Counted from the first letter of the stretch, positions 1 to 64,000 are shown. The stretch is 64,000 nt of DNA from Candidatus Schekmanbacteria bacterium (GCA_016219965.1 JACRJM010000003.1:318299-382298); one strand, 5' to 3'. Numbers and translations: made by a program. The notes: generated from the letters alone by a model not told the origin.

Positions 1-1105
1 AAAGTCCGTAGTTGCCAAGATATGTGTATATCCAGTTCAAAGCCACAAGAAGCGGTTTTCCCAGAACCCCGAACCACCCGAAATCAACAGCCTTTTCAAA
101 ACCCATTTTTTCAAGTGTCTTATATTCTTTTGGCCCAAGATAGAATGAGTACTTAATTGAGCGGGTCTCAAGGGGTTTCAATTTTATTGAGCCGCTGTCA
201 ATGCTTATGACAAAATCATCTATACCAGTTGGATATATGCCTACTGTCGCATTCCTGTCCGGAAGCTTGATACAGCCAAGGAAATACTTTGTCTCAAAGC
301 CGCCCCACTCAACATCTGATGTATATATCTTCGGAGATTTAAGCTTGGCTGCTTCTTCAAGAACTACACCATCTTTTTTGGCAATGATTGGTCCTGAATG
401 GCCGCTTGTCCTTCCAGCTGCAAGTCCATCTTTATAAAATCCCGGGCCTGTTAAAATCTGGGGATATATTTCCGCCCCTGCTTCAGAGCGGTTCCTGTAT
501 GTAAGAATCATGTCAACAGAGTAGCCTGCACCACTCACTATAAATTTCTTCTCTATATCCACTCCGCCAGCAGTCCCTTTAAAAAGAACTTCTCCGGTCC
601 CGCCTTCTGCAATAACAGTATCAGGCCTTCCGATAAACTCGTATTTTTCAGGTACATTGATTGTACCAGTTTCTGCGTCAGCTTTTGCTCCAGAAAATAT
701 TAATGCTCCAAATTTAGATCCGCTTATCAGGGCAAGATCATTTCCGTCATCCCCTTTGAACTTTTTAAGCTTTGCTGAGGTTATATAGCCCTCGCTCTTA
801 GAGAATTCGATATCAACTAGCTCTGTTCTTACTCTGCATTTGTCTTTACCTTCAGACTTATTAAGGTAGCTTATAGAATCTGCTATACTTCCCGAGGAAG
901 GAGGAAGCGATGGCGTTACCCTTTCCGGTGATTGTTCTCCGGCTTTATTTCCAGCAGTACCCGGCAAAGGTGCTGTCTTGCCGCCTTCAACTACCTGTCC
1001 GGAAGCATCAGGTGCCGGAGGCTGGGGCATATAATAATACTGATACCCCAAAACCATCAGTGCGCTTAGAACTATGAAAAAAACCAATCTTAACTGCGTA
1101 TTCAT
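1..1105 (-). CDS. yidC: Membrane protein insertase YidC, C-terminus beyond window
   Basis: YidC/Oxa1-family insertase that inserts and folds inner-membrane proteins. The visible part is about 368 residues: an N-terminal membrane anchor (MNTQLRLVFFIVLSALMVLGY), a Pro/Ala-rich linker, then the large periplasmic beta-sandwich domain found in Gram-negative YidC. It reaches the start of the first core helix (KPLLVALNWIYTYLGNYG) when the window ends. The ATG at 1103-1105 is preceded by GGAAG. It is the last gene of rpmH-rnpA-yidD-yidC, an order conserved across bacteria. The large periplasmic domain supports a Gram-negative host. The catalytic hydrophilic-groove Arg lies outside the window, so it cannot be checked. 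Confidence 0.93.
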   Translation of the reverse strand, partial: MNTQLRLVFFIVLSALMVLGYQYYYMPQPPAPDASGQVVEGGKTAPLPGTAGNKAGEQSPERVTPSLPPSSGSIADSISYLNKSEGKDKCRVRTELVDIEFSKSEGYITSAKLKKFKGDDGNDLALISGSKFGALIFSGAKADAETGTINVPEKYEFIGRPDTVIAEGGTGEVLFKGTAGGVDIEKKFIVSGAGYSVDMILTYRNRSEAGAEIYPQILTGPGFYKDGLAAGRTSGHSGPIIAKKDGVVLEEAAKLKSPKIYTSDVEWGGFETKYFLGCIKLPDRNATVGIYPTGIDDFVISIDSGSIKLKPLETRSIKYSFYLGPKEYKTLEKMGFEKAVDFGWFGVLGKPLLVALNWIYTYLGNYGL

Positions 1106-1159
1106 TTGTCTTCCTTAGAATATCCCGGAATACTCTTCCCTATGGCCCTATGGGAAAAT

Positions 1160-1381
1160 TCATTCCACAGGATCATAGCCTTTTCCCCCGAAGGGATTGC
1201 ATCTCAATAGCCTTTTTACTGCAAGAAAAGTCCCTTTAAAAATCCCGTACTTCATATAAGCCTCTTCTGCATAGCAGGAACAACTTGGCTCAAATCTGCA
1301 GGCTGGCAAAAAAAAGGGGGACAGTAATAGCTTGTATATTTTTATAAAAAAGACCGGCACTTTCCGTAATGCAAAAATCAC
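1160..1381 (-). CDS. yidD: Membrane protein insertion efficiency factor YidD
   Basis: Small YidD-family protein of 73 residues, a normal length. It assists YidC-dependent insertion at the cytoplasmic face of the inner membrane. The family core is visible: [23 protein letters not shown], then [19 protein letters not shown] and the GYDPV ending. The usual 'PTCS.Y' cysteine motif appears here as [10 protein letters not shown]. It lies between rnpA (11 bp upstream) and yidC (54 bp downstream), the standard operon order, so co-transcription with rpmH is likely. Confidence 0.95.
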
Positions 1382-1392
1382 TTGCTATCCTT

Positions 1393-1749
1393 TTATCCTT
1401 TCAGCAGATCTTTCTTTTTAAGGACATCCATAAACTCAGCTTCAAGAGATTGAAATCTGCTTTCTCCAATTTCATCCTTGCCTATTATAAGAAAATCTCT
1501 GCCGTCTTTGATTTTTTCCCTGTTTAACCTGAATATTTCCCTCATCAACCTTTTTGCCCTGTTTCTCGCAGGGGAGGAACCGATCTTCCGGCTGACTGAA
1601 ATACATATACGGGTTACCTCAAGACCATTGTCCGCAAATTTCAGTTTGAAATGGGGAGCATCGACAGACTTGCCTGTTGCGATTATCCTTCTGATTTCTT
1701 TGGTTTTACTGAGCCTGAATTCACGTCCAAACCCGAATCGATTGGTCAT
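1393..1749 (-). CDS. rnpA: Ribonuclease P protein component
   Basis: Protein subunit of RNase P, which together with the RNA subunit removes 5' leaders from precursor tRNAs. It is 118 residues, normal for the family. The signature RNR motif is seen as ARNRAKRLMREIFR, followed by DFLIIGK..., and the N-terminus has the typical FGFGREFRLSKTKEIRRI. It follows rpmH by about 30 bp and precedes yidD by 11 bp. The RNase P RNA gene itself is not in this window. Confidence 0.96.
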   Translation of the reverse strand: MTNRFGFGREFRLSKTKEIRRIIATGKSVDAPHFKLKFADNGLEVTRICISVSRKIGSSPARNRAKRLMREIFRLNREKIKDGRDFLIIGKDEIGESRFQSLEAEFMDVLKKKDLLKG

Positions 1750-1781
1750 AGCTCATGGAATAGTAAAGAGCTTCTCTGACG

Positions 1782-1919
1782 TCAGGCTGAGAGTACTGCC
1801 CGCCCTTTAGCTCTCCTTCTTTTTAAAACCCTTCTGCCGGCAGATGTACTCATTCTTGCGCGGAAGCCATGCACCCTCTTCCGTTTAAGATTGCTCGGTT
1901 TGCTATGTGTTATTGACAT
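1782..1919 (-). CDS. rpmH: 50S ribosomal protein L34
   Basis: L34 of the large ribosomal subunit, 45 residues. I translated it directly because it is very short: it begins [20 protein letters not shown] and carries the invariant blocks [15 protein letters not shown] and [13 protein letters not shown] before ending LSA. The ATG at 1917-1919 has an upstream AGGAAGGAGG, and the stop is TGA at 1782-1784. The N-terminal five residues differ from the common MKRT(F/Y)Q start. It is the first gene of the rpmH-rnpA-yidD-yidC group. The dnaA gene often found divergent to rpmH is absent here. Confidence 0.95.
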
Positions 1920-1989
1920 AAGCTTTCAATCCTCCTTCCTACAGCCAATGCTATGCTAGTTGCGCTGTCATATATATATGAAACGTAGT

Positions 1990-2018
1990 TACATAGCAAA
2001 CATTCATTTTTTATGCAA
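1990..2018 (-). promoter_or_regulatory. Probable sigma-70 promoter for rpmH operon
   Basis: On the minus strand TTGCAT (-35) and TATGTA (-10) are separated by exactly 17 bases, about 70 bp upstream of the rpmH start. The match is moderate and rests on consensus only. Confidence 0.4.
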
Positions 2019-2107
2019 CTTTAAACTTAAAACAAATAAACGATTGAAAACTTTACAATCCTTCTATATAAATTTTTACTACATTAAACATCTTCCTTAA
2101 AGCGATT

Positions 2108-3292
2108 ATGGATAACAATAAACTATTACATATCCTCACAGTTTTTATTGTAATCACCTTCCTCTCCTTCGGTAATACATCAGCCTTTGAGATTACGCTT
2201 GGGCCTTATCTTCAGAGCATACAGGAGAACTCGGCGATAATTGCCTTTGAAACGGACAGGGCAAAAAAGCTTACGTTAGACTATGGCGAGAACCCCGGCG
2301 CTTTTGAAAGTGTAACTGAAAAGACCAAAGCCAAGAAACACAAGATTGTAATAAAGAACCTCACGTCTTTTACAAAATATTATTACGAAATCCGAGCTGG
2401 GAACAAAGACTTAGCGCAGGGAGACTCCTATCATTTTTTTACGAGCAAATCCTCTGATGCAGAAGATATCACTTTTGCAGTTATTGGAGATTCAGGCGAC
2501 AGGACATCAGGACAGAAGGATGTAATAAGGGAAATCAAAAGCGCAAACCCGGATTTTATTTTGCACACAGGAGACATAGCCTATCCTTCCGGATCTAACG
2601 ATGATTTTAGAGATAATTACTTTGCTCCTTTCAGTACTCTTTTAAGGAACACCTGCATCTGGACTTCGCCGGGAAACCATGAATATAAGTCTAATGACGG
2701 CAGCCCATATTTTAAGTTCTTTTATCTTCCAAGAAATAACCCCGCAAAATCAGAAAGCTATTATTCTTTTGACAACAGCGACTCACACTTTGTTTCTATT
2801 GATACGACACTTTTTGAGGAAGACGCTGCATTTAGAAAGAAAATCATAAAATGGCTTAAAGAAGATCTTGCCTCAACTGATAAAATGTGGAAGTTCGTTT
2901 TCTTTCATTATCCCCCTTACAACTGCGGCTACCACAGTGCAAGTGATTTAGTTAAAGACAGGCTTGTCCCAATATTCGAAAAATACAATGTTGATATTGT
3001 TTTTTCCGGACATGACCATGATTACCAGAGAACCTATCCATTAATTAATGACAACAAGAAAAATGCTGGCGACAACCCGGACTATGTTGACCCGGCAGGA
3101 CCCATTTACATAATCACAGGGGGCGGGGGAAGCGACAGGATAGATGATGTTGGCAATGACTGTAGTTTTTTAGCCTACGGGAAAGGGGCATATCATTTTG
3201 TGAAAGTAACAATCTCAGGGAATTTCCTTACACTCAAGGCAGTTGGAGCTAATGGAAATGCATTTGACACAATGACAATAACTAAAAACTAA
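2108..3292 (+). CDS. Secreted purple-acid-phosphatase-like metallophosphoesterase
   Basis: 394-residue exported phosphoesterase. A signal peptide (MDNNKLLHILTVFIVITFLSF...SA) is followed by a fibronectin-III-like N-terminal domain (about 27-115), then the calcineurin-like metallophosphoesterase domain. The five metal-ligand blocks of purple acid phosphatases are all visible: GDSGD, HTGDIAYPSG, GNHEY, FFHYPPYNCG and SGHDHDYQRTYP. The catalytic dimetal site therefore looks intact. The likely role is hydrolysis of phosphate esters in the periplasm or outside the cell. It stands alone and its stop overlaps the end of the convergent tsaC gene by 4 bases. Confidence 0.85.
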   Translation: MDNNKLLHILTVFIVITFLSFGNTSAFEITLGPYLQSIQENSAIIAFETDRAKKLTLDYGENPGAFESVTEKTKAKKHKIVIKNLTSFTKYYYEIRAGNKDLAQGDSYHFFTSKSSDAEDITFAVIGDSGDRTSGQKDVIREIKSANPDFILHTGDIAYPSGSNDDFRDNYFAPFSTLLRNTCIWTSPGNHEYKSNDGSPYFKFFYLPRNNPAKSESYYSFDNSDSHFVSIDTTLFEEDAAFRKKIIKWLKEDLASTDKMWKFVFFHYPPYNCGYHSASDLVKDRLVPIFEKYNVDIVFSGHDHDYQRTYPLINDNKKNAGDNPDYVDPAGPIYIITGGGGSDRIDDVGNDCSFLAYGKGAYHFVKVTISGNFLTLKAVGANGNAFDTMTITKN

Positions 3293-3966
3293 ATCCTGTA
3301 ACCAATAGTCGCTTCTATTGCGTTCCTTCCTACAAGACCTTCCCTAAGTATTTTGAATCTCTCGCCTGTGCAGTCAACGATTGTTGATATTCCCGAAGGC
3401 TCACATTCCCCACCGTCAACTATTAAGTCAAGCCCTTCGGGAAGCCAGAGTTTCACTTCAGCAGCATTCCTTGCCTCGGCGCCCCCTGCTTGATTTGCGC
3501 TTGTTGAAGTTATAGGACATCCCGCAGAAAGAGAAATACCTGCCGCTATTTTGCAAGATGAAACCCTTATCCCCACTGATCCCCCGGCAGATGCTATGCC
3601 GGAAGCTAATCCCTTGCCGGCCTTTAACACAAGAGTCAGCGGGCCGGGCCAGAATTTTTGAATTAACATAATTGCAGCAGGTGTTACATCTTTTACATAC
3701 TTCATCGCCATTTCAACTGAACCCGCAATCACAGACACAGGCTTCCCCTTATCCCTTTGCTTGATTTTTAAGAGCTTTTCCAAAGCGTCAGGATTTCCCG
3801 CATCTGAGCCCAGACCGTAGCAGGTCTCAGTTGGATAAGCTATGACCGAGCCTCGTTTTATATATTCTGCAGCCTCGTTTAGAAGTTCAGTCTCGGGGTG
3901 TTCAAAATTTATTTTCATTGTTTTCATTGTTTTTTCTTGAGATTTATCAAAATGAGTCTTTATCAT
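3289..3966 (-). CDS. tsaC: L-threonylcarbamoyladenylate synthase (Sua5/YrdC/TsaC)
   Basis: Makes threonylcarbamoyl-AMP from Thr, bicarbonate and ATP, the first step of the universal t6A37 modification of ANN-decoding tRNAs. A single YrdC domain is seen with YPTETCYGLG, the KIKQRDKGKP loop, WPGPLTLVLK, and the STSAN motif (ITSTSANQAGG). There is no C-terminal Sua5 domain. 225 residues is slightly long for TsaC. The first 13-16 residues (to MKTMKINFEHPE) may be untranslated, since the ATG at 3964-3966 has its purine run (AGAGAAG) very close. It is divergent from the ABC ATPase gene with only 30 bp between them. Confidence 0.9.
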   Translation of the reverse strand: MIKTHFDKSQEKTMKTMKINFEHPETELLNEAAEYIKRGSVIAYPTETCYGLGSDAGNPDALEKLLKIKQRDKGKPVSVIAGSVEMAMKYVKDVTPAAIMLIQKFWPGPLTLVLKAGKGLASGIASAGGSVGIRVSSCKIAAGISLSAGCPITSTSANQAGGAEARNAAEVKLWLPEGLDLIVDGGECEPSGISTIVDCTGERFKILREGLVGRNAIEATIGYRI

Positions 3967-3996
3967 CTTCTCTACTTATAGTAAAAAACAAAAGAT

Positions 3997-4965
3997 ATGG
4001 AAGAACATCTTTTAAAAGTTGAAAAGGTAAAAACATATTTCCCGGTGAGAGGCAACATTTTCTCGCGGAAGAACGGCACCGTCTATGCTGTAGATGATGT
4101 ATCCTTCAGCCTTAAAAATGGCGAGATACTGGGGCTTGTCGGGGAAAGCGGATGCGGGAAGACCACTCTCGGAAGGACTATCCTGCGCCTGATTGAGCCT
4201 ACAGGAGGGAAAATTAGTTTCAGGGACACCGATATTACAAAGCTCTCCAACAGGGCGATGAAGCCTGTACGCCGCAACATGCAGATGATATTTCAAGACC
4301 CTTACTCATCGTTAAATCCCAGAATGAAAGTGGGAAAGATAATCTCCGAGCCGCTCATAATACATAAGCTTGTGCCGGGAGATAAACTTAAAGAGAAATC
4401 TCTGGAACTTCTTGAGACAGTGGGACTTGCGCCAGAGCACTACGACAGATACCCTCATGAGTTCAGCGGCGGCCAGCGTCAGAGGATAGGGATTGCAAGG
4501 GCGCTCGCCCTTCAGCCTGAGCTTATAATTGCAGATGAGCCGGTCTCAGCCCTTGATGTTTCGATTCAGGCGCAGATAGTAAATCTTCTAATGGACCTGA
4601 AAGACAAGTTCAATCTCACCTACATATTTATTTCACATGACCTAAACCTTGTGCGTTTTATAAGCGACACTATGGCTGTGATGTACCTTGGAAAAATCGT
4701 GGAATATGGAAAAAGCAAAGACATCTACAACAATCCGAAACATCCATACACTAAAATACTTTTAAATTCCGTCCCGGTGGCAGACCCAAAGACAAAGAGA
4801 AAACGGATAATCATTGCAGGAGATATCCCAAGCCCCATCGACAGGCCGACAGGATGCCATTTCCATCCGCGCTGTCCGGAGAGGATGATGCCGAGGTGTC
4901 AGAATGAGGAGCCGAAGCTGCTGCCGTCAGGAGAGGTTCTGGTTTCCTGCCTTCTCTACCAATGA
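3997..4965 (+). CDS. Oligopeptide/dipeptide ABC transporter ATP-binding protein (OppF/DppF type)
   Basis: 322-residue cytoplasmic ATPase. It has Walker A GESGCGKTT, Q-loop MIFQDPYSSLNPRMKV, signature SGGQRQR, Walker B LIIADEPVSALD and H-loop FISHDL. The C-terminal oligopeptide-transporter domain ends with the Cys-rich block GCHFHPRCPERMMPRC that identifies the OppF/DppF subfamily. Such ATPases normally work with OppD, two permeases and a solute-binding protein. None is adjacent, and the neighbouring genes run on the other strand, so it must serve a transporter encoded elsewhere or act alone. Confidence 0.88.
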   Translation: MEEHLLKVEKVKTYFPVRGNIFSRKNGTVYAVDDVSFSLKNGEILGLVGESGCGKTTLGRTILRLIEPTGGKISFRDTDITKLSNRAMKPVRRNMQMIFQDPYSSLNPRMKVGKIISEPLIIHKLVPGDKLKEKSLELLETVGLAPEHYDRYPHEFSGGQRQRIGIARALALQPELIIADEPVSALDVSIQAQIVNLLMDLKDKFNLTYIFISHDLNLVRFISDTMAVMYLGKIVEYGKSKDIYNNPKHPYTKILLNSVPVADPKTKRKRIIIAGDIPSPIDRPTGCHFHPRCPERMMPRCQNEEPKLLPSGEVLVSCLLYQ

Positions 4966-5134
4966 CGATGCATTATTTTGTAGCATACTTCGTCATCTGC
5001 CAGCTTTAAAATACTCACATACAGGAAAAGTATGCTCCGTTTTTCTCGCTGTCAGCTTCCTCGTCTTCCGCAAAATACTGCATCATCAAAACAAAGATTT
5101 TAGCTTTATTTGTTCTTGAACCTTCTATATTTTT

Positions 5135-6256
5135 TTACTTTACTTCAAGTTCCTTAAGCACCACCTGATAATCTTTCAATCCAAGTTTTTCTGAAGCTTC
5201 AGCGGGTATGAGTCTTTCAATAAGTCTTATCTTAAAATTGTCTGCATCCGGGCCTGGCTCGAAAGCAAAAATCTTGGTTGTTCCTGTCGGGAGCCTTGAA
5301 TCTCTCGCCACACTTTTCGCATCCCAGAAAAAATAGGTTTCCTTTCCATTGCCATCCAATAAGGTAATACCCATTTCCTCTGTCTTTTCAAATACGGTTT
5401 TGCCGCTTTTATCAAGGCCTTTAACTTCAAGAACAAGCCTTCTTAATCCATGGGCTGCACCCGGCAATTTATGTCCCACGCCATTGTTGGTTATACTGAC
5501 CAGAATTCTTTTAAGCTCTTTATTTGCTTCAAGCTTCATACCTGAAGCAAGAAGTTTCATTGCAGTACCGTCGGTATCCATTCCAAACGCTACTTTTTCC
5601 GGTCCATCAAAAGTATTCCTGAAATAAACTACTACTTTCCCCTCGTCTTTGATTGCATAGGGGCGCATGTGGCACTCCTGGCACTGCTTTGCCTCAGATG
5701 GAAACCTGAGATTCGTCCATTCCTCATATGTATTATCCACATCAATAATATCGTTGAATTTGTACTGATGGCATCCGGAACAAAACTCGCTTATAGTGTG
5801 AAACTCAGAATATCTCCCCTCGTGAACATTTGTCTCCGGATCTTTTAGGTTTCCAAGCTTGCCAAATCCCGCTTCATGTGCATAGGTTGAAAAATTCTTT
5901 CCGGGAATAAGCTTAGTCGCCGTATGACAGAAGTCGCAGGGGATCTGCTCCTTCGATGTTTCAAGGTCAAAGTTCATGTCCTTTTCAAGCACTGCGGCAG
6001 GCGCATGGCAGTATAGGCATTCGGTTTTAAGAATTGCAGGTGCATTGTCATAGAACTTCTTGAAAACAACATCGTTTATTCCAAGTATCATAGCGGATGT
6101 GCTCCATTCATTATACCTGTTGGAATGACACGAACTGCACGCAACTGATGGCTGGAAACCGGTCTCAGAGAAAACAGGAGTTACAACAATAAAAATCTGC
6201 AGGGCAAACAGGAACATCATCAGAAAACTATATCTCTTCTTCATCATCCCCTCCAA
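5135..6256 (-). CDS. Pentaheme c-type cytochrome, cytochrome c554-like
   Basis: 373-residue periplasmic multiheme cytochrome. An N-terminal signal peptide (KKRYSFLMMFLFALQIFIVV) precedes five CXXCH heme sites: CSSCH, CLYCH, CDFCH, CSGCH and CQECH, all within about the first 200 residues. The remaining ~170 residues have no heme site and read like a beta-sandwich (VSITNNGVGHKLPG..., LEVKGLDKSGKTVFEKTEEMG). The GHKLPG segment is familiar from c554-like cytochromes. It probably takes part in respiratory or extracellular electron transfer; substrate unknown. The start could be any of several Met codons in MEGMMKK. It lies directly downstream of the SPOR gene on the same strand (6 bp), so co-transcription is possible. 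Confidence 0.82.
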   Translation of the reverse strand: MEGMMKKRYSFLMMFLFALQIFIVVTPVFSETGFQPSVACSSCHSNRYNEWSTSAMILGINDVVFKKFYDNAPAILKTECLYCHAPAAVLEKDMNFDLETSKEQIPCDFCHTATKLIPGKNFSTYAHEAGFGKLGNLKDPETNVHEGRYSEFHTISEFCSGCHQYKFNDIIDVDNTYEEWTNLRFPSEAKQCQECHMRPYAIKDEGKVVVYFRNTFDGPEKVAFGMDTDGTAMKLLASGMKLEANKELKRILVSITNNGVGHKLPGAAHGLRRLVLEVKGLDKSGKTVFEKTEEMGITLLDGNGKETYFFWDAKSVARDSRLPTGTTKIFAFEPGPDADNFKIRLIERLIPAEASEKLGLKDYQVVLKELEVK

Positions 6257-6262
6257 TTTTTC

Positions 6263-6502
6263 TTATGTCGCGTTTATTTCAATAACCTTAGCCTTTAATC
6301 TTTCATTGGATATCAATTGATTTGCCGTCATCTGGGCTTCTTCCGCGCTTCCATACAGCCCCACCCGAACAGAGAGATGTTTTTTTCTTTCAATCTTCAC
6401 TTCATCAATCCTTGAGGCATATCCCTTGCGGATTAACATCTCCTTCTGGGTAAGAGCAAACTTCTCATTTTTAAATAGCCCGGTCTCTACTGAATATTTC
6501 AC
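6263..6502 (-). CDS. Stand-alone SPOR-domain protein
   Basis: 79 residues made almost entirely of one SPOR domain. It starts KYSVETGLFKNEKFALTQKE and ends with the second repeat VRVGLYGSAEEAQMTANQL...KAKVIEI. SPOR domains bind denuded peptidoglycan glycan strands in the periplasm, usually at division sites. This protein has no signal peptide or membrane segment of its own, which is odd. The start is GTG at 6500-6502 behind AAAGAGGAC. It is 37 bp downstream of a small protein with one membrane segment, and the two may work as a split version of a normal anchored SPOR protein. Confidence 0.7.
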   Translation of the reverse strand: MKYSVETGLFKNEKFALTQKEMLIRKGYASRIDEVKIERKKHLSVRVGLYGSAEEAQMTANQLISNERLKAKVIEINAT

Positions 6503-6539
6503 GGTAAATGTCCTCTTTATTTTTTAATCTATTTCAAAT

Positions 6540-6746
6540 CTATTTTGGCTGAACATTGTTTTTCTGGATGATTGAAGGGAAACTTGTTAATTCTTTAAAC
6601 AAAGCCTTTACCGTGTCGCCGATAAGAATCCCGAAAATCATCCCTGCGACAAATATCAATATACACCATCTGGCAGTGGAGCCGTCAAATTTTGATTCTG
6701 AAAACCTGCTTTCTTTTATGCGGTCTTCATCGATTATATTTGCCAT
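6540..6746 (-). CDS. Small single-pass membrane protein after argS
   Basis: 68 residues: about 26 charged cytoplasmic residues, one membrane segment (WCILIFVAGMIFGILIGDTV), then a short periplasmic tail ending NNVQPK. Its ATG follows directly on the argS stop (TAA ATG), so it is translationally coupled to argS. The layout matches the N-terminal anchor of argS-linked SPOR proteins, but the SPOR domain is encoded by the next gene. No other family recognised. Confidence 0.6.
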   Translation of the reverse strand: MANIIDEDRIKESRFSESKFDGSTARWCILIFVAGMIFGILIGDTVKALFKELTSFPSIIQKNNVQPK

Positions 6747-8402
6747 TTACATTCTCTCAGGTGCAAGCACATTAAGAAGCTTAAGACCTCTGGCAATCAC
6801 CATTTTGACTATAGTTACAAACAAAAGTCTTGCCCTCGTAAGTTCCCTGTCTTCGCCAACGATCGGATTGTCATAGTAATAAGAATGGAAAAGACTTACC
6901 AGCTCCTTTAAATAGAATGTCAGATGATGGGGCTCAAAAGATGAAGCCATAAGCTCTACAACATCCCGGAACGCGTTAATCTTCTTTAATATCTCAAGCT
7001 CTGCTCCGTTTTTAAGAAGCGAAAGGTCTGCGCTTTTCAAATCATTGAGATCAATCCCTGCCTCCTCCGCTTTTCTCAGCACGCTTGCAATCCTCGCATG
7101 TGCATACTGGACATAATAAACAGGGTTCTTGTTTGACTGCTCTCTTGCAAGGTCAAGATCGAAGTTAAGATGTGCATCGCTTTTCCGCTCAAGGAAAAAA
7201 TACCTGCATGCATCTACGCCGACTTCATCTAAAACTTCCCGCATTGTCACGAACTCTCCCTCTCTTTTCCCCATAGCAACAGGTTTTCCCTGCCGCATGA
7301 GGTTCACCATCTGGATGAGGAGCACCCTGAATGTTGATGGATCATAGCCCATTGCTTCAATCACCGACTTCATCCTCGGTATATAGCCGTGGTGGTCTGC
7401 TCCCCAGATATCTATGACAAGATCATATTTGCGCTCATACTTGTCACGGTGATAGGATATATCAGAAGCAAGATAGGTAGGCAGGCCGTTCTGCCTTATG
7501 ACTACGCGGTCTTTCTCATCTCCGTAATCAGTGGATTTTAACCAGAGCGCCCCGTCATTTTCATAAATTATCCCTTTGTTGCGAAGGAATGCGACGCACT
7601 CTGCGACCTCTCCGCCTTCATGAAGTTTAGTTTCGCTTGACCAAATATCAAATCCGACCCTGAATGTTTTAAGGTCATCTTGTATAATCTTAAGTATCCT
7701 GACTGAGGCAGTCTTTGAGAAAAAGGCATCATCTGAGGCCAGAAGGCTTTTCCCATTTTGAGCTTTGAGCTCCTCAGCGATTTCTTTTAAATAATCTCCC
7801 GGATAACCTCCTTCCGGAAACTCGCATTCCATACCGAGGGCTTCAAGGTAGCGGAATTTAAGGGACTTGCCGAGCTTATCCATCTGATTCCCGAAATCAT
7901 TGACATAGTATTCGCGCGTTACATCAAAGCCGGCAAACTCCAGCACATTGGCAAGCACATCGCCCACAACTGCACCCCTGCCATGTCCTATGTGGAGAGG
8001 ACCGGTGGGGTTTGCGCTCACAAACTCTATGTTGCAGCGCTTTCCTGCCCCAAGGTCAGAGCTTCCGAATTTTTCCCCTTCGCTTATTACATCTTTAATG
8101 ACTGTGTGCCACGCAGCAGGGGTTAAAAAGAAATTTATAAAACCTGGGCCTGCAATCTCTGTTTTTTCAACAAGGTCACATTTAAATGTTTCAGTTATGG
8201 CGGCTGCAATCTCGCGGGGTTTCTTCTTTAATTTTCCGGCAAGAACCATCGCCGCATTCGACGCAAAATCCCCATGCCCTTTATCTTTTGGGTTTTCAAG
8301 GATTATGGCGGGCATCTCAAAATCGCCGTAAGTCCCGGAAAGTTTTTTTATTGCTTCAGAAAGCTTTTCCGCAAGCTCGTTTTTCAGTCCTTTACCTGCC
8401 AT
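6747..8402 (-). CDS. argS: Arginyl-tRNA synthetase
   Basis: 551-residue class I aminoacyl-tRNA synthetase that charges tRNA-Arg. The N-terminal ArgRS-specific domain (GDFASNAAM) leads to the HIGH motif in NPTGPLHIGHGRGAVVGD. KFRYLEALG, WGADHHGYIPRMK and the catalytic AMGKREGEFVTM region follow, with no canonical KMSKS, as is usual for ArgRS. The C-terminal DALR anticodon-binding domain contains YVQYAHARIASVLRK and ends LNVLAPERM. Length is normal. The stop codon abuts the start of the small membrane protein, so the three genes 6263-8402 form a unit. Confidence 0.97.
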   Translation of the reverse strand: MAGKGLKNELAEKLSEAIKKLSGTYGDFEMPAIILENPKDKGHGDFASNAAMVLAGKLKKKPREIAAAITETFKCDLVEKTEIAGPGFINFFLTPAAWHTVIKDVISEGEKFGSSDLGAGKRCNIEFVSANPTGPLHIGHGRGAVVGDVLANVLEFAGFDVTREYYVNDFGNQMDKLGKSLKFRYLEALGMECEFPEGGYPGDYLKEIAEELKAQNGKSLLASDDAFFSKTASVRILKIIQDDLKTFRVGFDIWSSETKLHEGGEVAECVAFLRNKGIIYENDGALWLKSTDYGDEKDRVVIRQNGLPTYLASDISYHRDKYERKYDLVIDIWGADHHGYIPRMKSVIEAMGYDPSTFRVLLIQMVNLMRQGKPVAMGKREGEFVTMREVLDEVGVDACRYFFLERKSDAHLNFDLDLAREQSNKNPVYYVQYAHARIASVLRKAEEAGIDLNDLKSADLSLLKNGAELEILKKINAFRDVVELMASSFEPHHLTFYLKELVSLFHSYYYDNPIVGEDRELTRARLLFVTIVKMVIARGLKLLNVLAPERM

Positions 8403-8470
8403 CTTTTAGCCTTTCTCCCTGTACATGTTTTTAATTCAGGCACAGCATAACAGGAGCATTTCAATATTTC

Positions 8471-8517
8471 AAGGGATGGCTATCAGATGTTTTCATCATG
8501 GAAAACATCTTGCCCTT
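8471..8517. other. Stem-loop between divergent argS and TPR-membrane gene
   Basis: AGATGTTTTC (8485-8494) and GAAAACATCT (8501-8510) form a perfect 10-bp stem with a 6-base loop. AAGGG at 8471-8475 and CCCTT at 8513-8517 can extend it. There is no U-run on either side and it lies between two divergent genes, so an operator or 5'-leader hairpin fits better than a terminator. Function unknown. Confidence 0.35.
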
Positions 8518-8572
8518 AAGACTTAAATGAAATATTTAGTTCTTCATCTTATATTAAAAATATATTATTGGC

Positions 8573-10366
8573 ATGGAAGACAAAGCAAAAACTTTATTAT
8601 CAAAATCTTCATTAAAAACAAATTACATTTATATTTTAATAATCATAACTGCCTTTGCTGTTTATATAAACACCCTTTTCAATGAATTTGTCTTCGATGA
8701 TGTTTCTTTAGTTGTAACAAATCCATGGATAAGAGATATCAAATACACTCCGGAAATTTTTTCTTCCGGGGCATGGTCTTTTGAAGGTAGAGATTCAAAT
8801 TACTATCGCCCAATGATTCATGTCATTTATATGCTGATTTATTACACTGCAGGACTTAAATCATCAGCATTCCATCTCGCAAATATAATCTTCCATACAG
8901 CCGCATCTCTTCTTGTGTTTCTCATAGCTGCGAAGCTCTCAGGAAATAATCTACCCTTCAGATATCTGTCACTTCCGCTGGCAACCGCCATGATGTTCGC
9001 AACTCATCCGGTCCATACAGAAGCGGTCGCATGGGTAGTTGGCATGTTTGATCTGTCATTTACGTTTTTTTATCTTCTGTCTTTCTACCTTTATATACAA
9101 TCCGAACAAAAATTTAACATGGCTTATATCATTTCCGTTGCATCATTCTTTCTTTCAGCCCTCTGCAAGGAGCCTGCATTGACACTTCCGGTAATTCTTG
9201 CCGCTTATGACTACTCAATGAGCGGGAAATCCTGGAAAACACGGAATATATGGGCAAGATATATTCCTTATGCTGCGGTAGTGGTGGTCTATCTTGTGCT
9301 GAGATACAATGCCCTCGGTGGCTTTTTTCCAATAGAAGCCTTAAGAGGAATGGGGCTTTATGATCGCCTTATAAATATAGTGGTTCTTTTCAGCGATTAT
9401 ATGGGAAAACTTTTTATCCCTATTAATCTTAATGCCTGGCATGTTTTTACCCGGGAAACATCTATGGCAACGGCAAGGGGGATAATATCCATTTCTATAC
9501 TGGGAGCGTTTCTGTTTTTGTTGTGGTTGTCGGCAAAAAAAAACCGTCTGATTTTTCTTTCTCTGTTAATGATTGCTGTCCCTCTTTTGCCTGCGCTCTA
9601 TATCTCTGCCCTGACACAGGGGAATGAAAATGTCTTTGCGGAAAGATATCTCTATCTTCCTTCTTTTGGTTTTACTCTTCTTGCCGGAATAATTATTGAG
9701 GCACTCGCTGAAAAGAAACAGAACCGCTTTACTCTCACAGCGACAATTCTTTCAGTCATAACTATTTTTTATTCAGCTGGTACCATAAGCAGGAATTTCG
9801 CATGGAAAGACAACTATACGCTTTGGTCAGATTCTGTCAAAAAATCGCCTAACAGCGCTAAAGCGCATGAACTTCTCGGATTCGCATTGCTTAAAAACGG
9901 AAAAACCGAAGACGGGAAACAGCATCTGCAAAGGGCATTGGAATTAAATCCTGACCTTCTGAACGAAACCATCAGCAAAGGAACCGGATATGCAAAGAAA
10001 GGATTTCTTAATAAAGCCGTCTTTGAATTTGTCGCTGCAATTGCTATAAAACCAGATTCAGCAGAGGCGCATTTCAATCTTGCCATTGCCTATGATTCGC
10101 TCGGGTGGAGTCAAATGGCAATAGACGAGTATAAAAAAACTTTAATTCTGTCACCCAAATTTGCTGAAGCACATAACAACTTAGGAATCCTGTATTCCAT
10201 CGCAGGATCTCTTGATGAGGCGTTGAGCCATTTTCAGGAAGCGGTCAGGTTAGATCCCTATGATCCTTCCTTCCATTACAATCTTGCAAGGGCATACGAT
10301 ATGAAAGGGTTTTCAGACCTCGCAGATTCGGAGAGAAAACTGGCACAAAAACTTGAGAGGAAATAA
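8573..10366 (+). CDS. TMTC-like GT-C membrane protein with C-terminal TPR repeats
   Basis: 597 residues. The N-terminal ~420 residues form a polytopic membrane domain. Its first external loop carries the GT-C diacidic motif as FNEFVFDDVSLVVTNPWI, and the SNYYRPM and THPVHTEAVAWVVG blocks follow, as in DUF1736/TMTC-type proteins. The C-terminal ~170 residues hold four or five TPR units (AKAHELLGFALLKNGKTEDG, AEAHFNLAIAYDSLG, AEAHNNLGILYSIAGS, PSFHYNLARAYDMKG). In eukaryotes TMTC proteins are O-mannosyltransferases. The bacterial members are mostly uncharacterised, so lipid-linked sugar transfer to exported proteins is an inference. Confidence 0.75.
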   Translation: MEDKAKTLLSKSSLKTNYIYILIIITAFAVYINTLFNEFVFDDVSLVVTNPWIRDIKYTPEIFSSGAWSFEGRDSNYYRPMIHVIYMLIYYTAGLKSSAFHLANIIFHTAASLLVFLIAAKLSGNNLPFRYLSLPLATAMMFATHPVHTEAVAWVVGMFDLSFTFFYLLSFYLYIQSEQKFNMAYIISVASFFLSALCKEPALTLPVILAAYDYSMSGKSWKTRNIWARYIPYAAVVVVYLVLRYNALGGFFPIEALRGMGLYDRLINIVVLFSDYMGKLFIPINLNAWHVFTRETSMATARGIISISILGAFLFLLWLSAKKNRLIFLSLLMIAVPLLPALYISALTQGNENVFAERYLYLPSFGFTLLAGIIIEALAEKKQNRFTLTATILSVITIFYSAGTISRNFAWKDNYTLWSDSVKKSPNSAKAHELLGFALLKNGKTEDGKQHLQRALELNPDLLNETISKGTGYAKKGFLNKAVFEFVAAIAIKPDSAEAHFNLAIAYDSLGWSQMAIDEYKKTLILSPKFAEAHNNLGILYSIAGSLDEALSHFQEAVRLDPYDPSFHYNLARAYDMKGFSDLADSERKLAQKLERK

Positions 10367-10402
10367 AGACAGGTTTTTAGATTTTTCCGTTGCCTTAACT
10401 TT

Positions 10403-12028
10403 CTAATTTATAGGATAACGCTTACTGTCGCCTGCTGTTGCTTTGTTGGCCAAGTTTATCACCTTGTTCTGTTCCAGCAGATTTTCTTTTATGAAAACGA
10501 ATTCATAGTACTTAAGGCCGGTAGTGTTGTTGTATTTTTTGACAAGTTTGAACTCTTTAAACCGTGGATCAGAAATAATGGCATTTGCTTCCGGTCCATG
10601 ATTGACTTGATCCCATTCATATGTTGTAAACACCACAGCGCCCGGTTTCTTAGAAAAGAAGTAGTTCACGCGATCCTCAATTGATGCCTTTTTATTGTGT
10701 GCCAAGAACTCATCGTTCAGACCGCCAAAGTCAATGGTCTTAAGCTCCGAGTAATATGGAATCACTCCTGCATCATTATGAACAATCAGCCACTCTGAAT
10801 CGGGTAATTGCTTTTTGATATACCGTCCCACTACATGATGCATCTCTGCCAAGCGTGTTTTGTAATTTAATGCAAAGGGCATTTCCTTACTGAACAACCA
10901 ATTCATATGGAAAGCAACCTGTATTAATAACGTTACACAAAGTCCGAGTATAATAGCAATATGCAGCAATGGCTTGCTTTGGCGGGTCAGTCGTGCAGTT
11001 TCATAAGATGCTGATAAGATCCAACCAAAAAGCACAAGTGCAATCGGATAGAGAGGTGCATAGAAGCGATAGGAGTAGTCCATACCCAAGTTTGAACGCA
11101 AATATTGTACAACAATGATTATACCAAATAATATAAGAGAACCAAGCGTTAGAAGATCATCTGTTTTCAGGAACTGCTGTTTCTGTTGGTGCTTAGCTAT
11201 TGTCTTATCACGGTAAACCATGCATGTAGAGACTACAAAGACCGCTGGAAGAAACAGATACTCTTTACAGAAAAACTTGAGGTCAGAAAAACTTCTGTAA
11301 ACGAATGAAGCATCTTGTTTGGCATAGAAAGTGTTCGGCAATAGATAACCGTAGTATTGCCATCGCCATACAAAATAAAAGATTCCAGGAAGTATCAGAA
11401 GAAATAAGCTGGAAATAACAAATTTTCGCCGTGATGTGATACGAAGCAATGCTGTACCACTTAGAATGCACATTACAATAACAGTATATATTGCGCCCTC
11501 GGGACGACAAAGGGATAATGCAAACAATGATAATGCAATAGCTGAATAATGGACGAAGGAAGACGAGCGCAAACTAACTATAGTATGTAATTGAAGTGAA
11601 GATACTAAAAGTAAAGCGATAAAAGGTAATGTTTCTAGACCGCTAAAGACATGTGTGTAGATAAAAGGTGCTGTAACAAAAAGAAGAAGCATAGAAAGGT
11701 AAATGAAAAATCTTGAGCAAAAACGAGTCAGGATATTGTGGAGAGTGATAAGCACAACTAAGAAGGATAGAATACCTATTAAGTGGGACATCAGTTTCGG
11801 GGTAATGCCTAAATTCAGACCTAGTGCAATTCCCAGAGGCATGAGTATGCCGGTATATCCTTCAACCGGATTTTCTCCAATATTGTAGGTGAATTCTCCA
11901 TAATTGATAAAATTGTATGCGTATCGAAAGGAGATAAAGGCATCATCAACTACCCACTTAGGGAATATCGACAGTATCAGTAGGACAATAATGGCGACAG
12001 TAACGTATACAACATGATGCTTCTTCAT
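10403..12028 (-). CDS. GT-C family membrane glycosyltransferase
   Basis: 541-residue polytopic membrane protein. After the first membrane helix comes WVVDDAFISFRYAYNFINYG and then NIGENPVEGYTG. This is the DDAFI-RYA...VEGYT block of a GT-C subgroup that includes arabinofuranosyl- and mannosyltransferase-like enzymes using polyprenyl-phosphate sugars. About ten more hydrophobic segments follow, then a ~150-residue soluble C-terminal part (DFGGLNDEFLAHNKK, FFSKKPGAVVFTTYEWDQ). It is convergent with the TMTC-like gene and separated from it by 36 bp. Acceptor and sugar are unknown. Confidence 0.72.
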   Translation of the reverse strand: MKKHHVVYVTVAIIVLLILSIFPKWVVDDAFISFRYAYNFINYGEFTYNIGENPVEGYTGILMPLGIALGLNLGITPKLMSHLIGILSFLVVLITLHNILTRFCSRFFIYLSMLLLFVTAPFIYTHVFSGLETLPFIALLLVSSLQLHTIVSLRSSSFVHYSAIALSLFALSLCRPEGAIYTVIVMCILSGTALLRITSRRKFVISSLFLLILPGIFYFVWRWQYYGYLLPNTFYAKQDASFVYRSFSDLKFFCKEYLFLPAVFVVSTCMVYRDKTIAKHQQKQQFLKTDDLLTLGSLILFGIIIVVQYLRSNLGMDYSYRFYAPLYPIALVLFGWILSASYETARLTRQSKPLLHIAIILGLCVTLLIQVAFHMNWLFSKEMPFALNYKTRLAEMHHVVGRYIKKQLPDSEWLIVHNDAGVIPYYSELKTIDFGGLNDEFLAHNKKASIEDRVNYFFSKKPGAVVFTTYEWDQVNHGPEANAIISDPRFKEFKLVKKYNNTTGLKYYEFVFIKENLLEQNKVINLANKATAGDSKRYPIN

Positions 12029-12578
12029 AAAGTACTCTTCCCCTATTTATTAAGCTACATTTAAAGAAGTGCGTTACTAATGGGTAAGCTGGAATTTATA
12101 ATCTGCAACCCCTTCATGCATACCAGTTAGTTATTTCCATTCTGTAATCGTAAAGCCCCATAGGTACTTTCTGCTTAATAACCATTTGAAGTAAAAGCAA
12201 ATCGTATGCCATATTTTTTAATATATGATTAACTTATTGATATTTAATTTCTTTTAATGATTTTCTTATATTGAAAGAAAATTTGGATCAGCAATAGTGT
12301 CTAATTTTTCGACATATTTATCTAATTGTTTTTATAACATATTGAAATATATAGATATAGGTATGTACATAAATCCGACATTGATTTATTTTGTTATTAT
12401 TGGCTCTTTATATATTATTTTAGATAATAAAAATCTTAACTCTTTATTTAGTATTGCCATTACTGCTGGAGAGAAAACGATAATATAAATTTTCATAACA
12501 TTAAAAATTTAAATCAATTCTAGAGACTGCTATTATTTTTGTTGAATTTTAACTTCATTTCAGGTTTATCATAGGAAC
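12029..12578. other. AT-rich intergenic stretch without a convincing gene
   Basis: About 550 bases, strongly AT-rich. A reading frame of 63 codons from a GTG at 12297 exists (12297-12488, one hydrophobic segment). It has no ribosome binding site and its composition is simply that of the AT-rich DNA, so I do not call it. The stretch should hold the promoters of the divergent glycosyltransferase and nadK genes. I see no clear -35/-10 pair, hairpin or repeat. Confidence 0.5.
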
Positions 12579-13466
12579 ATGAAATCTGATGAAAAAAAGG
12601 AAGAGTTTAAACTCATAGGAATAGTTTCAAAGCCCCTTAAAGATAAAAACATCTCTGTCTTAAATGCCCTGATAAAATGGCTTGAAGAAAAGGGGAAAAA
12701 AGTTTTCCTCGACAAGGACACCGCATCGTTTGCTGAGAATTTCAAGGGGACTGTATGCCGCAAGTCAGACCTGCCAAATCAAGTTGACTTAATCATCGTG
12801 CTTGGAGGTGACGGGACATTTCTCAGCGTTGCCCGCATAGTCATAAAAAAGAACATCCCGATTCTTGGAGTAAATCTCGGCAGTCTCGGATTCCTTACAG
12901 AGACTCCTCTTGAGAACATGTACAATTCCCTTGATGCGGTGTTTACCGGACAATACAAGACAGACCAGAGGTTGATGCTGCGCGCCCATGTCCACAGGCA
13001 GGGAGAGAGGATTGCAGAATATACAGCATTAAATGACATAGTCATCAACAAGGGAGCCATAGCCCGAATAATCACCATGTCAACCTATGTTGACCATAAA
13101 TTCGTTACCACATACAGGGCTGACGGCCTGATAATATCAAGCCCCACAGGTTCAACCGCTTATTCCCTTGCCGCAGGCGGACCCATAATCTATCCTGACC
13201 TTGATGTTATAGTCGTATCACCAATATGTCCTCATTCACTGGGGAACCGAAGCATAGTCATTCCTGCTTCATGCTCGATTGAAGTAACCCTTGAATCACA
13301 GACTGAGGACGTATTTCTCACGCTTGACGGGCAGGTGGGCTTTACATTAAGGGCAAACGATGTGGTAGAAATAAAGAAGGCTGATACTACCATAAAGCTG
13401 ATACAGAACCTTGACAGGAATTATTTTGAAATTTTAAGAACCAAACTCGGCTGGGGAGACTCATAA
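12579..13466 (+). CDS. nadK: NAD kinase
   Basis: Phosphorylates NAD to NADP with ATP or polyphosphate. 295 residues, normal. Family motifs: GGDGTFLSVAR (the GGDG phosphate-binding motif), GVNLGSLGFLTE, and GSTAYSLAAGGPI. The conserved NE/D loop appears as TALNDIVINKG and the C-terminal block as DVFLTLDGQVGF. It precedes recN by 16 bp on the same strand, an arrangement common in many bacteria, so the two are probably co-transcribed. Confidence 0.96.
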   Translation: MKSDEKKEEFKLIGIVSKPLKDKNISVLNALIKWLEEKGKKVFLDKDTASFAENFKGTVCRKSDLPNQVDLIIVLGGDGTFLSVARIVIKKNIPILGVNLGSLGFLTETPLENMYNSLDAVFTGQYKTDQRLMLRAHVHRQGERIAEYTALNDIVINKGAIARIITMSTYVDHKFVTTYRADGLIISSPTGSTAYSLAAGGPIIYPDLDVIVVSPICPHSLGNRSIVIPASCSIEVTLESQTEDVFLTLDGQVGFTLRANDVVEIKKADTTIKLIQNLDRNYFEILRTKLGWGDS

Positions 13467-13482
13467 GAGCAGAGAGGGACTC

Positions 13483-15147
13483 ATGCTTGCCGAACTCGCA
13501 ATAAAGAATTTTGCCATAATCGAAGACCTTACTATTTCGTTTAAATCCGGTCTTAATATCCTTACAGGGGAAACAGGGGCCGGAAAATCCATAATAATTG
13601 ATGCCCTCATGTTTGTTCTTGGGAGCCGCGCCTCGCAGGACTTCATCAGGACAGGAGCTGATTGCCTTACAGTGGAAGCCGCATTTGATATTGGCAGTGC
13701 GCATCCGTTGCTCTCAGTACTTTCTGAATCAGGCATTGAAAGCTCTCCGGCGGAACCGCTTTTTATAAAAAGGGATTTCTCGTCCAACGGGAAAAGCTCA
13801 ATATTCATCAACAACCAGCGCTGTACTCTCTCTGTCCTCACAAAGATAGGGGAGTTGCTCGTTGACATACACGGCCAGAACACGCACCAGCAGATATTAA
13901 GGCAGGACCGCCAGCTTGAAGTGATTGATTCCTACGGTGCACTTCAAAATGAGCGGAGCGAAGTGGAAAAAACATACAGGGAACTTGCAAAAATTAAAAA
14001 AGAAATGGAAGAGCTGAAGACTGATCTTGCAGTAAGGAAAGAGAAGGAAGAGCTCTTAAGGTTTCAGGTTGACGAGATAGCAAAATCTGATTTAAAGCCC
14101 GGCGAAGAAGCGGAGCTTGAAGCTGAAAGGCTTATCCTCAAGAATGCTCTTTCCATAGTTGACGCTGCCTCAAAATCAGCGGCAGTCCTTTACGAAGTTG
14201 ACGGCTCTGCATTCTCAAACATCGGGGAGTGCATAGCGATTTTAAAACAGCAGGCAGGATTTGACCAGAGGCTTTCCCCACTCATATCAAGGCTTTCCGG
14301 AGCTTCGGCTGAGATAGATGACATCGCCCGCGAGCTTAAAGGTTATGCCGAGTCAATAAACTTTGATGAAGCGCGGCTTGAAGAAATAGATGAAAGGATT
14401 GCAGCTCTCCAGAAGCTTAAAAGAAAATATAATGCCGGGATAGACGAGATACTTGCGATGAAGGATGCAAAGGAAAGTGAAATAGGGAAACTTGCATTTG
14501 ATACTACGAAGCTTCACGAGCTTGTTGATGCTGAAAAAATTGCTGAGAAAAAGCTGAGAGAGCTTTCGCTTTCGCTTTCTAAAAAAAGGAAATCAGTCGC
14601 CTCAGGGATTGAAAAGAAGATATGTGAAGAGCTTTCCTTTCTCAAGATGAACAAGGCGCAGTTTAAGATTGCCTTTAACGGTGATGAAAGCTCATTTTCA
14701 GGGAAGGGGATTGATTCTGTAAATTTCCTCATCTCGCCAAATCAGGGGGAGGAATTAAAATCTCTCGCGAGCATTGCATCAGGAGGAGAGATTTCAAGGT
14801 TCATGCTTGCCGTGCGCTCCATACTTGCCAAATCCTATGACATACCTGTAGTCGTCTTTGACGAGATAGATGCAGGGATAGGCGGGGCAGTTGCAGAAAA
14901 AGTCGGGGAGAAATTAAAGAGTGTTGCAAAAGAGAGGCAGGTTCTCTGTATTACGCACTTTCCGCAGATTGCACGGTTTGCCGCAACACACTTCCACATC
15001 GAAAAGGTCGCAAAAAAAGGGAGGACTGCAACTACAGTTTCCGAACTCTCGCATAAAGAGCGCGTTGAAGAACTGGCAAAGATGCTTGGCGGCGAGAAAG
15101 TATCAGAGATTTCCCGAAAACATGCTGAAGAAATGCTGAGAGGGTAG
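13483..15147 (+). CDS. recN: DNA repair protein RecN
   Basis: SMC-like ATPase of double-strand-break repair. 554 residues. N-terminal Walker A GETGAGKSIIIDAL (about 29-42), then the signature region (NTHQQILRQDRQL). Two long coiled-coil stretches surround a central part. The C-terminal ATPase half has the ABC signature LASIASGGEISRFMLA, Walker B VVFDEIDAGIGG, and the CITHFPQIA H-loop. All motifs needed for activity are intact. It follows nadK closely. The 3' flank carries a REP-like double palindrome. Confidence 0.97.
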   Translation: MLAELAIKNFAIIEDLTISFKSGLNILTGETGAGKSIIIDALMFVLGSRASQDFIRTGADCLTVEAAFDIGSAHPLLSVLSESGIESSPAEPLFIKRDFSSNGKSSIFINNQRCTLSVLTKIGELLVDIHGQNTHQQILRQDRQLEVIDSYGALQNERSEVEKTYRELAKIKKEMEELKTDLAVRKEKEELLRFQVDEIAKSDLKPGEEAELEAERLILKNALSIVDAASKSAAVLYEVDGSAFSNIGECIAILKQQAGFDQRLSPLISRLSGASAEIDDIARELKGYAESINFDEARLEEIDERIAALQKLKRKYNAGIDEILAMKDAKESEIGKLAFDTTKLHELVDAEKIAEKKLRELSLSLSKKRKSVASGIEKKICEELSFLKMNKAQFKIAFNGDESSFSGKGIDSVNFLISPNQGEELKSLASIASGGEISRFMLAVRSILAKSYDIPVVVFDEIDAGIGGAVAEKVGEKLKSVAKERQVLCITHFPQIARFAATHFHIEKVAKKGRTATTVSELSHKERVEELAKMLGGEKVSEISRKHAEEMLRG

Positions 15148-15184
15148 GTTCGCAGGAATTGATTCTATGAGAAGCTGTTCACCT

Positions 15185-15253
15185 GTAGGGTTTGCTCCCC
15201 GAGCAAACCACTTATCTATTTAATTATCAGTTCGTTCGGGGAACGAACCCTAC
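15185..15253. repeat. REP-like inverted pair (BIME-type) downstream of recN
   Basis: Two palindromes face each other. The left begins with GTAG (15185-15188) followed by a hairpin with 9-bp stem GGTTTGCTC / GAGCAAACC and CCC loop (15189-15209). The right is GTTCGTTC / GAACGAAC with GGG loop (15230-15248) and ends in CTAC (15250-15253), which is GTAG on the other strand. The two units match over 24 bases apart from four transitions, and each change is compensated within its own stem. A 5' GTAG tetranucleotide beside a hairpin is the hallmark of REP sequences mobilised by REP-associated tyrosine transposases. Confidence 0.65.
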
Positions 15254-15285
15254 AAAAAGCACGCAAAAGAAGGAACAGATAAACC

Positions 15286-16125
15286 TTATCCCTTGTATAT
15301 AACCGTCCCTACATTCTCACCTTCAAGTGCTCTGGTGATATTCCCCTTCTCAAGGCCGTTTATTACCTGAATTTTATTTATCACTTCGCTGTTATTTAAT
15401 ATTTCAAGACAGGGGCGCTCGACTATGAGGTCATCAAGATCTTTTGCCATAAGCTCAGACACTGTTATCTCGGAAATGAATTTCAACTTTTTATTCCCGG
15501 ATTTTTTCTTAGGGTCATCAGTATAAAGACCTTTTTCATCCTTAACGTATATGCAGCTTTTGGCCCCGATAAGGTCGGCTATTATGATGGCACCCACGTC
15601 TGTGCGGTGTAAAGGTATTCTGCCTTTTGCGGGAGGTATGGCAAAGTAATCATAAGGGGGCATGGCATGCATGACAGGAATGCAGTCCTGTGTGAAATAA
15701 TTAGGGAGCTTTACCACTTCATCATGATGAATCTTTATCCCGCCCCATGGAGAGAGAAGCGTTGCAAGTAGAAGTGCATTCTGCTCTGAAATGGAACTGC
15801 CAAACTTCGCAATTATGCCGGTCGGCATTCCAAGCTCAAGCCCAATGGAATAGATGTGACGGCTTCGGGTTCCCCCTCCTGTCATCAAAAGCATCCTGTG
15901 GTCATTCTTATTTGCGACAATCTCCCTTACAATTTGTGGAAGCGCCTGTGCGCCACGGTCACAAATAGACTGGCCGCCAATCTTTATGACATTAACATCA
16001 GGAAAGAATCTCTGCCGGGGTGCCATCTTAAGCCCATCAATTAATGATTTGCTTACAAGACTTTCTCCCATGAGCCTGCTTTTTACATGCAGCCTTTTGC
16101 CGTTCCTTTCACGTATCAGCGCCAT
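15286..16125 (-). CDS. Molybdenum storage protein (MoSto) subunit homologue, amino-acid-kinase fold
   Basis: About 279 residues. The sequence follows the MoSto alpha/beta subunits of Azotobacter closely along its length: LPD.TVIKIGGQS-like VNVIKIGGQSICDRGAQAL, LLMTGGGTRSRHIYSIGLELG, MPTGIIAKFGSS, AMPPYDYF.IPPAKGRIPLHRTD.GA, CIYVKDEKGLYTDDP, and QVINGLEKGNITRALEGENVGT. MoSto packs polyoxomolybdate or -tungstate clusters inside an ATP-driven cage. The related UMP kinase is less likely because the HRTD and PPY blocks are MoSto-like. I prefer the ATG at 16125 behind GAGGGG over the in-frame TTG three bases upstream. Only one subunit gene is present, so a homo-oligomer is possible. The small gene 16135-16353 lies just upstream. 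Confidence 0.78.
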   Translation of the reverse strand: MALIRERNGKRLHVKSRLMGESLVSKSLIDGLKMAPRQRFFPDVNVIKIGGQSICDRGAQALPQIVREIVANKNDHRMLLMTGGGTRSRHIYSIGLELGMPTGIIAKFGSSISEQNALLLATLLSPWGGIKIHHDEVVKLPNYFTQDCIPVMHAMPPYDYFAIPPAKGRIPLHRTDVGAIIIADLIGAKSCIYVKDEKGLYTDDPKKKSGNKKLKFISEITVSELMAKDLDDLIVERPCLEILNNSEVINKIQVINGLEKGNITRALEGENVGTVIYKG

Positions 16126-16134
16126 CAAATCCCC

Positions 16135-16353
16135 TCATTTTGCTTTCTTTTTTGCCTTCTTCCCTGAAACTACGCTTTTAAGATAAACTACTTTCGCCCC
16201 AACTGTATCCGCAATCTGTTCAAGCTCCTGTTTGCGAAGATGTTCAGCATGAATTTTAAGATCAACACCTGAGACAGCAATGAGTTTGTATCGCGGATGT
16301 TTTTCTTTTTCGCCAACCTTAGTTCTTTCCCGGCAAAATATATTACCAGCCAT
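16135..16353 (-). CDS. Small basic protein upstream of MoSto homologue, unknown function
   Basis: 72 residues starting MAGNIFCRERTKVGEKEKHP and ending in a lysine-rich tail (SGKKAKKKAK). The middle (YKLIAVSGVDLKIHAEHLRKQELEQIADTVGAKVVYLKSV) reads as an alternating strand-helix-strand fold. It has a strong ribosome binding site (AAAGGAGG), so it is a real gene. It lies 9 bp ahead of the MoSto start and must be co-transcribed with it. A role as an accessory or regulatory partner is only an inference from position. No family recognised. Confidence 0.65.
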   Translation of the reverse strand: MAGNIFCRERTKVGEKEKHPRYKLIAVSGVDLKIHAEHLRKQELEQIADTVGAKVVYLKSVVSGKKAKKKAK

Positions 16354-16425
16354 GATCTGCCTCCTTTAAAAAAAAGCCTTCCTTCAGTTTCCACCTTTTA
16401 TTTTTTGTGCTTCGATTTCTTTATA

Positions 16426-18852
16426 TTATTTTACCCAATTACATTTGAAGTTTCCACATGAGCACTTCACTATATTTTCAACTACATCATAATGCTTCTT
16501 GGAGATAAACTTGTTACATTGCGGACATTTGAAAAGCCCCTCTAACTCAATAACATCATCATAAAACATCTTTAAATCCTCAATATGTTCAGAAAATGTA
16601 CTGTCATGAGATGTTTTATTTGCAACAAACAGCGAGTCATTAAGCTTGTTAAAAACTGGGCGTTCTTTCAATTCACATTTTCTGTCCTTCAATTTGCATT
16701 TTAATTCAGACAGCAATTCATTGACCATTCTGTTTTCATTAAGCTCGTTGAAAAGAAACCTTACCTTGACCTCAAGATTAACACAGATATCCTTTAAAAG
16801 ACGTTCAAGATATTTACGTATCATATTCCCTAATTCCGACGGTTCGGAGTTTTTAATTTTGATTTCAATCCTTGCTTTAATATCAGTTAAAGGCTCTTCA
16901 ATACTTGCACCATCGATATGATCCCATTTCACTTTTTTAATCAGCCAGCTTTTTCCTTTGACCATATTTGAGACAAGCTCAAACCAATCTTTTTCATGAG
17001 TAAGCAAAAATATCTGGTAATCGCTGAATTTTTCCACCAAAAGACGTGCAAAACGAGCGCGATGGTTTGTATCAAAGCTGGAGATTACATCATCAAGAAT
17101 GATAAATTTGTTGAGCTTATTAAATGTCTTTACAGATGCTAAAAACAAACAGATACCAAGACAATTTAAATGAGATTCACTCAGATATTTGTGTGGTGGC
17201 GATTCCTGTTTACCGTGAAATTTAAATTGAAGGGTTATTCCAGCAAACTCATCATCTTCATCCAGAGGAATAAGCTCTATTTCACTAACATTTTCAGAGT
17301 CATTCATAAACAGGTATAGATCGTTTATGTCTCTAGATATTGACTCTAAAAACGAGCAAAGACCTTCTCTTTGTTTTTTTGTAAATTCGTCATAAATAAC
17401 TTCCATAGAGGTTTGTTGCTTAGTAAGAATCTCTGACTCTTTTTTCAGAAGTTTGATTTCATTATACGATTGCCGGACAGCGAATATTTTGCTATAGGCC
17501 GTAAATGAGAGATCATCTTTTTTTCCAGTAATTATCTTTGCCTTTTTATCTCCAAGTGCGGAAATTATGCTTTGAAGAGTAATGGCATCTAAGTTAATAA
17601 AACTCTCAGGACTGCTGATTTGATCAATTTCTAACAGGTCAGTCTTTCTAATTTTCTCTGAAGCAGTTGAAATTATTTTTTTTATCTGCTCAACTTTTTT
17701 TCGTAAATCAGAATTTTCCTCTAAATACAAACTCTTTTCTTTTAAAGCATTTTCTATCTCTGTTAAGGCTCCTTGAAATAATCTTTGCGTAGTATTTTTT
17801 TCATCTAATGCAGCATCTTTCTCTCTTTTTACAAGAGCTAATTCTTCAAGTCTCTTTCTTAACTCATCAATTAATTCTTCTCTACTTTTATCCTGCAAGC
17901 AAAGCGGGCAACTATCATTCTCATACAATCTCTTTTCAAGGATTGAAATTCCTTGTGTTAATAATGGCTCCAGATTTATTTTTTTAAGTTTATCTTGATC
18001 CTTTATAATCTGCTGACATTTTTCATAGAAAAATTTATAAGCCGAATAAATATTGTCAAAAAATGCCTTGAAATTAATTAAATTCTCAATAGCTTTCCCA
18101 TATGAAAGTTGCAGTTCAAGCGCCTCTTTATCTTCTGGCTTCTCTAAAAGTGCCAATAGCTTATCTATGCTTACATCGTCTTTAATTTCAACTGACAGAT
18201 TCAAAGGCGCAATTAAATTTTTTATTGCATTCAGGTATTGTTTGTCATCAATAATATTCTGTCCAATTTGTTCCAATATTTGAGCTTGTTTGATACTTAT
18301 ATGATTATAGTAATTTTTTATTTTTAGTTCTTTCTTCAAATCATTGACAGCTTTTCTTAAGACACCTTTTACCTTTGACACCTCTGAAAACCCTATTATT
18401 TGAGATATCTCTTCGAGTTTCTGTGCTTTGGTAGATAAAATAAAACTTAATAAATCTTTATATCTAAGGATAAGGTTTTCTTTTAATGACGCGTTCAGAT
18501 AATCTTTAACATCCTGAGAACTATTAGATTGCTCGCTGGCTAGTTTTGATTTTTTATAAAATAAATTTTTCTTACAATCGTAACGCGAATCTGAGTAATT
18601 TAATGTAACACTGGCCTCTTCATTATCAGACAAAAATATATTCCTGAGAGCAGGCACTCCTTTTTGACCAATTTCTTCAGATGATAGATGTTCAATTTTG
18701 TCATTATAGAACCATTCAAAAGCATCAGCAACAGAGCTTTTCCCACAGCCATTATCACCATAAAGGAGAACTGACGAGTATGAACTCAAATCAATCCTAA
18801 TGTTTTTTCTTATGCCTCTAAACCCGCTTATTTCAAAGCTTTTAATCTTCAT
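16426..18852 (-). CDS. SMC/Rad50-like ATPase with zinc hook and C-terminal zinc ribbon
   Basis: 808 residues. N-terminal half-ATPase starts MKIKSFEISGFRGIRKNIRI and has Walker A YGDNGCGKSS (31-40). Coiled coil follows to a zinc-hook CPLC at 315-318, then returns. The C-terminal half has a signature-like LSESHLNCLG (about 557-566), Walker B KFIILDDVISSFD (582-594) and H-loop LLTHEKDW (616-623). Beyond the ATPase lies a ~160-residue extra domain ending in a zinc ribbon (CPQC at 776-779 and Cys near 797-804). The layout recalls RloC/PrrC-type and other anti-phage ATPases, but no known effector domain is fused. Its ATG overlaps the stop of the 58-residue gene (ATGA). Confidence 0.75.
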   Translation of the reverse strand: MKIKSFEISGFRGIRKNIRIDLSSYSSVLLYGDNGCGKSSVADAFEWFYNDKIEHLSSEEIGQKGVPALRNIFLSDNEEASVTLNYSDSRYDCKKNLFYKKSKLASEQSNSSQDVKDYLNASLKENLILRYKDLLSFILSTKAQKLEEISQIIGFSEVSKVKGVLRKAVNDLKKELKIKNYYNHISIKQAQILEQIGQNIIDDKQYLNAIKNLIAPLNLSVEIKDDVSIDKLLALLEKPEDKEALELQLSYGKAIENLINFKAFFDNIYSAYKFFYEKCQQIIKDQDKLKKINLEPLLTQGISILEKRLYENDSCPLCLQDKSREELIDELRKRLEELALVKREKDAALDEKNTTQRLFQGALTEIENALKEKSLYLEENSDLRKKVEQIKKIISTASEKIRKTDLLEIDQISSPESFINLDAITLQSIISALGDKKAKIITGKKDDLSFTAYSKIFAVRQSYNEIKLLKKESEILTKQQTSMEVIYDEFTKKQREGLCSFLESISRDINDLYLFMNDSENVSEIELIPLDEDDEFAGITLQFKFHGKQESPPHKYLSESHLNCLGICLFLASVKTFNKLNKFIILDDVISSFDTNHRARFARLLVEKFSDYQIFLLTHEKDWFELVSNMVKGKSWLIKKVKWDHIDGASIEEPLTDIKARIEIKIKNSEPSELGNMIRKYLERLLKDICVNLEVKVRFLFNELNENRMVNELLSELKCKLKDRKCELKERPVFNKLNDSLFVANKTSHDSTFSEHIEDLKMFYDDVIELEGLFKCPQCNKFISKKHYDVVENIVKCSCGNFKCNWVK

Positions 18853-19025
18853 TTTCTTTCCCTTAAACTGCTTAACTCATTAGACAGATTTATGTTTGTA
18901 AGCTTGCCTTCGTGATACAGCTTCAAAATAACTGAGGCAACTTCCTTATCCACACCATCGATACTTTCAAGCTGAGAAAAGAACTCATCAAGTATCGCTT
19001 GCCCACTTTTTATGTCGTTTGTCAT
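18849..19025 (-). CDS. Small helical linker protein of the ATPase cassette
   Basis: 58 residues from MTNDIKSGQAILDEFF to LSNELSSLRERK, predicted helical and with no known family. Start ATG (19023-19025) overlaps the GIY-YIG stop as ATGA and follows a GGTGGGG-type binding site. Its own stop overlaps the ATPase start as ATGA. Such double coupling means fixed stoichiometry with both neighbours. It resembles in size and position the small middle component of three-component ABC-type defence systems; that comparison is inference. Confidence 0.6.
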   Translation of the reverse strand: MTNDIKSGQAILDEFFSQLESIDGVDKEVASVILKLYHEGKLTNINLSNELSSLRERK

Positions 19026-19489
19026 AGTGAACCCCACCTTTCAAAATACTTCCAGTCAATTTCAAGACTTACCAACACATCATGCTTTTTAATCTCAAAT
19101 CCGCTCTTGTTGTTGCAGATTGGGTAAACGCCGTATTTATCTAAAAAATCAAGAATAAAATAACTTTCTAAGTCTTCTACTCTGCGTTTCCATATCTGCT
19201 TCAGCATTTCAAAATTAAGATATGTAAAATAAAGTCCTTCTGTATTCTTATAATTAACAATACCTTCATTTCCAGATATACCCTCAAAGTGGTCAGAAAG
19301 TCTCTTCCCTATGCTATTTGTCTTTTTTTCGCTCATACCTATATAAATCAACCGTGATTTCTTGAAAGGATATGGAATTTCAGTCTCTCTCAAACAAATA
19401 AAATAAAGTCCGCATATCCCCATCAACGGCTTGATATTTCTCAATTCAAAATCTTGTTGCTTGTCAAAGTTGATTTTAAAAGTCTGCAT
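19022..19489 (-). CDS. GIY-YIG-type nuclease domain protein
   Basis: About 155 residues. The GIY-YIG core is visible as GLYFICLRETEIPYPFKKSR followed by LIYIGMSEKKTNSIGKRLSDHF: the first Tyr sits in GLY, the second in YIG, and the Arg is in GKRLSDHF. The family's catalytic Glu is probably the E of RRVEDLESYF, and the asparagine region is near YPICNNKSG. This fits a small site-specific endonuclease fold. I chose the ATG at 19487-19489, just after the upstream stop. A longer frame to 19540 overlaps the KTSC gene by 50 bases. It is coupled to the following gene by ATGA. Confidence 0.68.
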   Translation of the reverse strand: MQTFKINFDKQQDFELRNIKPLMGICGLYFICLRETEIPYPFKKSRLIYIGMSEKKTNSIGKRLSDHFEGISGNEGIVNYKNTEGLYFTYLNFEMLKQIWKRRVEDLESYFILDFLDKYGVYPICNNKSGFEIKKHDVLVSLEIDWKYFERWGSL

Positions 19490-19490
19490 A

Positions 19491-19706
19491 CTATCTGATT
19501 TTTTTAAAACTATAACCACCCTTTTTAATATAACCATCAAAGTATTTACCGTGAGATTCTGCGCCCATTAATCCATTGAACTCGGATTCTGGAACATTGA
19601 AATATTGGTAAATGCCTCCATTATGAAACTCAATTTCTAAAATAAAGTTGACCGGATCATAACCTACGGATGCAAGATTTGAAGATGAAACTGGTGTTCT
19701 ATTCAT
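19491..19706 (-). CDS. KTSC-domain protein
   Basis: 71 residues, a complete KTSC domain: VSSSNLASVGYDPVNFILEI, then EFHNGGIYQYFNVPESEFNG and AESHGKYFDGYIK. The HGKYF block is the family signature. KTSC is found alone and fused to lysyl-tRNA synthetases; its function is not established, though nucleic-acid binding has been proposed. A strong AGAGGAGG precedes the ATG. It heads the cassette KTSC, GIY-YIG, small protein, ATPase, and its promoter should lie in 19707-19900. Confidence 0.82.
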   Translation of the reverse strand: MNRTPVSSSNLASVGYDPVNFILEIEFHNGGIYQYFNVPESEFNGLMGAESHGKYFDGYIKKGGYSFKKIR

Positions 19707-20086
19707 TTTTTACCTCCTCTGAAGCGATTCTTCCAATTTATGTATAACCATCCACTTTTTTTCTTCACGATAAAGTTTCTATCATCAGGAACTCATACAA
19801 TGATGTATAAGCTTTTTCGCTATAGTTGATTTTATCTTCAACAGCTTTGATTTTCCAACATTATCAGAGTAGAAGAGTTAAAAAGCAATTTGTATAGTAT
19901 AAGATATAAAACACAATACATAAACACTTATATCAATAAAATACTATTTTACTAGCCATGATAACAAATTGTTTAAAGTATATAATTGATTAAGCTACGT
20001 CTGTTTGCACGAAACTATATTTAGAATAATTTTTAAAGAGGTCTGTTTCGCTTTAATTCAAAGCACTAAAGACTTTTAAGTGGCCT
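19707..20086. other. AT-rich gap upstream of the ATPase cassette
   Basis: 380 bases, AT-rich, no intact gene. On the minus strand a frame without a start codon ends around 19777-19870 and reads KIKAVEDKINYSEKAYTSLY before its stop, which could be the tail of a decayed gene or chance. No transposase end, direct repeat or tRNA seen. It should contain the promoter of the KTSC-led cassette. Confidence 0.4.
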
Positions 20087-20635
20087 TTATTTGATCAGCC
20101 GGTTTGCCTTTAATCTCTTAATGATCGGAGGGACAAGGGCAGAGCCTATGCCGCCGAAGAGTGCATGGGAAAATGCCATAATGGCGGCCTTCTGAAGCAC
20201 TATCTCAGTTTCCATACCAACGGCATATTCAATACCGGTTGTTGTAAGGGAACGGCCTGCTGATAAAAGAAGCCCTACTATGATGCTTGCAAGATAGCTC
20301 GTAGGGAACTGTGGATAGATCATCCCGGCTATGTCAACTATGATGGCAGGAAACAGGAATTTCACCATTGTCAAAGGCCCGCTTTTCCCCATACCTATCA
20401 ACACACTGACAATGCCTGATATTAATCCCACAAGCGTGGGTGCTCCGATTTTTGGAACGCATCCGCGTGCAAGTATCATGAAAAAAGCCATAAAAAGCAT
20501 CACATGGCCGGGGATCTTTAAATTGAGCATCAGCCCTGCACGAGTAATAACAATAAAAGTGGCACAAAAGGCGAGGAGTATCCCTTCGCGGAGTGTAAAC
20601 CTCTGCCAGAGTAAAAGCTTTTCTTCATTTGCCAT
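20087..20635 (-). CDS. ECF transporter S-component-like membrane protein
   Basis: About 182 residues with five or six hydrophobic segments: ILLAFCATFIVITRAGL, VMLFMAFFMILARG, LVGLISGIVSVLIGM, FLFPAIIVDIAGMIY, SYLASIIVGLLLSAG and IMAFSHALFGGIGSALV. Small size, six-helix shape and its place in an operon with EcfT and EcfA identify it as the substrate-binding S subunit. The ATG at 20635 directly follows the stop of the TiaS-like gene; an upstream extension would overlap that gene. The substrate cannot be read from the sequence. The operon's TonB receptor and the nearby MoSto homologue make a metal oxyanion or metal chelate a reasonable guess. Confidence 0.65.
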   Translation of the reverse strand: MANEEKLLLWQRFTLREGILLAFCATFIVITRAGLMLNLKIPGHVMLFMAFFMILARGCVPKIGAPTLVGLISGIVSVLIGMGKSGPLTMVKFLFPAIIVDIAGMIYPQFPTSYLASIIVGLLLSAGRSLTTTGIEYAVGMETEIVLQKAAIMAFSHALFGGIGSALVPPIIKRLKANRLIK

Positions 20636-20636
20636 A

Positions 20637-21344
20637 TCACACCCTTGTCTTGTCAGGGCGCCATGTCTCCCCGTCGCGTATGACATAGAACACTATCTCA
20701 CCGCCGTATAGTGATGGACGCACCCATCCGTCTGTTTCTATTATCTCATCATGGGGAAGAGACTTGCCATCAAGCGTAACAACCTTTTTTACATCGCTAG
20801 CACTGATTATATCTTTGACCGTTGCAGTACCTTCAATATCGCGTATGCCGTGAAGGTCTATGAAGCGGCCATCATCTCCTGTGCTTCTAAGTCCAACGCC
20901 TGCTATTGCCCCGATGCATCCCTGTCCTGTTTCCCCATACCACCAGAGATTAAGCCTCAGCTTCTCTGCAAGTGCCCTTGCCTCTTTAATGGTAAGCACC
21001 TCGCGCTTTGCACGGTAACCGAATGTGCGCAGTTCATCAGGAACAATCTTGTCCTCAATTACACATAAGCCGGGGTTTGCAGATTCATGGAAATTATTCA
21101 CGAGAAACTCCTGTGATGTCTTGAAGATATCATCAAGGTTTGAATCTGTAAAAGCCGCAATGCAGGAACAGCTGTTATGCGAGGTATATGGTATGTCAGG
21201 GTGAACAAGAAACTGGTGCCGTGTCACACTCATATTCTTTATCATCCCGAGGCGTGAAAGCTCTTTGCCGAGGTTGCGCGAGAGTCTTCCCGTACCTATA
21301 CTCTCAGTGTTGTCAGTGTCGTCAATGGCAATAAAAACGTTCAT
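20637..21344 (-). CDS. TiaS-like protein (IDDTDN ATP-binding domain) in an ECF operon
   Basis: 235 residues. The N-terminus FIAIDDTDNTESIGTGRLSR is the signature of archaeal TiaS (tRNA-Ile2 agmatidine synthetase) and its relatives. The GHN-like HNSCSCIAAF, WWYGETGQGCIGAIAGVG and REVLTIKEAR blocks follow. The zinc-ribbon and OB-fold RNA-binding parts of full TiaS are missing, so tRNA modification is unlikely. In bacteria such short homologues have no settled function. It is coupled to EcfT by ATGA and to the S component by an adjacent start, so it belongs to the transporter unit, perhaps as an ATP-dependent enzyme acting on the imported substrate (inference). Confidence 0.7.
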   Translation of the reverse strand: MNVFIAIDDTDNTESIGTGRLSRNLGKELSRLGMIKNMSVTRHQFLVHPDIPYTSHNSCSCIAAFTDSNLDDIFKTSQEFLVNNFHESANPGLCVIEDKIVPDELRTFGYRAKREVLTIKEARALAEKLRLNLWWYGETGQGCIGAIAGVGLRSTGDDGRFIDLHGIRDIEGTATVKDIISASDVKKVVTLDGKSLPHDEIIETDGWVRPSLYGGEIVFYVIRDGETWRPDKTRV

Positions 21345-22042
21345 TGGTTGTTCTCCTTAATATAAAGTGCTGTATCAAAATAGGTTCTTTCTTTTTTCAG
21401 GCCAAAAGCCCTTGCCTCGGCGGAAAGCGCCGCCTCTTCTGCTGTTTTAAAGGCGCGGACCATGAGCGGTATCATAAGGCAATGGAATAAATCACTCCAG
21501 TTTCCGGGGTTAGTGAGGTCGCGGGCTGAGAGCTTTGCCCCCCTAAGCCTCTGCGCCATGGATATCTCGCGAAGCTCCTTTGCGAATAATGGAAGGAACC
21601 TCATGCTCGTAAAGATAAGAAATGAAAGCCGGTAAGGCATTACCTTCCGCAAAGACTGCATCATCTCTGAAACCCGCGTAGTCCTTAGGAAAACTATTGC
21701 TGGGATGAACATCAAGATTACAGTAAGCGAAGACCTCAGGGCAGGCCAGAGAGCTGCCGGCATTTCAAAACGCAAGCTGTAAAGCCAGACAACAATAATG
21801 ACCTGTATGAAAAAATACTTGATATCCCTCCAAAGGTCATAGAGCGTAAGGCTTGCCAGGAAATAATAGAGCATGTTCAGCGCAAGCACAGCGGCAAATT
21901 GCCACGGCTCACGCGAGGAAATAGTAATTATGGATATAAGTGTGCCTATTAACAGTTTCCATCCTGCTCCGAGTCTGTGGATCGGGGAGTTTGCCTCCTT
22001 GTACTGGCATGCATAGTCGCTTGTCGTTTTTTTTCTATACAA
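21341..22042 (-). CDS. ECF transporter transmembrane (T) component
   Basis: EcfT-family membrane coupling subunit. Four to five hydrophobic segments (LLIGTLISIITIS, FAAVLALNMLYYFLASL, FIQVIIVVWLYSL, SLTVILMFIPAIVF, and a segment near MVRAFK) surround the coupling helices. Both cytoplasmic Ala-Arg-Gly motifs are recognisable: MAQRLRGA and, degenerate, AEARAFGL. These contact the ATPases. The frame is open far into the EcfA gene, so I place the start at the TTG at 22040-22042, eight bases inside the EcfA 3' end and behind GGAGAACGG. A start up to 22102 is formally possible. Confidence 0.75.
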   Translation of the reverse strand: MYRKKTTSDYACQYKEANSPIHRLGAGWKLLIGTLISIITISSREPWQFAAVLALNMLYYFLASLTLYDLWRDIKYFFIQVIIVVWLYSLRFEMPAALWPALRSSLTVILMFIPAIVFLRTTRVSEMMQSLRKVMPYRLSFLIFTSMRFLPLFAKELREISMAQRLRGAKLSARDLTNPGNWSDLFHCLMIPLMVRAFKTAEEAALSAEARAFGLKKERTYFDTALYIKENNQ

Positions 22043-23372
22043 TTTTACCGTTCTCCACTTTAAGTATCCTCTGCGCCCACCCTTGCTGGGGCAACGGGTC
22101 ATGGGATGCGATCACTATTGTCGTATTGTAAAGCGAAGATACTTCTGAAAGCACCCCTAAAAAGCGATGTCTCTGGCTAATGTCAAGCCCTGAAAAGGGT
22201 TCATCGAGCAATAGGACCTTTGGTTTGGGTGCAAGCACCGATGCAAGGGCAACCCTGTGCTGTTCACCGAAGCTCAGCATGAGAGGTGGCTTTTTAGCAA
22301 GATGGTCAACCTCGCAAACCGAGAGCACTTCTTCAACGCGTCTTTTAAGTTCTTCACCTGTCACCTTGAGTCTTTTGAGCGAAAAGGCAACCTCATCAAA
22401 AACAGTATTTTCAAAAAGCTGTCGTGTAGGATTCTGGAATAGAAAAGCGACTTTCCCGGGCAAATCCCTTGGTCTTGGATTATCAATGCCGGCAATGCTT
22501 ATGCGGCCTGAATCGGGTTTTGCTATTCCTGCAAGACATTTCAGAAACGTTGATTTTCCTGCTCCGTTTCTTCCATAAAGATGCACACGTTTCCCTTCGT
22601 TTATTACCAGATTTACTCCATTAAGCACTTCATTCATACCCGGGTAAGAGAGAGATATGTCTTCCGCGACAATGCTATGAGATTGAACATCAGAATTCTT
22701 TGTCGCTGGATGTTTTTCAACATTATCCTTTGCTATCGCTATATGAGCCATACTGTGAATCCGGTCTGCAACTTCTTTAAGCGGTGCAAGGTCATGCTCG
22801 GTTATGAGAAGGGCATGTCCGTTTTTCTTAAGGTTTTTTATAATTTCAACAAGTTCCTTTTTTCCCTCTCCATCAAGCTGGGAAGTCGGTTCATCAAGAA
22901 GGAGAAGAGTGGGTTCCATTGCAAGCACTGATGCAATAGCAAGGCGCTGTTTCTGTCCTGCCGACATACGCTCCACGTTTCGCGATACAAATCCGGAAAG
23001 TCCTACAGAGCTAAGGGAAGAGTCAATCCTTCTTCCTATCTCATCAGAGGGAATGCAGAGATTCTCCGGTCCGAAGGCAACTTCTTCTGCAACCGTAGTG
23101 CAGAGTATCTGGGATTCTACATTCTGGAAGACAAGCCCTACAGAGCTATGAGATGTTCCATTATCGCACCCTTCGGCATTCACCCTTATGGTTCCTTTAG
23201 AAGTGCCGCCCCGAAGGAGTCCTTTAATGGCAAGGAGTAATGTAGTTTTACCGCATCCTGAAGGACCTGTAAGACATACACATTCGCCGCTCTTTACAGA
23301 CAAAGACACGCCGTTGCATGCCCTGGTATTTTCCCCATCATATGAAAACTCGAAACAGTTTATATCAAGCAT
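22035..23372 (-). CDS. Fused double ATPase of ECF transporter (EcfA-EcfA')
   Basis: 445 residues containing two complete ABC domains in tandem. Domain 1: Walker A GPSGCGKTTLL, signature MSAGQKQRLAIAS, Walker B LLLLDEPTSQLD. Domain 2 (from about 230): Walker A GRNGAGKSTFL, Q-loop FLFQNPTRQLF, signature LSFGEQHRVALAS, Walker B VLLLDEPFSGLD. One polypeptide thus replaces the usual EcfA1/EcfA2 pair, as in YkoD-type transporters. It energises uptake through EcfT and the S component. It starts 10 bp after the TonB-receptor stop. Confidence 0.88.
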   Translation of the reverse strand: MLDINCFEFSYDGENTRACNGVSLSVKSGECVCLTGPSGCGKTTLLLAIKGLLRGGTSKGTIRVNAEGCDNGTSHSSVGLVFQNVESQILCTTVAEEVAFGPENLCIPSDEIGRRIDSSLSSVGLSGFVSRNVERMSAGQKQRLAIASVLAMEPTLLLLDEPTSQLDGEGKKELVEIIKNLKKNGHALLITEHDLAPLKEVADRIHSMAHIAIAKDNVEKHPATKNSDVQSHSIVAEDISLSYPGMNEVLNGVNLVINEGKRVHLYGRNGAGKSTFLKCLAGIAKPDSGRISIAGIDNPRPRDLPGKVAFLFQNPTRQLFENTVFDEVAFSLKRLKVTGEELKRRVEEVLSVCEVDHLAKKPPLMLSFGEQHRVALASVLAPKPKVLLLDEPFSGLDISQRHRFLGVLSEVSSLYNTTIVIASHDPLPQQGWAQRILKVENGKIV

Positions 23373-23382
23373 AGCTGATCCA

Positions 23383-25497
23383 TTAAATGCTCACCTTTAT
23401 TCCCCCATAGACAAATCTCCCTGCCTGAGGAATTCCATAACTCTCTACATAATTTTTGTCAAAGAGGTTGTCTGCACCAACATATATTGCCATTTTGCCG
23501 CCAAATACTTTTTGTGTGAGCTTCACATTTACCAAAGTGTAGTCGCTGATCTTCTTTTTCTTTACCGGAATGATGTTGGCCTTTGTAAGTGCGTGCTGGT
23601 TGGCAACATATAACAAAGAAACATAAGGTGTAAGTCCTATGGCCGAGCTATAGTTTCCTTCAAGTGTGAATTTATCCCTTGGACGATATTGAATCCTGTG
23701 CATTCCCAGCGGTTGTGGATGGGCAATATTTTCTGCGTTTAAATATGAGTATGTCCCTCTTAAGATGAGGCTCTCTACAGGCCGGGACTGTGCCACAAGC
23801 TCATATCCCATGAAACGGTATTTTTCCTTGTTTTCGAATCTCTGCGTGAACACCTTATCCTTTTCAATAAAACCTTTTGTGTCAGTGAGAAACCCTGTAA
23901 TGCTTGCTGAGCTGTTTAAAGGAAGTTTCTGCTCTACACCGACTTCATACTGGTAAGCCCTCTCTGCCGTAAGTCCAAGGTTGCCTTTTGATGAATCGAA
24001 AAACTGACTTACCGAGGGAAAACGGATTTTTCTTGAGAATGATGCCTTAAGACGTGTCCCGCTGACCATATCATAATGAACTCCGGCAAGCATGCTGTAG
24101 TCATTGTCATTATCATCTCTTTTTACAGGCGGAATGTTTCTTCCAAATGAAAAGTCATACTTTGATTTAAACGATTTTCCATCCTTATTGAGCCAGTGAC
24201 GTCCGTAACTTAACACAAAACCAAGATTTTCAAGCGGAGAGAATTCATATTCAAGAACTGCTGTATAGAGGTTTATGCCTCCTGTAAGCTCACCGGGCAA
24301 ACCTCCTCCCCCTTCATCACCGCCACCCCCGAGAAGAAGTGTAGAATTAGCATGGGCTTTGTCTCTTTCAAAAGAAAGCCCAAGAGTTATAAGCCCTGCT
24401 TTTTCAAGGTCGTATTGTGTTTGAAGAGCTGCCCCCCATGACTTCATTCTGTTTACCGCATGATTTTCAGCTGGCGTGACAGACCTTGGATTAAGGTTGA
24501 TACTTGTCCTTTTTTCATCAGCCTTGTTAAAGAAAACCCAGGACCTGAACTTAAGCGGTCCCGGGACATCATAATCTCCTGCCAGCTGAACAGAATAATC
24601 CCTTAAATTATTAACACGGTCTTTTTTAGGGCTTTCTGCAAAAGGGTCTGTTAGATTTAAATAATCTAAAATAGCGATGCCTGGGATGCCGTATCTGTTT
24701 TCAGTAAATGCGAAATTCAACCCAATGTTTAGTTCATTTGTTGGAGAGTAACCAATATTGGCGAAGAAATTATCAGTTTTCTTATCGCTATTTTCCCTTA
24801 ACCCCCCATTTTCAATAGGTGATTCTTCAAAATCATCAGAAAGGGGGAAACCCCGTCTTTTATATGTACTCCCGCTGATAAAATAATAAAACTTGTCGCT
24901 CGCTCCTGATATGCTTCCGCGGGCAAGGTACATTCTTTCACTTCCCCGCTCTACCACAGCATCAGCATGGACTCCATGGGTTCCCTTTTTTGTAATAATG
25001 TTTATAGCTCCTCCTATTCCCCCCTGACCATAAAGCAAGGAACTGTTGCCTACTGAAACCTTTATCTTCGCAATGTTCTCAACCGGTATCGCGGAGGGGT
25101 CAAACATCTGGTCATAGGTTGAGTTAAAAGGGACACCATCAACGAGAAGCAGAACATGTCTTGTCCTGAATCCTCTTATATCTAAGCGCGGAACACCTTC
25201 TCCCCGGGTGCCAAGCATAATACCCGGAACAAGGTCTATTGCTTCGTCAAGTGACCTTGCATTGGACTGCTCTATCTCCTGTGCTGTAATTTCGTAGACT
25301 GTTCCTGTTGCCTCAACACCATGTCCTTCTCCAGTTACTATAACTTCACCGAGTTCGTAAATCTGTTCCGGTTCTTCAGCAAAGGAAGGAGCTGACAGCG
25401 CCTGAAAAAAAATAATCAGGAAAAATGATACTGCCAGTATAAAAAAATTTTTTAAATTCATATAAACACTTTCAGATTTATTTTTTTTATTTTTCAT
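23383..25497 (-). CDS. TonB-dependent outer-membrane receptor
   Basis: 704 residues. After a signal peptide (FFILAVSFFLIIFFQALSA) comes a TonB-box-like ELGEVIVTGEG. The plug domain reads SLDEAIDLVPGIMLG, RLDIRGFRTRHVLLLVDGVP and SSLLYGQGGIGGAINIITKKG. A ~520-residue beta barrel follows, ending in an aromatic-terminated strand (RFVYGGIKVSI). The receptor imports a scarce substrate across the outer membrane. Start ATG overlaps the cytochrome stop (ATGA). The second Met (MNLKNFF) would give a shorter signal peptide and is also possible. Its ligand is not identifiable, but direct coupling to an ECF importer implies the two share it. Confidence 0.92.
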   Translation of the reverse strand: MKNKKNKSESVYMNLKNFFILAVSFFLIIFFQALSAPSFAEEPEQIYELGEVIVTGEGHGVEATGTVYEITAQEIEQSNARSLDEAIDLVPGIMLGTRGEGVPRLDIRGFRTRHVLLLVDGVPFNSTYDQMFDPSAIPVENIAKIKVSVGNSSLLYGQGGIGGAINIITKKGTHGVHADAVVERGSERMYLARGSISGASDKFYYFISGSTYKRRGFPLSDDFEESPIENGGLRENSDKKTDNFFANIGYSPTNELNIGLNFAFTENRYGIPGIAILDYLNLTDPFAESPKKDRVNNLRDYSVQLAGDYDVPGPLKFRSWVFFNKADEKRTSINLNPRSVTPAENHAVNRMKSWGAALQTQYDLEKAGLITLGLSFERDKAHANSTLLLGGGGDEGGGGLPGELTGGINLYTAVLEYEFSPLENLGFVLSYGRHWLNKDGKSFKSKYDFSFGRNIPPVKRDDNDNDYSMLAGVHYDMVSGTRLKASFSRKIRFPSVSQFFDSSKGNLGLTAERAYQYEVGVEQKLPLNSSASITGFLTDTKGFIEKDKVFTQRFENKEKYRFMGYELVAQSRPVESLILRGTYSYLNAENIAHPQPLGMHRIQYRPRDKFTLEGNYSSAIGLTPYVSLLYVANQHALTKANIIPVKKKKISDYTLVNVKLTQKVFGGKMAIYVGADNLFDKNYVESYGIPQAGRFVYGGIKVSI

Positions 25498-26216
25498 TGA
25501 TCACCGAGGCAGATCACACCATAATTTCCGATGGCATTATTTTTAACAGCAAGATATATGGCTGTTATCTGTTTCTTCGTAAGATATCCCTTATAGGAAG
25601 GCATATCTATTCCATCCTGACCTTTTTTTCCTTTTAAAGTGCCTTTAATAAACTCGCTCTTTGTCAAATCATAGATAGGAATCCTGTTTCCACGTCCACC
25701 ATGGCAGTCAAAACATACATACTGCTCACACTCATTCCCCGGCACTTTAAAAGACACATAATCTCTCCATCCCTGAGTGATTTTGCTGCTGCACCCTGTT
25801 GCAGCCTCTATTTTAGACGCACGCTTGGCAGCGAGCCTTCCGCCTCCGCCGCCTCCACCATTGCCGTCAGGAGGACCAATGCCGCAGATCTTTTCAGGAT
25901 AGTGAAGAGCAAGGTAGATGTTTGTTATCTGTGTTTTGGTCAATGTCTTTTTGAACTTCGGCGAGGTGCCGTAACTGTCACTTTTCCCATTAACAGTGTA
26001 TTTAACGAAGTCTTTTTTTGAAACTGAGATAAGCGCGGGGAATATCTTGTTTCCTGAACCGCCGTGGCAGGGAGTACAGTTAATCAGATAATTTTCCCAA
26101 CCTTCTGTTATTGCCTTGCTGGTGCCTGCCTCAACGATATTCATGGCAACCACTTCACTAATCACACATACCAAACCAATCAATAAAAAGAACCGGATTG
26201 CTGATAATCTTTTCAT
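25494..26216 (-). CDS. Diheme c-type cytochrome
   Basis: 240-residue exported cytochrome. Signal peptide (FFLLIGLVCVISEVVAM) followed by two homologous cytochrome-c units, each with one heme site: CTPCHGGSGNKIFP and CFDCHGGRGNRIP. Each unit ends in a matching block (KKTLTKTQITNIYLALHYP and SYKGYLTKKQITAIYLAVKN). A Met in DGIDMPSYKG is a likely axial ligand of the second heme. The units are joined by a Gly-rich linker. Coupled by 4-base overlaps to both neighbours. Its presence in a TonB-ECF operon suggests a redox step, such as metal reduction before uptake (inference). Confidence 0.85.
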   Translation of the reverse strand: MKRLSAIRFFLLIGLVCVISEVVAMNIVEAGTSKAITEGWENYLINCTPCHGGSGNKIFPALISVSKKDFVKYTVNGKSDSYGTSPKFKKTLTKTQITNIYLALHYPEKICGIGPPDGNGGGGGGGRLAAKRASKIEAATGCSSKITQGWRDYVSFKVPGNECEQYVCFDCHGGRGNRIPIYDLTKSEFIKGTLKGKKGQDGIDMPSYKGYLTKKQITAIYLAVKNNAIGNYGVICLGDQ

Positions 26217-28519
26217 TTCACTTTTCCTTTTAGTGTCTTAATGTTGCTCTTGCCGTATATGGTGCTGACTCTTAATGTAATCTTTTTCTTCTTCACCTTA
26301 TCAAGGCTCAAAATAATGGTATCATCAGTCCAGACAACTATGCTCATCTTTGCGCCGGTCACTATAATATCCCCTTCAACCGGTCCAAAACTGCGGCCAT
26401 AGAGAAGGATCTCACTTCCTTTTTTAACTGTTGATTTTGAAACTTTATTTATCTTTGACTTTAATGGTTTGTTATAGGTAAACGCAGCGCCATTTTCGGA
26501 CTTGTCACCATCTGAAGTTGCAACATATATGAACACTGCACCCGGTGTAACTCCCCATGGAATTGCTATCTTTATTTCCGTATCGCTCCATGATGAAACA
26601 TCGCATTCAGTTTCAACCTCACCAGACAATATTGTCACTTTCCCTATAACGCCTCCAAAACCGCTCCCGCTTATTGTAAGCTCATCCGCATATGTACCGG
26701 CATCACTGCTTAAAGACGTTATCTCAGGCAAGGCCCCTGTCTGTTCAACAACATAATCTTCCCCTGCAATGGTTATATGTCCTGTCCTCGGGTTCCTGTC
26801 TATATTGGCTGACAGCGAATAGCTTACTGTTCCGAAGCCGCTTCCATTTCCTCCAGACGTAATAGTTATCCATGAGGATGAGCTTTGCTCTACTTCAGTA
26901 TTCCATGCGCAGCTTTCTTCTGCGGTTATATCAACTGAACCATCGCCGCCATGGGAGTCAAACTCATCTGCATCTTTTGAGAGAATAAAAATACATGCAC
27001 TCCCTTCCTGCGTTACCGTAAAGACCTGACCAGCTATGGTCATAGTCCCAATACGCTGGTCAAAACTAATATTTGGAGATACCGTGAAACTCACAACCCC
27101 TTCGCCTGTGCCATTGTTCCCTGAGGCGATTGTTATCCAGCCAGCACCTTCTTCATCCACAGAAGAAGACCATGCGCACTCGCTGTAAGATGTAACAGTT
27201 ACTGCTCCTTCTCCGCCGTTATAACTGAAAGATTCTTCATCTTGTGAAATGGTATAGGTACAGACAACCTGTCCGCTCTGAGTTACGGAATAGCTATGTC
27301 CTGCTATGGTTATAGTCCCGCTTCGCAGATTTGTTGTTTCATTTGCAAAAACTGTGTAGGTCACTACGCCATTACCTATTCCGCTCACTCCGGAACTTAT
27401 GGTTATCCAGCCGATGCTGCCCTCATCTACCGCTGCCGTCCAGTCGCATTCGCTGTCAGCGGTGACATTGATCGAACCTGTGCCTCCGCTGTCATCAAAA
27501 GATTTGCCTTCAGGTAATATTGAATAGTTACATTCAAGTGTTGAAGTTAATGGTATCCCCCAGTCTGACACGAAATAATTGAAACCGTCATTCTTGGGGC
27601 TGATGGTCACTCTCCCTGAACCATCCGACACGCTTGAGAACATCTTTTTCTGGGTGTTATTTTTCCCGCTTCTTGTGAATGCAACCATTGATGTGTCCGG
27701 AGACCATTTTGGAAGTTCATTCTGCTGGGAAGGAAAATCGCCGTCAATCGATAAAGAATAAGTAATAGTGGTTTCCGGATCTATAGTTACTATATTGTGT
27801 CCTGAGCTGAATATTATAGTCTGCGAAGGAGCCCAGTCCGGCGCAGTCTTGTTGGTAGCCTCACTACAGCACGAGTCGGTAAGCTTAATATTTCCCGAAC
27901 CATCAGCATTGATTATATAGAGCTCATTTGAATAGACTTCCTCTGTTTCCCTGTGACAGTAAACAATCTTTGCTCCGTCAGGCGAGAAGCTTGGATCATA
28001 GTTATATCCGCCGGTAGTAAGTTTGGTAAGAGTGCTTCCATTCAAATCCACTGTGTAAATGTCATATTGATTTGCTGTCCCCATGCTGAAAGCAAGCTTT
28101 GTCCCGTTGGGAGACCATGCCAAACCTCCCGGAGATGTATATCCCTCGGAAAAAGCATATATACTCCTCACATCGCTGCCGTCAGACTTCATGAGTTTCA
28201 GTGCATTAGCTACGTTGTCAATAAAAGCGATCTTAGCTCCCTTTGGAGAAAGAACCGGGGCGCTGTTGCTTGTACTGTTCGTGTTGTCATTTAGACTTAT
28301 AAGCTCGGTACCGTCTTCGTTCATTTCCCATATCTCACCCCACTTGTCCTCAGGGTAAGAGAGAGTCTTGGGAGTTACGAGATCATCTATGTTGCGGACG
28401 TAAATGACTTTGCCTGCTGCATCTGAAGTTTCAGGATTTCCTGAAACCAGAAGAATCAGGATAAGCCATGTAAAGCATAACCCTAATGCCCGCCGCATGT
28501 TGATAGTTTTCATAATCAT
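26213..28519 (-). CDS. Exported beta-propeller / BACON / IPT multidomain protein
   Basis: 768 residues. Signal peptide (LGLCFTWLILILLVSG) then a TolB/PD40-like propeller (SPKGAKIAFIDN, SPNGTKLAFSMG, SFSPDGAKIVYCHR repeats, to about 320). Three BACON domains follow, each starting with a Cys (CNYSIL, CTYTIS, CIFILS) and containing W-(S/I/T)-T(I)-T-S-G and VTQ-G blocks. Two IPT/TIG immunoglobulin-like domains close the protein. BACON domains are linked to carbohydrate or mucin binding and surface proteins. It is likely an extracytoplasmic binding or scaffolding protein of the TonB operon. No catalytic motif seen. Confidence 0.78.
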   Translation of the reverse strand: MIMKTINMRRALGLCFTWLILILLVSGNPETSDAAGKVIYVRNIDDLVTPKTLSYPEDKWGEIWEMNEDGTELISLNDNTNSTSNSAPVLSPKGAKIAFIDNVANALKLMKSDGSDVRSIYAFSEGYTSPGGLAWSPNGTKLAFSMGTANQYDIYTVDLNGSTLTKLTTGGYNYDPSFSPDGAKIVYCHRETEEVYSNELYIINADGSGNIKLTDSCCSEATNKTAPDWAPSQTIIFSSGHNIVTIDPETTITYSLSIDGDFPSQQNELPKWSPDTSMVAFTRSGKNNTQKKMFSSVSDGSGRVTISPKNDGFNYFVSDWGIPLTSTLECNYSILPEGKSFDDSGGTGSINVTADSECDWTAAVDEGSIGWITISSGVSGIGNGVVTYTVFANETTNLRSGTITIAGHSYSVTQSGQVVCTYTISQDEESFSYNGGEGAVTVTSYSECAWSSSVDEEGAGWITIASGNNGTGEGVVSFTVSPNISFDQRIGTMTIAGQVFTVTQEGSACIFILSKDADEFDSHGGDGSVDITAEESCAWNTEVEQSSSSWITITSGGNGSGFGTVSYSLSANIDRNPRTGHITIAGEDYVVEQTGALPEITSLSSDAGTYADELTISGSGFGGVIGKVTILSGEVETECDVSSWSDTEIKIAIPWGVTPGAVFIYVATSDGDKSENGAAFTYNKPLKSKINKVSKSTVKKGSEILLYGRSFGPVEGDIIVTGAKMSIVVWTDDTIILSLDKVKKKKITLRVSTIYGKSNIKTLKGKVK

Positions 28520-28535
28520 AGTTGCAGGTTTCTTT

Positions 28536-31500
28536 TTAGTCTGTCACCCAGAGCTCAGCCGGCGGAAGTGATATGCTGGTTACATTTTCACCTACACCCC
28601 AGTTTGATGCAGTTGTCCCAAGCGCTCCCCTTGAAAGTCCGCTAAAGCCCGGCTTGTCAATATTGTCGCCTGAAGAATGAGATGCGGATGAAGTCTTGTT
28701 ATATCCTCTGAGCGGAGTCCTAAGCTCACTACCATTGACAATGGAATCATACATTATCTCCTCGTCGCCTATGAGGATTACATTTGGACCGGTTGTCTTT
28801 GACGAAGACAACTGGGATGTATCACCGGTAAGTACAATGCTGTATGTCACACCGCTTGAACCGTCTGCCGCAGCAGCCGGACGTGTTGTCCTGTAAATAG
28901 GAGTTCCTATATTATGGTTAATGGCTCCTACCCAGTCCGGAGAGCTCCCTGCTTTTCCCCTGAGCAGAGGTGTTAAAGTGCTTCCGCTGGACATGGTGTA
29001 TTCAATTACCTCCCCGTCCATTACAATTGCTCCCGAGATAGGGTCAAGCCCGAGGTTGGCGGGCTCGTCACTTAAAACAAGATTGGATGCATTGGCAAAA
29101 AATGTCTTCCCAAGATAGCCGTTATTTGCAGGAAGACTTCCCCCAAGAGTAGCGCCTGTGTCTGTTACCCTGTTGTTAGTGTAACTGACTTTTTCATAAT
29201 ATATATCGCCTGCATTTACAGGATTTGAATGAGTGTTTGCTTCAAGGAGCAATGTTCCCGACTGCGGAAAAACAACAGACGGGACTGTAAATGTATTGGT
29301 GACCGGAGTATCGTAAAAAGCTGTGTCCGATGTGGCAATTCCCACCTTCTCTGTTGGTCTTGATTCAACAGCATCTGAAAATACCATCCTGCTTCCGCCG
29401 GCATATAACTTTCCCCCTGAGGAAACAAAGGTCCTGACAAAAAGATTATTGTCTCCAAAACCATCAGTAGTCACAGTCATCCAGTTTACGCCATCCGCAG
29501 TCCTGTAGATTCTGCATCCAGTATTAACCATACTTGAAGGGGCTGCTGCCACATAGAGCCAGCCATCATGTTGTCCGGGAAAAAGCGTAAGCTCATCTTT
29601 ACCGTTGACATCAAGGGGATTTGCCGGGTCAATCCCTGTATCAAATCCTGCATAGGAAGGATTGGGCAATAAAATGGTCCCGCCTCTGTTCAGCCCGCCC
29701 GCTGATGTTGGAAAAGGAAAGCTTGTTCCTGCGCCACCTGCCTGATTGTAGGTAAAGCTGTCCATACGGCGGACCCAATCGCTGTCGCTTGTCTTGTTTG
29801 CTACTCCCTTGTCATTGGAAATATTTATCAGAGAAAGTATTTCTCCTCCTTCTCCCGGATACTGGGCAACTCCCGGAACCTTATTCGCTGCAAAGACCCA
29901 AAGCTGCTGTTGACTGCCAGCCGCGCCTTCGCTGGAAGGAGAAAAAACTGAAAAAGTAGCCGTAGAATTTCCGCTTTCACCAAGCCCTCTTTCGTTTGCG
30001 CCGCTTACGAGATAAACCTGGTCTGAAGTTGATGGAGTAAAGGCAGGCCCGCCATGAAATACTGTGACCAGGTCATTTGAAGCATTGCTGTCTATGATGC
30101 TGACATTTGTATATATTGCACTGCCATGCTTTATCTGCATATACCTATGGGCATACTGATGGGGAAGGAATGCGGTCCCGCTTCCGCGGATCTTGTAGCA
30201 ATTGTCGCCATATGCTGAAACAGTTGTGACACTGCGCAGTGTGTCATCGCCAAATGCCGTTGTATCAACACTTCCTGCCGCAAGAACCCAGTCGCTTTCC
30301 AAGCGTCCACCGCCGCCGCCGACTTTTGTATCAGCTATGTAAAACGTTAATCCCAGTTTTACAGCATCGCCTATCTTTCCAACAAATCCATGAGTGGCGC
30401 TACCGATAACAAGACTTCCTCCGCCAAGGATCGTTGAACCAACTGGTTTTGAAACAGCGCTTGCATCGTTTATACCTGTATCCTTGAAGGCATCGGTCAT
30501 AACCCAGGACCATGAACCTGAATCTCCGGTTATTGAATAAGCGAGATTACCGTCAGCTTTGCTCCCTGCATATGCTCTTCCGGCGCCGGACTCAAGGCTT
30601 CCTGCAAAAAGGCTTCCGTCAAATTCGAAAAGGTTGTTTATACCGTCTGAATCAGTGTCCTGAAATACGCTTGTCCATGAAGAGCCGTTATATCTCCATA
30701 TCTCGCCGCCGCTGTTTATCGGTGTTTCAAGACCTGCAGCATTGTTGGATTTGCCTGTGCCAACATAAAGTTTGCTGTCATAAACAAACTGCTGGCCGCC
30801 CATGTTATTGAATATCTTATTATATGCTGCCTCCGAGCCGCCCCATCCGTCACTGTTTATCTGTGTGAATGAACCTGATGTCGGGTCATACTCCCAGTGC
30901 TCGGCGCCTTTTCTTGCATTAGAATTTTCATTGCGGTCTGTGTGGTCATTCTTTCCCAATACTGCGTAGATCTTTCCATTGAACGATGCCAGAGACGGGA
31001 AGAAAATATTATCAGCGTTGTCTGTGTTGTCCTCTCCATTGCTGTCCCAGTTGAATCCGGTTGGCGCCCCGGGGCCTGCTATCTGGTGCCAGTTGTCAGC
31101 ATAAATAGAACCTCTGAAATTAAAACTTGTTGCATTGGGATCAGCAAACTGCCACTGTATTGGCGAACCTGTAGCGCCCGGGGCTATTTTTTCTCCGCCC
31201 GGGGCATGGTCAAAATATGCCAACCCAGAAGGATCGTAACCATACTCATTATAAACTGAAACATCAGACGGTGTAATAGTTTCTATCACAGCGTATGCTG
31301 CATACAAAGTATCTGTAGTATGGTTTGTTATGGTAACATTTCCTGAAAATATTAAATTAAGGCTGTCCCAGGTTGCCCCGGTGCTTGCTACTGTTACATG
31401 AGGGATCGAGTTATTTTCCGGGTATATTTTTGCATTGCGTCTTCTTGGGCGGGAATTATCATCTACTTTAAAAGTAATTGTTCCGGAAGACGGATCAACA

Positions 31501-31682
31501 CTTCCTGTGAAAGTGGCAATAGGCGTTTGTTTGGTTGATTTGCCGGAGCTACTGGAAATCTTTGGAGTTCCAGAGGAATCACTGCTTCCGCTTCCACCGC
31601 CGCCGCATCCGGCAATTATAAAGGCAAACATGAAACAGAAAAAAAGCACATTCAGCTTAAATATTATTTTCCATTTATCCAT
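28536..31682 (-). CDS. Large surface lipoprotein, first gene of the TonB-ECF operon
   Basis: 1048 residues. Signal peptide with lipobox FIIAGC followed by a Gly/Ser linker (GGGGSGSSDSSG), so lipid-anchored in the outer membrane. Residues about 45-180 form a beta-rich domain. The middle (about 200-480 and 560-780) has kelch-like repeats such as SFNGKIYAVLGKN, YDSKLYVGTGKS, EFDGSLFAGSLES and SGGKLYAGGSRM. The C-terminal third is Ser/Gly-rich with no known domain. Binding site GGAG precedes the ATG. No peptidase or hydrolase motif seen. Probable surface binding protein that feeds the TonB receptor (inference). Confidence 0.75.
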   Translation of the reverse strand: MDKWKIIFKLNVLFFCFMFAFIIAGCGGGGSGSSDSSGTPKISSSSGKSTKQTPIATFTGSVDPSSGTITFKVDDNSRPRRRNAKIYPENNSIPHVTVASTGATWDSLNLIFSGNVTITNHTTDTLYAAYAVIETITPSDVSVYNEYGYDPSGLAYFDHAPGGEKIAPGATGSPIQWQFADPNATSFNFRGSIYADNWHQIAGPGAPTGFNWDSNGEDNTDNADNIFFPSLASFNGKIYAVLGKNDHTDRNENSNARKGAEHWEYDPTSGSFTQINSDGWGGSEAAYNKIFNNMGGQQFVYDSKLYVGTGKSNNAAGLETPINSGGEIWRYNGSSWTSVFQDTDSDGINNLFEFDGSLFAGSLESGAGRAYAGSKADGNLAYSITGDSGSWSWVMTDAFKDTGINDASAVSKPVGSTILGGGSLVIGSATHGFVGKIGDAVKLGLTFYIADTKVGGGGGRLESDWVLAAGSVDTTAFGDDTLRSVTTVSAYGDNCYKIRGSGTAFLPHQYAHRYMQIKHGSAIYTNVSIIDSNASNDLVTVFHGGPAFTPSTSDQVYLVSGANERGLGESGNSTATFSVFSPSSEGAAGSQQQLWVFAANKVPGVAQYPGEGGEILSLINISNDKGVANKTSDSDWVRRMDSFTYNQAGGAGTSFPFPTSAGGLNRGGTILLPNPSYAGFDTGIDPANPLDVNGKDELTLFPGQHDGWLYVAAAPSSMVNTGCRIYRTADGVNWMTVTTDGFGDNNLFVRTFVSSGGKLYAGGSRMVFSDAVESRPTEKVGIATSDTAFYDTPVTNTFTVPSVVFPQSGTLLLEANTHSNPVNAGDIYYEKVSYTNNRVTDTGATLGGSLPANNGYLGKTFFANASNLVLSDEPANLGLDPISGAIVMDGEVIEYTMSSGSTLTPLLRGKAGSSPDWVGAINHNIGTPIYRTTRPAAAADGSSGVTYSIVLTGDTSQLSSSKTTGPNVILIGDEEIMYDSIVNGSELRTPLRGYNKTSSASHSSGDNIDKPGFSGLSRGALGTTASNWGVGENVTSISLPPAELWVTD

Positions 31683-31738
31683 TTACATCTCCTATTTATA
31701 CTTAACTTTAAGCCCTGCATGTTTATAATGACAGCAGG

Positions 31739-31906
31739 CTAAAAGAAGGTTCCGCCAGTAACATTTGTTGTTGAAGAAAATAAGGTTATGTTGACGAATG
31801 AGTCATAAACATAAAGCTCAGGTTCAGAAAATTTTCTTTTTCTTTCCTGCTTAGATGGTAATTGTTGTCCTTCCTTATTTTCTTTATTCGCACTGTCATA
31901 TTTCAT
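31739..31906 (-). CDS. 55-residue leader-peptide-like small protein (possible RiPP precursor)
   Basis: Short frame directly ahead of the lipoprotein operon. It begins MKYDSANKENKEGQQLPSKQ, continues with a basic ERKRKFSEPELYVYDSF, and ends NVTGGTFF. The KF.EP.L..Y.......T pattern is like the recognition sequence of lasso-peptide and other RRE-dependent leader peptides, and the tail is Ser/Thr/Gly/Asn-rich like a core peptide. No modification enzymes are adjacent; two radical SAM proteins with B12 domains lie 23 kb or more away. The ATG at 31904-31906 has a poor binding site. It is spaced from the upstream RNA hairpin exactly as the PEP-CTERM gene is from its own. Coding status is plausible but unproven. 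Confidence 0.45.
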   Translation of the reverse strand: MKYDSANKENKEGQQLPSKQERKRKFSEPELYVYDSFVNITLFSSTTNVTGGTFF

Positions 31907-31960
31907 AATCTGTTTTTATTATTTCTTACCCTTTATTCTCTCAATCCCCATGCCGCTAAA

Positions 31961-32055
31961 AGTTCCTGGCAGATCCGGTTCTGCAGGCGAAAAGCATTTT
32001 TTTGACGCTGTTAGCCACTCGAAGGGGGATGCAGAACCGGATACCAGCCAGAACT
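31961..32055 (-). ncRNA. Structured leader RNA, copy 1
   Basis: A long bulged stem closes a junction. Pairing arms: AGTTC/GAACT, TGGC/GCCA, and a 13-bp perfect ATCCGGTTCTGCA (31973-31985) with its complement at 32030-32042. The enclosed 44 bases carry TTGACGCTGTTA (32002-32013) and TCGAAGGGGG (32019-32028), both shared with copy 2 at 33007-33105. It lies 55 bases upstream of the small gene at 31739-31906. A second TGGGGAT (minus strand, 31944-31950) could pair with the ATCCCC inside the junction. I matched it to no known riboswitch class from memory. Confidence 0.55.
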
Positions 32056-32101
32056 TATTATAAACAAAACGCTATCCTTGCTTTAAAAGCTGTTCACCGG
32101 A

Positions 32102-32132
32102 AAAGAGAATGTTTTTTTAAACAAACTCTTTG
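32102..32132 (-). terminator. Weak possible terminator after PEP-CTERM gene
   Basis: Minus-strand AAAGAG...CTCTTT with inner TGTTT/AAACA and a 2x2 mismatch, ten bases after the PEP-CTERM stop, with only a short U-rich tail. Probably partial; readthrough into the next unit is possible. Confidence 0.3.
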
Positions 32133-32141
32133 AAATTTTTA

Positions 32142-32948
32142 TTATTTAACTATTAATTTCCTCACACCCGCGACGGCAAACCCTGCCAGTAAAAGAAGAA
32201 ACGTTGAAGGTTCAGGAACCGCCGGAGCCTCAACGCCAGCAAATCTTGGATCAGTAATATTTATTCCATATTGAAAATATACATTGGATATAGAACTTAA
32301 ATTGAATCCACCCGACAGACTGCCCAGGGTGAATATCGCTGAATTCTGTATTAGTGCATTGGCTCCTTTAACGTCTGTAGATCCGGTAAGAGGGTTGTCC
32401 AATAACGATGTTATACCATATTGCAATTTGCCAGGACCAGCTTCACCCTGCAAGTTGCCTGGAGTAAATAATGATGAAGTCCCACCGCCTGGCCATGTGC
32501 TAAACACTCCACCGTAGGCGGCGCTTAAAATAGCTTCATTTACAGTTGAAGTTGGACTTAGATATCCGGCAAGGCCATTTCTGTATCCCCATTCCTCGCC
32601 CACAGATCCAACCGGAGTTGGACCTGTTCCTGAGGGATTACCTGCCGGCGGGAACATAACAGTTGATCCCGGAGCAATGACGGCAGATGTTTTTGAAAAG
32701 AGCGGGTCTCCTGCAACTTCGAAAAACAACCCTGTTAACACACCAGCCTGTGATAAGACATCAGAGCTGGAAGTATTGGTCAGAGTCACCAGCAGATTTC
32801 CACCCGATATATTAAATGTCGCACTTGCACCAAGAGATCCTGAAGATCCATTGTAAATTAACGGGTTTGCTTCTGCCGGAATTGTAATCATGGCAAGCAT
32901 GATTAACAGTCCGCATATTCCTGCAACTAATGATCCTCTAATCTTCAT
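32142..32948 (-). CDS. PEP-CTERM sorting-domain protein
   Basis: 268 residues. Signal peptide (GICGLLIMLAMITIPAEA), a beta-rich body of no known enzyme family (FNISGGNLLVTLTNTSSSDV), then a typical PEP-CTERM tail: AVPEPSTFLLLLAGFAVAGV and a basic end RKLIVK. PEP-CTERM proteins are processed by exosortase at the inner membrane and released to the cell surface or matrix. Exosortase is not in this window. AGGAGG precedes the ATG. Leader RNA copy 2 and a Moco-like riboswitch with terminator lie upstream, so expression is probably controlled by transcript leaders. Confidence 0.85.
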   Translation of the reverse strand: MKIRGSLVAGICGLLIMLAMITIPAEANPLIYNGSSGSLGASATFNISGGNLLVTLTNTSSSDVLSQAGVLTGLFFEVAGDPLFSKTSAVIAPGSTVMFPPAGNPSGTGPTPVGSVGEEWGYRNGLAGYLSPTSTVNEAILSAAYGGVFSTWPGGGTSSLFTPGNLQGEAGPGKLQYGITSLLDNPLTGSTDVKGANALIQNSAIFTLGSLSGGFNLSSISNVYFQYGINITDPRFAGVEAPAVPEPSTFLLLLAGFAVAGVRKLIVK

Positions 32949-33006
32949 CTCATTCCTCCTGTCAAAGTTATATTTTTAAAATATTTAAATATAGTTGTTA
33001 TTTTTT

Positions 33007-33105
33007 AATTTCAGGTTTTGCTCAGGTCCTCAAAGAAACGACATCCACGTTGATGCCATTAAAGCCTTCGAAGGGGGCTATGAGGACCGTGAGCTTACCT
33101 GAATT
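33007..33105 (-). ncRNA. Structured leader RNA, copy 2
   Basis: Same plan as copy 1 with different bases in the stems, i.e. covariation: CAGGT/ACCTG, GCTCA/TGAGC, and GGTCCTCA (33025-33032) with TGAGGACC (33081-33088). The junction holds TTGATGCCATTA (33050-33061) and TCGAAGGGGG (33068-33077), at 17-18 base spacing in both copies. It lies 59 bases upstream of the PEP-CTERM start. Position and conservation suggest a cis-acting regulatory RNA transcribed with the minus-strand genes. The sense strand is inferred from gene direction. Confidence 0.55.
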
Positions 33106-33134
33106 AAAATTTCAAAAGAAACCCGGGGGAATAT

Positions 33135-33172
33135 AAAAAAGAAAAGCCGGTTCCCTTTCTAAGGTACCGGCT
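33135..33172 (-). terminator. Intrinsic terminator downstream of the Moco-like element
   Basis: On the minus strand AGCCGGTACC pairs with GGAACCGGCT across a short loop and is followed by TTTTCTTTTTT. It stands 18 bases after the riboswitch-like element, as expected for an expression platform. It may also end hisS transcripts. Confidence 0.8.
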
Positions 33173-33189
33173 AAATTGATATGTCCATT

Positions 33190-33290
33190 TACTTTCTCCT
33201 TTCCGAGCACGGGAGGAAAAGCCGTTTCCAGCATCACCTATCGATTCTGCTCCATCGCGCTTTCACGCATTAGGCCGCAGAATTCGGAGT
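33190..33290 (-). promoter_or_regulatory. Moco/Tuco-type riboswitch candidate
   Basis: Minus-strand RNA of about 100 bases. The 3' part reads CCUCCCGUGCUCGGAAAGGA, nearly the same as the CCUCCCGU..CUGGAAAGGUG ending of the E. coli moaA leader as I remember it. The 5' part ACUCCGAAUUCUGCGGCCU parallels ACUC.....UCUGC..CCU of that leader. Hairpin 1 has a GAAA tetraloop (GCGUGAAAGCGC) and its flanks CCUAAU/GAUGG resemble the 11-nt tetraloop receptor. A second GAAA hairpin (GCUGGAAACGGC) could dock. ACUCC at 33286-33290 pairs with GGAG at 33196-33199 to close the domain. An intrinsic terminator follows. It would sense molybdenum or tungsten cofactor. Confidence 0.55.
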
Positions 33291-33366
33291 TTTAGTTAAA
33301 TATTTTTTTGCAACAGGATTTTTAATAATGAATCTTACTATGGATGTCAAATATTTTTTTAGGAAG

Positions 33367-34773
33367 CTATAAACGGGAACCAAAGAGGGAAGAATTTTTT
33401 ACTTTGTCCAACTCGCAAAATTCCTGTGCGCCGAATTTCATGTCTTTCAGGGTAAAACCGTTCTTCTTTTCTTCATCTCCTCCTACATAAACTACAAACT
33501 TTGCACCTGTGCTGTCGGCTCTCTTTGTGGCCTTAGAGCTGTGTCTGCCGGAAAAATCTATTTCAACTTTTGCGCCTTCATTTCTCAAGATGCCTGCAAC
33601 CTTGATGGCATAAGGAAAATCAGATTCTGACATTGGAATTACATAGGCATCAAGATGGCCTTTTTCAAGGTTGCAGTCGCTTTGCGTTTTAGCATTTCTT
33701 TCACGCTCTGCAGCAAGGATCAGCCTTTCAAAACCAAAGGCAAAACCCACTGATTTCGCCTCCCCGTGTCCGCCGAGAATATTTAAGAGTTCGTCGTAGC
33801 GACCGCCTCCGCACACCTGATTGGCAGCGCCGAGAAGCGGGCTGTATATCTCAAAAACCGTGCCCGTGTAATATGCAAGCCCTCTTCCGAAGCCGAAATC
33901 AACGCGCGCCTTGTTCCAGTTGATTCCAAATGAAGTCAGGATGTCGCAGACCTTTTTAAGGGATGAAGTGTCGGGGAGAGGTTTTCCTGTATCTATAAAA
34001 TGAGACATTGTAACTTGAAGTCGTTCGAATACCTCCGGCGGAGTGCCCCGCAGGTTAGAAAGTTGAAGTATGAGTTTTACAACCTTGCCATAAGGACCAT
34101 GTTCTGCATTGATTTCAGACTCTGAGACTCCGCTCTCGGCGAGCCCTTTTTTTATTATGGGGATAAAATCATTCTTGTCAGGCACCTTGTTTAAATCCTC
34201 AAGGTAGCCAATGATGAGGCTCTTTTTTTCCTGCGGAAGCCCTATCGCGTCAAGGAGGGCAAAGAGTATGCTCACATCGCTTATCGCTATCTCGTAATTT
34301 TGAATGCCAAGGCTTTCCATGCACTCTGACGTCATCATTATCATCTCTGCATCGTATTCCAGCGCAGATGTTCCAATCACTTCAACACCTGTCTGTGTGA
34401 ACTGGCGGTAACGGCCCTCCTGCGGTTTGTCGTAGCGGAACACTGCTCCGTGGTAATAAAGTTTTACAGGCCTTTTCTCGTTTGCAAGCCCTTCATTGAA
34501 AGCGCGGACAACAGATGCTGTTATCTCAGGGCGAAGACAGATGTCCCGGTCGCCGTAATCCTTGAAGTGATACATCCCTTTTAATATTTTATCGCCGGAT
34601 TTCCTGAGATGAAGTTCTACCGGCTCAATAAGAGGCACATCGATGCCCTGATAGCCGTAACGCTCAAAAACATTGCGCAGCTTTTCAAAAGCTTCGAGTC
34701 TGCGGTAATATTGCTCAGGATATATATCCTGAGTACCGCGGACAGATTTTACCGGTGTATATTTTTTTTCCAT
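33367..34773 (-). CDS. hisS: Histidyl-tRNA synthetase
   Basis: Class II synthetase that charges tRNA-His. 468 residues, slightly longer than the usual ~420-430. Motifs: SVRGTQDIYPEQ at the N-terminus, motif 2 YYHGAVFRYDKPQEGRYRQF, the His-specific loops ARVDFGFGRGLAYYTGTVFE and VCGGGRYDELL, and motif 3 SVGFAFGFERLILA. The C-terminal anticodon-binding domain ends with GGDEEKKNGFTLKDM. Upstream is a separate membrane-protein gene; downstream lies the Moco-like leader region. Confidence 0.95.
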   Translation of the reverse strand: MEKKYTPVKSVRGTQDIYPEQYYRRLEAFEKLRNVFERYGYQGIDVPLIEPVELHLRKSGDKILKGMYHFKDYGDRDICLRPEITASVVRAFNEGLANEKRPVKLYYHGAVFRYDKPQEGRYRQFTQTGVEVIGTSALEYDAEMIMMTSECMESLGIQNYEIAISDVSILFALLDAIGLPQEKKSLIIGYLEDLNKVPDKNDFIPIIKKGLAESGVSESEINAEHGPYGKVVKLILQLSNLRGTPPEVFERLQVTMSHFIDTGKPLPDTSSLKKVCDILTSFGINWNKARVDFGFGRGLAYYTGTVFEIYSPLLGAANQVCGGGRYDELLNILGGHGEAKSVGFAFGFERLILAAERERNAKTQSDCNLEKGHLDAYVIPMSESDFPYAIKVAGILRNEGAKVEIDFSGRHSSKATKRADSTGAKFVVYVGGDEEKKNGFTLKDMKFGAQEFCELDKVKNSSLFGSRL

Positions 34774-34896
34774 ATCTGAATATGCACACTAATTATCATT
34801 AGTTGTCAATAAGCCATGTTCAAACCTTTTTTTAAAAAGGTTGTCTGTATGAGAAAATTAATAATTTAGAAATTAAGTAAAGCGGCATCGAAATTC

Positions 34897-37356
34897 TCAC
34901 AAAGATTTCTGAATAACTCTCTTGCTGGTTATCATAAATGATATAAAGGAGACCAAATAAAATACAAAGCCTAACCAGAAGGATATAGTTATCCCCAAGG
35001 TTAAAGAAATAATAACTGCCAAAACTGAAGCACAGACAGAGGTTGCTCCATTTATTCCCCAGAGCCATGGCATAAGCTTTGGAGATTCTGTCGATGAAAG
35101 TTTCATGCCAATTGGGAATGCCATTCCCATGAATACCCCTATTGGACAAAGCATTAAGATGGCAATAAATATCCTAACCGGTGTAGTTGAGCTGGAAAAG
35201 TTTCTTATAGCAAATGGTGTCAGTCCGCCAAAAATAACAAGTGCACAAAGTAAAAAAAGTATAAGGGTTTTAGCTTTTTTTACCATGTCAGGATTCCCTA
35301 ATTTCCATGTAAAATAGCTTCCAATACCACTTGAGAGAAGCAGAGAGAAAAGAACTACGGAAAGGCTGTAGGCAGGATGGCCAAGAAAAATAATTAGCCT
35401 CTGCATCTGAGATATTTCAATATGCATAAACCCAAATCCTATGCTTCCAAAGTAGAAAAAAAGAGCGTGTGTACCTTTTAGGTTTTCTTTTTTTGACGTC
35501 AGGAAAAGAGGAACTATGATACATAAAGCAGATAAAATCAGAACTGCAATGAACAAGGTGCAGATGACAAATATAGGCCTATTCGTCTTCATACGCTTTA
35601 ATACATTTTCAGGATTCCAGAATTTCATTGAAAATAAATCTTTGACTTTCATAACCTGAAAGAAAAAAGGGTTGTCATCAGTAGTAGCTGATATATTTTC
35701 CGGGAATTGGTTAATAAATGACTTATCTGCTGATGCAACTGCTGCAAAGTTTTGATTTAAAGAGAAAACAGGGCTTAGCACAACACCAAATTTCATACGA
35801 GCAGCTACATCTTCAATAATACTAATATCTTTTTTTGAAAATGGGGCTTTGCTCAAAATTAAAGTACCTATGCCAATACTATCATTAGTTCCGGATTCTA
35901 TACCCTTGGATTTTATGATAATGATGTGATTTCTCGGATCATTAATTCCAAAATTTGTCAGTGCAGCAGAAGCAAGAGAAGTAAGCCTTAACATCTCAAC
36001 AGGGTTTGACTGACGGTACCACCTTGAAAATGACAAAACACCATCAGGCGTAAGGTGTTCAAGGAAAACCTTCCATGCTTCAACAGTATAGAGAGAATTT
36101 TCTGTAAGAACAAATGCTCCGGCTCCTGTCGCTGCCCATGTGTCTATAAGAGAAACCTGTATAATATCAAATTTCTTATCCTGCCTCGTGATATAGCTTC
36201 TGGCTTCATCATTGATAAATGTAACTTTCGGGTTTCTGTCCAAATGACCGGTAAAATCTCCAAATTTCTGATTTACTGCCTTGATGATATCTCCGTTAAT
36301 TTCGACACCAGTGACAGACTTCTGGTTAAATGCAAGCGCTGACAGTATATCTCTTCCTCCTCCTGTTCCAACAACGAGTATATTTGCATCGTTTTTCAAA
36401 TAGTGAGCAATGTTTGTGACATCGTATTTAAGGTACTCAACGCTGTTGATGTCGTTATTATATTTGGTCAAAATCGTCGCAGCATTGGCATCAATATTAA
36501 GAAACAGCTGGTTTGCAGTACGAGTATTCGGATATACAGAGCTCAATCCCCAACCAAAAGGTTTTACCAATTCATCAGGCACGCCGGTTATCTTGATACG
36601 TGAAAATGAATTCCATTTCTCATAAATTGGAGTTTCTTCAATTGAGCCTTTTACATATTTTAATCTGATTAACTGACGCTGATCATTTACCATGACAGTA
36701 TTTACGACAATAAATATAGCAAGCAACGCAATCAATATAGAAATTGAAAGTGATATTTTATAAGAACCTGAATCAGTAGCAAATAATAAGGCTCCAATGC
36801 TTGCCATAAGGGCTATCACAAAAATTGTAGTAGGTCCGTCAGTAAGTCCCAGTACGTATATAAGCAATAGGCATCCTATCGCTGCACCCGCAAGATCAGC
36901 GGCATAAAGCTTGCTTATCTGTCCAGGAAATTTTGTTAGAGCAAGACAGACACATATTCCGCTGAATATGAAGGATACAGTTATTGCAATACAGGTTAAT
37001 GAAAGCGAGAGTATGTTAATAACAGACAGACTGAACTCAAAAGGAACACTGATATGAGTCATAAAACTTAGTATTATTGAAATTGAAAAAAGAAGAGCGC
37101 TTATAGCAAGATGTTTTTTTGAATTCTCCACAGTAAAGAACAATGGAAAAAGGTAGACGATTATAGCTCCTGTTGTCATTCCAAGCATAGCAATGGATAT
37201 AGCCATGAAAGCAAAATGATACCATAGGGTAACACTGAAGATTCGTGTAAGTATTATTTCATACATAAGTGTAGCAAGAGTAACCATGAACAAACCTGCA
37301 TAGGTTCGTTTGCTGACTATTGTTTTTCCATTCATCATTACATTATTCTTCCGCAC
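34897..37356 (-). CDS. Polytopic membrane protein with spermidine-synthase-like domain
   Basis: 819 residues. About eight membrane helices (residues 17-230), a soluble Rossmann domain (about 280-570), then about seven more helices to the C-terminus. The soluble part has the aminopropyltransferase/methyltransferase core: VVGTGGGRDILSAL, VTGVEINGDII, FINDEARSYIT and FDIIQVSLIDTWA. The usual catalytic Asp region is altered to SLIDTWAATGAGAF, so polyamine synthesis is not assured. Such membrane-fused SpeE-like proteins are common in sediment bacteria with unknown substrates. The start is GTG at 37354-37356; an alternative Met seven codons later is possible. Confidence 0.7.
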   Translation of the reverse strand: MRKNNVMMNGKTIVSKRTYAGLFMVTLATLMYEIILTRIFSVTLWYHFAFMAISIAMLGMTTGAIIVYLFPLFFTVENSKKHLAISALLFSISIILSFMTHISVPFEFSLSVINILSLSLTCIAITVSFIFSGICVCLALTKFPGQISKLYAADLAGAAIGCLLLIYVLGLTDGPTTIFVIALMASIGALLFATDSGSYKISLSISILIALLAIFIVVNTVMVNDQRQLIRLKYVKGSIEETPIYEKWNSFSRIKITGVPDELVKPFGWGLSSVYPNTRTANQLFLNIDANAATILTKYNNDINSVEYLKYDVTNIAHYLKNDANILVVGTGGGRDILSALAFNQKSVTGVEINGDIIKAVNQKFGDFTGHLDRNPKVTFINDEARSYITRQDKKFDIIQVSLIDTWAATGAGAFVLTENSLYTVEAWKVFLEHLTPDGVLSFSRWYRQSNPVEMLRLTSLASAALTNFGINDPRNHIIIIKSKGIESGTNDSIGIGTLILSKAPFSKKDISIIEDVAARMKFGVVLSPVFSLNQNFAAVASADKSFINQFPENISATTDDNPFFFQVMKVKDLFSMKFWNPENVLKRMKTNRPIFVICTLFIAVLILSALCIIVPLFLTSKKENLKGTHALFFYFGSIGFGFMHIEISQMQRLIIFLGHPAYSLSVVLFSLLLSSGIGSYFTWKLGNPDMVKKAKTLILFLLCALVIFGGLTPFAIRNFSSSTTPVRIFIAILMLCPIGVFMGMAFPIGMKLSSTESPKLMPWLWGINGATSVCASVLAVIISLTLGITISFWLGFVFYLVSFISFMITSKRVIQKSL

Positions 37357-37640
37357 AAAAACATTAAACTCCTATCCGGTGATAAAGTGGCTGTTCTAAG
37401 GACAAAAAGAAGCTTATATTTAAAGAATCCTCCAGTTCCTGTTGGGTAAGTTTTATTTGAATTTATCATATCAACAAAACCAAAAACAACAAAATAAAAA
37501 ACAAGGGATTAGCATGTAGTAAGTTACACACATGCTTGTTGAATATGGACGCTTTTAAAAAATTCTTGCAGTTTTATTATTAGGACGTTTAACCACTTTT
37601 CTGATAAACTTTTTTTAAATATTATCTAAAACAAAACTCT

Positions 37641-40010
37641 ATGTCAGAAAAAATGAATTTTAAAGTATTTCTTCTCTTACTGCTTTCTGCGGTGATCTTT
37701 TTTTCACCTGTGCTTTTCTCCAGCCAGACATTCTTTTATTCTGATACGACTTATCTTTTCCGCCCCTTCAAGTCATTCATTGCGGAAGAGCTGAAACATT
37801 TTTCTATACCTCAGTGGAATCCTTTCTTCGAGGGAGGTTTACCGCTTCTCTCGGACCCTGTGCAGCAGGTCTTCTATCCATTAAATTTGATTCTAATGGC
37901 TGGGCCTCTCTGGTTCACCTACAAGATTTTCATAATATTCCATTATGTCCTTGCCGGATTCTTCATGTATCTTCTTGCATCAAAGTTAGGATTAAAACAG
38001 GCATCTGCTCTCTTTTCAGCAGCAGCTTACATGTTTAGCGGTTATCTGATTTTCATCCATTACAATCTACCTTTCCTTGCAGGGGCAACATTCCTCCCGC
38101 TCTTTTTTTATTCTCTTATCACCGCAACTGAGAGCCTCCCGCTCATTATTCCCTGTTCAATACTTGCGTTCTCAATGTCCATGCAGTTGTTTGGAGGAGA
38201 CGTTGAGATTGTTTATGTCGAGCTGATTATTGCCTTCCTTTATATGCTGATTACAGGCCTTAGAAGCAAAGGGAAAAGTTCAGTCGCTTCAACTTCATGG
38301 AATCTTTCAAAGTTTTTTATAGCTGCCCTGCTCCTTATCTGTTTTTCAGCAATAATTATTTTTCCGTTATTCTATCTTTATCCTCACACAAACCGCGCTA
38401 CCGGAATGACGTTTGATGACATATACCTTTTTTCATTCCATCCATTACAGGTATGTGAACTCTTAATTCCATATTTCTATGGCAATATCACCGAAGGAAC
38501 AAGATTCATTGGAGATTTCTTCCCTCTTGTCCTGTCAAAAGATAAGGCTGAGTGGGCTCCATACATTTACTGCGGAACAATCACTTTATTTTTCCTCTTC
38601 TTTGGACTCCTTACAGGTAAAAAGAAAAAGGAGGAATGGTTTTTCCTTTCTCTTTTTATTTTCTTTCTTGCCGCGTCATTCGGAAAAGATTTCATACTAT
38701 ATCCACTGCTTGTCCGCGTACTTCCTTTTTTTGCAGTCTTCAGGTATCCTGCAAAACTAATGGTCTTTGTAGTTTGCAGCGCGGCAGCCCTTGGAGGTAT
38801 TGGATTTGATAAATGGGCGCAGCAAGGAGACTCTCCCGATAAAAATTTGCCTGACAAAAAATCTTTAAGCACCTCTGCTATCATCCTGCTACTAATCCCC
38901 ATCCCTTTCATACTCAAAGTTGCATTCTCTTCTCTTGGCACCTTTGGCGGGGAAAGAATTAATTTGATCATCAATTCTTCTGTTATTTTCCTTTTCATGC
39001 TGGCCCTGACTTTTATTACAGGCAGTCTGGTCTTGCAGGGAAGGATAGAAAGAGAAAGGGCATCTTTTATATTCATCCTTATTCTCCTCATAGACCTCTG
39101 GATACCCGGACTAAAAAGCTTTTTTACAATAGATGAGGATTTTTACAGGCTTAAACCTCTGGCGCTAAGTAAAATAGAACTTCTCAGCAATAATGCAGAT
39201 AAAAGCTCATACAGGATATTAAGGCCGGATACTTTCGTTGCGGGGATCAATTACACAGAGCTTAAAGATCTCACAATTGAAGAAAAAAGCATTATCTTTA
39301 AACGCAACACCTTAAAACCTGCCTGCGGGGTTGAATTCGGCGTTCAGTTTGCCGGAGCATACAGCTCATACTCTCTATCTGATATGTCAAGACTTGAAAA
39401 AGAACTAAGCGGCACTGACACAGGGATGAACCTTCTAAACATACGATATATCATTGCCCCGTCATCGAGTGTTGAAAAAAGCCCTTATCCATTAAGATAC
39501 AGACATCCCTTCGGGGAGTTTGTTATTTTCGAGAACCCTGAATTTCTCCCGAGAGCTTTCCTTGCAAACCGCGCACATTATTTTGATGACAGGGAAAAGA
39601 TGCTTGTCTATATGAAAAGCAGCGGGTTTTCTCCGCAAGATGAAGTTCTGCTGGAAGGAAAAGAAGAAGAACTTAAAGTCCTCTCTCAGAACTTGCACCA
39701 ATCAGAGACAAGCGTAACTATAAACAAATATATGACGGACAGAATAGATATGATAACTACATCTGAAAATGCATCATTTCTTATGTTGAGCGACACATGG
39801 TTTCCCGGATGGTCTGCCGTAATTGATGGGAAAGAGGCTGAAATACTGCGCGCTGATTATTGTTTCAGAGCTCTGTCTCTTCCGGCAGGCAGACATGAAG
39901 TGACAATGAAATTTTCACATCCGGGTTTTAAATGGGGCGCAGTAATTACAGGAATATCTTTTTTGATATTTGTATTTTTTTTCATAATAAACCGGAAAGC
40001 TCTTAATTAA
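37641..40010 (+). CDS. YfhO-family membrane protein
   Basis: 789 residues. Ten or more hydrophobic segments occupy the first ~480 residues, starting with FLLLLSAVIFFSPVLF; the SDTTYLFRPFKSFIAEEL loop and QWNPFFEGGLPLLSDPVQQV follow. The C-terminal soluble part ends with the YfhO hallmark: MLSDTWFPGWSAVIDGKEAE...LPAGRHEVTMKF. Gram-positive YfhO acts in glycosylation of lipoteichoic acid, so members are thought to be GT-C-like glycosyltransferases. The acceptor here is unknown. It is 5 bp ahead of tlyA and probably co-transcribed. Confidence 0.8.
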   Translation: MSEKMNFKVFLLLLLSAVIFFSPVLFSSQTFFYSDTTYLFRPFKSFIAEELKHFSIPQWNPFFEGGLPLLSDPVQQVFYPLNLILMAGPLWFTYKIFIIFHYVLAGFFMYLLASKLGLKQASALFSAAAYMFSGYLIFIHYNLPFLAGATFLPLFFYSLITATESLPLIIPCSILAFSMSMQLFGGDVEIVYVELIIAFLYMLITGLRSKGKSSVASTSWNLSKFFIAALLLICFSAIIIFPLFYLYPHTNRATGMTFDDIYLFSFHPLQVCELLIPYFYGNITEGTRFIGDFFPLVLSKDKAEWAPYIYCGTITLFFLFFGLLTGKKKKEEWFFLSLFIFFLAASFGKDFILYPLLVRVLPFFAVFRYPAKLMVFVVCSAAALGGIGFDKWAQQGDSPDKNLPDKKSLSTSAIILLLIPIPFILKVAFSSLGTFGGERINLIINSSVIFLFMLALTFITGSLVLQGRIERERASFIFILILLIDLWIPGLKSFFTIDEDFYRLKPLALSKIELLSNNADKSSYRILRPDTFVAGINYTELKDLTIEEKSIIFKRNTLKPACGVEFGVQFAGAYSSYSLSDMSRLEKELSGTDTGMNLLNIRYIIAPSSSVEKSPYPLRYRHPFGEFVIFENPEFLPRAFLANRAHYFDDREKMLVYMKSSGFSPQDEVLLEGKEEELKVLSQNLHQSETSVTINKYMTDRIDMITTSENASFLMLSDTWFPGWSAVIDGKEAEILRADYCFRALSLPAGRHEVTMKFSHPGFKWGAVITGISFLIFVFFFIINRKALN

Positions 40011-40015
40011 AAACC

Positions 40016-40816
40016 ATGGCATCAAAACAAAAGAAAATAAGGCTCGATGAACTCCTGGTCCAAAAGGAGCTTGCCGAGTCAAGAAATGCTGCAAAATCAC
40101 TTATCATGGCAGGCATGATATCTGTTGACGGAAAAAAAACAGATAAAGCCGGTACACAGGTAAGCATTGAATCAATCATAGAAATAAAAGGAAAAGCATG
40201 TCCCTACGTAAGCAGGGGCGGACTCAAACTTGAAGGCGCACTCGATTATTGCGGTGTGGCTCTGACCGGAGCTACTGCGCTCGACATCGGCGCCTCAACG
40301 GGTGGGTTTACCGACTGCCTTCTTCAGCATGGCGCAAAGCTTGTCTATGCGGTTGATGTCGGGCACGGACAGTTACACTGGAAGCTAAGAAACGACCCGC
40401 GCGTAATAAACATTGAAAGAGTCAATGCAAGAAACATCGGGGCTGATATTATCCCAGTAATGGTTGATGTCATCACTATAGATGTGTCGTTTATTTCAAT
40501 TAAAAAAATAATTCCGCAGGCTATTAATCTGCTTAAGCAGGATGGAGTGATTATTGCGCTTATAAAACCGCAATTTGAAGTCGGGAAAGGAGAAGTTGGG
40601 AAGGGTGGAATAGTAAAATCTCCGGAAAAGCATCGTGCCTTGCTTTTCGATATGGCTGATTTTCTTTTAAAATCAGGGCTTCACATAAAGACGATTATTG
40701 CTTCTCCAATAAAGGGGCAGGATGGGAATATTGAGTTTTTCGGAGTTGCAGCAAAGGAAAAACCATTAACAGAAGCAGACATCAGTGAGATGATTGAAAA
40801 GGCAGCAGGTCTATGA
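40016..40816 (+). CDS. tlyA: TlyA-family RNA 2'-O-methyltransferase
   Basis: 266 residues. N-terminal S4 RNA-binding domain (IRLDELLVQKELAESRNAAK...MISVDGKKTDKAG) followed by an FtsJ/RrmJ-type methyltransferase with SAM motif ALDIGASTGGFTDCLLQHGA, YAVDVGHGQLHWKL and IDVSFISIKKIIP. IKPQFEVGKGEVGKGGIVK near 180 supplies the catalytic Lys region. TlyA proteins methylate ribose of 16S and 23S rRNA cytidines; some were named haemolysins. Intact and of normal length. Immediately after the YfhO-like gene. Confidence 0.92.
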   Translation: MASKQKKIRLDELLVQKELAESRNAAKSLIMAGMISVDGKKTDKAGTQVSIESIIEIKGKACPYVSRGGLKLEGALDYCGVALTGATALDIGASTGGFTDCLLQHGAKLVYAVDVGHGQLHWKLRNDPRVINIERVNARNIGADIIPVMVDVITIDVSFISIKKIIPQAINLLKQDGVIIALIKPQFEVGKGEVGKGGIVKSPEKHRALLFDMADFLLKSGLHIKTIIASPIKGQDGNIEFFGVAAKEKPLTEADISEMIEKAAGL

Positions 40817-40831
40817 GGAAAACCGGTAATT

Positions 40832-42277
40832 TCAGTTGATTCCTTCTTTTCTCATTTTTTCAAGAAGAGTAGTTCTGTTAAGGTGGAGTAAATCGGCAGC
40901 CCTGCTTCGTACTCCGTTGGATTTTTCCAATGCCTGTTTTATAAGGCTTTGCTCTATATTTTTAACGACCTTGTTAAGATCAATTCCCTGGTCTGGAAGC
41001 TCAACCGGGACATTGAGCCTTTTGGGTTCCTGTTCCAGAATACTTGGCGGCAGGTGCCTTGACGTTATAAGTTTACCATCTGCAAGTGCCACGGCTCTTT
41101 CAATTGCATTTTCAAGCTCTCTTACATTTCCGGTCCAGTTATAGGAGCAAAGAAGTTCCATTGCTTTTCTCGTAATTCGTTTTTCATCCTTCCCCATCTC
41201 CTTGCAAATCCTTTTCAGGAAAAAGCTGACAAGCAGAGGGATGTCGTCTCTCCTTTCGCGTAAAGGGGGAAGTGATATAGATATGACATTAAGCCTGTAA
41301 TAAAGGTCTTCTCTGAAAAGCCCCTGCTTTACCCTCTCTTCAAGATTAGCATTGGTTGCAGAAATTACACGCACGTCTACCTTTATCTTTTTTGTATCAC
41401 CAAGTTTCTCTATTTCTCTTTCCTGCAGCACCCGCAATATCTTTACCTGCAGGTCAAGATCCATACTGCCTATTTCGTCAAGGAATATAGTCCCTTTGTT
41501 TGCAAGCTCAAATTTTCCCATCCTGTCTGATGACGCCCCCGTGAAAGCCCCCCTTGTATGACCGAAAAATTCATTTTCGAGGAGTTCCCTTGGGATGGCT
41601 CCGCAGTTTACGGTTATAAAAGGAAATTCACGGCGCGAGCTGTTGAAATGTATTGCCCTTGCGACAAGTTCCTTGCCTGTCCCGCTGTCGCCGTTTATAA
41701 GCACTGTACTGTCTATGTCTGTTACTTTTTCTATCATCTTGTATATTAGCTGCATCTCCTGCGATGTCCCGATAAGTTCGTCAAACTTCATCTTCCCTCT
41801 CAACTGCCTTTTGAGTTCCCTGTTTTCATTCATCAGATTTTTTTCTCTGAGCGCCTTCTTTATTACAAGACGGACTTCATCGAGATTCAAAGGTTTAGAA
41901 AGGTAATCAAATGCTCCGGCTTTCATAGCCTGTATCGCTGACTCAACCGTGGCAAAGGCTGTGAGAAATATAACTATCACATCAGGGTAGAGTAATTTGG
42001 CTTTTTTCATAACTGCCAGTCCGTCAACATCAGGCATCTTAAGGTCAGTAAGTATGAGCGGGAACTTCTGTTCTTTAAGGATCTTTATAGCTTTTCTGCC
42101 GTTTTCTACGGCAGTAATCTGGTAGCCTTCATACTCGAGTATGGCAGAAAGCGAAATCCTGGATTCATCATCATCTTCTACAAGAAGGATTTTTTCTGCA
42201 ACCATAGACCTGTTGTTATTTGGTATGTCCTGTTTCATCTGCAAGCTATTTGAATGGTGCATTATAAGAGAGAACAA
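40832..42277 (-). CDS. NtrC-type sigma-54-dependent response regulator
   Basis: 481 residues. Receiver domain with phospho-acceptor Asp in LILTDLKMPDVDGL and acidic LVEDDDESR. AAA+ domain: Walker A GDSGTGKELVARAIH, the sigma-54-contacting GAFTGA loop in GHTRGAFTGASSDRMG, Walker B GTIFLDEIGSM. C-terminal Fis-type helix-turn-helix (KSNGVRSRAADLLHLNRTTL). The true start is probably Met 25 (MVAEKILLVEDD) or Met 14. No histidine kinase is adjacent. A sigma-54 promoter with repeated palindromes lies at 56.9-57.3 kb, and this protein is a candidate activator, as PEP-CTERM genes often depend on NtrC-like regulators (inference). Confidence 0.92.
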   Translation of the reverse strand: MFSLIMHHSNSLQMKQDIPNNNRSMVAEKILLVEDDDESRISLSAILEYEGYQITAVENGRKAIKILKEQKFPLILTDLKMPDVDGLAVMKKAKLLYPDVIVIFLTAFATVESAIQAMKAGAFDYLSKPLNLDEVRLVIKKALREKNLMNENRELKRQLRGKMKFDELIGTSQEMQLIYKMIEKVTDIDSTVLINGDSGTGKELVARAIHFNSSRREFPFITVNCGAIPRELLENEFFGHTRGAFTGASSDRMGKFELANKGTIFLDEIGSMDLDLQVKILRVLQEREIEKLGDTKKIKVDVRVISATNANLEERVKQGLFREDLYYRLNVISISLPPLRERRDDIPLLVSFFLKRICKEMGKDEKRITRKAMELLCSYNWTGNVRELENAIERAVALADGKLITSRHLPPSILEQEPKRLNVPVELPDQGIDLNKVVKNIEQSLIKQALEKSNGVRSRAADLLHLNRTTLLEKMRKEGIN

Positions 42278-42442
42278 AATTTAATCAACAGGAAATCCTT
42301 CCCCAACAATCTGAAGATGGAAAAATAGAGTTAGAAAAACAATAATTTCTTTATAATTTTATTATAATCTTATATAATGGTTGAAATTATATGATATCAG
42401 TTAAACTATTTTTAATAGATTAATTTAACTGGAGCTGAACCT

Positions 42443-44356
42443 GTGAAAAACCCAACCCGTGATACCTTTAAGAGAGAGACGAGAAAAATAGGCGAACTGC
42501 TTTGCGATGCCGGGCTTATTACAAAAGAACAGCTTGAAGCATCGCTTAGCAAACAGAAAGAAACCAAAAAAAAGCTGGGAGAAGTTTTTGTTTCATTGGG
42601 TTTTATAAAAGAAATAGATATAGCTCAGGTGTTATCTGTACAGTTAGGAATTAGTTATGTAGATTTTTCATCTGCAGTTGTTGAGCCGGAAGCTATTCAG
42701 CTCGTCACTGAAAAAATCTGCACCAAACATACTCTGATCCCCATAAGTGTTGAAAATAAAATAATTAAAGCTGCATTTGCTGACCCTCTGGATCTTACAG
42801 CTATCGATGAACTCAGGTTCATAACAGGAAAAACTGTACAACCCGCAGTTTCAACCGCCTCTCAGATAAAAGAAGCAATTAGTCATCATTTTCACCTTAG
42901 TGCCCCGCTCCAGGAACTTGTAAAAGATATAAGTGCTGACGGGCATATTGAGGTTATTTACGACGCCGATTCAGAAACTGAACTTTCAGAGATAGTTAAA
43001 AAAAGTGAAACGGCTCCGGTAATCTCAATGGTTAACGGAATATTTCAAAATGCCATAGAACATAAGGCAAGCGACATACATATCACACCGCAGCAAAAAT
43101 CGCTTAAATTAAAGGAAAGGATTGACGGACTGCTAAGAGATGTAATGACTTTGCCAAAGTGGGTCCAGGGACTTGTAATCTCAAGGATAAAAATAATGGC
43201 TAAAATGGACATTGCTGAAAAGAGAATCCCCCAGGATGGAAGAATAAAGATAATGGTCAAAAAAAAGGAACTGGATCTCAGGGTTTCTACACTTCCCACA
43301 CAATACGGAGAGAATGTTGTAATAAGAGTGCTCGATTCAAGGGCAAATATTTTTAACCTTGAGGAAATGGGATTTGTTGAGGAAGACTTAAACCTTATAA
43401 AATCGATGATTGAAAAACCGCAGGGTTTTATACTTGTAACAGGCCCCACAGGGAGCGGAAAGTCGTCAACTCTCTATGCAATGATCAATCACATCAAAAG
43501 AGAATCAATTAATGTTGTCACACTTGAAGACCCAATTGAATATGAACTCACAGGTTTAAGCCAGGTTGGAGTTAATGAAAAAGTCGGGCTCACATTTTCT
43601 TTCTGCCTGAGGTCTATTCTCCGTCAGGACCCTGATGTCATAATGATAGGAGAGATCAGGGACGGAGAAACAGCTGCAATAGCCACACAGGCTTCAGTAA
43701 CAGGACATATTGTCTTAAGCTCCATACATACTAATAATGCAGTAGCCACTATCAGCCGCCTCAAGAACATGGGAATACCTGGTTATCTGATTGCATCATC
43801 CTTAAACGGCGTAATTTCTCAAAGGCTTGTAAGGCTTATATGCGAAAACTGCAAAACATCCTATAAACCTTCTCACGATGAATTCATAAAGATCGGGCTT
43901 AAGTCTGAAGATTTTTCAGATATGAGCTTTTTTAAAGGTACAGGATGCAGCAAGTGCGGAAATACGGGATACAAGGGAAGAATAGGGTTGTTTGAAGTAC
44001 TTGCAGTTAACAGCCGTATCAGGGAACTAATATCCTCCGGCGCTTCTGAAGATGTTATCACTAAAGCCGCAATTACTTCAGGAATGAGTTTTATTGTCCA
44101 GGACGGATTAAGAAAAGTCGGCAAGGGCTTGACTACTCTGGCAGAGTTAAACAGGGTTATTGTATTTGAAGAAGAAACAAAAGGCACAATGATTTGTCCT
44201 ATATGCAAAGCATCTATAAAGGATGAATTTGTGAATTGCCCCTATTGCGGTTATTCCATCAGCGATCAATGTGCCTCCTGCGGAAAGCAGAAACAACCGG
44301 ACTGGCATTACTGTCCATATTGTAAGACTGAACTTCCTGTTCTAACTGAGGGTTAA
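42443..44356 (+). CDS. GspE/PilB-type secretion or pilus ATPase with C-terminal double zinc ribbon
   Basis: 637 residues. N-terminal MshEN domain (IGELLCDAGLITKEQLEASL...GISYVDF) of the kind that can bind c-di-GMP. The ATPase has Walker A GPTGSGKSSTLYAM, Asp box VVTLEDPIEYEL, Walker B DVIMIGEIRDGET and the His box. The family zinc tetracysteine is seen as CENC...CSKCGNTGYKGR. After the normal end, about 60 extra residues contain eight cysteines in four CXXC pairs (CPIC, CPYC, CASC, CPYC), a double zinc ribbon not usual here. GTG start behind GGAG. Eleven bases ahead of an HD-GYP gene, so c-di-GMP control of a pilus or type II system is plausible. Confidence 0.88.
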   Translation: MKNPTRDTFKRETRKIGELLCDAGLITKEQLEASLSKQKETKKKLGEVFVSLGFIKEIDIAQVLSVQLGISYVDFSSAVVEPEAIQLVTEKICTKHTLIPISVENKIIKAAFADPLDLTAIDELRFITGKTVQPAVSTASQIKEAISHHFHLSAPLQELVKDISADGHIEVIYDADSETELSEIVKKSETAPVISMVNGIFQNAIEHKASDIHITPQQKSLKLKERIDGLLRDVMTLPKWVQGLVISRIKIMAKMDIAEKRIPQDGRIKIMVKKKELDLRVSTLPTQYGENVVIRVLDSRANIFNLEEMGFVEEDLNLIKSMIEKPQGFILVTGPTGSGKSSTLYAMINHIKRESINVVTLEDPIEYELTGLSQVGVNEKVGLTFSFCLRSILRQDPDVIMIGEIRDGETAAIATQASVTGHIVLSSIHTNNAVATISRLKNMGIPGYLIASSLNGVISQRLVRLICENCKTSYKPSHDEFIKIGLKSEDFSDMSFFKGTGCSKCGNTGYKGRIGLFEVLAVNSRIRELISSGASEDVITKAAITSGMSFIVQDGLRKVGKGLTTLAELNRVIVFEEETKGTMICPICKASIKDEFVNCPYCGYSISDQCASCGKQKQPDWHYCPYCKTELPVLTEG

Positions 44357-44367
44357 CCGGAACAAGA

Positions 44368-45300
44368 ATGAAAGCAGACAAGGAACTGATAATAGTTTTC
44401 CTGCTGGTTTTAATAGTTGGAATAATTTACTTCTTTGTTGAAAACCAGATAGCTTTTCTCAATTTTTTCTACCTTCCCGTTGTTCTTGGGGCATTTTTTT
44501 CCGGGAAAAAACATGGGACCTACTCAGCTCTCCTCTCTGTGCTGATGATAGTCTGTCTCGCCTATTTCATACCAAATACTTTGTCATATGACAGCAAAAC
44601 AGATAGCTCTGTTAATAAATGGCTTGATATTACTATATGGGGAAGTTTCCTTATAGTTACCGGCTATTCTATGGGTTATCTCTATGAAAAAAAAGAGTTA
44701 TACAACAAGGAGCTTAATACGACTTACCACGGGATTATTACAATGCTCTCAATAGTGATAGACTCTGTTGATAAATACACTCAAAATCATGCTTACCGCG
44801 TTTCAATGTATGCAGAAAAAATTGCCAGGGCGGCAGGGCTTACCAACTCGGAAGTGCAGGACATTAAAACAGCATCATTGCTTCACGATATTGGTAAAAT
44901 AGGTGTAAGCGCTGAAATCCTCAACAAGATCGGAAAACTCACTGAAGACGAAAAAAAAGAAATGATGAAACACACAGGAAAAGCTTCAGAATTCTTAGAG
45001 CCGGTAGGAGGTAGAATACTTAAGATTCTCCCCTTGATACTTGGTCATCATGAACGGTATGACGGAAAAGGTTACCAGGCACTTATAGGCGATTCCATAC
45101 CGATAGGTGCAAGGATCATTGCTGTTGCAGATGTATATGATGCACTTACAACGGACCGGCCTTACAGAAAAGCGCTTTCTCCTTTAGATGGTAAAAATGA
45201 GATATTAAAAGGCTCTGGTTCTCATTTTGACCCTGAAATAGTGAAATACTTCGATAAAGTCTTTACATCTATTGATGAGTTTGAAACAAACCCTGCCTGA
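44368..45300 (+). CDS. Membrane-bound HD-GYP phosphodiesterase
   Basis: 310 residues. Three or four N-terminal membrane segments (ELIIVFLLVLIVGIIYFF, FFYLPVVLGAFFSG, SALLSVLMIVCLAYF, and WGSFLIVTGYSMGYL), then an HD-GYP domain. Signatures: HAYRVSMYAEKIARAAGL, HD in LLHDIGKIGV, the GYP-region HHERYDGKGYQAL, and IAVADVYDALTTDRPYRKA. The GYP triad reads GYQ, a relaxed form, so c-di-GMP hydrolysis is probable but not certain. It follows the GspE/PilB-like gene by 11 bp and is likely co-transcribed. No receiver domain. Confidence 0.85.
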   Translation: MKADKELIIVFLLVLIVGIIYFFVENQIAFLNFFYLPVVLGAFFSGKKHGTYSALLSVLMIVCLAYFIPNTLSYDSKTDSSVNKWLDITIWGSFLIVTGYSMGYLYEKKELYNKELNTTYHGIITMLSIVIDSVDKYTQNHAYRVSMYAEKIARAAGLTNSEVQDIKTASLLHDIGKIGVSAEILNKIGKLTEDEKKEMMKHTGKASEFLEPVGGRILKILPLILGHHERYDGKGYQALIGDSIPIGARIIAVADVYDALTTDRPYRKALSPLDGKNEILKGSGSHFDPEIVKYFDKVFTSIDEFETNPA

Positions 45301-45320
45301 GAAGAGGCTTTCGTTTTTAT

Positions 45321-45348
45321 TTGACAAACCATTCCTTACTGCTATAGA
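45321..45348 (+). promoter_or_regulatory. Sigma-70-type promoter upstream of fabD
   Basis: TTGACA at 45321-45326 and TATAGA at 45343-45348, spacer 16, located 49 bases before the fabD start. A good match to the housekeeping consensus; would drive fabD-fabG-acpP. Confidence 0.6.
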
Positions 45349-45396
45349 TAAAAACCTTTTTATTTTAGAAACATGGACACTTACCTGTAAACAACC

Positions 45397-46326
45397 ATGA
45401 CTGAAAAAATTGCTTTGCTTTTTCCCGGTCAGGCTTCCCAGTATGTTGGGATGGGAAAAGAGCTGTATGAGAGTTTTAGCTCAGCGCGGGACATCTTTAA
45501 GCGTGCTGATGAAGCTTTAGGATTTGACATATCAAAGCTTTGCTTTGAAGGCCCTGAAGAAAAATTAAAACAAACAGAGTTTACCCAGCCTTCCATATTG
45601 CTTGTAAGCATTGCTGTGTGGGCTGTTGCCGCAGAGCATGGTGTGAAGCCATCAATGGCTGCCGGACATAGTCTTGGCGAATATTCAGCACTTGCTGCGG
45701 CAGGAGCGATACAGTTTGAAGATGCTATAAAACTTGTTAAGACACGCGGAAGATTTATGCAGGAAGCTGTCCCTGAAGGAGTCGGAGCAATGGCGGCAAT
45801 ACTTGGAATGGAAAAGGAAAAGATAGAGGAGGCTCTTTCTACAATAAGCGATGGTCTCGTATCTGTTGCAAATTACAATTCCTCGAAACAGATTGTCATA
45901 TCAGGAAAAAAGGAGTCTGTTGAAAAAGCCGTTGAAACTTTAAAAAATGCAGGATTGAGAAAGGCTGTAATGCTCCCTGTAAGCGCTCCTTTTCACTGTG
46001 CCATGATGAAACCGGCAGAAGAAAGGCTTTCTCCGCTTCTTGATTCCACCAAATTTGCAGACCCTGCTTTTCCGGTATTTGCAAATGTTGATACATCAGA
46101 GATCAGAGCCGGGGCAGAGGCAAGAGAGAAACTCAAGTTGCAGGTTTCAAGACCGGTCATGTGGGAGCAATCAATATTAAAGATGCAGGATGCGGGAGTT
46201 CAGCTTTTTATAGAGGTAGGACCAGGCCGTGTTCTTTCAGGTCTTGTAAGGCAAATCCTCCCTGACGCAAAGATTTTTAACATCGAAGACAAAAAAAGTC
46301 TTGAAAAAACGCTCTCATCCCTTTAA
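45397..46326 (+). CDS. fabD: Malonyl-CoA:ACP transacylase
   Basis: Transfers malonyl from CoA to acyl carrier protein for fatty acid synthesis. 309 residues, normal. FPGQASQYVGMG at the N-terminus, active-site Ser in GHSLGEYSALAAAGA, Arg in VKTRGRFMQEA, and catalytic His in PVSAPFHCAMM are all in place. First gene of fabD-fabG-acpP. The usual upstream plsX-fabH are replaced by the pilus ATPase and HD-GYP genes. Confidence 0.96.
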   Translation: MTEKIALLFPGQASQYVGMGKELYESFSSARDIFKRADEALGFDISKLCFEGPEEKLKQTEFTQPSILLVSIAVWAVAAEHGVKPSMAAGHSLGEYSALAAAGAIQFEDAIKLVKTRGRFMQEAVPEGVGAMAAILGMEKEKIEEALSTISDGLVSVANYNSSKQIVISGKKESVEKAVETLKNAGLRKAVMLPVSAPFHCAMMKPAEERLSPLLDSTKFADPAFPVFANVDTSEIRAGAEAREKLKLQVSRPVMWEQSILKMQDAGVQLFIEVGPGRVLSGLVRQILPDAKIFNIEDKKSLEKTLSSL

Positions 46327-46377
46327 AACAATTGAATATTTAATAAAGGACACTTTATCCAGAAAGATAATTAACAA

Positions 46378-47118
46378 ATGGGACTTGAAAATAAGACAGC
46401 ACTTATAACAGGGGCAGGAAGAGGTATCGGAAGGACCATTGCTCTTGAGCTTGCTTCTTCAGGATGTGATATACTGGCAGCAGATGTGATGGAAGCACCC
46501 CTGAATGAAACAGCAGGACTTATAAAGGAAAAAGGAAGAAAATGCATTATTTCCCTTTGCGATGTGAGCTCCGCAGAAAATGTAGCATCGACTGTCCAGA
46601 AAGCAATTGACGAATTCGGAAAGATTGATATCCTTGTAAACAACGCCGGCATAACAAGGGACAACCTGATAATGAGAATGACCGACGATGAATGGAACAA
46701 GGTATTAGATATAAACCTTAAAGGAACATTCAATTGCATCCGGGCTGCATCAAGACACATGATGAAAGCAAGGAGCGGATGCATTGTTAATATATCTTCC
46801 GTAGTAGGGGTGATGGGAAACGCCGGACAGGCTAATTATGTTGCGTCCAAAGCTGCGGTGATAGGTCTTACAAAGACTGTTGCCAGGGAGCTTGCTCCAC
46901 GCAATGTAACAGTAAATGCCATAGCTCCGGGTTTTATAGACACTGATATGACCAAAGCGCTGCCTGATAAGGTTAAGGAAGAAATGCTGAAATCCATACC
47001 GATGAACCGTTTTGGTTCTCCTCAAGATATAGCGGGTGTAGTAAGTTTTCTGGCGTCAGAAAAAGCCGCGTATATTACAGGACAGGTTTTTCATGTAAAT
47101 GGCGGCATGTACATGTAA
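46378..47118 (+). CDS. fabG: 3-oxoacyl-ACP reductase
   Basis: NADPH-dependent short-chain dehydrogenase that reduces beta-ketoacyl-ACP. 246 residues. Cofactor motif [30 protein letters not shown] (the ITRDNL block is FabG-specific), catalytic Ser in [17 protein letters not shown], Tyr-x-x-x-Lys as YVASKAAV, and the C-terminal [17 protein letters not shown]. All catalytic residues present. Between fabD and acpP. Confidence 0.96.
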
Positions 47119-47167
47119 AGTTTTTCATGATTTTCAAACGACAACAATAAAAGGAGGTTATAGTTTG

Positions 47168-47401
47168 ATGACTGTAGAAGAAAGAGTAAAGAAAATAATA
47201 GCAGACAGCCTGCAAATCGGAGAAGATAAGATATCAGCGGAAAAATCATTCTTCGATGACTTAGGCGCTGATTCCCTCGACGTAGTAGAGCTTGTTATGG
47301 CTCTCGAGGAAGAATTCGACATGGAAATTTCAGACGAAGACGCGGAAAAGATAACTACCGTTAAAGACGCTATTAGTTACATATCAGAACGCATGCATTA
47401 A
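47168..47401 (+). CDS. acpP: Acyl carrier protein
   Basis: 77 residues, acidic, four-helix fold. The phosphopantetheine attachment Ser is in [21 protein letters not shown] chose ATG at 47168 behind AAGGAGG (47151-47157). A TTG one codon upstream (47165) has tighter spacing and could also serve. A longer in-frame extension would start inside fabG and has no binding site. fabF, which often follows acpP, is missing; rnc comes next after a terminator. Confidence 0.96.
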
Positions 47402-47420
47402 GAAGTGCTCCATTATCATT

Positions 47421-47461
47421 AAAATGGACATAGAAAATGCTATATTTTCTATGTCCATTTT
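47421..47461 (+). terminator. Strong intrinsic terminator after acpP
   Basis: AAAATGGACATAGAAAAT and its exact 18-base complement form a stem with a 5-base loop, followed by TTTTGTTATT. It ends fabD-fabG-acpP and is nearly symmetrical in A and T runs. Confidence 0.85.
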
Positions 47462-47478
47462 GTTATTAAAAAAAGTGA

Positions 47479-48171
47479 ATGGACTATTCTGCTTTTGAAA
47501 AAAGGATATCGTACAAATTCTCAAAGCCTGCTCTCCTTAAAAAGGCACTGACACACCTTTCCGGCAGAGTGAAGGCATCCAACAGGAAAAGCGCAATCCG
47601 GGAAAACCAGAAGCTTGAATTCATTGGGGATGCGGTTCTTGAGCTTACAATCAGAGAGCATGCTACAAAAAAACACAGGAATGCAACCCTTGGGGAAATA
47701 TCCCGTTACAAAACACAGCTTGTTTCAGACCATACCCTTGCAAAGCTGGCACGCAGAATAAGGCTCGATGAATACATTACTGCAGGAAATGGAGCCGACC
47801 ATCAATCAATAAAGAAAAGCGACACCATACTTGCCGCTTCCCTTGAGGCACTTATCGGAGGGATTTTTCTTGATTCAGGAATTCCTGAAGCAAAGAAATT
47901 CATAATATATAAAGTGATAATCCCGTTCGGTAAGCTCAGACATTCCCTCAATGAAGACTATAAATCAATTTTTCAGGAAAAATATCAGAAAATATACAAG
48001 AAACCCCCGGTTTATAAAATCATAAAGGAATCCGGACCTGCCCATGACAAAACCTTTGTCGCTGAGGTCAGATCGCCACATAGAATTTTGGGGAGGGGAA
48101 AAGGTAAAAACAAGAAAGAGGCACATCAGATGGCTGCAAAGGAAGCACTTGCCGCATTAAATGAAAAATGA
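47479..48171 (+). CDS. rnc: Ribonuclease III
   Basis: Endonuclease that processes double-stranded RNA such as rRNA precursors. 230 residues. The catalytic signature appears as QKLEFIGDAVLELTIRE (usually NERLEFLGDAVL; the NE pair is changed to NQ-K here), with downstream catalytic acidic block SLEALIGGIFLDSG. C-terminal double-stranded RNA-binding domain: DYKSIFQEKYQ...GRGKGKNKKEAHQMAAKEAL. Function probably intact because the E and D of LEFIGD and EALIGG are kept. Its stop overlaps the radical SAM start by four bases. Confidence 0.92.
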   Translation: MDYSAFEKRISYKFSKPALLKKALTHLSGRVKASNRKSAIRENQKLEFIGDAVLELTIREHATKKHRNATLGEISRYKTQLVSDHTLAKLARRIRLDEYITAGNGADHQSIKKSDTILAASLEALIGGIFLDSGIPEAKKFIIYKVIIPFGKLRHSLNEDYKSIFQEKYQKIYKKPPVYKIIKESGPAHDKTFVAEVRSPHRILGRGKGKNKKEAHQMAAKEALAALNEK

Positions 48172-49262
48172 AACCTCTTGTAATACCTCTCTTTATACCT
48201 AATGCCGGTTGTTCCAATACCTGTATTTTCTGCAACCAGAAAGTGATAGCCGGAAAATCAGAAATTCCTGACGAAGCTGAAGTTGACAGAGCAGTTGTCT
48301 CCCATCTGGAGACTAAAGCAAAAAAGAAAAAAACAAATAATAACTCTCCTCTTCCCTCTACTTGCAATTCTATTGCAAAAGACATTTCACAAATCAGGCT
48401 ATCCCTTGGAATCCCCCAACATGATGATGACATAAGGGAAATTGCCTTTTATGGCGGAAGCTTTACAGGAATGGATTTGTCTATCCAGAAAAATCTCTTG
48501 AAAAGCGCCGGGAAATGGATTGAGAGAAAAGTCGTCAATGGAATAAGGATATCCACAAGACCGGACCTGATAAGCGAAGATATTTTAGGAATGCTTAAAT
48601 CCTATGGTGTTACCACCATAGAACTTGGCACCCAATCTTTCTCTCCGTCAGTACTTGATGCATCGGGAAGAGGACATGGCCCGGAAAAAATCATAGAGGC
48701 GGCAAAACTCATAAAAAAAAATTGCTTCAAGCTTGGGATCCAGCTCATGATGGGGCTGCCGGGAGATACCCGGGAAACATTTCTTGAAAGCATAATAACT
48801 GCAATAAGCCTTGATCCTGATTTCGCAAGAATATATCCTGTCGTTATTCTTCCCAAAACGAAACTAATAGAACTCTATGAAAGAGGTGAATACATCCCTC
48901 TTTCTCTTGAAAAGACAATAGAATTAGGAACCCATGCCCTTCGGCGATTTTACAGTTCCGGGATCCCGGTAATTAGGTTTGGATTGCCGGAAGAACAGGG
49001 AAACAAGAACAATGGACTTTCTCGCATAGGGCCACAACATCCGGCTCTTAAACATCTGGTTGACTCAAGGCTTGCTTATGTTAGGATGTGCGCTGAAATT
49101 TCAAAGCTTGGAACAGAAGTAAAAGATGTTTTATTCATTGTTCCTCATCGCGAGTTATCGGTTTTCAGGGGATTAAAAAACGAAAACATAAGAAAAATAA
49201 AAACAGAATTCAGTTTAGAGTGCAAAATTATTCCGGAAGAATTTCATGACAGAAAAGATTGA
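48168..49262 (+). CDS. Radical SAM protein, Elp3/HemN-like
   Basis: 364 residues. The [4Fe-4S] cluster motif is CSNTCIFC (C-X3-C-X2-C spacing) in PNAGCSNTCIFCNQ near residue 15, followed by FYGGSFTGM (GGE-like SAM site), IRISTRPDLI, TIELGTQSFSPSVLDASGRG and LGIQLMMGLPGDTRETF. These blocks belong to the Elp3/HemN/YhcC-type radical SAM group. There is no acetyltransferase domain, so it is not full Elp3. It is often found next to rnc in delta-type genomes, function unknown. Overlaps rnc by ATGA and cobO by 17 bases. Confidence 0.8.
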   Translation: MKPLVIPLFIPNAGCSNTCIFCNQKVIAGKSEIPDEAEVDRAVVSHLETKAKKKKTNNNSPLPSTCNSIAKDISQIRLSLGIPQHDDDIREIAFYGGSFTGMDLSIQKNLLKSAGKWIERKVVNGIRISTRPDLISEDILGMLKSYGVTTIELGTQSFSPSVLDASGRGHGPEKIIEAAKLIKKNCFKLGIQLMMGLPGDTRETFLESIITAISLDPDFARIYPVVILPKTKLIELYERGEYIPLSLEKTIELGTHALRRFYSSGIPVIRFGLPEEQGNKNNGLSRIGPQHPALKHLVDSRLAYVRMCAEISKLGTEVKDVLFIVPHRELSVFRGLKNENIRKIKTEFSLECKIIPEEFHDRKD

Positions 49263-49788
49263 GCGGGGGTTAGTACAGGTCTACACAGGCAACGGTAAGG
49301 GGAAAACCACGGCATCTCTTGGACTTGCCCTAAGGGCTGCAGGACATGGCCTAAAGACAATTATTATCCAGTTCATGAAGGGAGATGAAAGCTACGGAGA
49401 GATAAAAGCTCTAAAGACTCATCTTTCCAAATTTATAACTATAAAACAGACCGGACAATGTTCTTTTGTTGAAAAGGGAAATCCTTCGCTCGATGACATA
49501 AGACTTGCACGGGAAGGGATTGAGCTTGCACGGCAGGCCATATCCGGCAAAGATTATGACCTTGTAATACTGGATGAGATAAACTGCGCACTTGATTTCA
49601 GTCTAGTTAAACTTTCCGATGTTCTCGGACTTATCAGAAAGAAACCGGCTAATATGGAGCTTATCCTTACAGGAAGGGACGCCTGCAAGGAGATTATTGA
49701 TGCGGCAGATCTTGTGACAGAGATGAAAGAAGTAAAACATTATTATACAAAACAAAAAATCCCTGCAAGAAAAGGGATAGAATGGTAA
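49246..49788 (+). CDS. cobO: Corrinoid adenosyltransferase (CobO/CobA type)
   Basis: Adds the 5'-deoxyadenosyl group to cob(I)alamin or cobyrinic acid diamide. 180 residues. P-loop near the N-terminus: [20 protein letters not shown]. Then IIIQFMKG, the Walker-B-like [14 protein letters not shown], and ELILTGRDA, ending with [22 protein letters not shown], which is typical of the family. Corrinoid supply fits the B12-binding radical SAM proteins seen at 54.8 and 59.9 kb. Other cobalamin genes are not nearby. Confidence 0.94.
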
Positions 49789-49807
49789 GCGGAGGAAAAT
49801 AAAGAAA

Positions 49808-52597
49808 ATGGATTACAAAGAGACATTGAACCTTCCAAAAACAACATTCCCGATGAAAGCAAGCCTTGCCCAGAAAGAGCCCCACGTAATCGCCGAGTGG
49901 GAAAAAAACGATCTTTACGGGAAGATAAGGGAAACATGCAAAGGAAGGAAGAAATATATACTTCATGACGGACCGCCCTATGCAAACGGACATATACACA
50001 TGGGAACGGCTTTAAACAAGATACTGAAGGACATCATCGTAAAATCAAAAACAATGGCAGGCTTTGACGCCCCCTATGTGCCCGGATGGGACTGCCATGG
50101 ACTTCCAATTGAACACGAAGTTGACAAAAGGCTAGGAAGCAAGAAAAAGGGAATGGCCATAAAGGAAATAAGAAGCCAATGCCTTGAATATGCAAACACA
50201 TTCGTAGATATCCAGCGCTCCGAGTTCAAGCGCCTTGGTGTGCTAGGCGACTGGGACAGACCGTATCTTACCGTTAATCACAGTTATGAGGCAGCCATAG
50301 TCCGGGAATTGTCCAATTTTTTCCTTTCAGGAAGCGCATATAAGAGCAAAAAACCTATTTACTGGTGCTCAAGCTGCCGGACAGCACTTGCCGAAGCAGA
50401 AGTTGAATACGAAAACCACTCTTCTCTTTCAGTTTATGTCCGTTTCCCGCTGCTTGAAGGTCAGGAAAAAACAGAGAAAGCTCTCAACGGGAAAAAAGCA
50501 TCGGTCCTCATCTGGACAACTACTCCATGGACCCTGCCGGCAAACCTCGCCATTGCACTGCATCCTGACCTGGTTTACAGCCTCATAGATATAGATGGCG
50601 ATATCATGCTCATGGCAAAAGAGCTCATCCCCTCTGTACTTAAAAAGATGAACAAAATGTCTTTCAACACACTTGCCACATGGAAGGGAAGTGAACTCAC
50701 AGGACTTAAATGTAAACATCCTCTTTATGACAGGGAATCTGTAATCATAAACGGAGACCATGTCACGCTTGAACAGGGAACTGGCTGCGTCCATACTGCT
50801 CCGGGACATGGAATTGAAGACTATGAGATGGGGCTCCGTTATGGTCTGGATGTATACAGCCCTGTCGATGACCAGGGAAAGTTCACCCCAGAAATACCCG
50901 ATTTTGCAGGAATGAAAGTTTTTGAGGCAAACCCTCTGATACGTGACACTTTGAAGGAAATAAACGCTCTGCTATTTGAAGAAAAAATAACCCACTCATA
51001 TCCGCACTGCTGGAGGTGCAAGAATCCGGTAATATTCAGGGCCACAGAGCAGTGGTTTATCTCCATGGAGAAAAATAATCTGAGGAAGAAAGCTCTTACA
51101 GAGATTAAAAATGTAAAATGGATACCGGCATGGGGAGAAAACAGGATTGGAGGAATGCTGGAACAGCGTCCTGACTGGTGCATATCAAGACAGCGCTGCT
51201 GGGGTGTCCCGATAACAGTGATATATTGTTCAAAATGCACTGAGCCAGTAAATGACAAAGGAATATTTGAAAAGATATCAAACCTCATAGAAGAAAAAGG
51301 CGCTGATATATGGTTCGAGCTTTCACCTTCTGACATTTTGCCTGCAGGGACTAAGTGTACCAAGTGCGGCTCAGAGGAATTCAGGAAAGAGACCGATATC
51401 CTTGATGTCTGGTTCGAATCAGGGGTAAGCCATGAAGCAGTACTTAACACTCGTTCTGAGCTTTCATGGCCTGCCGATCTTTACCTTGAAGGGAGCGACC
51501 AGCACAGAGGATGGTTCAACTCAAGCCTCATGGTTTCCCTTGAACACAGGGAAAAGGCACCTTACAGAAGCGTTCTTACGCACGGCTATGTTGTAGACGG
51601 TTCGGGAAAAAAGATGTCGAAGTCCCTTGGGAATGTCATAGCTCCCGAAGAAATAATAAAAAAACATGGCGCAGAGCTCCTTCGTCTCTGGGCTTCATCA
51701 GTGGATTACAGGGAAGACATAAGGATATCAAATGAGATAATCGAACGTCTTTCAGAAGCATACAGAAAAGTACGGAATACCTGCAAATATATACTTGGGA
51801 ACATCTATGACTTTAACCCATCTAAAGATTCAATTTCCTTTGAAGAAATGGAAGAGATAGACAGATGGGCTCTTCAGAGATTGTCAAAACTCACAACAAG
51901 ACTTAAAAAGGCTTACGAGGATTTTGATTTTCATATTTTTTATCACAGCTTTCACAACTTCTGCACAGTTGACATGAGCGCCTTTTACCTTGATGTACTA
52001 AAAGACCGGCTCTACACTTCACGGCCTGATTCCAAAGAACGCCGCTCAGCCCAGACTGTCCTCTATAAAATAATAGACTCCCTCGTCAGGCTCATGGCGC
52101 CCATACTTTCATTCACGGCAGAAGAGGCCTGGGATCATCTAAAAACCATAGACCCCAACCGGGAGGAGAGTGTACACACTGCACTTTTCCCTAAAGGAGA
52201 TGAATTCAGGATAGATGAGAAACTTGAGGAAAGCTGGGGGAAAATAATGGATCTTCGCAGCGAGGTCACAAAATCCCTTGAAATTGCGCGAAGAGACAAG
52301 CTGATAGGTCATTCTCTTGATGCCGAGGTTACAATAAAGGGAACAGGAAGTGACTTCGAATTTTTCAAGCGATATGAAAAGGATTTGACTCAGATATTCA
52401 TAGTTTCGCAGGTAAAAATAACAGAAGACAAATCTGTAATAACAGAAAAATCCGGAGAGAGAAAATTCTCAGGTATCGAAATACTCGTTTCCGAAGCAAA
52501 AGGGGAAAAGTGCGAGCGATGCTGGATGATTTCAACTGATATAGGCAAAAACAGCGAGCATCCTGCTATCTGCGGACGCTGCGAACAAAACTTATAG
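49808..52597 (+). CDS. ileS: Isoleucyl-tRNA synthetase
   Basis: 929-residue class I synthetase charging tRNA-Ile. HIGH-type motif in [21 protein letters not shown], editing domain ([15 protein letters not shown]...[12 protein letters not shown]), CP core block [21 protein letters not shown] motif [12 protein letters not shown]. The C-terminal zinc finger is intact (CERCWMIS...CGRCEQ). Length and order match the bacterial type. Ends at a bidirectional terminator before the convergent sod gene. Confidence 0.97.
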
Positions 52598-52607
52598 CAA
52601 ACGCAAT

Positions 52608-52656
52608 ATAAAATGGCTTGGCAGTTAACTCATACAGAACTGCCAAGCCATTTTAT
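52608..52656. terminator. Bidirectional intrinsic terminator between ileS and sod
   Basis: AAATGGCTTGGCAGTT (52611-52626) and its perfect complement (52638-52653) form a 16-bp stem with an 11-base loop; A runs and T runs flank it on both sides, so it can work for both convergent genes. Confidence 0.88.
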
Positions 52657-52669
52657 TTATTTCTATTTG

Positions 52670-53266
52670 TTATTTTCTGGTTGCTGCATCAAATCTTTTT
52701 GATACTGAAACCCAGTCAATGGCTTTCCAGAATGCTTCGATATAATCAGCACGCTTAAGGCCGTAATCGATCATGAAGGCATGCTCAAACACATCCATTA
52801 TCAATAAAGGTGCTGCCCCGGCGAAATGCCCTACGTCATGCTCATTTACCCAGACATTTTGAAGCCTCGAAGCTTCAGCATCATAATAAGCTATAGCCCA
52901 GCCTATTCCGCGCATAGTACCGACCGCTTTTAGATTCTTCTCGAAGTTATCAAACGACCCATAGCTCTTTACTGTCTGTTTATAAAACTCTGAGTTAGTA
53001 TCAATTGCTGAGCCGCCTTTTTTCATATTGCCAAAATAATATTCATGAAGACGCATCCCGTTAAACTCCCATCCCAACCTGCGCGTAAGTTCTGCATATT
53101 CCGGAGTCGCCGCCTTTCCTTCTTTTGCAAGTGCAGCAAGAGAGTCAATAACCTTGTTGGTGTTGGTTACATAACCTTGATAGAGTGTGAAATGATTTTT
53201 TAACAACTGGTCGCTAAATCCGGCTGTGCCTATTAGACTGTCGAAATTTTTCGCTTCATATGCCAT
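52670..53266 (-). CDS. sodB: Superoxide dismutase (Fe/Mn family)
   Basis: 198 residues. Metal-ligand positions match the family: His in LKNHFTLYQGYV, His in RLHEYYFGN, and Asp plus His in LLIMDVFEHAFMIDY. The usual DVWEHAYY block is changed to DVFEHAFM, and the common QFGSWGGW-type stretch to MRGIGWAIAYYDAE, so it is a divergent member; metal preference cannot be told. No signal peptide, so cytoplasmic. AGGAGG lies upstream of the ATG. Detoxification would suit an anaerobe or microaerophile with many iron-sulfur enzymes. Confidence 0.88.
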   Translation of the reverse strand: MAYEAKNFDSLIGTAGFSDQLLKNHFTLYQGYVTNTNKVIDSLAALAKEGKAATPEYAELTRRLGWEFNGMRLHEYYFGNMKKGGSAIDTNSEFYKQTVKSYGSFDNFEKNLKAVGTMRGIGWAIAYYDAEASRLQNVWVNEHDVGHFAGAAPLLIMDVFEHAFMIDYGLKRADYIEAFWKAIDWVSVSKRFDAATRK

Positions 53267-53558
53267 AGTCTCGTCCTCCTTCTTAAGAATTAAGTTCTGC
53301 TTTTTTACCAGTTCTCATTTAATATCATATTTCAATTTAAAAAAATGCTTTTCTGAGTCAAACAAATACTTTTCAAACTGTTTAATCTTTTTAAGAGTTT
53401 GCAAATATTATACCAATTATCAATACTAAATAAAATTCAACCAATACAATAGGTTAATCTGATAAAAAAAGAAATAAGAACTGAGAGATGTTTCAATTTT
53501 TAAAAAATGTAATAAAATTGAAACCTAAAGCCAGGATATTTATTTCGAAAGTCACACA

Positions 53559-53813
53559 TCAATAAAAGAAGTCCAATCCATTATCAATGTATTCTTCGTA
53601 CTTTCCTACACCATAAAGGATAACAGATATTATGAGACTGGTAAGGCCGAAGTGCCTCAAAAACATGGTAAGAACATTTTCATTAGTAAGAATGAAGTAA
53701 CCTATAGCTGTAAAAATAACTGCTACAGGAAAACAGATTTTACTTATAGTAAGTTTCCAATACCATCTTTTGTTAAAAAACCCGCTTAGTAATTTATTTT
53801 TCAGTTTGTTCAT
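53559..53813 (-). CDS. Small membrane protein, unknown function
   Basis: 84 residues from MNKLKNKLLSGFF. Two hydrophobic segments (KICFPVAVIFTAIGYFIL and LTSLIISVILYGVGKYEEY) with a basic N-terminus, so two membrane helices. The frame stays open to 53933, but AAGGG sits at the right distance only before the Met at 53813. Neighbouring genes do not suggest a role. The 292 bases upstream of sod (53267-53558) hold no gene; only AT-rich DNA and the sod promoter region. Confidence 0.5.
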   Translation of the reverse strand: MNKLKNKLLSGFFNKRWYWKLTISKICFPVAVIFTAIGYFILTNENVLTMFLRHFGLTSLIISVILYGVGKYEEYIDNGLDFFY

Positions 53814-54035
53814 AATCAATTTTCCCTTATCATTCTCTTGCATGCTCTTTGTTTTATAAAAAAAATATTTAATACAAAGTATAATCTTTTTTAAATCATT
53901 TTTTTTAAAAACAATTGCAAGTTTTTTTTGCATACCATCGGAAATCTTTCTTGATGTCTGAAAATAGGTTTCATAAGATTAAGTGAACATTAAAAAATAA
54001 TGAATTAAAATAAAATGACAGGGGGATTTAATATA

Positions 54036-54767
54036 ATGGCTCAACAAAAAAGAAGCATGCAGTCCAAAGTGTTACGGGGAATTTTTTTTACACTATTGGG
54101 ATTAACAATTGTTATAACATTTCTAAGCGCGGCAGGCACGATTTGCGCGGCCTTTAATACTGAAAAATACAAAGAGATGGCACCGCTAATTCCCTACAAG
54201 CCGCTCTATCAGGCATTTGTCGTTATAGGCTTTGCGACAGGAGCATGGGGAATCAGTGCAATGGTATCTTTAGTACGCGGCAATCCAACTGCATACCGAA
54301 ACACTTTGTGGATGCTTCTGGTTGGCGCATTATCAGCAGGGGTACATATGGCAGTATCACAGGCAGTCCGAGGTAAAGCTGTTCCCATTAATATACGCTT
54401 CTATGTGACAGCAATTACTCTTCTTGCATTTCTTCTGCTCCGCATCCCTCCATTAAGGGAGAAAACAAACTTTTTAGATTCTTCCGGTAGTGCCGGATCG
54501 GGGGGTCCATCAGCGGGGATTGCCCTTATAATCTGCAGCATAATAACATTCACAACTAAATTCTGGGTTGGGACAACTCACTTTTCTTTAGATGGAGAAA
54601 ACTGGGTGAGTGCTTTCAGCCTTCCTTTATACATTGCAGGAACCGGAATGCTGATTGCAGGGATCGCTTTGTTAATTCCTTTTAGGAAGCCATTTATAAA
54701 AGCAATTAAGATACAAATAGCAGATCATCTTTTACGGAAAGAAGCAGAAGTTAAGACTATTCTCTAA
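54036..54767 (+). CDS. Hypothetical polytopic membrane protein
   Basis: About 243 residues from MAQQKRSMQSKVLRGIFF. Six or so hydrophobic segments: IFFTLLGLTIVITFLSAAG, AFVVIGFATGAWGISAMV, TLWMLLVGALSAGVHMAV, YVTAITLLAFLLLRI, GIALIICSIITFTTKF, LYIAGTGMLIAGIALLI. A Gly/Ser linker (SSGSAGSGGPSAG) sits mid-protein. No family recognised. An alternative Met lies seven codons upstream (54015); the AGGGGG before the second Met favours 54036. It faces the radical SAM gene. Confidence 0.62.
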   Translation: MAQQKRSMQSKVLRGIFFTLLGLTIVITFLSAAGTICAAFNTEKYKEMAPLIPYKPLYQAFVVIGFATGAWGISAMVSLVRGNPTAYRNTLWMLLVGALSAGVHMAVSQAVRGKAVPINIRFYVTAITLLAFLLLRIPPLREKTNFLDSSGSAGSGGPSAGIALIICSIITFTTKFWVGTTHFSLDGENWVSAFSLPLYIAGTGMLIAGIALLIPFRKPFIKAIKIQIADHLLRKEAEVKTIL

Positions 54768-54837
54768 TAGTCATCTGCAATTACCGGAGTATCTTTATTT
54801 CAGGTTTCTGGTGACGAGTCTGAATTATTTTAGCTCG

Positions 54838-56832
54838 TTAAATGTTAAAACTGTCCTGTGGAAAGATTGTCTTCTGGGCATGAAGCTTACTTGCAACTAT
54901 AAAATATCTTATGGGCTTTACCCTTTCGAGAAATTCATTTGTATCACAGCCATTTTTTCTGACAATCTCTTTCATATCATTAAGAAGACTATGGTCATTG
55001 CTTAAAATAGTAAAAACTTCGTCAATGTTGAGATTAAGCTGCTTTAAAATCTCCATCAGTTCATAAATAGTTATTTCTGATGAAATGTTCTGGTCAGGGT
55101 TTCCCCATATTCCATATTGATGTGTTCCATCGACTGTTTCGAAAGGAGGTCTTGTTATATTGAAAAGAAGATAAGCTATTTTGGAAAAATGCATCTTATT
55201 GGGAAGGCTTATTACTATTTTTCCGTCATCTTTCAAATACTCTATATGTCTAAGGAGTAAAGATTTTACGTTTTTTTCTTTGCCCAACCGGTCATTATAG
55301 ATTATGCAATCAAATTTATTTTCTGCTGACTGGGTACTCAGAAGACTTTTTTCATCAGTTAAAACCGCGTCTAAGCGTCTTGTAGCATCGATTACACTTT
55401 CACTATCCGGGTTCAATCCAATTATTTCAGTATGAGAATCTGATTTAATCGCTGCACCCAAAGTTCCATTTTCACACCACACATCAAGAACTCTTTTATT
55501 TTTTTCATCTTTGCTCTTTAATATCTGAACTGTTTTTTCCCTTAGATTTCTTAAACGAACTCTTCTGTCAATGAGGGAGCTGTCAAGGTCTATTATCATC
55601 TTATAAAGAGCAATGAATATGTCTTTATCAACAGGAGAAAGAATTTTTTTCTCTGCAATTGTTTGAGGGGTTACCGTCTTCATACAGTACAAGCTATCAT
55701 CCCATTTATCCCCATCTATATACCCGGCTTTAACAGAATCATCCCACAACCTTGTTTCAGGATAGGGAGTTGCAATATTTACTCCGATTTCAGTAAGCCC
55801 AACATTTTTTATGAAATTATATGTCATAAGAATATCGTCTTTGCTCTCGCAGGGAACTCCTAAAACAAAAGAGCCTAACACCTCAAATCCTTTATCAATC
55901 CCAAGTTTTACTGCTTTTATTATTTTCTCATGGGTAACCTTCCCGCATTTGAGATAATTTAACACCTCCGGAGACCCTGATTCCATACCAAAACTTATCC
56001 TAAAAACATTCATCTTTCTTAAAGCATCAGCTATATCAGAAGTGAATAGATTTACATTTGCAAGGCACTCGAAGCGGACCTTCTTATTCAGTCCTTCAGC
56101 ACATATCCGCTCGCTTATTTCTATAGTCCTCTTCTTGTCAGCAATAAACAAATCATCATATATGAGCATATAATCTCTATTGTATGTTTCAACTATATGT
56201 TTTATCTCGCTTACCACTCTTTCGGGAGAAAAAAATCGAGGATATTTCCAGAGCGCCGACGGAGAACAAAAAACACATTTGTAAGGACAGCCCCTTGATG
56301 TCATTATATGGCCGGGGCCCTCAGCGTTAATTGAAAGTAAATCCCAGTCAGGAAACGGGATTTTATCCATAGGTTCTATCAGATCACGTTCTTTTGTTGT
56401 AATCGGTTTGCCATCTTTCCAGAAGACGATTCCATTTATTCCTTCATCTGCAAGCTTTCCTTTTGTTATGAAATTGCTGATAAGCTCTAAAATTGTTTCC
56501 TCACCTTCGCCTATTACACCAATATCTATCCATTCAGGAAGTTCCTGCGGAAGAAGTGTTATATGGTTGCCTCCAATTATGAGCGGTTTATTGAATTTAT
56601 CTTTTATAAACTTTGCTTTTTTCACAACCTTGTTAAAGGTTTCTGTGGTAGAGGTGAAACCTATAATATCAGGATCTAATCTTGTGATATCATCAACAAT
56701 TCCATCTCCCCAAAAAGACAAGCTTATTTCTATTCCAGGAAGGTATTTTTTTAGAAAAGAAGAGATATATCCAAGCCCGAGCTTTGGTCTCGAATTATTC
56801 ATTTTTTCATCATTAACCAAATGTAGCCTCAT
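54838..56832 (-). CDS. B12-binding radical SAM enzyme fused to a methyltransferase-like domain
   Basis: 664 residues. N-terminal B12-binding-like Rossmann domain (LGLGYISSFLKKYLPG, PDIIGFTSTTET, PLIIGGNH, IGVIGEGEETI). Radical SAM domain with cluster motif SRGCPYKCVFCS and the MESGSPEVLNYL, GSFVLGVPCESKDD blocks. From about residue 450 a class-I methyltransferase-like domain (VLDVWCENGTLGAAI, EIIGLNPD, FDCIIYND, LKDDGKIVISLPN). Its SAM motif is degenerate: DVWCENG replaces DVGCG.G. The missing canonical Cys base and cobalt ligand suggest B12-proximal chemistry of unknown kind. Class-B radical SAM methyltransferases of this shape modify hopanoids, lipids or natural products. Confidence 0.8.
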   Translation of the reverse strand: MRLHLVNDEKMNNSRPKLGLGYISSFLKKYLPGIEISLSFWGDGIVDDITRLDPDIIGFTSTTETFNKVVKKAKFIKDKFNKPLIIGGNHITLLPQELPEWIDIGVIGEGEETILELISNFITKGKLADEGINGIVFWKDGKPITTKERDLIEPMDKIPFPDWDLLSINAEGPGHIMTSRGCPYKCVFCSPSALWKYPRFFSPERVVSEIKHIVETYNRDYMLIYDDLFIADKKRTIEISERICAEGLNKKVRFECLANVNLFTSDIADALRKMNVFRISFGMESGSPEVLNYLKCGKVTHEKIIKAVKLGIDKGFEVLGSFVLGVPCESKDDILMTYNFIKNVGLTEIGVNIATPYPETRLWDDSVKAGYIDGDKWDDSLYCMKTVTPQTIAEKKILSPVDKDIFIALYKMIIDLDSSLIDRRVRLRNLREKTVQILKSKDEKNKRVLDVWCENGTLGAAIKSDSHTEIIGLNPDSESVIDATRRLDAVLTDEKSLLSTQSAENKFDCIIYNDRLGKEKNVKSLLLRHIEYLKDDGKIVISLPNKMHFSKIAYLLFNITRPPFETVDGTHQYGIWGNPDQNISSEITIYELMEILKQLNLNIDEVFTILSNDHSLLNDMKEIVRKNGCDTNEFLERVKPIRYFIVASKLHAQKTIFPQDSFNI

Positions 56833-56884
56833 ATATGCTCCCCTGATAATTAAAAATTAGTTATAATTAAATTAATGTGGAAAA

Positions 56885-57166
56885 TGTCGTAATTTTGGAC
56901 ACTTTACTTTATATATTCTCACATTTTATTTTATAACCTTTGAAAAAGTCCATTACTATCAAAAATAGTTAAAATATTTCAGATAAATAGACGCCAGCAG
57001 AATGACAAAGAGCTTGAGGGTTCTTGTAACTTAATTTTTATTCTAAGATGCTATCTTGAGATTGATTATGGCCAAAAAGTCCCATAATGTCGGATTTTAA
57101 GACATTTTTTATTTTTATAATTCAAAGAGTTAGCAACAACTGACAAAAGTGTCGGAAATTTGAACG
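56885..57166 (+). promoter_or_regulatory. Three TGTC-N9-GACA-type sites upstream of the PEP-CTERM pair
   Basis: TGTC-N9-GACA palindromes occur at 56885-56901 (TGTCGTAATTTTGGACA) and 57088-57104 (TGTCGGATTTTAAGACA). A third site with a degenerate right half (TGTCGGAAATTTGAACG) is at 57150-57166. Spacing and half-sites agree exactly in the first two. The surrounding 526 bases hold no gene. They look like enhancer sites for a sigma-54 activator acting on the promoter at 57276. Confidence 0.5.
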
Positions 57167-57275
57167 CTTTATAAGCTTTAATTTAAAAAATAGACGAGAA
57201 CAACAATATTTATAAAATAAATTTATATCTTTAATATCAATTAGTTATATGCTTAAAATTCTTTTATTAAATACT

Positions 57276-57291
57276 TGGCATCTATCTTGCT
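57276..57291 (+). promoter_or_regulatory. Sigma-54 (-24/-12) promoter
   Basis: TGGCATCTATCTTGCT matches the RpoN consensus TGGCAC-N5-TTGCA, with GG and GC elements at exactly the required spacing. It lies 68 bases before the PEP-CTERM start, and an NtrC-type activator gene is in the window (40832-42277). Confidence 0.72.
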
Positions 57292-57358
57292 ATTTAGACA
57301 AATGGAATATAATAAAAGTTGAGTAATTGAGTTATCTATCTGATGAAGGGAGAACAAA

Positions 57359-58183
57359 ATGAAGATAAAGAAATGGGTAAGATTAATGGTATTAGGTTTA
57401 TGTGTAATGACTTTGTCAACATTTGGAGTCATTTCAGGAGCAAATGCAACCCTGTGGACACTTACCGATACTAATTCAACAGTTACAATTGATTCCCAAT
57501 CACAAACTGGAATGTCTAATTGGGTTGTTGATGGTATAGACAATCTATTTCAGCAGTGGTTCTGGTATGGAATAGGGACAGGACCTGAATTTTCAATAGA
57601 TACTTTGACACTAACAAGCGAAACACTTTATTCTCCAAGCATTTTAGATTTGGTATATCAGAATAATTTGATTTCTGTAGATGTCATCTATTTTCTTACA
57701 GGCGGCTCTATCGGAAGCGGGAACTCTGATGTTGGAGAAACAATTGTAATAAAAAATTTAACTGAAACATCCCTCAATCTTCGTTTCTTTCAATATACAG
57801 ATTTTGATTTAGGCGGCACTCCAAATGATGATACTGCGTACAGGTCAAATGCCAACACCATGCACCAGACAGATGGAAGTGGCTATACTTTTAGTGAAGT
57901 AGTAGGCGCACCAGCTGCTTCACATTATCAGGTTGACATATTTCCAACAACTCTGAATGCGTTGAATGATTTATTGCCAACAACCCTTTTAGATAATCCA
58001 GGTCCTGTTACCGGTGATGTAACATTTGCATGGCAATGGAACACGGTTATAAATCCAAGGGGATCTTTCATAATAAGCAAAGACAAACTAATAGACGTAA
58101 ACCCTGTACCTGAACCAGCAACAATATTGCTTATTGGCGCAGGCTTGATGGGAGTTTATGCAGTATCAAGAAAAAGAGGGTAA
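57359..58183 (+). CDS. PEP-CTERM protein, first of a tandem pair
   Basis: 274 residues. Signal peptide (VRLMVLGLCVMTLSTFG...ANA), a beta-rich body, and the PEP-CTERM tail NPVPEPATILLIGAGLMGVY ending with basic SRKRG. The body repeats in the next protein (QSQTGMSNWVVDGIDNLFQQ, FFQYTDFDLGGTPNDDTA), showing duplication. No enzyme motif. Expected to be exosortase-processed and surface-located. It is the first gene behind the sigma-54 promoter, binding site GGGAG. Confidence 0.9.
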   Translation: MKIKKWVRLMVLGLCVMTLSTFGVISGANATLWTLTDTNSTVTIDSQSQTGMSNWVVDGIDNLFQQWFWYGIGTGPEFSIDTLTLTSETLYSPSILDLVYQNNLISVDVIYFLTGGSIGSGNSDVGETIVIKNLTETSLNLRFFQYTDFDLGGTPNDDTAYRSNANTMHQTDGSGYTFSEVVGAPAASHYQVDIFPTTLNALNDLLPTTLLDNPGPVTGDVTFAWQWNTVINPRGSFIISKDKLIDVNPVPEPATILLIGAGLMGVYAVSRKRG

Positions 58184-58236
58184 GTAGTTCAATTTTTTGA
58201 TATCTTATAATTTTTTTGAACAGGTGGGTGGGGATA

Positions 58237-59058
58237 ATGAAGAGGGTTTTATATAAAGGTCAATTAGGTTTTGTGATATTAGCACTATTGGTGATTCTTA
58301 CCATCACTTCAACGTCTAATGCAACAGTATGGACATTAATGAACAACAATTCTACGGTTCAGATTGACTCACAATCACAAAGCGGGATGTTCAATTGGAA
58401 TGTAGATGGCGTAGACCATATGTTCCAGCAATGGTTCTGGTACAGGATAGGAACAAATCCAGAGAGCTCTATTGACACATTGACGCTTGGTAGCCAGACA
58501 TTAATAGCTCCTAATATTCTCAAACTTTCATACAGCAATGCTAAGGTAGCTATCGATGTAACATATGTATTATCAGGCGGAACAACTGGAAGCAAAACAT
58601 CAGATGTTGGAGAATCAATAAGAATTAAAAATAAAACCACATCTGCTCTGGATATGCACTTTTTCCAGTATACTGATTTTGATTTAGGTGGCACTCCAAA
58701 TGATGATACGGCAGTTCGCAGTAACGCTAATACTATTCTGCAAACTGATGCAAATGGAACTTACTTTAGTGAAGTTGTTGCTACCCCCCAGGCAAATCAC
58801 TATGAGATTGCCGAGTATCCGACAATTAAGAACTTGTTGAATGACACATATCCTTCCACCCTTAGTGACAATGGTGGTCCTGTTACAGGAAATGTATCAT
58901 TTGCATGGGAATGGGATAGAGTGCTGTCAGCAGGTGGAACTCTATTAATAAGCAAAGATAAAATTATAGATGTAAATCCTGTTCCTGAGCCAGCAACAAT
59001 TTTATTGATTGGCATCGGTTTAGTAGGCACATTTGCAATATCAAGACGCAAGCATTAA
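58237..59058 (+). CDS. PEP-CTERM protein, second of a tandem pair
   Basis: About 273 residues. Paralogue of the preceding gene: QSQSGMFNWNVDGVDHMFQQ, FFQYTDFDLGGTPNDDTAVR, VTGNVSFAWEWDRV, and tail NPVPEPATILLIGIGLVGTF with SRRKH. The ATG at 58237 follows GGTGGGGATA; the frame also opens upstream at 58216. About 54 bp separate the genes, with no promoter seen, so they share a transcript ending at 59080-59115. Confidence 0.9.
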   Translation: MKRVLYKGQLGFVILALLVILTITSTSNATVWTLMNNNSTVQIDSQSQSGMFNWNVDGVDHMFQQWFWYRIGTNPESSIDTLTLGSQTLIAPNILKLSYSNAKVAIDVTYVLSGGTTGSKTSDVGESIRIKNKTTSALDMHFFQYTDFDLGGTPNDDTAVRSNANTILQTDANGTYFSEVVATPQANHYEIAEYPTIKNLLNDTYPSTLSDNGGPVTGNVSFAWEWDRVLSAGGTLLISKDKIIDVNPVPEPATILLIGIGLVGTFAISRRKH

Positions 59059-59079
59059 TAAATCAAAAGATTAATTTCA

Positions 59080-59115
59080 AAAGACAGTTTGGAAATTTCA
59101 GACTGTCTTTTTTTT
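59080..59115 (+). terminator. Intrinsic terminator after the PEP-CTERM pair
   Basis: AAAGACAGT pairs with ACTGTCTTT, followed by a run of T. It closes the sigma-54-driven pair. Confidence 0.85.
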
Positions 59116-59193
59116 AATGTTCTGATATGAGTTTCGCTGACAAATTATTATGACAACAATAAGTTATTATTAAATATTCATAAGAAAAAAATT

Positions 59194-59844
59194 ATGCCTC
59201 TTCCAAAATGCACTGAGAGCTGCAGCAATAAGAGCCTGAATCAAATATGTTATAGGGGAACTAAAAACTTTCCACAAGATTGCCCTACTTGTCAGGAACC
59301 TGAAATAATGGAAGCAGCGCTCACCAAGTATAAAAATGACGCCAAAGTGGAAAAGATCTTTCAGGCTGCTGCAAAAGTTGAAAGCCAGGGGTATTGCAAG
59401 TGGACAAGAGTGCAAGAGTCATTGGAGTTTGCAAAACTATATGGAGCCAGAAAAATTGGGATAGCTTCATGCGTTGGACTTATGACTGAAACATCTCTGC
59501 TTGCAGGACTATTTGAAAAGAACGGTTTTGAAGTCTTAAGTGCCTGTTGTAAAACCGGTTCCTTCGACAAGACAGAAGCGGGAATAGCAGAAAAAGATAA
59601 AATCAGGCCTTCACAATTCGAAGCAACCTGCAATCCAATTGCTCAGGCAGAACTCTGTAATAAATTCGAGACCGATTTTAACTTTCTTATGGGGCTATGC
59701 ATAGGACATGATTCCCTCTTCATAATGCATTCAAAAGCTCCTGTATCCTACATAGTCGTAAAAGACAGGGTAACAGGTCATAATCCGGCGGCAGTTTTTC
59801 TCACAGCCGGAACCTATTACAGAAAACTCTTTGAAGGAAAGTAA
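59194..59844 (+). CDS. DUF1847 metal-binding protein
   Basis: 216 residues with a Cys-rich N-terminus: CTESCSNKSLNQIC...CPTC. Then IGIASCVGLMTETSLLAGLF, VLSACCKTGSFDKTEAGI, ATCNPIAQAELCNKF and LMGLCIGHDSLF. These match the uncharacterised DUF1847 family, commonly found in anaerobes. The many conserved cysteines suggest a metal or FeS site and a redox role (inference). No signal peptide. Alone on the plus strand, convergent with the next radical SAM gene. Confidence 0.8.
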   Translation: MPLPKCTESCSNKSLNQICYRGTKNFPQDCPTCQEPEIMEAALTKYKNDAKVEKIFQAAAKVESQGYCKWTRVQESLEFAKLYGARKIGIASCVGLMTETSLLAGLFEKNGFEVLSACCKTGSFDKTEAGIAEKDKIRPSQFEATCNPIAQAELCNKFETDFNFLMGLCIGHDSLFIMHSKAPVSYIVVKDRVTGHNPAAVFLTAGTYYRKLFEGK

Positions 59845-59869
59845 TTTCCAACCATAAAAATACGGACTA

Positions 59870-61567
59870 TCAGGAATTTTCAGAATTGAGAATCCAAGGA
59901 AATAATGTTCTTTTTTCTTTTATCATCGCAATAAAAACATCAATTACTTTTTCTGAGCAGTTTTCGCGGTAAATTTCATATTGAAAACGTTTATCTGATT
60001 TCTTGATAAACCTAATCCCAAAAATTTTCCGTTTTTTGAAAAAAAGATTTAAGAAGAAAACACCTACTTCATATTCATTCAATTTTTTTTCAGAGAAAAG
60101 ATAAGGCCTATTAACCTCAGGATTAATTGCAGAAACTATTTTTTTTATATCAGTATTTTCTAAAAGCTTACTGAAATTCAATAACCTCGCAAGATAAAAG
60201 AGCGTAAAAATATCTTTTCTCGAAAATTCCTCAGTTTCAATTGGGAATGCCGGACTTCTAAGCCTTAATAAGTCGGTTGATGAGTCAAATAACCCTTTTT
60301 TTGAATATTCATTAAAAAGAGGAGTTCCTATTACCGGATAAAAGATACTGGCACCAATAAGACATGGTATCTCTGCAAGAAATAAAAGATCATCAATCAT
60401 CCCTTTAATAGTCTGCCCGGGAACTCCAAGGAAAACATATGCAGTCACTTTTAAGTTTGATTTGTATGCAAGATTTAATGCATTTAAAAAATCTTTTACC
60501 TTATCAATCCTTCCAAGCTTGGTTCTTATTGTTTCATCCTTGCTTGCAAATGTTAGATTTATATTTTCAAATCCTGCACGTTTCATTTTTTTCAGAATTG
60601 GCTCGCTCAAGACAGATGGAAAAATTCCATTCATGGCATATAGTCTTAATTTTCTTTCACCAACATTCTCTGTTATGAGGTCAAGCACCTCTTCAAAAAC
60701 TTCCTGGTCATAACCCAAATTATCATCTTCAAAATCAAAAGCCTCTATTCCAAGTTCTTTTCTACAGTACATGATCTCATCTATTATTTTTTGAGGAGAC
60801 CTTGTCCTTAAACTGCATCCCATAGCAATTTTTACAGAGCAAAAAGTGCAGGGAAAGGGACATCCTCTGCTCGTAAAAATCTTAGTTGAACGAGTTCTCC
60901 CGATTTTATAAGATTCTGTGTGCAAAATTTCCCTGTCTGGAAAGGGAAGCAGGTCCAGGTTATCAATCCAATTTACCTTGGGATTTATTTTTATTTGCCC
61001 ATCAACCTTGTACCCTATACCGTCAATATTAGATATGCTGGATGGTTTTTCATTTTTTATAGCCTCCAACAACAAAGGAAGACTTTCTTCACCTTCACCT
61101 ATTATCACATAATCAACATAAGGGTTTTTGAGCAGTTCAAAAGGCATAGAGCTTGCGTGAACTCCCCCCATTATGACGATATTTTTTTTGTCAGCCTTCT
61201 TAATTATTCCGGCAACCTTTAACGCTTCACCATGATAGGTTGAAAACATCGTTGAAATTCCAAAGATATGTGCCCCGCATTTCTTTATTTCATTTTCTAT
61301 CTCTTCAAAAGAACGGCCAAAATGATAAAAATGCCCGAATAGTTTGAAGGGACTTAAATTGCCAGGGATGTAAAATTCTTTAAGGTATTGGAGCGATGAT
61401 GGCAGTTCTATAGCATATTTTTTTGAACCAGCCTGGCAGTCAAGAATCTTCGCAGAAAAACCATTTTCTTTAAGGCTTGCAGCAAGGTATGCAAGACCGA
61501 TTGGCTCAGTTCGCTGACAGGTCTGATAAAAGTCTTCAACTGGAGGTTGAATCAAAAGAATTTCCAA
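59870..61567 (-). CDS. B12-binding radical SAM protein
   Basis: 565 residues. N-terminal B12-binding domain starts ILLIQPPVEDFYQTCQRTEP with GLAYLAASLKENGF, then IVIMGGVHASS and VIIGEGEESLPLLL. The radical SAM cluster motif is TSRGCPFPCTFCSVK, followed by FDFEDDNLGYDQEV and VFLGVPGQTIKGM. The C-terminal ~130 residues (from KRKIFGIRFIKK) are not recognisable. It resembles the protein at 54.8 kb in plan but lacks its methyltransferase-like domain. Substrate unknown. Confidence 0.85.
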   Translation of the reverse strand: MEILLIQPPVEDFYQTCQRTEPIGLAYLAASLKENGFSAKILDCQAGSKKYAIELPSSLQYLKEFYIPGNLSPFKLFGHFYHFGRSFEEIENEIKKCGAHIFGISTMFSTYHGEALKVAGIIKKADKKNIVIMGGVHASSMPFELLKNPYVDYVIIGEGEESLPLLLEAIKNEKPSSISNIDGIGYKVDGQIKINPKVNWIDNLDLLPFPDREILHTESYKIGRTRSTKIFTSRGCPFPCTFCSVKIAMGCSLRTRSPQKIIDEIMYCRKELGIEAFDFEDDNLGYDQEVFEEVLDLITENVGERKLRLYAMNGIFPSVLSEPILKKMKRAGFENINLTFASKDETIRTKLGRIDKVKDFLNALNLAYKSNLKVTAYVFLGVPGQTIKGMIDDLLFLAEIPCLIGASIFYPVIGTPLFNEYSKKGLFDSSTDLLRLRSPAFPIETEEFSRKDIFTLFYLARLLNFSKLLENTDIKKIVSAINPEVNRPYLFSEKKLNEYEVGVFFLNLFFKKRKIFGIRFIKKSDKRFQYEIYRENCSEKVIDVFIAMIKEKRTLFPWILNSENS

Positions 61568-61681
61568 TATATTTACCTTCCCTTACTTTGCAAAAAAAAT
61601 ATCCAATATAAAAACTGTCCTGCAAAGTTATAACCAAAGGAATATTAAAATGGTGTAGCAGAAAAAACCAACAGAGCAATT

Positions 61682-62629
61682 TTATTGCCGGGCAACCCGG
61701 AATCCTATTAGGTATAGCCTGAAAGCGGGAGCAAATCTGTAACGGTAAGAACACCGGAGATACCATGCTCTACTTGACCAGGATCCTCCGCGAAGAACTT
61801 TAACGCTTCCTGAAGATGGTCCATTAGGTTTTTCTTTGATATCGTTCTTATAATAATCGCCATCATACCAGTCTGAACACCACTCCCACACATTACCGTT
61901 CATATCATATAATCCCAGACTATTGGGCGGATAAGACTTGGCCGGAGCAGTATTGATGTACCTATCATTATGATTCTTGTCTGCCCATGTAAAACTTGTA
62001 TTCGAATCTGCATAGTTGCAATTAGAGCCATCAGGCTCGCTATTGCCCCATGAGTACTTAATTTTCTTCCCGCCTTCCCTTGCCGCAAACTCCCATTCAG
62101 CCTCTGAAGGCAATCGATATTTTAACCCGCTCCTCTTTGAAAGCCATTCAGTAAAAGCCACTGCATCATTCCAGGATACTCCCACAACAGGATAATCATC
62201 GGATTGAGAAAAACCGGGTTTGTCCCAATATAACCCTATTTGCGAAATCCATAGTGAGCCGTTCCAGGCATACATGCCTTCTCCATTTTCTGCTTCTGTC
62301 ATATAGCCAGTGGCTTTCACAAACTCCCTGAACTGACCCACTGTAACTTCTGATTCAGATAAATAGAAATCATCAACGCTGACTCTATGCACAGGTTTCT
62401 CATCTTCATCACCTTCATCAAAGGTATCTCCAATATCAAATTTTCCTCCTTTGATGAATATCATCTTCATCCCTGCAGATAATGTTTTGTCCTCCATTAT
62501 CTCAGTTGGTTGCAGAGATACACTTTCTTTTCCATTTTTTTGTGTGAACATAGAACATCCAGCTTGTACTGACATAATACTAATAATCAAAAGGAATAAA
62601 AAAATGTTATTTTTTAAAAAGTGTTTCAT
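61682..62629 (-). CDS. SUMF1-fold (formylglycine-generating-enzyme-like) lipoprotein
   Basis: 315 residues. Signal peptide with lipobox SVQAGC. SUMF1-like domain: MIFIKGGKFDIGDTFDEGDE, PVHRVSVDDFYLSESEVTVG, YPVVGVSWNDAVAFTEWLS, YRLPSEAEWEFAAREG, GLYDMNGNVWEWCSDWYDG, and final VLRGGSWSSRAWYLRCSYRY with GFRVAR. True sulfatase activators carry two catalytic Cys in the last block; here the first is replaced by Ser (RGGSWSSRAW) and only one Cys remains, so formylglycine formation is unlikely. Related domains act in binding or in other oxidations. No sulfatase gene nearby. Confidence 0.82.
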   Translation of the reverse strand: MKHFLKNNIFLFLLIISIMSVQAGCSMFTQKNGKESVSLQPTEIMEDKTLSAGMKMIFIKGGKFDIGDTFDEGDEDEKPVHRVSVDDFYLSESEVTVGQFREFVKATGYMTEAENGEGMYAWNGSLWISQIGLYWDKPGFSQSDDYPVVGVSWNDAVAFTEWLSKRSGLKYRLPSEAEWEFAAREGGKKIKYSWGNSEPDGSNCNYADSNTSFTWADKNHNDRYINTAPAKSYPPNSLGLYDMNGNVWEWCSDWYDGDYYKNDIKEKPNGPSSGSVKVLRGGSWSSRAWYLRCSYRYRFAPAFRLYLIGFRVARQ

Positions 62630-62664
62630 GGAAAAATCCCTTATTTAAAAAAATCTATTTTGTA

Positions 62665-64000
62665 TTATTTAATATTAACCTTCTTTGATACTCCTATGTT
62701 GTTGGACTCGTTTGACTCAATCACCGTATAATCTTTATCGCAAAATACTTTAAAATAGTATTTCCCCGGAGCCTTATTTGCATTCCATTTATATGTCACG
62801 GTCTGGCTTCCATTCTTATTTAATTTATTGATTTTTTTTGCTCCGAGAATTTCGTCTCCATCTACAGAAGCGTTCTTATTCACTGATAAATAGAAATTTA
62901 TTTTTGAAGCATTACTCTTCGCTTTACCTTTATTTTGAACAGCTGCCTTAACACTTATCATCATTCCTTTTTTTATATTAAGTGGAGTCGAGCTAACTGA
63001 TTTAACTATAAGGTCTGGCAGTTTCTTTACAACAGTTCCTGTCTGTGTAACATTTTTGGTAATTCCTTCTACTGTAATAATAGCGCTTCGTGGATTCGTG
63101 TCTGAATTTGCTGCGACTGTATAACTAATTACTGCGCTGCCGCTGCCGCTCACAGTTGGGGTTATTACAAGCCAATCTGAGTCGCTTAGGGCTGTCCAGT
63201 CGCATCCATCAGATGTTGTTATGCTTATAGTTCCGCTACCTCCAGAAGAATCAAAAGAGCTGTTTGGCAATAAAACAGAATAATTGCACACATTCCCTGA
63301 ATACACGAAATTGGCGACCGTGCTTTTTGTGTTATTTATCGTGAGCGCATTGTATGCTGAATCCGGTTCATTTACATCTTTTCCTATTGGATAGCTTTCG
63401 TAGGTTACGAGCGGAGTGGAAAAATATGATATTGTCGGACCATCATAACTCATGATGGTTCCAAATACTTCGGCAACATCATAACCATAAGAATAATCAT
63501 AAGCTCCCTGCCCATTTGCATGGTTCCTGTCATGATTGCACCCCATATTGTGACCAAGCTCGTGTGCTAATGTAATATCCTGACAATAATGCAAATCCGG
63601 TAAACTTCCTACTTCAACAACGGAGAAAGCACTATCTGCAAAGGTGTTATCAACTGTCTGCATCTGCCAGGCTAGACCGCAATAATCGTCATTGACGGTA
63701 AAAACCCTCAACAGTGACACCATATCAGCTTTATAATTGTTCCGTAACTCTCCTATCTGAGCATCATTAGTTATGTAAGACAATGCATTGTTAATTAGTA
63801 TGTTTTCATCTACATTGAGATTATCGTAAAGTTCGGTATGCACAAGCCGCAGTTGTGTGTTTACACCGCTGTTTGTGTATGCTGTATTTGCAATATCAAC
63901 TAAGTTCTGGATTAATGCATCAAGCCCTGAGCCATATGTGGTCTGCATCTGGGAAGTATAAAGGATAAGAACATCAATTAATGAACCGTCATCCTGATTT
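62665..64000 (-). CDS. Secreted zinc metalloprotease with BACON and CARDB domains, N-terminus beyond window
   Basis: At least 445 residues; the frame is still open at the window edge (DDGSLIDVLILYTSQMQT precedes the first visible Met at 63946-63948). M12/reprolysin-like catalytic domain: zinc motif TLAHELGHNMGCNHDR, the downstream Met-turn IMSYDG, and NTQLRLVHTELY. One BACON domain follows (CNYSVLLPNSSFDSSGGSGT...VTQTG), then a CARDB domain (LPDLIVKSVSSTPLNIKKG...NESNNIG). The HEXXHXXGXXH motif is complete, so it is probably active. Its BACON unit resembles the three in the TonB-operon protein at 26.2 kb. Probably extracellular. Confidence 0.82.
   Translation of the reverse strand, partial: NQDDGSLIDVLILYTSQMQTTYGSGLDALIQNLVDIANTAYTNSGVNTQLRLVHTELYDNLNVDENILINNALSYITNDAQIGELRNNYKADMVSLLRVFTVNDDYCGLAWQMQTVDNTFADSAFSVVEVGSLPDLHYCQDITLAHELGHNMGCNHDRNHANGQGAYDYSYGYDVAEVFGTIMSYDGPTISYFSTPLVTYESYPIGKDVNEPDSAYNALTINNTKSTVANFVYSGNVCNYSVLLPNSSFDSSGGSGTISITTSDGCDWTALSDSDWLVITPTVSGSGSAVISYTVAANSDTNPRSAIITVEGITKNVTQTGTVVKKLPDLIVKSVSSTPLNIKKGMMISVKAAVQNKGKAKSNASKINFYLSVNKNASVDGDEILGAKKINKLNKNGSQTVTYKWNANKAPGKYYFKVFCDKDYTVIESNESNNIGVSKKVNIK

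Follow-up and report, generated by a model that had tools for sequence, protein, structure and literature searches.

What kind of uptake pathway is encoded by an operon that joins a TonB-dependent receptor, an ECF importer and a relative of the tRNA-modifying enzyme TiaS? The question is raised by an eight-gene run of Candidatus Schekmanbacteria bacterium, which lies in the 64,000-nt stretch of DNA studied here (GCA_016219965.1 JACRJM010000003.1:318299-382298, referred to as the window). The sequence-only reading of this run had named no cargo; the riboswitch and the neighboring genes point to molybdenum/tungsten (Mo/W). The gene cluster very likely serves Mo/W uptake, and the operon as a whole is probably a riboswitch-controlled Mo/W acquisition system, in which a TonB-ECF importer would be combined with an ATP-dependent enzyme handling the imported metal or its ligand.

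All eight ORFs, from the lipoprotein gene to the gene of the S component, were called on the minus strand of the window (Table 1). The order and the measured gaps agree with the coupling described in the sequence-only reading: 16 bp separate the lipoprotein and BACON protein genes, 10 bp separate the TonB receptor and EcfA genes, and overlaps of 4 bp join the BACON protein gene to that of the cytochrome, the cytochrome to the TonB receptor and EcfT to the TiaS-like gene. The annotated EcfT start at 22102 gives a 68-bp overlap with the upstream gene and is probably too far upstream, the true start lying further downstream. For the S component, a start at 20635, 1 bp after the TiaS-like gene, is more likely than one at 20686. 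Domain scans return the same names that had been given to the products (PD40, BACON and TIG domains, diheme cytochrome, TonB receptor, double ABC ATPase, CbiQ/EcfT and TCKD). The transcription unit is longer than eight genes, with a Moco riboswitch and a PEP-CTERM gene upstream. Downstream of the S component comes first a gene pair of low GC (0.32 versus 0.45), probably an insertion, in which one gene encodes an SMC/LmuB-like ATPase and the other gives a weak match to GIY-YIG; beyond it, a small gene and a molybdenum storage protein (MoSto) gene continue on the strand of the operon.

Table 1. Features of the operon, its leader and its downstream neighbors (window positions)
Feature	Position	Strand	Basis or remark
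Moco (molybdenum/tungsten cofactor) riboswitch aptamer, RF01055	33180-33301	minus	60.1 bits (gathering score 36), E 2.2e-12
Intrinsic-terminator-like hairpin and T run (expression platform)	33141-33175	minus	dG -16.4 kcal/mol, z -4.5
Decayed tupA-like fragment in leader hairpin	33018-33105	minus	sequence match
PEP-CTERM protein gene	32142-32948	minus	first gene after riboswitch
Second tupA-like hairpin fragment, upstream of lipoprotein gene	31960-32055	minus	sequence match
Lipoprotein, 1048 aa	28536-31682	minus	lineage-specific here
PD40 propeller, BACON and IPT/TIG protein	26213-28519	minus	domain scan; lineage-specific here
Diheme cytochrome c	25494-26216	minus	two C-x-x-C-H heme motifs; lineage-specific here
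TonB-dependent outer-membrane receptor	23383-25497	minus	plug and barrel; proposed Mo/W-species receptor
Fused EcfA-EcfA' ATPase	22035-23372	minus	two ABC_tran stretches; NCBIfam ECF_ATPase_1 340.6 bits (cut-off 315)
EcfT (CbiQ family)	21341-22102	minus	PF02361, 6.3e-15
TiaS-like protein, free-standing TCKD-type ATP domain with own C-terminal part	20637-21344	minus	AF2, Foldseek, conserved residues
ECF S component, PGH motif	20087-20635	minus	AF2 and Foldseek; proposed Mo/W-species specific
72-aa 'FVRER' protein	16135-16353	minus	family occurs with MoSto genes elsewhere
MoSto homologue	15286-16128	minus	PDB 2ogx chain B, E 3e-63

The first clue to the cargo comes from the leader. When all Rfam families were scanned against positions 15000-38000 of the window, the RF01055 aptamer was the sole match over its gathering score, and it is full-length (model positions 1-135 of 135). 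The hairpin at 33141-33175, which comes directly after the aptamer, is absent from the list of a simple consensus terminator scan owing to its internal bulge. The aptamer lies 232 nt from the PEP-CTERM gene, which is followed by a 459-bp gap, the lipoprotein gene and the rest of the run, and it stands about 1.5 kb ahead of the lipoprotein gene. Because the PEP-CTERM gene and the gap intervene, an internal promoter could drive the remaining genes. The presence of a P3 stem has been associated with Moco aptamers and its absence with Tuco aptamers (Regulski 2008, PMC2408646); by eye, the window aptamer has a short P3 of 3-4 bp, a small stem, and the tupA aptamer described below has weaker wobble pairs.

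A covariance model (R1) was built from 20 such riboswitches; its training set overlaps its own matches, and RF01055 independently recovers the window copy and 19 other training members. By covariance model, the whole 3.58-Mb genome contains exactly two Moco riboswitches, the second directly before tupA of tupABC. The tupA leader has the same design of aptamer and terminator, the two riboswitch-terminator stretches match at 77% over 168 nt with the terminator included, and the nearest aptamer to that of the window within the compared set is the tupA one. The simplest history would be a duplication of the tup leader onto the operon, and the shared leader may be regarded as separate, local evidence that ties the operon to the tungstate importer. 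TupABC itself belongs to the type I ABC importers, uses a soluble binding protein and consists of proteins unrelated to those of the operon. Both tupA-like fragments correspond to one common segment of the tupA coding sequence, whether compared with this genome or with a related one (G003). A new structured RNA in the two leaders was considered and rejected, since what had been caught in the hairpins are these coding fragments.

The importer behind this leader is an ECF system by its EcfT (PF02361, 6e-15) and by its two ABC ATPase domains, which exceed the cut-off of ECF_ATPase_1. Its S component has no Pfam match, its sequence family is modeled in neither Pfam nor NCBIfam, and it is unrelated in sequence to the structurally solved S families. 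The AF2 model (pLDDT 88.1, pTM 0.84) has six membrane helices, and its best Foldseek matches are YkoE, ThiT, RibU and PanT (TM about 0.6-0.68, the first alone under E 0.001), the nearest folds being thiamin/HMP and riboflavin S components. The predicted structure confirms the ECF S fold and with it the identity proposed for this product from the sequence alone. The family has an almost invariant Gly-His pair (PGH) and is present in 31 of the 84 TiaS-like loci examined. In the putative transport step the S component alone would act as the high-affinity binder, with import driven by ATP. The S fold, the CbiQ-type T protein and the paired ATPases are common to the operon and known ECF transporters (EcfAA'T with S; CbiMNQO, BioMNY, ThiT, RibU, LhaSTA), and the operon likewise encodes its own module with its S component, the group I layout. 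It differs from them by the new S family, the Moco riboswitch, the TonB receptor, the TiaS-like partner and the proposed Mo/W cargo.

The TiaS-like protein, of 235 residues, gives a weak match to the TCKD of TiaS in Pfam and a match of 6e-17 in NCBIfam TiaS; it scores 61 bits with NF040849, for which the cut-off is 600. In the AF2 model (pLDDT 94.6; one haloarchaeal row was left out of the alignment), all of the top nine Foldseek matches are TiaS. The structural match is confined to the TCKD (2.4 Å over about 156 columns), and the PDB matches stop at residue 154. Besides this fold (residues 1-154), the protein and TiaS have IDDTD, Thr18, Arg42 and Asn57 in common. The differences are the length, His43 and His56, which are kept across the TiaS-like family and absent in the aligned TiaS sequences, a different C-terminal part and the Mo/W gene context. 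The tRNA-binding C-terminal domains of TiaS (~420 aa) are absent from the TiaS-like protein. Since the TCKD is kept and the tRNA-binding parts are absent, the protein looks like an ATP-using TCKD enzyme rather than TiaS. The TCKD of TiaS is described as a dual protein/RNA kinase in work cited in PMC11938285. Methanogenesis marker protein 11 (TIGR03280) has the TCKD region in common with the TiaS-like protein, which differs in length and N-terminus and stays below threshold with that model (57.3 bits versus a cut-off of 255.8).

Gene neighborhoods connect this protein with Mo/W well beyond the present genome. The alignment of the relatives found on plasmids (see below) was used to search 84,980 species genomes, which gave 433 relatives, of which the best 80 were fetched; the resulting set comprises 84 TiaS-like loci including that of the window, many of them from metagenome bins, and the names of neighbor clusters rest on representative members, whose identities were checked. 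The relatives span methanogens, haloarchaea, Geobacter relatives, Clostridia, Bacillus and Bacteroidales, while the gene is absent in the three other genomes of the same phylum that were searched. On plasmids, tblastn found full-length relatives in haloarchaea, adjoining an iron-type ABC importer, and in a Pimelobacter record, which has matches to the S-family profile too. The TiaS-like gene is sometimes found away from importer genes, or in tandem copies.

Among the 84 loci, ECF genes are present in 36, a MolBCA/FecBCD-like importer in 26, TupA in 17, MoSto in 12, MoaA in 7, MoeA in 7 and ModE in 5. At least one Mo/W marker occurs in 46 loci; the remaining 38 have none of the counted markers, among which the MolA-like binding protein was not included, and some of these 38 are short contigs. 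The family of FecB-type binding proteins is found in 25 loci, and the member beside the TiaS-like gene of Neobacillus (L075) has its best PDB match in HI_1472 of H. influenzae (E 1.4e-30), which we take to be MolA, the molybdate/tungstate binding protein of that organism. Haemophilus MolBCA (HI1470-1472), a class II molybdate/tungstate ABC importer, thus contains the closest solved relative of the Neobacillus protein; the window has an ECF importer in its place, and to our knowledge MolBCA has no TiaS-like partner. Moco riboswitches were found in 27 of the loci, and in at least 21 the TiaS-like gene belongs to a same-strand run led by the riboswitch. As a control, 18 of 111 riboswitches in 12 whole genomes fall inside TiaS-like loci, which make up about 0.4% of the sequence. 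Taken together, the TiaS-like enzyme very probably accompanies Mo/W importers across many bacteria and archaea, TupABC often adjoining TiaS-like genes outside the present genome.

The type of importer changes repeatedly within the family. When importer types are mapped on a maximum-likelihood tree built from 86 TiaS-like proteins, ECF takes 15 changes, supported branches forcing at least 10 of them, and MolBCA takes 12, with at least 8 forced. These swaps imply that the enzyme follows the cargo and not one transporter. Of the 84 loci, 17 contain TonB receptors; 15 of these 17 belong to the ECF type, and no MolBCA-type locus is among them. The uptake route from the surface to the cytoplasm proposed in the sequence-only reading, in which an ECF importer receives its substrate from a TonB receptor, is supported, and the link between TiaS-like and ECF genes goes beyond local chance in the neighborhood check. 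An ATP-dependent processing step is plausible because the ATP site of the TCKD is kept; the step itself we infer. The redox step, by contrast, cannot be regarded as conserved, since the cytochrome, the BACON protein and the lipoprotein have no relative in the other 83 loci and are not conserved partners.

The gene content of the host bears on its need for these metals. Its proteins include 13 with AFOR_N, of the tungsten aldehyde oxidoreductase family, and about nine PF00384 oxidoreductases, and the product of 15286-16128 is a clear homologue of Azotobacter MoSto, here part of an uptake neighborhood, the surrounding genome being rich in tungsten-enzyme homologues. TupABC and a further ABC importer of Mo type are encoded as well, so the ECF system is not the sole route, and the idea that it is the only Mo/W importer was rejected. 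The presence of an extra, differently built importer suggests that the metal is taken up in a second chemical form or with higher affinity, and TonB-dependent uptake would fit the former as well as the latter. The two candidate genomes that lack every Mod/Tup permease (those of loci L024 and L074) were dropped as proof of the cargo, one being a small assembly and the other having a weak MoaA match and one PF00384 match.

From these observations we infer the direction of riboswitch control, the cargo and, above all, the TiaS-like reaction as follows. When the cofactor (Mo or W) is sufficient, it would be bound by the leader aptamer and the terminator would halt transcription; when it is scarce, the operon would be expressed. 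The TonB receptor would carry a scarce Mo/W species, an oxyanion or a complex, over the outer membrane; transport over the inner membrane would fall to the S component together with EcfT and the fused EcfAA' ATPase. Once in the cytoplasm, the imported species or its ligand would be acted on by the TiaS-like TCKD enzyme at the expense of ATP, and the metal would then pass to MoSto storage and to Moco/Tuco enzymes. The chances that the TiaS-like enzyme acts on the imported species or its ligand are about even. The broader reading, that the short TiaS-like proteins form a new class of ATP-dependent enzymes processing newly imported Mo/W species for several unrelated importer types, including an unrecognized TonB-fed ECF importer, is put forward tentatively, at somewhat less than even chances; in such a class the metal might, for example, be freed from a chelate or thio-complex, or activated. 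No precedent was found in the open-access literature for Mo/W with ECF, TonB with MoSto or TiaS with molybdenum.

The alternative that survives best concerns the enzyme and leaves the transporter reading unaffected. The TiaS-like protein could be a regulator or sensor of Mo/W status, acting for example via phospho-threonine, or a modifier of tRNA or other RNA. Such a role would suit the dual kinase activity ascribed to the TCKD of TiaS, a gene that tracks the cargo and not one transporter, and its occurrence at times apart from importer genes or in tandem. It is harder to reconcile with the absence of the tRNA-binding domains and with the tight coupling to importer genes, and we know of no nucleic-acid target of the TiaS-like protein; on balance it appears unlikely.

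For the cargo, the main rival is Moco/pterin salvage, in which molybdopterin or a breakdown product would enter through the ECF/TonB system and the TiaS-like enzyme would re-phosphorylate the pterin in a manner comparable with the activation of a pyrimidine carbonyl by TiaS. A Moco riboswitch is compatible with salvage too, and S components are mostly vitamin carriers, as are the thiamin/HMP and riboflavin proteins nearest in fold to the present one; moreover, TCKD kinases act on a heterocycle, and the TiaS-like model has a weak Foldseek likeness to the pterin kinase HPPK (E about 0.01). However, the neighbors handle metal (MoSto, TupABC and the MolA-like binding protein), and 22 of the 27 genomes tested match the MoaA C-terminal domain, two of them weakly, and therefore probably make their own pterin. 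One of the five genomes without this match has a short MoaA within its TiaS-like locus; because short MoaA variants escape the Pfam domain, the absence of MoaA was dropped as a test of salvage. An organic pterin is a distinctly improbable cargo. Cobalamin or another cobalt or iron complex, taken up through a BtuB-like receptor with the Mo/W signals being incidental, is very improbable and was rejected on riboswitch class and gene context: the TonB receptor does score against B12 and siderophore receptors and EcfT is of the CbiQ family, but the BtuB score is 108 against a cut-off of 836, the S component is unrelated in sequence to solved families, the relatives show a recurrent Mo/W context, and a Moco riboswitch is present, whereas neither the window region nor the loci of 22 relatives yielded a cobalamin riboswitch.

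If the reading of the operon as a Mo/W acquisition system is correct, it would add a Mo/W route to ECF transporters and a TonB step to Mo/W uptake, and it would give the widespread TiaS-like family its first cellular role outside tRNA modification, together with a testable cargo, regulator and set of partners for the enzyme. It would also explain how anaerobes with numerous enzymes that depend on tungsten and molybdenum may obtain metals as rare as these.

A small four-cysteine protein adjoins the TiaS-like gene in 28 of the 84 loci examined around this gene and its relatives, and the window is without it. The protein carries the motif C-[YF]-N-C-R-[FLY]-R-R-W...C, the one member tested matches no Pfam or NCBIfam family, and it is a candidate metal carrier. 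At three loci small secreted proteins lie immediately upstream of the TiaS-like gene, one of them with a weak match to a molybdopterin-binding domain. Relatives of Syntrophomonas have the gene as tandem paralogues, and in one copy the TD of the conserved IDDTD motif is gone, but the Arg-His and His-Asn motifs remain.

Two leader fragments in the window resemble one and the same stretch of codons of tupA, a tungstate importer gene, and each is enclosed by a strong stem; they probably arose as copies of the tup leader that have since decayed. The S component is separated from the genes for the 72-residue FVRER protein and the molybdenum storage protein homologue by a low-GC gene pair that looks like a defence-type insertion. 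Elsewhere in the window, a c554/MtrC-like multiheme cytochrome has no link to the operon, and two PEP-CTERM-like paralogues, judged by eye, stand in tandem.

Features in the window and at other loci (L)
Feature	Location	Remarks
Tup-like leader fragments, hairpin-forming	window 33018-33105, 31960-32055	minus strand; tupA-like
Low-GC (0.32) gene pair	window 16426-19540	SMC/LmuB-like ATPase; weak GIY-YIG match
Multiheme cytochrome	window 5135-6256	minus strand
PEP-CTERM-like paralogues	window 57359-59058	
Four-cysteine protein (examples)	L075:10760-11005, L012:10729-10983	
Small secreted proteins	L046:1854-2327, L051:9392-9997, L085:3530-3979	
TiaS-like tandem paralogues	L071:9998-12313, L049:6181-8452, L044:10001-11506	
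Big_5-domain protein, cluster 4	L136:3012-3503	genome C2
Short MoaA variants, 263-266 aa	L060:6223-7014, L076:2708-3508	Planctomycetota

Of the short MoaA variants, that of the L060 genome is not detected by a Mob_synth_C search. Secreted Big_5-domain proteins of cluster 4, present in 18 loci, adjoin Mo/W importers, and the tup operon of the window's own genome contains one Big_5-domain protein; these secreted proteins may possibly bind metal at the cell surface.
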